Part shown: piece by piece, positions 1-27,398 of the stretch | Position numbering within the stretch: the first letter of the stretch is position 1 | Layout of the letters: the number at the start of each line of letters is the position of its first letter | Origin: a virus | DNA: 27,398 nucleotides | IMG/VR virus record: IMGVR_UViG_3300024518_002863 | Span: 1 to 27,398 of that record | Direction: 5' to 3' (one strand) | Notes under the pieces: model-generated | Seen by the model: the letters and a program-made list of their open reading frames with translations, nothing else | The model's database searches: none | What the model was told of the DNA's origin: nothing | Position numbers and translations under genes: made by a program

Positions 1-33
1 ATTGCTGTGATACTTATTGGCGGGCATTACTAA
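1..33 (+). CDS. possible 3' end of an upstream gene (partial)
   Basis: Frame 1 is open from the window edge and reads IAVILIGGHY before a TAA at 31-33. The next gene begins about 20 bases later, which fits the tight packing of this operon. Ten residues are too few to identify anything, and an accidental open frame this short is quite possible. Confidence 0.25.
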   Translation: MAVILIGGHY

Positions 34-54
34 ATGACTTGTGGAAGGGATAAC

Positions 55-702
55 ATGAGCGAAGCACCGAAAGAGTATTGTGATATATGTGACGAGGCAA
101 CCTGTAATAGTGGGCGTGGAGAGGATTCGTTATACATCGAAATTGAAAACAACGAGATCGGTCCGTTATGTCAAAAATGTTTTGATTTAGCCTATACACA
201 GCTTGCCCTTGTGGATGCAAACAAACGCGCAGAAAAGGCCGAGGCGCAGCTGGCCGAAGCTAACAAGAAAATCAATGGAATGAAAAGCCAGGTGTTCGCC
301 GCAAAGATGCACATGATTGACGGCGTAGTTAATAATCTTAACACACTAATGCTTTTCAAGGATGAGTTGAATACAAACTATTCAGATATAGAAGGAATGG
401 AATCTGTCAACGTTTTTACAGGAATGATGGCCACATCATTTGCGCTCCTGCTAGACCACCCAGATGCAGAAAATTGCATAGAGATGCCTGTCATCAAAGA
501 AGGGGAGCTCTATTGCACATTTAATGTGACACGCGCAAACGGCAAAACAATGGCCGAGCTCAGGGACAAGGCCGAGGCGCAATTGCAGGAGATTGCTAGG
601 GCGTGGAAAACAGCGAACGACGGAATGATTTTTCTAAGTTCGGATGCCAATCCACTTACAAGGGTGTATGATCTAATCGCAGCAATCAAGCTGGAGGGGT
701 AG
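55..702 (+). CDS. zinc-ribbon/coiled-coil phage protein, unknown function
   Basis: The product has 215 residues and I do not recognise it. The N-terminus carries a CxxC pair (YCDIC) and a second CxxC (LCQKC) about 30 residues later, which looks like a small treble-clef or ribbon zinc site. An Ala/Glu/Lys-rich stretch at about residues 55-80 (containing KRAEKAEAQLAEANKK) is a likely coiled coil, and a similar AEAQLQEI segment recurs near residue 175. An in-frame ATG at 34 has no ribosome binding site. The ATG at 55 follows GGAAGGGA with proper spacing and is preferred. It heads a run of small overlapping genes leading to SSB, so an early DNA-metabolism or regulatory role is plausible but unproven. 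Confidence 0.8.
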   Translation: MSEAPKEYCDICDEATCNSGRGEDSLYIEIENNEIGPLCQKCFDLAYTQLALVDANKRAEKAEAQLAEANKKINGMKSQVFAAKMHMIDGVVNNLNTLMLFKDELNTNYSDIEGMESVNVFTGMMATSFALLLDHPDAENCIEMPVIKEGELYCTFNVTRANGKTMAELRDKAEAQLQEIARAWKTANDGMIFLSSDANPLTRVYDLIAAIKLEG

Positions 703-705
703 AAA

Positions 706-906
706 GTGCCGTGGCGCTTGAGAACGAAACTGGTGAGAGCAATCCTTTACGCATTTGCGCAGCACTTGGAAGACAAAGCGCCAGACATGACAACGACAGG
801 AGACAAGCTCAAAGCCGTTGAAAAGTTTGTGCACTTTGAGAAATGGAACACAAAAGAGATCAGGCGAGCAATGAGAAACTTTAAGCGAGGAGACGACAGT
901 GAGTGA
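706..906 (+). CDS. small basic hypothetical protein
   Basis: The product has 66 residues and is rich in Arg and Lys. The GTG start at 706 follows a strong GGAGGGG (693-699) and lies three bases after the preceding stop, so the two genes look translationally coupled. The end overlaps the next gene by eight bases. The predicted fold is mostly helical, with a C-terminal run resembling KEIRRAMRNFKRG. No family is recognised; nucleic-acid contact is possible from the charge but is only inference. Confidence 0.65.
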   Translation: MPWRLRTKLVRAILYAFAQHLEDKAPDMTTTGDKLKAVEKFVHFEKWNTKEIRRAMRNFKRGDDSE

Positions 907-1366
907 ATGGAAAAAAGCCAGGGGCGATTGGCTCGCCTATCCGGTCGGCGCAATGGCGAGAACAGTATCAAAGGGCGAATACTGGAAACGCGTTCCAAGT
1001 GGCTGGCGGTTCCGAGTTGGACATGTGCGACAAGTTCCAGGAACATGCACAGAGGTAAGAGTTCCCGAGTTGCGTGTCTGTGCTCGTGACGGGTGCAGTG
1101 AGACATTTTTCGAGAGAACGTATGGCAACAATGAACAAAAGTATTGCCACCCAAAATGCAAACATACGGAATGGCTCAAGCATCAGGGCAAAAAGGGCAA
1201 TGAGCGCGGGGATGCTAAACGCTTCAGCAAGGGCGATTCTGCCTATGAGTTATTCGCTTTTGCGGGTGGCACGGAAGAGGGCTCCCGTTTGTATCTTGAC
1301 AGGGTGAAAGCAAACACAGAACGCTCGCACAAAGATAAGCGGGCTAAATGCGAGGTCTACTTATGA
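899..1366 (+). CDS. zinc-finger-like hypothetical protein
   Basis: The product has 155 residues. It contains C61-x4-C66 and C83-x3-C87 separated by an aromatic stretch (FFERTYGNNEQKYCHPKC), the pattern of small zinc fingers that resemble CGNR or recombination-associated fingers. The rest is strongly basic. The start is GTG at 899, overlapping the previous stop by eight bases, with AAGCGAGGAGACG upstream as ribosome binding site. The gene ends in a TATGA overlap with the next one. DNA or RNA binding is likely from the finger and the charge; no specific function can be assigned. Confidence 0.7.
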   Translation: MSEWKKARGDWLAYPVGAMARTVSKGEYWKRVPSGWRFRVGHVRQVPGTCTEVRVPELRVCARDGCSETFFERTYGNNEQKYCHPKCKHTEWLKHQGKKGNERGDAKRFSKGDSAYELFAFAGGTEEGSRLYLDRVKANTERSHKDKRAKCEVYL

Positions 1367-1536
1367 ACATCATGAATCCGTTTTTTAACGTTATTGGAAT
1401 GGCGCTATGCCTGTTAAGTTTTGCGCAATCTGGGGCCGTTGATGCATGGGGCGGCTTCATCGCTGGCCTGTCTTGCGTAGGCATTGCACAGCTTGCAAAA
1501 ATCGCTAAAACTTTGGAGGCAAAAGATGGTAAATAA
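1363..1536 (+). CDS. small two-helix membrane protein
   Basis: The product has 57 residues. The chosen ATG at 1363 overlaps the previous stop (ATGA) and has GAGG seven bases upstream; an in-frame ATG at 1348 has no such site. Residues about 7-24 and 30-47 are hydrophobic (FFNVIGMALCLLSFA and GGFIAGLSCVGIAQLA), suggesting a helical hairpin in the inner membrane with a charged tail. It overlaps the SSB start. The function is unknown; short phage early membrane proteins often modify host envelope or exclusion functions, but nothing here shows which. Confidence 0.6.
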   Translation: MNIMNPFFNVIGMALCLLSFAQSGAVDAWGGFIAGLSCVGIAQLAKIAKTLEAKDGK

Positions 1537-1963
1537 GGTAATCCTACTAGGCAAACTTGGCAAAGATCCAGAGTTCAAGACAACGCAATCAGGCATGAGC
1601 CTTGCCAAGTTCTCACTTGCAACCACGGAAAAGCGCAAGAATCAGCAAGGGGAATTGCAGGAGTCAACCGAGTGGCACCGGATAACCTGCTGGGCACGCC
1701 AGGCCGAAATTGCCCGAGACTATTTGCGCAAGGGGTCCAAGGTTTATCTGGAAGGGCGGATCCATTATGACAGCTATGAGAATAAGGAAGGGCACAAGGT
1801 TTACACTACGGACATAATTGCTCATACGTTCCAGATGCTTTCGGGTCGGCAGGAGTCACCGCAGGGACAGCAGCAGGCACCACAAGAAAGGGCACCGGGG
1901 CCAGTGGCAGGTACTAATAACGAGAAACGGTATGGCTATGATAGCTCAGATCTTCCATTTTGA
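1526..1963 (+). CDS. ssb: single-stranded DNA-binding protein (SSB)
   Basis: The product has 145 residues and is a bacterial-type SSB that coats single-stranded DNA during replication and recombination. The N-terminal OB-fold is recognisable from NKVILLGKLGKDPE, the conserved aromatic stretch STEWHRITCWARQAE and KGSKVYLEGRIHYDSYE. A Gln/Pro-rich flexible linker follows. The protein ends in DSSDLPF, the acidic tip that docks partner proteins. The start at 1526 has GGAGG at correct spacing; an upstream in-frame ATG at 1484 lies inside the preceding gene and would add unrelated residues. The stop overlaps the TTG start of the methyltransferase, so the two are probably co-translated. This is the clearest DNA-replication gene in the left part of the window. 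Confidence 0.96.
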   Translation: MVNKVILLGKLGKDPEFKTTQSGMSLAKFSLATTEKRKNQQGELQESTEWHRITCWARQAEIARDYLRKGSKVYLEGRIHYDSYENKEGHKVYTTDIIAHTFQMLSGRQESPQGQQQAPQERAPGPVAGTNNEKRYGYDSSDLPF

Positions 1964-2616
1964 GCGCGGTCGAATTGATCCAGGGCGATTGTATGGATTA
2001 CTTGCGGGAATTGACGGATAATGCGTTTGAGCTGGCCATTGTTGACCCTCCGTATAATGTTGGAGCTTCAGATGGTAATTTTGGCTCGCGCGCAAGTTGT
2101 GCATCATACAAAGATCCAAAAATGCACCACTACTCAAACCATGATTCTACACCAGGGCCGGAGTATTTTAAACAACTTTTCAGGGTGTCACAAAATCAAA
2201 TAATTTGGGGGAGTAACTATTATCCAGAGAACTTGCACCATAGTGGAGCTATTGTTTGGGATAAACTTACCACTGGGCCATTGTCTGATTGTGAGATAGC
2301 GTTCCAGTCTTTCTCTAAACTGGTTACAAAATTTACATCTCAATGGAGTGGGTTTAAGAAAGGGGGGGAGACCAAGAACCACAAAATCAGGGTTCACCCA
2401 AACCAAAAGCCAGTAAAGCTCTACAAGTGGCTCCTGACCAACTACGCAAAAGAGGGCGACCGAATACTCGATACTCACCTTGGAAGCGGTTCCAGTGCCA
2501 TAGCAGCACACGAGCTGGGCTTTGATTTTGTGGGCATTGAACTAGATGAGGACTACTTCAAAGTGGCGCAGAAACGATTTAAGCAAATGACAGCCCAAAA
2601 GGATCTGTTCCGGTAA
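1960..2616 (+). CDS. DNA adenine/N4-cytosine methyltransferase, beta class (orphan)
   Basis: The product has 218 residues and transfers methyl from S-adenosylmethionine to an exocyclic amino group of adenine or cytosine in DNA. The catalytic motif DPPYN lies at about residues 29-33, and the AdoMet-binding motif LGSG lies near the C-terminus (about 174-177), followed by VGIELDEDYF. This order (catalytic motif, target recognition region, AdoMet motif) is the beta class. The start is taken as TTG at 1960 overlapping the SSB stop, because the first ATG (1993) would remove the conserved LIQGD opening strand. No restriction enzyme partner is adjacent, so it is probably an orphan enzyme for protection from host restriction or for regulation. 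A terminator follows directly. Confidence 0.93.
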   Translation: MSAVELIQGDCMDYLRELTDNAFELAIVDPPYNVGASDGNFGSRASCASYKDPKMHHYSNHDSTPGPEYFKQLFRVSQNQIIWGSNYYPENLHHSGAIVWDKLTTGPLSDCEIAFQSFSKLVTKFTSQWSGFKKGGETKNHKIRVHPNQKPVKLYKWLLTNYAKEGDRILDTHLGSGSSAIAAHELGFDFVGIELDEDYFKVAQKRFKQMTAQKDLFR

Positions 2617-2637
2617 ACTATCCAGCATCTAAACTTT

Positions 2638-2659
2638 GCCTCCGAAAGGGGGCTTTTTT
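2638..2659 (+). terminator. rho-independent terminator after the SSB-methyltransferase operon
   Basis: GCCTCC (2638-2643), a GAAA tetraloop (2644-2647) and GGGGGC (2648-2653) form a six-base-pair stem with one G-T wobble. Six T residues follow (2654-2659). It lies 22 bases after the methyltransferase stop and has the classic intrinsic terminator form. Confidence 0.9.
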
Positions 2660-2718
2660 GTTTGCAATCAACAATCATAAACACTAAGTTCACATAAACC
2701 GTAAACAATGGAGGCATA

Positions 2719-2898
2719 ATGCCAGAGGTATTGAAATATGTTCAGATCACGCAAGCCACAGTTGAAGCGGTGCGGCGACTGAAAACAACGATCAGAACAT
2801 TCAAATACGACATTATTGAGCAGGCTGTTCTTGACTTTGAACGCAAGCAAGATCAAGCAAAGGTTAAAGCAGCAAGAACCAGACGAGAAAACACATGA
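2719..2898 (+). CDS. small ribbon-helix-helix-like protein
   Basis: The product has 59 residues, MPEVLKYVQITQATVEAV at the start, ending in ERKQ and a basic tail. The short N-terminal strand (KYVQIT) followed by two helices (VEAVRRLK and DIIEQAVLDFERK) fits the Arc/CopG ribbon-helix-helix layout of small DNA-binding dimers. A good GGAGG site precedes the ATG. Its leader (GGAGGCATaATGCCAGA) nearly matches the leader of the gene at 24822, which encodes a clearer ribbon-helix-helix protein, so the two may be distant paralogues. It opens a new transcription unit after the terminator, and its stop overlaps the HNH start (ATGA). The DNA-binding role is inferred from pattern only. Confidence 0.7.
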   Translation: MPEVLKYVQITQATVEAVRRLKTTIRTFKYDIIEQAVLDFERKQDQAKVKAARTRRENT

Positions 2899-3467
2899 AA
2901 CGCAAGCCACTGGGGAAGCGGCTCAGGTTCTCAATCTTTGAACGCGACTGCTTTACTTGTCAATATTGCGGGAAAACTCCGCCCGAAATTGTACTTGTCA
3001 TTGATCACATTTTACCTGTTGCCAGTGGCGGAACAAACGACAAAGAGAACTTGCGCACATCTTGCGAGGCTTGCAACCAGGGAAAGCACTCAAAGGTGCT
3101 TGGAACCGATACGGTAAACCCGATGGAAGCCCTTCGGAGGCATCAGGAGCTTTCAGAAGAACAGATACTCGCGGAGCAGCTTGCAGAGGCGATCAAGGTT
3201 AGGGAAGAGACACGGGAGAAGATTGTCAATTTGCTTTGTGGGAAAATTGACAGGACAGTGTGCAAAAAGCGAAACGTCACAACCATAATCAATGCAATAA
3301 ATGAGTTCGGCGTAGAGAGTGCATTAAGCTGGCTTGATATTGCAGCGAATACAGTTGCTCACAATCACCCAAACCCACCAAATGAAACAGACCTAATCAA
3401 ATACTTTTGCGGAATAGCTGGAAACAGGCGCAGGGAAGTATTGAACGAAAGGTACCCACTTGGATGA
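2895..3467 (+). CDS. HNH endonuclease
   Basis: The product has 190 residues. The N-terminal HNH nuclease domain (about residues 10-65) is complete: zinc-binding CxxC at 22-25 and CxxC at 57-60, the catalytic DH pair at 37-38 (VIDHILPVASGG), then the conserved Asn residues at 52 (ENLRTSC) and 61 (ACNQGK). The C-terminal ~120 residues are helical and unassigned. HNH enzymes nick or cut DNA; phages use them in packaging, in recombination or as homing enzymes. Being locked into an operon with a start-stop overlap at both ends argues for a resident phage function rather than a free-standing homing gene. Confidence 0.92.
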   Translation: MKRKPLGKRLRFSIFERDCFTCQYCGKTPPEIVLVIDHILPVASGGTNDKENLRTSCEACNQGKHSKVLGTDTVNPMEALRRHQELSEEQILAEQLAEAIKVREETREKIVNLLCGKIDRTVCKKRNVTTIINAINEFGVESALSWLDIAANTVAHNHPNPPNETDLIKYFCGIAGNRRREVLNERYPLG

Positions 3468-4438
3468 GAGCTAGAAACATCAAACCTGCATTCTTTCTTG
3501 ATGATGATATTCTCGAACTAGAACCGCTTGAAAGGATTTTCTTTGCTGGTCTTTGGTGCGCATCCGATGGATATGGCAGGCTCGTGAATAAGCCAAAACA
3601 GCTCAAGCGAACAATCTTGCCCGATGATGAATTTGATGCAGGGCGGGCACTTAAACGAATGCACGAGATAGGGATTGTCATTTTATACAGTATAAACGGG
3701 ATAGACCTAATGCAGATCGCAGGATTCCAAAGGCACCAAAGCCCAATGATGAACGAAAAGAATGCAGGCAGTCAAATTCCCTGTCCTACTGGCTTCACAG
3801 ACAAATACGGGCCAAAGATGAAGGACGCAAAAGGCAAGTATTCCATACCAATTCCACACCCAATAAAGGATGAGTACAAGACTAGTACAGTACCAGTACA
3901 AAACGGCTCTTGTCTTAGTCGGGATGATGTTAAGATATTAGGATGTTCTGATATTACGATTCCTGATATTAAGAATCATGATAATTATGATAATCCGAAG
4001 TACAGTCCTGAAACACTCCCACACCAAACTCCAGCCATGAGCGAAAACTCAACGCACTATTTCGAAGCGTGCAGGCACTACCAAAAACCAAACGTGGACA
4101 AGCTCTATCTGGCCCGCAACGAAACCCAAGCCAAAACAGTCGAAACCATCGACAAATGGCACGCTGCCGGACTAATGAAAATCAAACCTGGCTATCTAGC
4201 CGCCGCAAAGTGCCAAGTTTTAACCGAGTATGCCTACAAAAACGCAGATGCAGTCATCAGGGCGTGCAAGGCGAGCGACTTTTGCCGGAACAACTGGCCA
4301 TTCTCAAGGGCGTTCAAGCCTAAAAACGTGAGTCAGTTGATTGTCGGCGAATATGCACAGGTCAGCAAGGAAGAGGCCGAGCTTGGGAAAACGCAGAAGG
4401 CATACACAACAGGAATGAATCGGTCGCAGCCGAGATGA
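3464..4438 (+). CDS. phage replication initiator/replisome organiser with internal origin
   Basis: The product has 324 residues. The N-terminal ~110 residues (RARNIKPAFFLDDDILELEP, then IFFAGLWCASDGYGRL and KRTILPDDEFD) match the winged-helix N-terminal domain common to phage replication proteins. A low-complexity linker (about residues 125-190) is encoded by an iteron-like and AT-rich stretch. A helical C-terminal domain (about 190-310) follows, a layout recalling lambda O. The preferred ATG at 3464 overlaps the HNH stop; an upstream in-frame start at 3407 would lie inside the HNH gene. I infer that it binds the internal origin and recruits a helicase or loader, which is not encoded in the window. 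Helicase-loading itself is not visible in the sequence. Confidence 0.82.
   Translation: MRARNIKPAFFLDDDILELEPLERIFFAGLWCASDGYGRLVNKPKQLKRTILPDDEFDAGRALKRMHEIGIVILYSINGIDLMQIAGFQRHQSPMMNEKNAGSQIPCPTGFTDKYGPKMKDAKGKYSIPIPHPIKDEYKTSTVPVQNGSCLSRDDVKILGCSDITIPDIKNHDNYDNPKYSPETLPHQTPAMSENSTHYFEACRHYQKPNVDKLYLARNETQAKTVETIDKWHAAGLMKIKPGYLAAAKCQVLTEYAYKNADAVIRACKASDFCRNNWPFSRAFKPKNVSQLIVGEYAQVSKEEAELGKTQKAYTTGMNRSQPR
3872..3904 (+). repeat. three 11-bp iterons (nAGTACAnnAC) inside the initiator gene
   Basis: Three consecutive 11-mers, GAGTACAAGAC, TAGTACAGTAC and CAGTACAAAAC, occupy 3872-3904. The AGTACA cores start at 3873, 3884 and 3895, exactly one helical turn apart. A fourth AGTACA core is at 3999-4004, beyond the AT-rich segment. 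Such spacing is typical of initiator-binding iterons; binding by the host gene's own product is inference. Confidence 0.7.
3931..3994 (+). other. AT-rich repeat segment, candidate DNA unwinding element of the origin
   Basis: Three copies of GATATTA (3934, 3950, 3965; spacing 16 and 15) are followed by two copies of ATGATAAT (3978 and 3987, nine bases apart). The segment is strikingly AT-rich compared with flanking coding sequence and directly follows the iterons. The combination matches the iteron plus unwinding-element plan of the lambda-type origin within the initiator gene. Confidence 0.6.
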
Positions 4439-4466
4439 CAAAACAGGAAATAACACAGGAGGCCAG

Positions 4467-4694
4467 ATGTACACCACGCAACACATAAAAGCCCAAGGCG
4501 GCACACTGGAAGAGCTGGAGCAGGCCATTGCCAATATTCGCAAGATGTCAAAAGGGGCAAAGGTTGAAATTTCGTTTAACTTTAACGCGCCAGACCAGAA
4601 AGACAATGATATTGAACTATTCGCTGAGTGGGATCAGGCAGAGAATGCCGCAGGATCGTATTTCATATACCCAGACGGCACAGAAATAGCATAA
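4467..4694 (+). CDS. hypothetical protein, 75 aa
   Basis: A perfect AGGAGG lies just before the ATG, making this a well-supported gene. The product is acidic in its C-terminal half (ELFAEWDQAENAAGSYFIYP) with an N-terminal helix (TLEELEQAIANIRKM) and a central strand. The fold looks like a small alpha/beta domain. No family is recognised. It follows the replication initiator by 28 bases and probably shares its transcript. Confidence 0.7.
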   Translation: MYTTQHIKAQGGTLEELEQAIANIRKMSKGAKVEISFNFNAPDQKDNDIELFAEWDQAENAAGSYFIYPDGTEIA

Positions 4695-4746
4695 CCCATA
4701 CCAGCACATGGATAAAGAATTTAAATCGCTTAGAAGGGCTTAAAAC

Positions 4747-4983
4747 ATGAACAAACCCGAATACGACCACGAGCTGAAGTTGCAGATGTCACAGTTTCAA
4801 CCAGCAATTGAAGGGAAACTCAAGCAAATTAAAGTCCAGACTCATGGAGAAGTGTTCAAGATCGGGCAGAACGTCCTGTTCAAAGAGTGGAACCCGGCGG
4901 GGGGATATTCTGACAGGGCTTTCTCCACAAAGATTTTAGGGATTGCCTATTGCGGGGAAACGGCACTTTTGGCGGTGAAATGA
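4747..4983 (+). CDS. hypothetical protein, 78 aa
   Basis: AGAAGGG about eight bases upstream supports the ATG at 4747. The product is Lys-rich with a central beta-rich stretch (GEVFKIGQNVLFKEWNPAGG, then TKILGIAYCGE), resembling a small SH3- or Tudor-like barrel, but no family is recognised. It sits in a row of small unknown genes downstream of the replication initiator. Confidence 0.65.
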   Translation: MNKPEYDHELKLQMSQFQPAIEGKLKQIKVQTHGEVFKIGQNVLFKEWNPAGGYSDRAFSTKILGIAYCGETALLAVK

Positions 4984-4996
4984 AACTGGGTGAACG

Positions 4997-5302
4997 ATGA
5001 GCACAAGAGCATCTATCAAATTTACAGACGCAGATGATACATATTTTGTTTACAGGAGATGCGACGGATTCCCGGATGAGGTTCTTGCAGATATTAATTC
5101 AGTAATTGTCATTGCAAAGGGGCGCTGGTCTGGATCAGAAGCGGGCCAACTTGTAGCGCTATTTTTTGCATATACAGGAGATGCCAACATGAGGCTCCAG
5201 CATTATGAACTTACATCCTGCGTTCATGGTGATGAGAGCTACGAATATCTTGTTGATTATGACGAATCTGACGGCACATGGAAAGCAGAGGTTGTTGAAT
5301 AA
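4997..5302 (+). CDS. conserved phage protein (MSTRASIKFTD type), unknown function
   Basis: The product has 101 residues. The opening MSTRASIKFTDADDTYFVYR, the motif CDGFPDEVL, the central KGRWSGSEAGQLVALF and the later VHGDESYEYLVDYD are a pattern I recall from small phage and prophage proteins annotated only as hypothetical. It appears to be a compact alpha/beta domain. GGGTGA precedes the start, and the stop overlaps the next start (TAATG). The role is unknown; its place among accessory early genes suggests host interaction, as inference only. Confidence 0.75.
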   Translation: MSTRASIKFTDADDTYFVYRRCDGFPDEVLADINSVIVIAKGRWSGSEAGQLVALFFAYTGDANMRLQHYELTSCVHGDESYEYLVDYDESDGTWKAEVVE

Positions 5303-5484
5303 TGAAAACCTACAAAGTTATTCGATTCGCGGGAGCAGTTTGGCGCACTGTGTACCAAAACGAAGCCTTTCTCAAGGCAAAGGTCTACTATAACGCGGAA
5401 ACCACAGCGCGGCCAGGGGAGAAAATACAGCTTGTCGATCCTGAAGGGAAGCCGATCAAGCAAAATTTCAGCTATGGGGGCTAA
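5302..5484 (+). CDS. hypothetical protein, 60 aa
   Basis: The ATG overlaps the preceding TAA by one base (TAATG), indicating translational coupling. The short, basic, beta-rich product starts MKTYKVIRFAGAVWRTVYQ and ends NFSYGG. No family is recognised. It is the third of a coupled run of small genes (4997-5733). Confidence 0.6.
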   Translation: MKTYKVIRFAGAVWRTVYQNEAFLKAKVYYNAETTARPGEKIQLVDPEGKPIKQNFSYGG

Positions 5485-5487
5485 GTG

Positions 5488-5733
5488 ATGGACACAAAAT
5501 GCGACGAGGACGGAGTCCCTTTGTTTGTGCAGAAAATCGCCTACTTGTATAGTGGGATGCTTTTTCGTGTAAGACTTTTCAACGGCAATGTTATGGTGTT
5601 TTGTGTGGGAAGTGTTCTGCCTGGTGTTGGACTTATGGACAGGCCAAACGAGAGGCAAATGGAGCTTGCTGCTGACATTATTGGTAGGCGGCTAGAGGCG
5701 GGAATGTTTAGAAACTCGCTCAGGTGGAGATAA
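5488..5733 (+). CDS. hypothetical protein, 81 aa
   Basis: GGGGG (5476-5480) lies seven bases before the ATG at 5488, favouring it over a GTG at 5485. The product has a hydrophobic beta-rich core (LYSGMLFRVRLFNGNVMVFC) and a helical C-terminus (ERQMELAADIIGRRLEAG). No family is recognised. The stop overlaps the next start (TAATG). Confidence 0.6.
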   Translation: MDTKCDEDGVPLFVQKIAYLYSGMLFRVRLFNGNVMVFCVGSVLPGVGLMDRPNERQMELAADIIGRRLEAGMFRNSLRWR

Positions 5734-6041
5734 TGGGCCACACCAAAACCAAAGTAGACAAGAACCAGCGGCTCATTATGGATTGGCTCATTGCAGCCGG
5801 AGCAACTGTTGACAGCTTAGCGGCGTGTGGTAAGGGGATCCCTGATTTATTGGTGGGCTTTCGCGGGCTTAATATCTTGCTCGAGGTGAAAAATCCGGAC
5901 ATGCCACCTTCAAAGCGGGTACTTACGCCAGATCAGGTTACTTGGCACGCGAAACACGGCGGACAGGTGGCGGTAGTGGAGACGGTGATGGACGTTATGC
6001 AGGTTTTGGCAATTTGTAACGGGAAAAGGCGAGGGAGGTGA
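5733..6041 (+). CDS. VRR-NUC / Holliday-junction-resolvase-like nuclease
   Basis: The product has 102 residues. It shows the PD-(D/E)xK core of small phage resolvase-like VRR-NUC proteins: GIPDLLVGF (catalytic Asp near residue 38), then LLEVKNP (Glu 51 and Lys 53), then a downstream Gln (LTPDQVTWHAKHGGQVAVV) and the usual C-terminal strand. The metal-binding residues appear intact. Such enzymes cut branched DNA during recombination or before packaging. GTGGAG precedes the ATG at 5733. An alternative GTG at 5724 would add three residues and is less likely. The last early gene of known fold before packaging, it could resolve junctions ahead of TerL. Confidence 0.82.
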   Translation: MGHTKTKVDKNQRLIMDWLIAAGATVDSLAACGKGIPDLLVGFRGLNILLEVKNPDMPPSKRVLTPDQVTWHAKHGGQVAVVETVMDVMQVLAICNGKRRGR

Positions 6042-6044
6042 GGG

Positions 6045-6185
6045 ATGAAAGATGCGGAATCTTTTGAAATAATCCTGAAGCAATTCGAGGCTTCAATGGA
6101 GCGGCTGAGAAAATGGCTCATGGAGAAAGTCGTTATCCATCAACCGTTTATCGGGCGCAAGAGTTACAAGGGAATGAACAATTAG
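6045..6185 (+). CDS. small helical hypothetical protein, 46 aa
   Basis: A strong GGGAGGTGAGGG precedes the ATG at 6045. The product begins MKDAESFEIILKQFEAS and continues with an amphipathic helix (MERLRKWLMEKVV) and a basic tail. It begins four bases after the nuclease stop. No family is recognised; the ribosome binding site and packing are the main evidence. Confidence 0.55.
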   Translation: MKDAESFEIILKQFEASMERLRKWLMEKVVIHQPFIGRKSYKGMNN

Positions 6186-6196
6186 CGGGAGGAATG

Positions 6197-6358
6197 ATGG
6201 ACAAGGAAACGCAGGCGATCAGGGACAAGCTTTGGGTCGAGGTGTATACGAGCGCAGAGAAAAGGCATTCAACAACACCGGCATACTGTGTCGCAAGGGC
6301 AGATGATGCCGTGAAAGCCTTTGACAACAGGGAAAAACCGAAAAGCGAGAACGAGTAG
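6197..6358 (+). CDS. small hypothetical phage protein, 53 aa
   Basis: GGGAGG (6187-6192) lies four bases before the ATG at 6197; an adjacent ATG at 6194 is too close. The sequence (KLWVEVYTSAEKRHSTTPAY, then ARADDAVKAFDNRE) resembles short helical proteins often found next to phage packaging genes, which carry an Ala-rich DDAVKAFD-like helix. The function is unknown. Confidence 0.6.
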   Translation: MDKETQAIRDKLWVEVYTSAEKRHSTTPAYCVARADDAVKAFDNREKPKSENE

Positions 6359-6408
6359 AAATTGCCAAAGCGCAAGAAAGATTCCATGTGGAACGGTCCA
6401 AAGTAGCT

Positions 6409-6438
6409 CTAAACTATTTTGGGCCATTTTTAGTATAG
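6409..6438. repeat. imperfect dyad upstream of the packaging operon
   Basis: CTAAACTA (6409-6416) and TAGTATAG (6431-6438) form an inverted repeat with seven of eight pairs, separated by 14 bases. It lies in the only real gap (6359-6472) between the early genes and the late operon, and contains a TATAGT that could be a -10 element, though no matching -35 is visible. It could be an operator or weak terminator for the late operon. Confidence 0.35.
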
Positions 6439-6472
6439 TGCAGGCGAGGAACTGTAAAACATAGAGAGAGCA

Positions 6473-6760
6473 ATGCCATTTCAGAAGGGAAAAAGCGGCA
6501 ATCCTAACGGCAGGCCAAAGAAAGGCCATGCTGTTTCTGAGATTGTGGCAGAAATTGCCGCCGAGAAAAGAGATGGCTCTACCAGGCTGAAAAAGCTGCT
6601 TCTTACTTTGTGGGCAAATGCTGAAAACGGTTGCCTGCAATCTACAAAAATACTATTGCCGTATATTGAGCCAGAGCCCAGAGCAGAGCAGAAGATAACA
6701 GGCGAGGACATGAGCCCAGTCCGATTAATCATCAGGAGAGATAGTGATAGCGGCTCCTGA
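6473..6760 (+). CDS. DUF5681-type protein, candidate small terminase subunit
   Basis: The product has 95 residues. It opens with FQKGKSGNPNGRPKKG, the signature of the DUF5681 family, which in phages stands directly upstream of the large terminase. The following helical part (EIVAEIAAEKRDGSTRLKKL) and an acidic tail fit a DNA-recognition and oligomerisation role. Assignment as TerS rests on position and family habit; the length is below that of well-studied small terminases, so it may be only the DNA-binding part. The ATG follows GAGAGAGC. It overlaps the TerL start by 17 bases. Confidence 0.75.
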   Translation: MPFQKGKSGNPNGRPKKGHAVSEIVAEIAAEKRDGSTRLKKLLLTLWANAENGCLQSTKILLPYIEPEPRAEQKITGEDMSPVRLIIRRDSDSGS

Positions 6761-7988
6761 AATCTATCCAGAGCACGAGGAAATATTAGACGATCCAGCG
6801 CGATTTAAAGTGCTGGTGAAGGGTCGCCGGTGGGGTGGAACTATCTTGGGTGACTTATGGTTGACGGATGGCGAAATACAGCCCGGAGAGCTCCGCTTAC
6901 ATGTCAGCCCGTACTTAAAGCAGGCCAAAAAAAACGTATTCCCATACCTTCAGTTTTTGCATAGACAGGTAGGTGGATCCCGCTTGAACAGATCAGAGCT
7001 ACAGCTGGAGCTCCCTAATCAGGCAATTATCAGAATATGTGGGGCAGACAATCCCGATAGCATTCCCGGTGAAGGGTGCAAGCGTGTTTGGCTTGATGAG
7101 TACGACCTCTACAAAGATCAGACAATATGGGAAAGAGTGCTCCGACCAATGTTGTCTGACACTTTAGGCGATGCGCTATTCACATCTTCCCCGCGTGGGC
7201 GCAAGAATATGTACGATTTCTATATGCGCGGGAAAAGTGTAGACCCTAATGATTCTGATTGGTCAAGCTGGTTATTCACAACAGCGCAAAGCCGATTCGT
7301 GGCACTTGAAGAGGTCGAAGCTGCAAAGCGGGATATGGACCCGCTCATATATGCTCAGGAATACGAGGCCAGCTTTGACACAGGCGGCAACCAATGCGCT
7401 TGGAACTTTAAGCACGATAAACACGTCAAGGACCAGAAAAGCAAGCCAAGACAGGACGAGAGTTGGATTGGATTGGATTTCAACATATCGCCAATGGTTG
7501 CCGAAATTGGCGGACATATGACGGTTGACAATAAACGAATAATTCACTATTACGACGAGATCGTCATACCGGCAAGTGCTAACACTGACATGATGTGCAA
7601 GATCCTGAAAGAGCGTTATCCGGGGATCAGCTTAATCTATCCAGACCCAACAGGGAAAGCAGGCAGCACGCAAAGTATAAGATCGGACCATGATATATTG
7701 CACGATCATGGCTTTACAATTCGGGCACATCCACCCGGCAGGCCGAAACAGAATGAGCGCTTGTCAAGCTGGAACCGTATGTTGCTCGATGGCGAGGGGG
7801 AGGTCCACATGACGATAAGCCCGAGGTGTAAGCGCTTGATAGAGGACCAGGACAAGGCAGAACGTCTGCCGGATGGCGGAATTAACAAGCGCAAACGTGA
7901 CCCGCACGCACTAGATGCGGCGAGTTATGCCGTTGAATATCAGCATCCTATTCAGTACCGAAACGTGTCAGTAAGGAGAACAGCATGA
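6744..7988 (+). CDS. terL: large terminase subunit (ATPase-nuclease)
   Basis: The product has 414 residues and forms the motor that translocates and cuts phage DNA into the procapsid. The ATPase domain has KGRRWGGT (about 26-33) as Walker A, RVWLDEYD as Walker B with catalytic Glu, and FTSSPRG as the coupling motif. The nuclease domain has WIGLDFNISP as first acidic site and DPHALDAASYAVEY as the C-terminal one. The usual Walker A Lys before Thr is Gly, which is odd. The GTG start at 6744 has AGGAGAG upstream. The stop overlaps the portal start. Confidence 0.93.
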   Translation: MIAAPEIYPEHEEILDDPARFKVLVKGRRWGGTILGDLWLTDGEIQPGELRLHVSPYLKQAKKNVFPYLQFLHRQVGGSRLNRSELQLELPNQAIIRICGADNPDSIPGEGCKRVWLDEYDLYKDQTIWERVLRPMLSDTLGDALFTSSPRGRKNMYDFYMRGKSVDPNDSDWSSWLFTTAQSRFVALEEVEAAKRDMDPLIYAQEYEASFDTGGNQCAWNFKHDKHVKDQKSKPRQDESWIGLDFNISPMVAEIGGHMTVDNKRIIHYYDEIVIPASANTDMMCKILKERYPGISLIYPDPTGKAGSTQSIRSDHDILHDHGFTIRAHPPGRPKQNERLSSWNRMLLDGEGEVHMTISPRCKRLIEDQDKAERLPDGGINKRKRDPHALDAASYAVEYQHPIQYRNVSVRRTA

Positions 7989-9337
7989 TAAGGGTAATTG
8001 TGAGCGAGCTTTCTCCGGCGGCAATCCGCAAAGAGATACGCGGCTTTTTTAATAATGGCGGGGATCAGCACCTCGACAAACGAATGCTTGCCTGGGGCAA
8101 GTACCAGGGCAAAGGGAATATCCTCAAGGAAGAGGTCGGGCAGTATTTCCCGGACTGGTTCCTCCAATCACTAAAACTCCCGATCTGCATTCAAAACCCG
8201 GCGCGTAAGATCGTGAATAGCCGGTTTATCAGTTATCGCTTACCTCCCGAGCGCACTGTTTCGGACCAGCTCGGCGCGGTTGAGCATAAACTGGACACTG
8301 CAATGCGCAAGCTAGAGCTCTCCGTGGGCGTACTTGGGCAGGATGCTTTGCTGATTCGTTGGGATGACGACGACGCTCGTTTTAATTATTTCGTTTTACA
8401 GAAGTATATCCAGATCTACCTACCGGGGGACCTTGAGCCGGCTGGCGTGGCATATCCATTGCACAGCCCAGACAAACAGAAAGATAGCGCCTGCCGTTGG
8501 GCCGTATGGACAGACAAGCTTTCGTTTTATATCGAGGGTGGCGGGGACCAGGTTACACAGAACGACGACGGCACAGAAGACAATCCTTGGGGCGTGCTTC
8601 CTGTTTTGTTTGCGCATCGTGACGATGAAGACAGCGACATACTCTCCGATGTCCTGAATGCTCAGGCGTGGCATAATTATACAATGACCTATGCCGGGCA
8701 CGCGGGGCTCTTGCAGGGGATGGGTGTTCCTTGGAAAAGTGGCAGACCTCCACAAGAGGGACAAACTGAAGCTGTGGGACCATATAACCTCCAATACACA
8801 GAGGCGGGCGGCTTTGGGTTTGCTACACCAGGCATCGACCTTGAGAAGCTGCCAGCACTGTCAAAAGAGTATTTGAACAGCGTAGCATTCTCACACCATC
8901 TCCAGCTCAACTGGGCGGGTGAATCCAAAGCCACGAGCGGCGAGCACCAGCGTTTGCTTGAGGCTGATTTGTCTATTGCGGTCCAGGCGGATAACTTTAA
9001 GTGGGCAGAATTTGAAAAGAACCGTGTAGAGACTGAGCGAATTATTGCTCAAGCGAATAATATAAACACTGGTCCTGACGACTTTGGTGTTAATTTCCGC
9101 GAGTCACACTTGCCAATGAGTGAAAATGAGCGGTATGACTTATGGAAGAAAGAGCACGACTCAGGGCTTGCAACTCGTGCTGATTATTTCCAGCGCAGAG
9201 ACCCAGACCTCGGGAAAGTAGAGGCTGAGGAAAAAGTACAAGAGCTTGACGAGTCCCGGCGGGCACTAAACGAAATCACAGAGCCAAAGCCACCCAGAGC
9301 GAGCGGCTTGCTTGACGCGCTAAGGCAGGAAAGCTAG
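7985..9337 (+). CDS. portal protein
   Basis: The product has 450 residues. Placement directly between TerL and a MuF-like minor head protein, length, and an alpha/beta layout with a helical C-terminal half (about 290-390, including LPALSKEYLNSVAF and LLEADLSIAVQADNF) identify the dodecameric portal, the DNA gate at the head vertex. The segment around RKIVNSRFISY is the helix-strand region usual for portals near the N-terminus. The C-terminus is acidic and probably disordered. AAGGAGAAC precedes the ATG at 7985. No motif is diagnostic by itself, so the call is mainly contextual. Confidence 0.82.
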   Translation: MIRVIVSELSPAAIRKEIRGFFNNGGDQHLDKRMLAWGKYQGKGNILKEEVGQYFPDWFLQSLKLPICIQNPARKIVNSRFISYRLPPERTVSDQLGAVEHKLDTAMRKLELSVGVLGQDALLIRWDDDDARFNYFVLQKYIQIYLPGDLEPAGVAYPLHSPDKQKDSACRWAVWTDKLSFYIEGGGDQVTQNDDGTEDNPWGVLPVLFAHRDDEDSDILSDVLNAQAWHNYTMTYAGHAGLLQGMGVPWKSGRPPQEGQTEAVGPYNLQYTEAGGFGFATPGIDLEKLPALSKEYLNSVAFSHHLQLNWAGESKATSGEHQRLLEADLSIAVQADNFKWAEFEKNRVETERIIAQANNINTGPDDFGVNFRESHLPMSENERYDLWKKEHDSGLATRADYFQRRDPDLGKVEAEEKVQELDESRRALNEITEPKPPRASGLLDALRQES

Positions 9338-9340
9338 GCA

Positions 9341-10141
9341 ATGGCAAACCCGTCTAAAACAATCGACATGTTCTCCCAGCGCATTGAGAAAGCGTTTGGC
9401 AAGATCCGTGACGAGTTAGGCGATATTGTTGAGCAACTTGCGGCAAGTGGCACTTCTGCCGAGCAGATTGTCCAGGCTTTAGCGAGTCCTGATTTGCGTG
9501 CGGATCTTGGGTTTGGGCGTGAATCGCTTAGCGAGTTGTTTGAGAGAACAGCTACTCAGGTTTTGGCGGCTGCACCGGCGCTTGGCGCGTCAACGATCAC
9601 GCCGGAAATGATCGAAGCCTTGACAACAATTGCAGAGCAATCTTTCCTCGCTCATGCTGACCGATATTGGACAACATTACAGAAAGAGTTAACGAGTTCA
9701 GTAATAAGCGGGAGCACCACAGGGCTCAGGAAGACATTACAAGGAATTGAGGGTTTGCAGGCACATCAGGTGGAAGCGGCTTTCAATACGACGCTCAACA
9801 CATACTCAAGCTCGGTAGGAGCGGAGGTTGCTCGCAATGATCCACCATCGGCAAAATATACCTATGAGGGGCCGATGGACGATCGGACCCGCGACGAATG
9901 CCTCGCAATGGGGGCAGCCGGTCCTTTGACCCGTGACGAAATTGAGCGGAATTGGCCAGGCGCTTTTATTGACCGTGGCGGATATAATTGCCGGCACCAA
10001 TGGGTTCCGGTGGCAGCGGCTGCCGATACCAACACAAAGGGAGCCAAACATCGAATAGACGAAAAGAAAAAGGCCGGGAAATGGAGAGAGCCCATTTCAG
10101 TGCGACAAAAGGCGGAGGCAAAAAGTGCCGGAACTACATAA
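9341..10141 (+). CDS. MuF-like minor head protein
   Basis: The product has 266 residues. The C-terminal region (about 173-224) shows the Mu gpF/SPP1 gp7 motif: YTYEGPMDDRTRDECLAMG, then an IERN segment and GGYNCRHQWVPV. The N-terminal ~160 residues are helical. Members bind the portal and enter the head in small numbers, sometimes being ejected with DNA. It begins four bases after the portal stop. The basic, Lys-rich C-terminal tail overlaps the start of the next gene. No toxin domain is fused, unlike some MuF proteins. Confidence 0.88.
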   Translation: MANPSKTIDMFSQRIEKAFGKIRDELGDIVEQLAASGTSAEQIVQALASPDLRADLGFGRESLSELFERTATQVLAAAPALGASTITPEMIEALTTIAEQSFLAHADRYWTTLQKELTSSVISGSTTGLRKTLQGIEGLQAHQVEAAFNTTLNTYSSSVGAEVARNDPPSAKYTYEGPMDDRTRDECLAMGAAGPLTRDEIERNWPGAFIDRGGYNCRHQWVPVAAAADTNTKGAKHRIDEKKKAGKWREPISVRQKAEAKSAGTT

Positions 10142-10442
10142 GGCTTGCGCACTTTGCAAGGGCGCTTGCTGTGAATCATTTGTTTTGCCATTACCGGCAG
10201 ACAAGAATATATCAAAATGGCTCTCCTTGCACGGTACCCCCGAGGGTCCAATGTGGCGCTCAGTGCGCTTTGAATGCGCGTGTCGTTTGCTGAAGTCCGG
10301 AAAGTGTACCGCCTATAACGACAGGCCGGAACCATGCAAAGAGTACAAGGTCGGCGGAGAGGGATGCAGGCAGACAATCAGAACCAGGCGGGCGCACATG
10401 GTCGAGGCTATTACAAGGCTAATTGAGGACTCTGATGGCTAA
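10125..10442 (+). CDS. Cys-rich zinc/iron-chelating (YkgJ-like) protein
   Basis: The product has 105 residues. CALCKGACC (C-x2-C-x3-CC, residues 8-16) followed by further Cys residues in FECACR, GKCTAYNDRPEPCKEY and GEGC matches the putative metal-chelating YkgJ/CxxCxxxCC family. Proteins of this kind are thought to bind zinc or an iron-sulfur centre; the biochemical role is not established. The GTG start has GGCGGAGG upstream and overlaps the MuF stop, so it belongs to the head operon. A metal-binding protein between the minor head protein and a morphogenesis protein is unusual and may be an assembly chaperone or a passenger gene. Confidence 0.82.
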   Translation: MPELHKACALCKGACCESFVLPLPADKNISKWLSLHGTPEGPMWRSVRFECACRLLKSGKCTAYNDRPEPCKEYKVGGEGCRQTIRTRRAHMVEAITRLIEDSDG

Positions 10443-10890
10443 GCCGTTGAAAGATATTCCCATTGTTGGGCGGCCTACTTGGCGAGATATTGCAGACAGT
10501 GCAGTCCGCAAGATCAAGGAATTGACCGGCAAGGGTTCAGGTGTTGATGGCGCTTTTGGCGCTTATACTAGAGCCTATAGTAGGCGAAAAAGTAAGGGCG
10601 GGTTTCCACATCAAGCGAGCATGTCCACAACACCAGACCTCAAGCTTACCGGCGACATGATGCGGGATTTAAAGACCACGAGCGTAGGGGAAACCTTTGC
10701 AGTTATTTCCTGGCCGTCACAGGGCGAGAAAGTCCGATGGAACACGGCACAAGGCCGGGCAGTTTCCACGCTGGATAAGCCTCTTGCGAAATCGGTCGCG
10801 AATTATATCTTTAGACGTATTGACAAAGCCATCAAGCGGAATATAAAACAGGCTCGCGTCCATAAAACTTTCCGCTTTGGCAAACGGTAA
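10435..10890 (+). CDS. virion morphogenesis / head-tail completion-like protein
   Basis: The product has 151 residues and is basic. It contains a stretch of the kind TPDLKLTGDMMRDLKTTSVG followed by beta-rich VISWPSQGEKVRWNTAQG, which recalls phage virion morphogenesis proteins (Mu gpG or HK97 gp10-like) that act at the head-tail interface. An upstream in-frame TTG at 10423 exists, but the ATG at 10435 has GAGGA at good spacing. It overlaps the preceding stop and precedes the scaffold. The family call is tentative; the structural role is inferred from neighbours. Confidence 0.6.
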   Translation: MAKPLKDIPIVGRPTWRDIADSAVRKIKELTGKGSGVDGAFGAYTRAYSRRKSKGGFPHQASMSTTPDLKLTGDMMRDLKTTSVGETFAVISWPSQGEKVRWNTAQGRAVSTLDKPLAKSVANYIFRRIDKAIKRNIKQARVHKTFRFGKR

Positions 10891-10908
10891 ACAAGAAAGG
10901 GAGCAGCA

Positions 10909-11472
10909 ATGTTCCAAGATCCCGAGGGCACCGGCGGAACTGGTGTGGGCGAGGGTACCGGCGGTACTGGTACAAATAGCCACGATGACACCGGCGGAAC
11001 CGGTGGAAATGATAACGGGGGCCGGGCTGAGGCTAGAATCCGAACCCTTTCAGATGAAAACAAAGCACTATCCGAAAGGCTCAATGCACTGGACCAGGCA
11101 GCGGCAGATCTTAAGGCTTCCGAAGCCAAAAAGCGTGGAGATTTTGAAACCCTCGAAAGCGGGTACAAAACCACAATCGCGGACCAGACCACAGAGCTCG
11201 AGGAATTGCGCGGCTTTCAGAAGTCGCACAGAGAGAACCTTTTGAGCAAGCTATCTGACGATGACAGAGCACTTGCTGAAGGGTTACCATTGGACAAGCT
11301 CCCGGCATTCGTGGAGCGCATGTCCGACAAACCAGCTGGCAAAGGTGCTGGCGGAAATCCCGGAGGCGGGCAATCACCGGGCGGCGACAAGCTTACACCG
11401 GAAGAGGTGAGCGCAGGAGTTGCCGCTGAGGGTCTTGGATTCCTAGCGAAAAACAAGGCTCGCATAGGGTGA
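10909..11472 (+). CDS. scaffold-like protein with Gly/Thr repeats
   Basis: The product has 187 residues. It lies directly upstream of the major capsid gene, where the scaffold is expected. The N-terminus has three Gly-Thr-Gly repeats (EGTGGTG, EGTGGTG, DTGGTGG). A long acidic coiled coil follows (LSDENKALSERLNALDQAAA, then ELEELRGFQ), then a Gly-rich C-terminal linker and a short helix. Scaffolds guide capsid assembly and leave before packaging. AAAGGGAGCAGC precedes the ATG. No protease gene was seen, so maturation may not need cleavage. Function is inferred from position and coiled coil. Confidence 0.75.
   Translation: MFQDPEGTGGTGVGEGTGGTGTNSHDDTGGTGGNDNGGRAEARIRTLSDENKALSERLNALDQAAADLKASEAKKRGDFETLESGYKTTIADQTTELEELRGFQKSHRENLLSKLSDDDRALAEGLPLDKLPAFVERMSDKPAGKGAGGNPGGGQSPGGDKLTPEEVSAGVAAEGLGFLAKNKARIG
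10930..11004 (+). repeat. three near-identical 15-bp repeats in the scaffold gene
   Basis: ACCGGCGGAACTGGT (10930-10944), ACCGGCGGTACTGGT (10957-10971) and ACCGGCGGAACCGGT (10990-11004) differ by one base from the first copy. They encode TGGTG each time. They probably reflect slippage-type growth of a flexible linker. Confidence 0.8.
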
Positions 11473-11478
11473 TAACCG

Positions 11479-11499
11479 ACTCCGCAAAAACGGAGTTTT
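11479..11499 (+). promoter_or_regulatory. hairpin overlapping the capsid gene ribosome binding site
   Basis: ACTCCG (11479-11484), a CAAAAA loop and CGGAGT (11491-11496) form a perfect six-base-pair stem followed by TTTT including the final stem base. The right arm contains the GGAG that would be the Shine-Dalgarno site of the major capsid gene starting at 11503. It may act as a weak attenuator, an RNA processing site or a translation switch. Confidence 0.5.
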
Positions 11500-11502
11500 A
11501 TC

Positions 11503-12387
11503 ATGTCTGACGTATTAAAAGGTGCGGCGGAGCTAGCAGGCTGGCTCAATACCGAATTTGCCCCGGCGGCTTTCGGTTATTTCCAGCACGAGAGACAGTT
11601 GGCACAGTGGGCAACGGATTATTCCTCATTGCTCGCGCCAGGTGCAAAGGCAATCTCAATTCCACAGAGCGCGGCTGTTGTTGCAGAGAGCCGTGGAGCC
11701 TCTGGTGAGACAGCGGTTGAGTATACCGGCAAGGGCAGTGACGAGGGCGCGGCTACTATTACCGTGAATCAGTTTTACACTGCCGCTCACTTGATCACAA
11801 AACTTGCAGCCTCGCAAGTGCGCAGCAATACCCAAATTGGACAGCACTACATCGAGGGTACTGTTTATGCCTTGCGCAGTTCTCTCGAGACTTATTTGGC
11901 AGTTACGACCATTCAGGATGGCGGAACTACAAACGATGTGTCCCTCGGCACTGCAAATACAGTTAGCACTGCAAAGCTAAACGAGGGCATCTCAAACCTA
12001 ATGAATGATAATGCTTATGTCCCTGGGCAGGTTGTCCTCGGCATGAGTCCGGAAGCGTGGGCGGCTTCGGTTGCCGATTGGGATGATCTTTATTTCCATG
12101 TAAGTGCAACGGGTGGAGCAACAATGCTCACTAATGGCGCTATTGGGTCCATTCAAGGGCTCCCGATCTATGTTTCCGGCGATTGGGATGGAACCAACAC
12201 GTTAGGCATTGAAACAGCTTCCCTATGGAACAAACGTTCCATTGGTTACGGAATGCAAAATGCTTTCGACATCATCGGACCGGTTGACGATCCTACTCGC
12301 GGCGGCATTGGATTCAGTGTCGAGCTCTACTATGGAGCCACTGTCATCCTTGAACCCGGCATTGCGAACTTCAACAATCCAGGCTAA
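11503..12387 (+). CDS. major capsid protein
   Basis: The product has 294 residues. It lies after the scaffold and before the connector, and has the size of an HK97-fold coat protein. It opens with a helical N-arm (LNTEFAPAAFGYFQHERQLA), followed by conserved-looking strands and a long helix region (LRSSLETYL). Later segments such as LPIYVSGDWDG and FDIIGPVDDPTRGGIGFSVE are typical of coat proteins that include an A-domain and end in a beta strand. No long N-terminal propeptide is obvious. GGAG is seven bases before the ATG, inside a hairpin. A strong hairpin follows the gene at 12402. Confidence 0.88.
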   Translation: MSDVLKGAAELAGWLNTEFAPAAFGYFQHERQLAQWATDYSSLLAPGAKAISIPQSAAVVAESRGASGETAVEYTGKGSDEGAATITVNQFYTAAHLITKLAASQVRSNTQIGQHYIEGTVYALRSSLETYLAVTTIQDGGTTNDVSLGTANTVSTAKLNEGISNLMNDNAYVPGQVVLGMSPEAWAASVADWDDLYFHVSATGGATMLTNGAIGSIQGLPIYVSGDWDGTNTLGIETASLWNKRSIGYGMQNAFDIIGPVDDPTRGGIGFSVELYYGATVILEPGIANFNNPG

Positions 12388-12401
12388 ACAGAACCACCAA
12401 C

Positions 12402-12427
12402 GGCGGGCCGGTTTCGGCTGGTCCGCC
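12402..12427 (+). other. strong RNA hairpin after the major capsid gene
   Basis: GGCGGGCCGG (12402-12411) pairs with CTGGTCCGCC (12418-12427) over ten base pairs including two wobble pairs, with a six-base loop. There is no T-tract, so it is more likely an mRNA-stabilising or processing element, or a partial terminator, that keeps coat mRNA abundant. Confidence 0.6.
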
Positions 12428-12443
12428 ATATTGTGAGCGACCA

Positions 12444-12596
12444 ATGGAAAACAATGAGTACAACACATTGAAACGCATGGATCGTGCAATTTCTGAGCGC
12501 ATGGATCGGAAGCGGAAGAACACCCGCGAAATGCGCAAGTTTCACGATTCAATTAAGCGTTCTCGTGACAGATTCGAGAAAGCCCTCGACCGCTAA
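12444..12596 (+). CDS. small very basic hypothetical protein, 50 aa
   Basis: The reading frame starts MENNEYNTLKRMDRAI and is dominated by Arg, Lys, Asp and Glu in helix-forming order, with two near-repeats ERMDR/KRMDR. The ribosome binding site is weak (GAGCGA). It fills the space between the capsid hairpin and the next gene. It may bind nucleic acid or be an assembly peptide; no family is recognised. Moderate confidence because of the weak initiation site. Confidence 0.5.
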   Translation: MENNEYNTLKRMDRAISERMDRKRKNTREMRKFHDSIKRSRDRFEKALDR

Positions 12597-12611
12597 AGGT
12601 ATGGAGCCAAC

Positions 12612-12812
12612 ATGAAAACGATTCTGTTTTTCTTTGTCAAAAAGAGCTTTCAAGGGCTTGTATCTCTTGGGCGCGAAAAGATCGACACGAAAGCCGAGCG
12701 GGATGCACTCGCGGAAAAGATCTACATTGACAAGAAGGCTCAAATCGTTGGCATTTTCTCTAAGGCTTTAGGGAAACTGAATGATCAATTAGACCGCATT
12801 GACGGGGAATAA
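12612..12812 (+). CDS. small hypothetical protein with hydrophobic N-terminus, 66 aa
   Basis: GGAG is five bases before the ATG. The product begins MKTILFFFVKKSFQGLVSLG, a short hydrophobic stretch that could be a weak signal or a membrane-contact helix, followed by a charged helix (DTKAERDALAEKIYIDKKAQ). It lies directly upstream of the secreted SGNH protein. No family is recognised. Confidence 0.6.
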   Translation: MKTILFFFVKKSFQGLVSLGREKIDTKAERDALAEKIYIDKKAQIVGIFSKALGKLNDQLDRIDGE

Positions 12813-12824
12813 AAAGGAAAAACG

Positions 12825-15380
12825 ATGAAATATATAATTGCGCTTTTATTGTTTCCTGTGATTGCGTTCTGTAATTCAGGGAGCATTACAGAGTTTCAAT
12901 CCTACGTTGCCGCCAAAATCGCAGCAGAGGAACAGATTGTCTTCTATGCAACGGGCGATTCTTGGCTTGTGACAGACTACTATAACGGCGCAGAGGCTGC
13001 CGTTGACCTGCCAGTTGCCAAGCCGTACGGGTGGGAGGTCGGCACTGACGATCCTACATCTTGCAACATCAGTGTTATGAACCAGCAGCTCGCACGCAGG
13101 ATCCAAACGGCGCACTATGTCAATAATGGTGTAGGCTCAATGCAGCTCATGCTCGGAACCGATGCAGATGAGTCACGCGCCCAGATTGACAGCTCAATGT
13201 ATGGCATGATCCGCTCACAGGTTGTTACAGATCATGACATTGATATTGCATACTTTCCAGGTAGCAACGGAACAAACGACTATATCGGCGGGAGTACAGC
13301 TTACGCACAGCTCCGAGCTGAAGTTGTTGCAACTGCCAAGAAGTCAATAGATGTTTTTAATGAAACAGCGGATTGGATCGTCTGGCTTGCTCCGAGGCCA
13401 GTTGGAAAGCACTTATATGACAGGGACGGCGGCGAGGACGATGATGCGCGGGCGGCTCAGGTTGCTGGCTTTGATGTGATTGACAGCCTCTCAACTTTTA
13501 TTGCTGACACGCTCAGAAGTGAGCTTGCATCTTTGGGTTTAAGGACTTCAAAGTTTATAGCCTTTGACATGCGCCCCTATTCAGCGGAAACGGACACAGC
13601 AGCAGTTAATTATTGGGATAATTATAATTGTGCAGATACCACAGATTATAACGCAATCAGACACGTTCAAGTTTCCCCTTGGAACTGGTATAAGCCGAGC
13701 GATTATGCGCACTTGAATGATTATGGCGATCGATGCATGGCTGATTCAATGGCACAGTATCTTTTTGGGATCACCTTAGATAATTCCTTTACGCAGGGAG
13801 CAGGCAGGACGATTTACTGCGATCTTGACAATGGGGACAATTGGGCTAACCGATCCAAGTGCACGAACCGAAACACTCCACTCGCAACGCTCCAGGCTGG
13901 CCTAAATCATGCCTCTCCAGGTGACATTGTTCGGATCATCGGCGAGGGAAACCAGAGTGTCATGATCTGGGATTCGACAACATCGGCGAGAGTATCCGCG
14001 AACACATACGAATGCAGGGTTACGCAGCCAGGGCTCACAGTATACCTTGAAGATGGAGCAGTATTTAACGGTTTACGGCAGTCGAGTATTTTGTCATACA
14101 GAACCACGACTTTCACGGGTGGAACTAGCTTTTTTGATGATGTTTCTTGCACTGCTGGCGACTCGACAGACATGCACAGTCATTCCCATGCGGATTCATC
14201 ATATAAATATCGGCGAATGATTGACCTTGATTTCAAGCTCGAGGGCGAGAGTAAAGAGTGGATCTTGGGTTATTATGTGACATTCGACTCAAAAGGCTAC
14301 AGCGGTCTCACATACAAAAACCTAAGCATAACGGGCGGGCCACTAAAGCAGTTAATGATCAACCATAACATGCAAAACACAGGGCAAGAGTTTTACATGG
14401 AGGACTGCATTGTATACTATGACAGCTCTGCAACGGGAACGAACGAGAGCTATTTGAGATTTACAAGTTTCGACAGTCTTGGCGCGGCGGATGACATGAC
14501 AGATTCAACTTCTTGGACAGGGCACATCAAAGACACAATTTTCCAGGGGCGTGCAGCTAAAAATAGCGAGGCTGCAATTCATGGGAGAATTAATGGGATT
14601 GATTTAATTAGCTGCCAGTTTTTAGATGATGACCCCGGCGGGCGCTGGATTTCACCAGGCTCTGTGAATGCGCTAGGCACTGTGTCCAGACAGGGCTATG
14701 ACACATTTAAAATCATCAATTGCCTTTTTGATGCTGGCACAACATACACAGGAACAGGCTCTCCTGTTTACGATGTTTATGCTCCTGGGGATACCTTGTT
14801 AATCGTTAACAGTGAAGCACGATATAAGGGGGCGTCGAGCACAGAGTTTTTCGACTCGTCAAGCAATGAACACACTGACCATCAGGTGATAATCATCAAT
14901 TCGGTAATGAAAAAAATTGAGCTTTCTTCTGGTGATATTACTGGCCCAGACGATACTGTGACAAATGGCGCGTCGATCGGCTGTTATATCGCTCAAGGGA
15001 TTGAGTCAGATAGTGATACGCTTTATTGGGGCGGGGCAACATCTTTTATAGGTTACGACCTTGCCGACTTTGGAATCACACACGGCACAAACCATGCGAG
15101 CATTGGCCCAACACAGTACACAGCGAGTCCGTTAATTCGTCTCGGCACAACTGAAATGCCAAACGTCCCAGACTATGCAGAAAAGACAATTTTCGATCTT
15201 CAGCAGTTAATCTCGACGGGTGTTTTGTCCGCTTGTGATACTACAGATGTAAATACATGGATAAGAGTGCAGGTTTCCAACACGCCAGGCGGACAAGCTC
15301 AAGCGGCGTATATTATCGCGCTTTGGAACGACATGCCAACAGCAACGAGAGAAGATTTACTATTGAACTTCTCCTACTAA
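12825..15380 (+). CDS. signal-peptide-bearing SGNH hydrolase with beta-helix domain
   Basis: The product has 851 residues. A Sec-type signal peptide is visible (K2, hydrophobic 4-14, likely cleavage near residue 16; no good lipobox). Residues about 35-315 form an SGNH/GDSL hydrolase domain: GDSW with Ser 46, an NNGVGS oxyanion segment near 100-105, GTND with Asn 151, and DYAH giving Asp 293 and His 296. From about 327 (GRTIYCDLDNGDNW, TPLATLQAGLNHASPGDIV) a right-handed beta-helix of the pectate-lyase/tailspike type begins and extends to about 790. SGNH domains commonly deacetylate or deesterify polysaccharides. A depolymerase or glycan deacetylase is likely. A secretion signal on such a protein inside the capsid operon is unusual. 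Confidence 0.85.
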   Translation: MKYIIALLLFPVIAFCNSGSITEFQSYVAAKIAAEEQIVFYATGDSWLVTDYYNGAEAAVDLPVAKPYGWEVGTDDPTSCNISVMNQQLARRIQTAHYVNNGVGSMQLMLGTDADESRAQIDSSMYGMIRSQVVTDHDIDIAYFPGSNGTNDYIGGSTAYAQLRAEVVATAKKSIDVFNETADWIVWLAPRPVGKHLYDRDGGEDDDARAAQVAGFDVIDSLSTFIADTLRSELASLGLRTSKFIAFDMRPYSAETDTAAVNYWDNYNCADTTDYNAIRHVQVSPWNWYKPSDYAHLNDYGDRCMADSMAQYLFGITLDNSFTQGAGRTIYCDLDNGDNWANRSKCTNRNTPLATLQAGLNHASPGDIVRIIGEGNQSVMIWDSTTSARVSANTYECRVTQPGLTVYLEDGAVFNGLRQSSILSYRTTTFTGGTSFFDDVSCTAGDSTDMHSHSHADSSYKYRRMIDLDFKLEGESKEWILGYYVTFDSKGYSGLTYKNLSITGGPLKQLMINHNMQNTGQEFYMEDCIVYYDSSATGTNESYLRFTSFDSLGAADDMTDSTSWTGHIKDTIFQGRAAKNSEAAIHGRINGIDLISCQFLDDDPGGRWISPGSVNALGTVSRQGYDTFKIINCLFDAGTTYTGTGSPVYDVYAPGDTLLIVNSEARYKGASSTEFFDSSSNEHTDHQVIIINSVMKKIELSSGDITGPDDTVTNGASIGCYIAQGIESDSDTLYWGGATSFIGYDLADFGITHGTNHASIGPTQYTASPLIRLGTTEMPNVPDYAEKTIFDLQQLISTGVLSACDTTDVNTWIRVQVSNTPGGQAQAAYIIALWNDMPTATREDLLLNFSY

Positions 15381-15393
15381 AGGGGACTTGAAA

Positions 15394-15552
15394 ATGCTTC
15401 GACTATTACTCGCACTCCTCCTCGCGTTCTCCTTTGCGGGGGAGGTGTGTGCTGTTGCCCCGTCTGACTATATGCTATACATTGCTCGCGGATTTGATCC
15501 TTGTGAAAAACTAATGAGCGACCTGCGAACAGAGTTTGACTACTTCAAGTAA
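15394..15552 (+). CDS. small predicted secreted protein, 52 aa
   Basis: The product starts MLRLLLALLLAFSFAGEVCA, a textbook signal peptide with an Ala/Cys cleavage region, leaving a mature peptide of about 32 residues with one further Cys and acidic helix (CEKLMSDLRTEFDYF). AGGGGACTTGAAA precedes the ATG at 15394. It follows the SGNH protein by 13 bases and probably shares its transcript. It may be a partner or inhibitor of the secreted hydrolase, or a separate periplasmic peptide. No family is recognised. Confidence 0.65.
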   Translation: MLRLLLALLLAFSFAGEVCAVAPSDYMLYIARGFDPCEKLMSDLRTEFDYFK

Positions 15553-15573
15553 TAAGAGAGGACTTGGCATAGC

Positions 15574-16554
15574 ATGAGCACAAACAACGAGCGCTATTGC
15601 ACCATCGCAGACCTCCAGGATATTATCCCGGAGATCGGTGCATTTGACCGAAAGCGCAAACTCGGCGGATGGGAGCTGACAGCATCGGCAAAAGTTTATC
15701 TGTGCGGAGATTCTGGCGTGGTTGCGCAATTGTTTCGAGACGGGGAAAACCTCGGCGATCCTGAATCGAGCCTAGTGGATGTGCAAGCCGGGGTTGATGG
15801 TGATTGGATTTATGTTGCACAGACAGACCAAACCTATATCTTGAGCACATTAGAGCCTGATGCTGAGCATCTTATGGAAGCTGGTACAGATTGGGAAGAC
15901 GCCTATTTAAAAGCCATAGCCAAAGCAACGGCAATGATTCGCTCCTTTGTACGTAGGCCGATTATCAAGCGCCCAGGGGCCGCTCAGGATGTTGGATTGC
16001 GCGATTATGACGAGTGCATTATACAAGCAACGGCAATCCTCTCTTGCACCTATTTGGTGGAGGAGGAAGATTCAGAGCTCCACGACCGTTTGCAGATGCG
16101 GGTTTTCGGCACAGAAACAGACCCGAAAGGGCTGGCTGTGCAAATCCGCGAGGGCGAGTTCAGGCTATGGAATGAAGCCGGGCCAGAAACCGCCAAGGGT
16201 GACTATACAGAAATCAGCATAAATAGTAGTACTACCGGCGGCATCAGGGATATTAGAGGGAAAGCTCGAGTTTCTTATGACCGGGTGAAGGTTATCATTG
16301 TGACCGGTGGCACGTTTACCGATGGCACAGCAAGCGCGGTGACTTATTCTGTGTATATTGCAGATTCAACCGGGGCAAAAATGAGCCAGGTAGTAACAGC
16401 TTCGACTATTACCGGAACTTATCAGGCGCTCGCACATGGTCTTGAGATTATGTTCTCAGCGGGAGTGTATGTTGCAGACGATGAGTGGGAGGTCGAGGTC
16501 AACGGACAGGAAACAGAAACAGACCGGCGAACCGCGCCGATTTCGAGGTTCTAA
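15574..16554 (+). CDS. head-tail connector (DUF1320/gp36-like) with extra beta domain
   Basis: The product has 326 residues. The opening YCTIADLQDIIPE and the helical block DAYLKAIAKATAMIRSFVRR, then IIQATAILSCTYLVEEED, recall gp36/DUF1320 connectors that seal the portal. Between these, about residues 35-90 form an inserted beta-rich segment. The C-terminal ~110 residues (RVKVIIVTGGTFTDGTASAV, GTYQALAHGLEIMFSAGVY) look like a beta-sandwich of the kind repeated in phage surface proteins. An adhesin-like or decoration domain added to a connector would be exposed at the neck. Head-completion role from context; domain interpretation is moderate. Confidence 0.68.
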   Translation: MSTNNERYCTIADLQDIIPEIGAFDRKRKLGGWELTASAKVYLCGDSGVVAQLFRDGENLGDPESSLVDVQAGVDGDWIYVAQTDQTYILSTLEPDAEHLMEAGTDWEDAYLKAIAKATAMIRSFVRRPIIKRPGAAQDVGLRDYDECIIQATAILSCTYLVEEEDSELHDRLQMRVFGTETDPKGLAVQIREGEFRLWNEAGPETAKGDYTEISINSSTTGGIRDIRGKARVSYDRVKVIIVTGGTFTDGTASAVTYSVYIADSTGAKMSQVVTASTITGTYQALAHGLEIMFSAGVYVADDEWEVEVNGQETETDRRTAPISRF

Positions 16555-17000
16555 TGGCTTATACTAACCACACAGAAAACCTTTTAACAGGGCTTAGAAC
16601 GATCCTGGGGACCGAGTTCGGTTCAAAGCCTGTTATCGTGTGGGGGGAACAAGATAAGCGCCCAGGACGCGAGTATTTTGAGCTTCGGCTTTTGCGTACC
16701 GAGCCAGCCGATTCAGGAGCCTCCCGGCGTGGCAGGCTTTATAGTGTTGGCATTGCGCACATTTGCAAAATTTCAGCAGTGCCGGAGTTTAAAAAATTGG
16801 TTGTTTCCGGCGAGCTAATTGAGCGCGTCGAGGATTTGCTCTACGACAATAGAGCCTATTCTGTGAGCGGGAGCTATTATTGGCATGAGCTTGAATTTGG
16901 CGAGTGCGATTATTTAGCAGCCACGGAGAAAGATGAAACAGACGGATTTTCACGCGCCGAGCTTGTGATAAAAGCGCACATTGACAAATTGACAAAATAG
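16554..17000 (+). CDS. tail terminator / head-tail completion protein
   Basis: The product has 148 residues, alpha/beta, with an N-terminal helix (HTENLLTGLRTILGTEFG) and following strands (GREYFELRLLR, RLYSVGIAHIC), a pattern shared by phage tail-terminator proteins (lambda gpU-like). It ends tube growth and joins tail to head. Position between connector and tail tube supports this. The chosen ATG at 16554 overlaps the connector stop (TAATG) with GAGG upstream; an earlier in-frame start at 16485 lies inside the connector gene. Confidence 0.7.
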   Translation: MAYTNHTENLLTGLRTILGTEFGSKPVIVWGEQDKRPGREYFELRLLRTEPADSGASRRGRLYSVGIAHICKISAVPEFKKLVVSGELIERVEDLLYDNRAYSVSGSYYWHELEFGECDYLAATEKDETDGFSRAELVIKAHIDKLTK

Positions 17001-17009
17001 GAGCACATC

Positions 17010-18035
17010 ATGCCTATCGACGGAAATGCATACAGTCCGAGCGTTGTGCGCGTGGGAGTTGCAACACAAAGCACTTTCGGCACTGCAAACCAAACACAAG
17101 GCAACTTTCTTGAGCTGCATATTACAGATGTTCCGAGTTATGATCCGCTCGCGGCTTACATTGTAGATGATACAATGCGCCATGACGGGCAACACGTCCT
17201 CGGGAAAGATGACAGCTATAAAACCACGGCAGGCGGGACCAGTACCTTTCAAGTCAGCTTTTTAGCGACTTACCAGGATTTACTCAAAATGCTTCCGGCA
17301 TTGTTCCAAAACGAAACTTTAGCAAGTCCGCTTGCGACGTATACCTGGGATGAAAGCACAGACAAAAGCAGCGGGACAAGTTTAGAGCTTTTAACTATTC
17401 TCGTGGATGATCCCGAGGACAATTACGAGCTGCATTCAATGGTTCTTAAAACTTTAGAGATTACGGTTTCTCCCGACTCAGACGGGGGCCGTGTGCGTTG
17501 CACAGCCACATTGATTACCGGCTTTCCTGAAACCCGTGGAGCAACATCAACACCGGCATTGTGGACCGCACCGAGTAATAATTGGTTTGCATTTGGCACG
17601 CTTGGTACCATGCAAATTAATTCAGAGGACTTTGTTCTCACTTCAGGCTCTTTCACCTTTGAAAATAATGCTGTGCGGATTGGCAACGGGGCCGCCGGGA
17701 TCCCCGAGGGCTATGTCATGGGAGTTGCCAACAAAAAAGGATGGCAGTGTAGCGGGTCTGTGACTGCACTATATGACGGTGTTACAGAGGGCTGGCTTGC
17801 ACTTGCCAAAGAAAACTATGCAGTCACCACAACACCCGGTTATCTCTTGAGCTTTATTTGGGGTGCTGGGTTAACTGATGGCGAGTTGAGAATTAACTTG
17901 TATGTTATTGTTGACAATGCCGACCTCGCTGGCGGTGGCGATATGGGAATGGAGAGGACAATACCATTCAGGGCAATTGCAAACGGCACAAACGACGCGG
18001 TTTCAGTGGTACTGGATAACAACTCAGGAGCGTAG
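17010..18035 (+). CDS. major tail tube protein
   Basis: The product has 341 residues. It lies between the tail terminator and the tail chaperones and is beta-rich, with segments such as STFQVSFLATYQDLLKMLPA, LKTLEITVSPDSDGGR and SGSFTFENNAVR that fit a tail tube barrel. Long-tailed siphophages place the tube gene exactly here. AGGAGC precedes the ATG. It is longer than minimal tube proteins, so an extra Ig-like or surface domain may be present in the C-terminal third. No sheath gene follows, so the tail is non-contractile. Confidence 0.85.
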   Translation: MPIDGNAYSPSVVRVGVATQSTFGTANQTQGNFLELHITDVPSYDPLAAYIVDDTMRHDGQHVLGKDDSYKTTAGGTSTFQVSFLATYQDLLKMLPALFQNETLASPLATYTWDESTDKSSGTSLELLTILVDDPEDNYELHSMVLKTLEITVSPDSDGGRVRCTATLITGFPETRGATSTPALWTAPSNNWFAFGTLGTMQINSEDFVLTSGSFTFENNAVRIGNGAAGIPEGYVMGVANKKGWQCSGSVTALYDGVTEGWLALAKENYAVTTTPGYLLSFIWGAGLTDGELRINLYVIVDNADLAGGGDMGMERTIPFRAIANGTNDAVSVVLDNNSGA

Positions 18036-18038
18036 TTT

Positions 18039-18317
18039 ATGAAGCTGAAAGTCAATGAGAAAGAGTACGAGGTCCGGGAACCAAGCCGCGCAGAAAAGCG
18101 GAAAATCGCAACGGTTTACGGAAGCGTTTTCAATCTCAGAACCCGCAATTATGACCACGAGGCAACCGAGAGAGTTGTCGGGCTAATTGAGACTGTCGTG
18201 ATACAAGATGAAAGCCATCCTGTATATGATCAGGCTCCGCTTGCCGTTGTGGATGACTTGCGAGAAATCGCTCGCCTAATCAGCGAGGGCTTAACGGGGG
18301 AAGAGCTGCCCGGCTGA
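18039..18317 (+). CDS. tail assembly chaperone G
   Basis: The product has 92 residues and is small and charged (MKLKVNEKEYEVREPSRAEK at the start), as usual for the G-type chaperone that coats the tape measure during tail assembly. It lies between tube and tape measure. A -1 frameshift near its end fuses it to the downstream ORF ending at 18712. AGGAG is upstream of the ATG. Only the unshifted form ends at the TGA at 18315-18317. Confidence 0.85.
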   Translation: MKLKVNEKEYEVREPSRAEKRKIATVYGSVFNLRTRNYDHEATERVVGLIETVVIQDESHPVYDQAPLAVVDDLREIARLISEGLTGEELPG

Positions 18318-18712
18318 GGCTTTGGTGCTGGTGGGCGGTTCTAGGGGAGCCGTCTACTAGTTTCCCACAGTCGGGCTCATACGGGGCATTATCGCCAAGT
18401 CTGAAACGTAGACAGGAGTTTAATGATGCGGAAATATCCAACGAGATTCAACGTATCACAGACGCGGCGCTCCCTGGGTTATCGGGCGAGGCGCTTTTCC
18501 TTCAGGCTCCTTTCTTTCTTAATCCGATCCGTGTATACGATGAAGACGTTCTCGCGTGGCTTGATGATTTCGGGCTGTGTCAGACACTCCATAGGGGGCG
18601 CTCTGGCACTAGCCTCGACGATGAAGGGGCTTTCTTTCTTGATGCTGTGCGCATTATTTCCCGTGAGAATATCTGCATTGACAACTACCGAGCACGCAAA
18701 GCTCGCAAATAG
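18039..18712 (+). CDS. tail assembly chaperone GT (programmed -1 frameshift fusion)
   Basis: The -1 frame is open from 18257 to the TAG at 18710-18712. It encodes a plausible protein: LRLWCWWAVLGEPST, then QRITDAALPGLSGEALFLQA and VYDEDVLAWLDDFG. It contains no ATG, GTG or TTG before the last ~25 codons, so it can only be made by frameshifting from G. If the slip occurs at 18296-18302, the product is about 88 residues of G plus 136 of T. This is the standard siphophage GT arrangement just before the tape measure. The T part recruits the tail tube protein. The exact slip point is inferred. Confidence 0.85.
18296..18302 (+). promoter_or_regulatory. candidate -1 slippery site G GGG GAA
   Basis: Zero-frame codons are ACG GGG GAA GAG CTG CCC GGC TGA. 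Five G residues allow perfect re-pairing of the P-site tRNA after a -1 slip; the A-site Glu tRNA would re-pair on GGA with a G-U wobble. A possible stimulatory stem pairs CTGCCC (18306-18311) with GGGCGG (18333-18338), with weaker outer pairs at 18304-18305. It is non-canonical relative to the lambda GGGAAAG site. Confidence 0.6.
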
Positions 18713-18722
18713 AGTGTAACAC

Positions 18723-20498
18723 ATGGCAGACGCAGTATACGATATTCGTATCAATCAAAAGGGCGCGACTGCTGCTGCGTCTGGTTTTGGGAAAGCGGGC
18801 AACGCTGCGCATCGAATGGAGTCACAGTTCGCAAGCGCGGCGGCGGGCATGTTGGCTGCCGGGGGAATCATCGCCGCTATGTCAAAGGTCACACAGTTTG
18901 CAGAAAAGGCCGCAAAAACTGAGACAATGGCGAAAGCTTTTGATGCTATGGCAAAAAAGGCGGGGCTATCTGTTGGGACCCTTGACCGTCTGAGGCGTGC
19001 CACCGGCGGGACAGTTGAAGAGATGGACCTTTTGCGGCTTTCAAATAATGCACTACTGCTAGGGCTCGCTAGCACTGAGGACCAGTTCGCAGAATTGTTT
19101 GAGATTTCGCGGAAGCTTGGGCGAGCGTTGGGACTTGATACTGCGCAAGCTGTTGAGAGTCTTGTTACAGGTTTAGGCCGTCAAAGTATAGCAATGTTGG
19201 ACAATCTTGGAATTATGGTCCGCGCCGATGATGCCTATAAAAAATTCGCTGACTCGTTGAATAAAACCGTTTCAGAGTTAACGGCTGTCGAAAGAAAAAC
19301 GGCATTTCTTAATGATGCAATGACACAATCACGAAAAAAGGTTGGGGAGCTTGGGGAGCAAGATGACGACCTCGCCGAGTCGGGCGCTCGTGTTAGCGTG
19401 GCATTCGACAATGCTGGAAAAAGTATTGGGGGATTTTTAGATCCATTTCTAAAGCTCATGAATAGCACAAGTGCGCAAGGGGCGGAGCTTGTCTCGTTTA
19501 TTTTCGACCTCGGAAGCGGCGCGGCGTTCCAAAGCGGGGGCTTTTTCGATTCACAGGGTGCGGCGATGAATTCGGTTTGGATGTGGGGCGAGGGTTTTAA
19601 GGATGTTAGAGAAAATGCAATCCCTGTCTCGGCATCTATGGAGGAGATTAGTTTAGAGGCTTTTAATCAAGCAGCCGCAATGAAAAATTTAGGGGATGTG
19701 GTTCAGTATGTGGGGGCCGGGTGGAAAGAACAACACGCTCTCGCCATCCAGCAATACGAGGACACGCGGGCAATTTCAGAGGGTGTCAGAGAACGGATAA
19801 GATTAGAAGAGAGTAGGCTTGCATTAATTGATTCAATTATGCTCCGTGAGAGGGAACTGTTACAGATTCGGCGGGATCAAAAAGACCTGCTCAAAGAGGG
19901 ACTTGATGAAGCGGCAAGTGACGAGGAAAAAAAACAGCGTGCCGTAGATTTTGAGCTGCGCTATCGCCAGCAGCAATACGCAGAAACCGAGCGGAACAGG
20001 CGGGCTCAGGTACGCTTAGCCTCCGATACTATTGGAAGTATTGCGGCGATGAATGTCGCGTTTAAAGGCAGCGCAGAAGCCACGCGGAGACTCGCACAGA
20101 TGCAAGCCGTTATTGATACCTACGCAGCAGCAAATGCGGCCTATAAAGCAATGGCGGGGATCCCTGTAGTGGGTCCGGGGCTTGCTGTTGTTGCGGCGGC
20201 GGCAGCAATTGCACAAGGTCTGGCAAACGTCTCAATGATTGAGCAGCAGAAATTCGCCCAAGGTGGCTCATTTGAAACCACAGGACCGGCGACAATTAGC
20301 ACGGGTACGGGCCGTTATTTAGTCGGCGACAATCCAGGCGGGCGGGAGCGCGTTGACGTGACTCCGACCTCAAGCCGGGGCAGCCGATCACCAGGAGGAA
20401 CAAATATCACTTTGCAATTTTTGGGGCCGATCACAAATGAGGACTATGTGCGAGACGTGATTGCTCCGGCGGTCAAAGAGGCTCAGAGGTCTGCATGA
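18723..20498 (+). CDS. tape measure protein
   Basis: The product has 591 residues. It lies directly after the tail chaperones and before the tail tip genes. The sequence is helical, Ala-rich in its N-terminal third (AAAGMLAAGGIIAAMSKV) and contains a hydrophobic segment near residue 480 (PVVGPGLAVVAAAAAIAQG) typical of tape measures. The C-terminus is Gly/Ser-rich. Using the rule of about 0.15 nm of tail per residue, it would give a tail of roughly 90 nm, a rather short siphophage tail. The ribosome binding site is weak (GAGTG), perhaps relying on read-through from GT. No peptidase domain is fused. Confidence 0.9.
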   Translation: MADAVYDIRINQKGATAAASGFGKAGNAAHRMESQFASAAAGMLAAGGIIAAMSKVTQFAEKAAKTETMAKAFDAMAKKAGLSVGTLDRLRRATGGTVEEMDLLRLSNNALLLGLASTEDQFAELFEISRKLGRALGLDTAQAVESLVTGLGRQSIAMLDNLGIMVRADDAYKKFADSLNKTVSELTAVERKTAFLNDAMTQSRKKVGELGEQDDDLAESGARVSVAFDNAGKSIGGFLDPFLKLMNSTSAQGAELVSFIFDLGSGAAFQSGGFFDSQGAAMNSVWMWGEGFKDVRENAIPVSASMEEISLEAFNQAAAMKNLGDVVQYVGAGWKEQHALAIQQYEDTRAISEGVRERIRLEESRLALIDSIMLRERELLQIRRDQKDLLKEGLDEAASDEEKKQRAVDFELRYRQQQYAETERNRRAQVRLASDTIGSIAAMNVAFKGSAEATRRLAQMQAVIDTYAAANAAYKAMAGIPVVGPGLAVVAAAAAIAQGLANVSMIEQQKFAQGGSFETTGPATISTGTGRYLVGDNPGGRERVDVTPTSSRGSRSPGGTNITLQFLGPITNEDYVRDVIAPAVKEAQRSA

Positions 20499-22537
20499 GT
20501 ACTGAACTAGTCGCGGGTAATGTCCATACCTTTTGGTTTATTCGTTTGTACTACGATGCCGGATCAAAGTATATAACAGTCAGTCACGAGGCGGCGACAC
20601 TGTTCTCCGCTGCCGAGAAAGTTTTACCATTCCTTCAGAACGAGCCCACAATTCGCCGATCTTTAGACTTGAAAGAGTGTACTGCCGATGTCTCCAATGT
20701 GACATTAGACCTTTCAAATAGTTTATATCGCGGAGCTCCATTTTGGGAAGAGGTGGAACCATTTGGGGCAACTCGTAAATACTTGAATCGTGCCGCTGTT
20801 ATTTGGGAGAAAGTGAATAACAATACGGCGGTTGAGCGTTTTTCCGGGAGAATCCGGGATATAAAGCTGAACCGGAAATCTGGCAAAGTTACAATAGTTC
20901 TCGAACCCAATCAGCCTTGGGATTTTCTCTCAATTCCACAGGTGCAGACAAAGCACACAGGGCGATACTATCCAATAATTTATGGACTGTATACACCAAA
21001 CGCATCGACACAAACAACTCGCGCATTATGTGGGCAGGTGGATTTGTGGCCTGCCGAGGTGGACCGGGTTTCACAGGATTACATTCTCGCCCTCGCGCAT
21101 CAATCAGGAATCACAGACGGGCGCTTGCATATCCACGAGGAGGGAACCCGGCAACTTGTGCCATTGACAGACAGCGGCGCGAGCTATAACGACACGAGCG
21201 AGACTTATGAGAATGGGAACGCTATAAAAGCCGATGCCGGGTATTATCAGGGCTGGATCTTTAAGCCTACAGAGTATGGCGGCACATCTACAATAGATTT
21301 TACCACGCCAGAGGCGGCGCATGATTTCCCGCTTGCCGAGGACAGTGTTACAAGTGCGAAAGATACTCTCACGGCAACGGGAGGCGGCGGTGATTCTGGC
21401 GATCTTTATTTAGGAATCCCACTTGTAAATAAGCCTGGCTCTCAAACATCCACCACGGTAAAAGTTAAGGTTCGCTGGTCTGCTGTTACAATTTCAGGAA
21501 GCGGGACACCTTCAGCTGATACGATTGTTCTCACATCTTCAGATAGCTCGGTAGGCGGCACAATTGCCTCTCTCGTTATTGACGGGGGGGCACAAACCTC
21601 GACTCTCACCGGAACAATGGATTCAAGCGGCGACTTGCCAACATGGATAAAATTAGTCGCCAATCTTGGCTTTTTAAGTCCCGGAACCTCGCTCACTGTC
21701 CAGGTTAAAATCTTTGATGTTACATACGAATGCGCCACGGAGGTAGAGGCTGCCGGTGATAGTGGTGCAAGGCAAGAAACAAAAGCCGTCGATACTGTTT
21801 ATTGTGGTGCTGATGGATTGCCTCGCTCATGGTCAAGCGGCGCTTGTGACGAGGTCCAGGAAATACACCGGGACATGCTTATTCGTTATGCTGGAATGAG
21901 CACAGGGACACCCGATGGATATACAGATTTAGACACCGCCCGGAGTGGTTGGAGTGGTCGTTTGTGGCTGCACAAGCCGGTAGAATTGCAGGAGGTTTTG
22001 GAACAACTGCAATTTGAGGGTCAATTTGTTTTCACTTATGCAGAGGACGGGAGCCCTTTGTATATCTTTGTGGAGAGCAGTTATTCTGCCAGCGATGTCG
22101 ATTTTACAATTGTTGAGGATATTGACACCGCCGGGGGGGTGGACTATTCACACACACCACTCACTGAGCTTGTTACTCAACAGGAAATAAAGTATGAGCG
22201 ACATCCTGCCGATGATCGATATATAAGCAGCGAGACATATACCAATAGCGCGGCGAGGTCAGCATGGGACATCCAGACCAAAGAAAACATCGAGACTACA
22301 GAGCTCGACTATTTGGTTGCCGAAGTTGACACAGTTACAACAGGATTTACACGAGTTCGGGATCAAGTCTATGGCGACATAAAGGAAATAATTTCCTGCC
22401 GGTTAACAAGGCCGAGAGCCTGGGGCGTAACTCTTGGGAGCATTGTAAAAGTTGATGGTGACTCCAATTATTACTTAGTTACAAGCGAGCAAAGATCCCG
22501 CTCAGGAGTTTCCATTAAAGCTCGGAAGGTTGGATAA
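20495..22537 (+). CDS. tail hub/baseplate-type protein
   Basis: The product has 680 residues. The start overlaps the tape measure stop (ATGA). The N-terminal and C-terminal parts look like a split hub fold: SLDLKECTADVSNVTLDLSN and KSGKVTIVLEPNQPWDFLS near the start, and AWGVTLGSIVKVDGDSNYYL near the end. Gly/Ser/Thr-rich beta domains lie between (about residues 280-420). This is the usual arrangement for a tail-tip hub or distal-tail-associated protein. Position after the tape measure supports this. No lysozyme or peptidase motif was seen. Confidence 0.7.
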   Translation: MSTELVAGNVHTFWFIRLYYDAGSKYITVSHEAATLFSAAEKVLPFLQNEPTIRRSLDLKECTADVSNVTLDLSNSLYRGAPFWEEVEPFGATRKYLNRAAVIWEKVNNNTAVERFSGRIRDIKLNRKSGKVTIVLEPNQPWDFLSIPQVQTKHTGRYYPIIYGLYTPNASTQTTRALCGQVDLWPAEVDRVSQDYILALAHQSGITDGRLHIHEEGTRQLVPLTDSGASYNDTSETYENGNAIKADAGYYQGWIFKPTEYGGTSTIDFTTPEAAHDFPLAEDSVTSAKDTLTATGGGGDSGDLYLGIPLVNKPGSQTSTTVKVKVRWSAVTISGSGTPSADTIVLTSSDSSVGGTIASLVIDGGAQTSTLTGTMDSSGDLPTWIKLVANLGFLSPGTSLTVQVKIFDVTYECATEVEAAGDSGARQETKAVDTVYCGADGLPRSWSSGACDEVQEIHRDMLIRYAGMSTGTPDGYTDLDTARSGWSGRLWLHKPVELQEVLEQLQFEGQFVFTYAEDGSPLYIFVESSYSASDVDFTIVEDIDTAGGVDYSHTPLTELVTQQEIKYERHPADDRYISSETYTNSAARSAWDIQTKENIETTELDYLVAEVDTVTTGFTRVRDQVYGDIKEIISCRLTRPRAWGVTLGSIVKVDGDSNYYLVTSEQRSRSGVSIKARKVG

Positions 22538-23514
22538 TGACATACCAGCGGAAATTAAAACCTGCCATATACGCGGATCTAATCGCTCACCATATTGGAA
22601 GCGGTAGCGGGAATCCGTGGACAGCCGACTCCGGAACGGTAAATACTGACTCAAGCCTCGTTGAGCTTTCCGATGGAATGCCAAAAATTAGATGTTTGTT
22701 TGACACAAACGGCTCAGGCACTGAGGTTGTTTTGGAGGTCGATTTCGGATCTACCGACAACGCTGTATATGCCTATGCAGTCCTCAATCACAACCTAAAC
22801 GCAAGCGGGGCCAAACTTGAAATACGCGGCTTTGCTACCGATAACTATGCAGGGGCAACGGTCTTAAGCCTCACCGATTTAGTGGGAACCCTTACCTCGA
22901 AAACCGTCGATAATGATGGCTCAAATGTTCTGACAAGTGAGTCCACAGGAATGCGATATTATTGGATCCGTATTTACCCGGTTGGGGCAACCTTCACCGA
23001 TGACATTGAGATAGGTCAAATTTGCCTTTGTCGCCGATGGCTTGCACCACACGGGCCGGATATGGGAGGCACTCGCCCTCTCGACTTTAGCGGGGTCAAA
23101 CTACAGCAAACCCGAGGCGGCGGAAATAATGCCGTTGTTGATTGGTTGACAGGTTCAGAATCAAGCTCTGCACCATTCGGGCAGCCCTTTAGATACGACC
23201 ACGCAGGCACCTCTCGGGATGATCAACGCATGGCGGGGCGGCGATCATGGAGCCACACATTGAGCCTAATAGACGATGATGATTTTTTTACATCCGATTT
23301 ATCTGTTTCAGTTGGCGATGCCGGGACCATTGATTTGCACGACATTCTCACAATTACCGGCGGGCAAAGGCACCCGTTTATTTTTACACCAGACAGCGCA
23401 TCGACCACAACCGGGGACTATATGTGGGGCCGGTTCTCACAAGCAAGCGTTAACCCGGAAGAGAACAGCCAGCACGTTTTATCTGTTGATCTATCAATAC
23501 AAGAGGAGTTCTAA
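22537..23514 (+). CDS. distal tail / tail tip protein
   Basis: The product has 325 residues and is beta-rich. It contains a galactose-binding-like pattern (VVLEVDFGSTDNAVYAYAVL, NHNLNASGAKLEIRG, then MRYYWIRIYP) often seen in tail-tip proteins of siphophages. The C-terminal third (SWSHTLSLIDDDDFF, HPFIFTPDS) looks like a second sandwich. The TAATG overlap with the hub gene suggests coupled translation. It may contact the host surface, as the last tail gene in the window; there is no separate tail fibre gene, so host recognition must lie here, in the hub, or outside the window. Confidence 0.65.
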   Translation: MTYQRKLKPAIYADLIAHHIGSGSGNPWTADSGTVNTDSSLVELSDGMPKIRCLFDTNGSGTEVVLEVDFGSTDNAVYAYAVLNHNLNASGAKLEIRGFATDNYAGATVLSLTDLVGTLTSKTVDNDGSNVLTSESTGMRYYWIRIYPVGATFTDDIEIGQICLCRRWLAPHGPDMGGTRPLDFSGVKLQQTRGGGNNAVVDWLTGSESSSAPFGQPFRYDHAGTSRDDQRMAGRRSWSHTLSLIDDDDFFTSDLSVSVGDAGTIDLHDILTITGGQRHPFIFTPDSASTTTGDYMWGRFSQASVNPEENSQHVLSVDLSIQEEF

Positions 23515-23753
23515 TGGAAGAGCGCAGAGTTGGCCAAGAGGCACTATTGCTTAAACTAGAGCATATCAAAGAGGGGCAGACTGCAATCTTTAATAAGCTT
23601 GAAATTATTTTTGATCAGGATAACGGGCTTTTTGCAAGGGAAGCAAAGAATACCAGGTTCCGCAAAGTGGCTTCAAAGTGGCTTGGGCTGATTGGGGCTC
23701 TTGCGCTTTCGGGTGCTTTGAAATCATGGTGGGGCAATATAACAGGGGGGTAA
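23514..23753 (+). CDS. holin-like membrane protein (XhlA-type layout)
   Basis: The product has 79 residues. An amphipathic coiled-coil N-terminus (QEALLLKLEHIKEGQTAIFN) is followed by one membrane segment (KWLGLIGALALSGALKSWWG) and a short polar tail. This is the layout of XhlA-like haemolysin/holin proteins. It sits directly before the endolysin, starting in the stop of the tail-tip gene (TAATG). The role in membrane lysis is inferred from layout and position; a tail-associated membrane protein is the alternative. Confidence 0.7.
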   Translation: MEERRVGQEALLLKLEHIKEGQTAIFNKLEIIFDQDNGLFAREAKNTRFRKVASKWLGLIGALALSGALKSWWGNITGG

Positions 23754-23754
23754 T

Positions 23755-24105
23755 GTGCGGATCAATATCAAAAATGGCGCTTCCCTTTGCGGTTTAAAGT
23801 TGCAAATGCGGCGCGTCATTGTTGTAACTGGCGAGGAGTTTGAGACATCTGGGATCCCGTTTGTTATCACTTCCGGCACAGATGGCGAGCACGGGCTCGC
23901 TTCAATGCACTATTACGGGTATGCTTTAGACTTTCGCACGATTAACCAAGTAACAGGCGCTCCCTATCTACCATCGGCACAGATGGCTCATGTTGTTTCA
24001 GCAATAGCGGAGAAACTCGGCGAGCAATACTATGTATGCCTTGAGTCAAATCATTTGCACATTCATTTTCTATATGCTGAAGCAGTGAAAGCCGAACGAA
24101 TTTAA
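23755..24105 (+). CDS. M15-like peptidase, candidate endolysin
   Basis: The product has 116 residues. It shows the M15 (VanX/D,D-peptidase and L-Ala-D-Glu peptidase) zinc pattern: SMHYYGYALDFR gives ligands His 52 and Asp 59, and LESNHLHIHF gives catalytic Glu 97 and His 100 with a second His at 102. It would cleave peptidoglycan cross-links or stem peptides. The GTG start follows AGGGGGG with good spacing. It is short with no visible cell-wall binding domain. No signal peptide, so release depends on the preceding holin-like protein. Confidence 0.82.
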   Translation: MRINIKNGASLCGLKLQMRRVIVVTGEEFETSGIPFVITSGTDGEHGLASMHYYGYALDFRTINQVTGAPYLPSAQMAHVVSAIAEKLGEQYYVCLESNHLHIHFLYAEAVKAERI

Positions 24106-24112
24106 TCTTACC

Positions 24113-24173
24113 TCCGGCGTGCAGGCCGGAATTTCCCACCCGACAATGCAGGCTCCAGTAAAATCGGAGCCTG
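24113..24173 (+). other. two hairpins after the endolysin gene
   Basis: TCCGGC (24113-24118) pairs with GCCGGA (24125-24130) and is followed by ATTT, and CAGGCTCC (24149-24156) pairs perfectly with GGAGCCTG (24166-24173). Neither has a strong U-tract on the + strand. They may act together to end or process late rightward transcription. Confidence 0.5.
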
Positions 24174-24181
24174 TACTCCAT

Positions 24182-24220
24182 AAAAAAGCCCCGTTTGCAA
24201 GGCCAGGGAGCAAACGGGGC
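24182..24220 (-). terminator. rho-independent terminator for the leftward genes
   Basis: GCCCCGTTTGC (24188-24198) and GCAAACGGGGC (24210-24220) form a perfect 11-base-pair stem with an 11-base loop. A run of six A (24182-24187) gives a U-tract on the minus-strand transcript. It stands between the convergent endolysin gene and the leftward operon. Some rightward termination by the stem alone is possible. Confidence 0.92.
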
Positions 24221-24282
24221 AACAGCGAAGGAAAGAAACAACATTCAAGGAGGTTTGAACGCTTCCAATATAGCACTCCTTC

Positions 24283-24516
24283 TCACTTGTTCAAGGTGCA
24301 AGCACTCAGGCTCGCCCCGATTTTCTTGAGTTCCCTGTCAAAGCGCGCACAGGCTATCTGAGCCACCCCGTTGTCAAATGGCAGAACCGTATAGGCAATG
24401 CAAATAAGGTGCTCTCGCGCCGCCCTAATGCTATTAGGCTGGATTGGCCAGGGGTAGCAATGGCTCAAATCCCCGCTAATCCTGCGCTTGATTTCTTTTC
24501 GCCAGTTGGTGCTCAT
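24283..24516 (-). CDS. leftward hypothetical protein, 77 aa
   Basis: The start at 24516 has GGAGG at five-base spacing and overlaps the upstream gene's stop (ATGA). The product begins MSTNWRKEIKRRISGDLSHC and is basic and helical, with Cys residues at several sites. The alternative longer start (24543) is not needed. It is the second gene of a two-gene leftward unit ended by the terminator at 24182-24220. No family is recognised. Being transcribed opposite to every other gene suggests a regulatory or lysogenic/exclusion role, as inference. Confidence 0.7.
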   Translation of the reverse strand: MSTNWRKEIKRRISGDLSHCYPWPIQPNSIRAAREHLICIAYTVLPFDNGVAQIACARFDRELKKIGASLSACTLNK

Positions 24517-24620
24517 TTTGCCTCCGCAACTTTTTCCGCACATTCTTTCTTTTTAAAGATTCCGACAATAGCAGAACTTACACCACACTCGATGCATCCA
24601 ATGTTAAATACGATGTACAT
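24513..24620 (-). CDS. leftward CxxC microprotein, 35 aa
   Basis: The start at 24620 follows AGGAG at six-base spacing. The product begins MYIVFNIGCIECGVSSAIVG and ends shortly after a basic helix (KKKECAEKVAEAK). The IGCIECGVSS motif recalls a family of small phage proteins that I remember as being about twice this length, so this copy looks truncated at the C-terminus. The metal or redox role of the CxxC is unknown. It is first in the leftward unit, whose promoter lies at 24658-24685. Confidence 0.6.
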   Translation of the reverse strand: MYIVFNIGCIECGVSSAIVGIFKKKECAEKVAEAK

Positions 24621-24657
24621 TTCATGCTCCTGTTGTTTTGATTTATTCCTTGCCCAC

Positions 24658-24685
24658 AATATACACAAACTTTCCTTGTATGCAA
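24658..24685 (-). promoter_or_regulatory. leftward sigma70-like promoter
   Basis: On the minus strand, TTGCAT (complement of 24680-24685) is separated by 16 bases from TATATT (complement of 24658-24663). It would drive the two leftward genes starting at 24620. The -35 box lies within the right side of the dyad at 24676-24697. Confidence 0.6.
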
Positions 24686-24697
24686 TAGCGCATACAA
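24676..24697. promoter_or_regulatory. perfect 8-bp dyad, candidate operator
   Basis: TTGTATGC (24676-24683), a six-base spacer AATAGC, and GCATACAA (24690-24697) form a perfect inverted repeat that covers the leftward -35 box. It lies midway in the divergent region. Such a site fits a dimeric repressor; the binding protein is unknown. Confidence 0.65.
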
Positions 24698-24741
24698 ATA
24701 AAAGCACATTTATTTTGTAAAAAATTTAATATACAAAATGC

Positions 24742-24770
24742 TTGCAAATGTAAATTCGCATCGTTAGAAT
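24742..24770 (+). promoter_or_regulatory. rightward sigma70-like promoter
   Basis: TTGCAA (24742-24747) and TAGAAT (24765-24770) have the ideal 17-base spacing. It would drive the rightward early operon beginning with the gene at 24822, with transcription starting near 24777, just ahead of the tandem repeats. Confidence 0.75.
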
Positions 24771-24784
24771 AGGGGCGTAACGGT

Positions 24785-24812
24785 TGACAATTAACAACTG
24801 ACAATTAACAAC
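24785..24812 (+). repeat. two perfect tandem 14-bp repeats, candidate operator
   Basis: TGACAATTAACAAC occurs twice back to back (24785-24798 and 24799-24812), ending right against the ribosome binding site of the ribbon-helix-helix gene. Ribbon-helix-helix proteins often autoregulate by binding tandem repeats. TTGACA at 24784 resembles a -35 box but has no suitable -10. Confidence 0.8.
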
Positions 24813-24821
24813 GGAGGCATC

Positions 24822-24959
24822 ATGCCAGACTACACCACTACACGAGTTACCGCCAAAACACTGAAACTGCTCAAGCGATTGAGAAAAGCCGATGGAGTTT
24901 CAAACGTGCGCAGGCTTGAACTTTTCGCCGAGCAATCTGTAAAGGATCTAAAAAAATGA
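24822..24959 (+). CDS. ribbon-helix-helix DNA-binding protein, 45 aa
   Basis: The product is TTTRVTAKTLKLLKRLRKAD in its first half and then RRLELFAEQSVKDLKK. Strand TRVTAKT, helix LKLLKRLRK and helix VRRLELFAEQSVKDL match the ribbon-helix-helix fold of small phage and plasmid regulators. A strong GGAGG precedes the ATG at 24822. It is first in the rightward operon, immediately downstream of two tandem 14-bp repeats, which suggests autoregulation. The leader nearly matches that of the gene at 2719. The fold call is from pattern; DNA binding is not proven. Confidence 0.75.
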   Translation: MPDYTTTRVTAKTLKLLKRLRKADGVSNVRRLELFAEQSVKDLKK

Positions 24960-25078
24960 GCCTTGCAACGTATGCACTTTTGCTCCTTGCGGGCATCGTT
25001 GTTGCTTGGGCGGTTTTGTTTTGGATGATCATTAAGGGCGGGGATTGGAAAAATGACTGCGAACGAGAAGACAATTAA
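24956..25078 (+). CDS. single-pass membrane microprotein, 40 aa
   Basis: The start overlaps the preceding stop (ATGA). The product begins MSLATYALLLLAGIVVAWAV and continues LFWMIIK before a short charged tail (GGDWKNDCEREDN), giving one clear membrane helix. It is too short to place in a family. Its end overlaps the next gene by 26 bases. Early phage membrane microproteins can affect host exclusion or lysis timing, but nothing here shows which. Confidence 0.55.
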   Translation: MSLATYALLLLAGIVVAWAVLFWMIIKGGDWKNDCEREDN

Positions 25079-25499
25079 AAAGTTCTGGCTGGCTTGGGAT
25101 TCGGGCAACATTGACCAGGCTTGCTGGTTTGCGGCTCAGAACAATTCCTCTCCTGGGGATCTGTTTATCGAGTTTGAGATTGGCGAGAAAGATGGTACTG
25201 CACTCGTCACGGCACAAGATCCAATCAGGGGCAAGCGAATCCTTGCTGAATGGGATCTTGCAGACATTACTGTCTATTATGATCACGAAACCAATACAAA
25301 CATGAATTCGCGCTATCTCTACACTCACACATACAAAGAGGAGCAGGAACTTACCTTGGATCCATTCCCAAACATGCCAGCAAACATTGTGCGCCTATTG
25401 CAGGCCACAACGATTCCCGAGTATATCATCGACGCGGTGAAAGAAAACTTTCAGAGCATGGATGAAGAAACAGAAACAGCACTCAGAGAACTTTTTTAG
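25053..25499 (+). CDS. hypothetical protein, 148 aa
   Basis: The product begins MTANEKTIKKFWLAWDSGNI and is acidic with mixed alpha/beta character. The central part (GKRILAEWDLADITVYYDHE) looks beta-rich, and the C-terminus is helical. The ribosome binding site is weak (GGGGATTGGA), and the start overlaps the membrane microprotein. No family is recognised. It lies directly before the exonuclease and may be part of the same recombination unit. Confidence 0.7.
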   Translation: MTANEKTIKKFWLAWDSGNIDQACWFAAQNNSSPGDLFIEFEIGEKDGTALVTAQDPIRGKRILAEWDLADITVYYDHETNTNMNSRYLYTHTYKEEQELTLDPFPNMPANIVRLLQATTIPEYIIDAVKENFQSMDEETETALRELF

Positions 25500-25508
25500 G
25501 AGGATAGG

Positions 25509-26405
25509 ATGAGCTCGAAGGTAATCAAGCCAGGCATTTACGAGAACATTCCATTTGATGAGTACTTGTCATGGCCGTGTGCAAGCAAATCTTTCTTGAA
25601 TAAGATGGCACAGAAAAGCCCACTGCACGCAATGCAGGAAACAAAAGCCTCGGACGCTATGCAATTCGGCACAATGGCGCATTGCCGGATATTGGAACCG
25701 GACAAGTTTGATTCATTGTATGCCGAGGGGCCAGACGATAAGCGCACACTCAAATCGTGGGCGGCTTGGGCGGAGAAATTGACAGGCATTAAACAGCCAA
25801 AACGCAATCTTGCAGAGTGGGCAGAGTGGGCGAATACTGCCCTGAATGGTGCAAGCCTTGTTAGACCTTACAACATGCACGCAGTACAAGCAATTCTCGA
25901 ATCAGCGCAAGCAAAAAAAGAATGCAGTGCTTTACTTGCTGCCAAAGGTATCACAGAGGTTAGCGTCGTTTGGGAAGACAAAGAAACCGGAGCCTTGTGC
26001 AAAGCCAGACCGGATAAACTGATTCCTTCTCTCGGTGTCTGTGTTGACCTGAAAACAACGGCAGACGCTTCAGAGGATGCTTTTAACCGTACAGTCTCAA
26101 AGCTAGGCTATCACTTGGGCGCAGCGTTTTACTTGGCGGGATTGCGTGCGAATGGTGCAGAGTATACAAAGTTCAGGCACTTAGTGGTTGAAACAGCGGC
26201 CCCTTTTGAATCTGTTGTATACGATTTAGACGACGAGTGGCTCGTGCTTGCCGAGTTCCGGTTGAAGAAACTGCTCAAGCAATACGCGGAATGCAAGGAA
26301 AGCGGAGTGTGGTACGGGTACAAGGATGAAGTCATATCACTTTCTCCTCCGATCTATCTACTGAATCAGCTCGAGGTTGACATTGAACTAGGAGGCTCAG
26401 AATGA
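25509..26405 (+). CDS. RecE/DUF3799-like PD-(D/E)xK exonuclease
   Basis: The product has 298 residues and belongs to the PDDEXK-type putative exodeoxyribonuclease VIII family. The N-terminal QFGTMAH (about 52-58), Glu near 150 (ITEVSVVWED), RPDKL (Asp 169), VDLKTT (Asp 180 and Lys 182) and GYHLGAAFYLAGL (200-212) are the expected motif series. It would resect double-stranded DNA ends to expose single strands for phage recombination. AGGAGG lies just before the ATG. The stop overlaps the next gene (ATGA), tying it to its conserved unknown partner. Confidence 0.9.
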   Translation: MSSKVIKPGIYENIPFDEYLSWPCASKSFLNKMAQKSPLHAMQETKASDAMQFGTMAHCRILEPDKFDSLYAEGPDDKRTLKSWAAWAEKLTGIKQPKRNLAEWAEWANTALNGASLVRPYNMHAVQAILESAQAKKECSALLAAKGITEVSVVWEDKETGALCKARPDKLIPSLGVCVDLKTTADASEDAFNRTVSKLGYHLGAAFYLAGLRANGAEYTKFRHLVVETAAPFESVVYDLDDEWLVLAEFRLKKLLKQYAECKESGVWYGYKDEVISLSPPIYLLNQLEVDIELGGSE

Positions 26406-26935
26406 ATTTGCGAGAGACAATCGTTCCAAAATCAGACCAGCTGAATGCAGACGACCTGCTCACAGGGCCGATAACTGTAATGGTGACAGACATCAAACAA
26501 GGCTCAAGAGATCAGCCTGTGAGCCTGTTCATAGATGGCGGTTTGCAGCCGTTTAAGCCATGCAAATCAATGAGGCGGGTACTTATCATGGCCTGGGGCG
26601 ACAATGGCCAGGATTGGCTTGGGCGGTCGATGCGCCTGTATTGCGATCCAGAGGTGAAATTTGGCGGGCAGGAAGTCGGCGGGATCAGGATCTCCCACTT
26701 GTCGCATCTTGAGCGTTCCCTGTCTATGATGCTCACAAAGACACGCGGCAAAAAAGCCAAATATGCAGTTGAGCCTTTGGAGGTTTGTTCTGATGAGTTT
26801 CTCGCACGCATAAAAGCAACGGGATCTTTGGAAGAGTTGAATCAGCTCAGGGGAATTATTCGGCTAATGTCGGCGACTGACATAGCCACGATCACGCCAG
26901 TATTTGCAGAAACAAAAACAGCTTTGGAGGCATAA
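26402..26935 (+). CDS. conserved phage protein paired with the exonuclease, unknown
   Basis: The product has 177 residues. PKSDQLNADDLLTGPITVMV, KPCKSMRRVLIMAWGDNGQDW, GRSMRLYCDPEVKFGGQEVG and GIRISHLSHLE form a highly patterned core that I recall from many phage proteins annotated hypothetical and often beside PD-(D/E)xK exonucleases. The N-terminal two-thirds look like a beta barrel (OB-like), while the C-terminal ~45 residues are helical. AGGAGG precedes the start, which overlaps the exonuclease stop. It is a candidate single-strand annealing or exonuclease partner since no RecT, Erf or Red-beta homologue is visible; this is inference. Confidence 0.85.
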   Translation: MNLRETIVPKSDQLNADDLLTGPITVMVTDIKQGSRDQPVSLFIDGGLQPFKPCKSMRRVLIMAWGDNGQDWLGRSMRLYCDPEVKFGGQEVGGIRISHLSHLERSLSMMLTKTRGKKAKYAVEPLEVCSDEFLARIKATGSLEELNQLRGIIRLMSATDIATITPVFAETKTALEA

Positions 26936-27159
26936 TGTATCTCGCAACTTTGCAGGGCTTCACGGCCAGCGGAACCACGAAACGGGCAGCAGTGCAATCT
27001 TTGTTCTTTGCGTACAGCAGAGTCGACGGAAGGCACACGTACGGCAGCTTTAAACGGCTTGCAGGGATGAGCGGCTCTCTTGTGCGGCGACTCGTGCCAG
27101 GTTTGCAGGTTTCTGACTGTCCCGCGGATCTCATTGCTGATGTTTTGGAGGAATCATGA
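26935..27159 (+). CDS. small basic hypothetical protein, 74 aa
   Basis: The start overlaps the preceding TAA (TAATG) with TTTGGAGG upstream. The product is basic with a helical middle (YGSFKRLAGMSGSLVRRLVP), perhaps a helix-turn-helix-like element, and an acidic C-terminal helix (DLIADVLEES). No family is recognised. It belongs to the recombination operon; the end overlaps the next start. Confidence 0.65.
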   Translation: MYLATLQGFTASGTTKRAAVQSLFFAYSRVDGRHTYGSFKRLAGMSGSLVRRLVPGLQVSDCPADLIADVLEES

Positions 27160-27398
27160 AAGATAAAATCACGTTATACACCACGCTAAACGAAATCATA
27201 AGACACGGCCCATGCAGTGGGGGTTGGCTTCAAGAGCGGGGAAAATGGGCAGCACAGATAGACCCTAACTCAAAAATTGATCTTTTAACAATTCTCAACA
27301 ATAGCGCGGTGGAAGATGCAATTTGGGTTTTGCGCGCTGCACTGCCGGTGAAGCACAGAGATCTTATAGCAAGATTGTTTGCCTGTGATTGTGCAGAG
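27156..27398 (+). CDS. conserved phage hypothetical protein (partial, runs off the end)
   Basis: The ATG at 27156 has TTGGAGG upstream and overlaps the preceding stop (ATGA). The 81 visible residues include LNEIIRHGPCSGGWLQERGK, then AVEDAIWVLRAALPVKHRDL and IARLFACDCAE. This pattern (GPCxxGW followed by DAxWxLRA and RLFAxxCA) is one I recall from many phage proteins of unknown function. It is open to the window edge, so the true length is unknown. Confidence 0.75.
   Translation, partial: MKDKITLYTTLNEIIRHGPCSGGWLQERGKWAAQIDPNSKIDLLTILNNSAVEDAIWVLRAALPVKHRDLIARLFACDCAE

Follow-up and report, generated by a model that had tools for sequence, protein, structure and literature searches.

The window analyzed here is a 27,398-nucleotide stretch of viral DNA in which an open reading frame (ORF) on the plus strand (12825 to 15380) encodes a protein of 851 amino acids, with an ATG start codon and a well-placed AAGGA-type ribosome site. 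As the first-pass annotation had stated, the gene lies in the head operon between the genes of the major capsid protein (MCP; 11503 to 12387; PHROG 267 major head protein, E = 1.7e-7) and a connector-like protein (15574 to 16554), which form the left and right borders of the site; these and the features that follow between them are all on the plus strand. Directly 3' of the capsid gene is a GC-rich hairpin of 11 bp with no T run (12402 to 12427; folding energy of -23.1 kcal/mol, z = -2.6), a possible attenuator between the capsid and cargo genes. It is followed by a mechanically called ORF for a basic protein of 50 residues with a weak ribosome site (12444 to 12596) and by an ORF of 66 residues (12612 to 12812), for which a family profile search gave no match. 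Downstream of the 851-residue gene and adjoining it, an ORF of 52 residues (15394 to 15552) begins, as judged by hydropathy, with a strong signal peptide (MLRLLLALLLAFSFAGEVCA, then VAPSDY) and is likely a partner in the same cassette. The codon usage of the 851-residue gene matches that of the rest of the phage, which indicates a settled gene; recent foreign import was rejected on this basis. Elsewhere in the head operon, a small protein (10125 to 10442) scores 27.2 bits against PF03692 (CxxCxxCC zinc/iron-chelating family), which exceeds the cut-off, and is an unusual neighbor for the MuF and scaffold genes.

The 851-residue protein has the three-part organization that the first-pass annotation described, i.e., a predicted Sec-type signal peptide (residues 1 to 16; 12825 to 12872), an SGNH motif set within a putative domain of residues 20 to 325 (12882 to 13799), and coil signatures of a β-helix in residues 326 to 790 (13800 to 15194), with a C-terminal tail of residues 791 to 851 (15195 to 15380). 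The N terminus reads MKYIIALLLFPVIAFC and continues with NS, so that a hydrophobic core follows one lysine. The n-region and the h-region are clear, and the hydropathy peak of 3.21 is the highest among the 37 ORFs of the window that were tested, in which the 52-residue ORF at 15394 is the only other one with a peak above 2. The cleavage site is not ideal; with Ala at -3 and Cys at -1, it has a von Heijne-type score of 4.4 at C16/N17 (hand-entered matrix), and AFC/N would suit signal peptidase I poorly. A lipoprotein was considered and rejected, since Phe before C16 makes a poor lipobox. The weak cleavage site would also suit a false-positive signal peptide on a cytoplasmic product or pseudo-enzyme, and hydrophobic N termini of phage proteins, such as capsid proteins, can mimic signal peptides (PMC10367356). 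We consider such an artifact the least probable of the alternatives, because no other ORF tested in the window reaches this hydropathy peak and because signal peptides recur, with better AxG/AxA sites, in a related contig described below.

The catalytic residues named in the first-pass annotation (Ser46, Asn151, Asp293, and His296) are exact in their numbering. The SGNH set is complete, with GDS at residues 44 to 46, GTND at residues 149 to 152, and D293-Y-A-H296-L-N-D-Y-G at residues 293 to 301, and a glycine-rich segment resembling block II (NNGVGS) is located near residue 100; blocks I, III, and V of the SGNH/GDSL superfamily are thus present in order together with the block II glycine. When residues 20 to 325 were shuffled 200,000 times, GDS/GxND/DxxHxNxxG with correct order and spacing never arose, and the looser pattern GDS/GxND/DxxH arose 25 times. 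Searches with the protein in Pfam, PHROGs, NCBIfam, and the PDB sequences gave no match, which is weak evidence against membership because profiles cover the divergent SGNH superfamily poorly. Single-sequence AlphaFold models, built with no alignment, have a pLDDT of 33 for the full length and 37.5 for the SGNH part (range, 33 to 38). In the low-confidence model of the SGNH part, a strand of residues 38 to 43 precedes Ser46, a strand of residues 139 to 143 precedes GTND, and a helix of residues 291 to 304 covers the DxxH motif; this order hints at the one expected of an SGNH fold. With Foldseek, the best match of this model, at a nonsignificant E value of 0.067, is an extracellular GDSL lipase (5mal), and no usable match came from a fold search with the model of the full-length protein. 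Deacetylase chemistry is plausible for the putative enzyme on the basis of its motifs.

In the β-helix region (residues 325 to 790), five coil signatures of the type KNLSI, EDCIV, NCLFD, and NSEAR were counted against 0.29 expected, and none of 20,000 shuffles reached this number, for a pattern that was chosen after reading the sequence. The segment TPLATLQAGLNHASPGDIVRIIGEG at about residues 351 to 375 resembles the start of many secreted β-helix proteins. In the low-confidence full-length model, strands are present in this region. A profile search of the region gave no match and its model is poor, so that this fold, like the SGNH fold, is assigned from motifs.

A search with the connector-like neighbor retrieved six contigs (L092 to L097), in which the identity of this protein is 48% for L092 and 32 to 40% for L094 to L097. 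L092 and L093 are 99.9% identical to each other and share with the window the gene order of portal, MuF, scaffold, MCP (39% identity), connector (48%), and tube, as well as the tape measure, the hub, and the following gene where the contig reaches. Their MCP-connector gap contains ORFs of 101 and 658 amino acids with signal peptides ending in ITAQA/L and STAQG/A, respectively. The 658-residue protein matches Pfam Beta_helix (E = 8.3e-13), a match that is found for this counterpart and not for the 851-residue protein itself. The two adjacent signal-peptide proteins (L092:4876-7167) have a common C-terminal module (52 to 54% identity), which could be a shared binding or anchoring domain. Between the window and L092, sequence similarity is not detectable for the β-helix proteins, for the C termini, including the tail of residues 791 to 851, or for the small partners. 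As read from the sequences, the genomes appear to have in common the genomic position, an export signal, a β-helix, and a small companion that is predicted to be exported, whereas the catalytic domain is not common to both, as the 658-residue protein has no SGNH domain.

The other relatives carry different genes at this site. Glycosyltransferase-like and sulfotransferase-like genes, with weak scores, lie between the capsid and connector genes in L095 (5917 to 7208) and also in L096; L097 has a spike-like S74 protein of 1,159 amino acids without a signal peptide, small membrane proteins, and a phosphoesterase-like gene; and L094 has a GH108 endolysin immediately before the connector. In phage DSL-LC06, which is related by its terminase only, an HNH endonuclease follows the capsid gene. 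Because the relatives differ in this way, the MCP-connector gap is regarded as a site of cargo exchange. Among 0.95 Mb of DNA from terminase-related phages, no other signal-peptide-like ORF longer than 259 amino acids was found. Tentatively, the lineage may keep a dedicated export-cargo site, in which unrelated Sec-exported β-helix proteins and their small signal-peptide partners are swapped between relatives and would act on glycans in free form, separate from the virion. The secretion proposed in the first-pass annotation gains from this comparison: export is better supported than from the sequence of one protein alone, because a relative with head genes 39 to 48% identical has a different signal-peptide β-helix protein at the equivalent site and because a small signal-peptide ORF lies alongside in each of the two genomes.

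Given the observed ORF, its motifs, the signal-peptide-like N terminus, the site, and the recurrent signal-peptide β-helix cargo in a relative, our preferred interpretation, to which we assign a probability of about 0.5, is that the protein is an export cargo of a tailed phage, i.e., a glycan O-acylesterase that is made late, exported, and released with the progeny. We infer that the protein is exported and active as an enzyme, and likewise its substrate, timing, and benefit. With its gene in the variable MCP-connector gap, the protein would be produced late with the structural proteins, and the host Sec system would export it with removal of the N-terminal ~16 residues. The SGNH domain would then strip acyl groups, probably O-acetyl groups, off a surface or extracellular polysaccharide to which the β-helix may bind. 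Released at or before lysis, the enzyme would trim the glycan on the dying cell, on debris, and on neighboring cells, so that the progeny would be neither trapped nor lost to unproductive rebinding; freeing progeny or altering the host surface, as the first-pass annotation had proposed, is possible. Free phage enzymes that act on extracellular polymers and are released at the burst are known (PMC6966330), which supports this interpretation, as do the surface-glycan-type genes with weak scores that L095 and L096 place at the site. It is weakened by the poor signal peptidase I site and by L097, in which the S74 spike-like protein in this position lacks a signal peptide. If the interpretation is correct, these phages produce, alongside their virions, a second set of glycan-acting proteins that is exported, it becomes a testable question how progeny get away from the slime and receptors of the cells left behind, and β-helix proteins in phage genomes should not be assumed to be tailspikes.

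The main rival, which we regard as unlikely but the strongest of the alternatives, is an enzymatic receptor-binding protein, either a tailspike or a head-attached spike, that is encoded away from the tail genes and whose hydrophobic N terminus serves as a membrane or assembly anchor. SGNH and β-helix are the two main enzymatic folds of the receptor-binding proteins of Klebsiella prophages (PMC13123978), and gp63.1 of Escherichia phage G7C and gp66 of Pectobacterium phage Possum deacetylate surface polysaccharide (PMC9569702). Like the 851-residue protein, these SGNH receptor-binding proteins have the SGNH esterase motif set in a long phage protein, and polysaccharide O-deacetylation would be expected. 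No obvious separate fiber or spike gene is seen in the interval from the final tail gene to the lysin in the window or in L093, whereas L095, with transferase-like genes at the site, has two fiber-sized genes before its lysin; the S74 spike of L097 also lies at the same site. However, this spike lacks a signal peptide, and signal-peptide-like N termini occur at this site in two phages on proteins unrelated in sequence, each beside a small signal-peptide ORF. These SGNH receptor-binding proteins are tail fibers of the virion and attach through their N-terminal part (as described for Possum gp66), whereas the 851-residue protein has a predicted signal peptide, its SGNH domain comes first, and its gene is in the head operon. 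Only ~20 residues separate the signal peptide from the first SGNH strand, which is predicted to start at residue 38 in the low-confidence model; this leaves little room for a virion-anchoring domain and favors the export interpretation. Known virion-attachment families were not found in the protein with Pfam and PHROGs.

Comparable roles for phage enzymes outside the virion are provided by PghP and LevP of Bacillus phage phiNIT1, which act on extracellular polymers; PghP is made late and is apparently located outside the virion (PMC6966330). Their folds differ from that of the 851-residue protein, and release of PghP is described as occurring by lysis. The NanS-p sialate O-acetylesterases of Stx phages are a further parallel, being SGNH-superfamily esterases carried as late-region cargo (PMC10462455), and they also lend weight to a host-benefit gene for auxiliary metabolism or lysogenic conversion, i.e., an esterase secreted either to make acetylated polysaccharide in the environment accessible or to change the cell surface as a defense against other phages. 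In the Stx phages, which are temperate, NanS-p is encoded downstream of stx and not at a capsid-connector site. NanS-p is not known to have a β-helix. The signal peptide and the appearance of a secreted enzyme would suit a host-benefit role, and genes with signal peptides, possibly involved in outer-membrane remodeling, are reported in Porphyromonas phages (PMC10367356). On the other hand, the gene sits inside the late operon, and no integrase or repressor is recognized among the ORFs of the 27.4 kb, a record that is incomplete and from which lysogeny genes could be missing. The lysogenic conversion suggested in the first-pass annotation accordingly finds no support, and we judge a host-benefit role improbable, more so than a receptor-binding protein.

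The SGNH protein gave no match in searches of phages, plasmids, and GTDB genomes, DNA patterns for block V likewise gave none, and it was absent from 40 records of terminase-related phages. When its two halves were searched in IMG/VR, a near-identical partial copy was found in a single contig (L004), which is identical to the window over 670 to 12872. Seven of the nine differences between them fall in the first 369 bp of the SGNH gene, and four of these seven alter amino acids (N17D, L62Q, A65S, and D75A). No hypervariability of the gene is read from this cluster, as it falls in the final 330 bp of the L004 contig, the control pair L095/L096 likewise shows clustered differences close to a contig end, and L092 and L093 also differ near one. 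A diversity-generating retroelement is unlikely, because plus-strand A is not involved at four of the seven sites. Left of 664 to 670, L004 is essentially unrelated to the window, so that the early region contains a sharp junction of mosaic type. In the segment from 24119 to 25050, after the M15-type lysin, the apparent coding density is low and the GC skew reverses locally.
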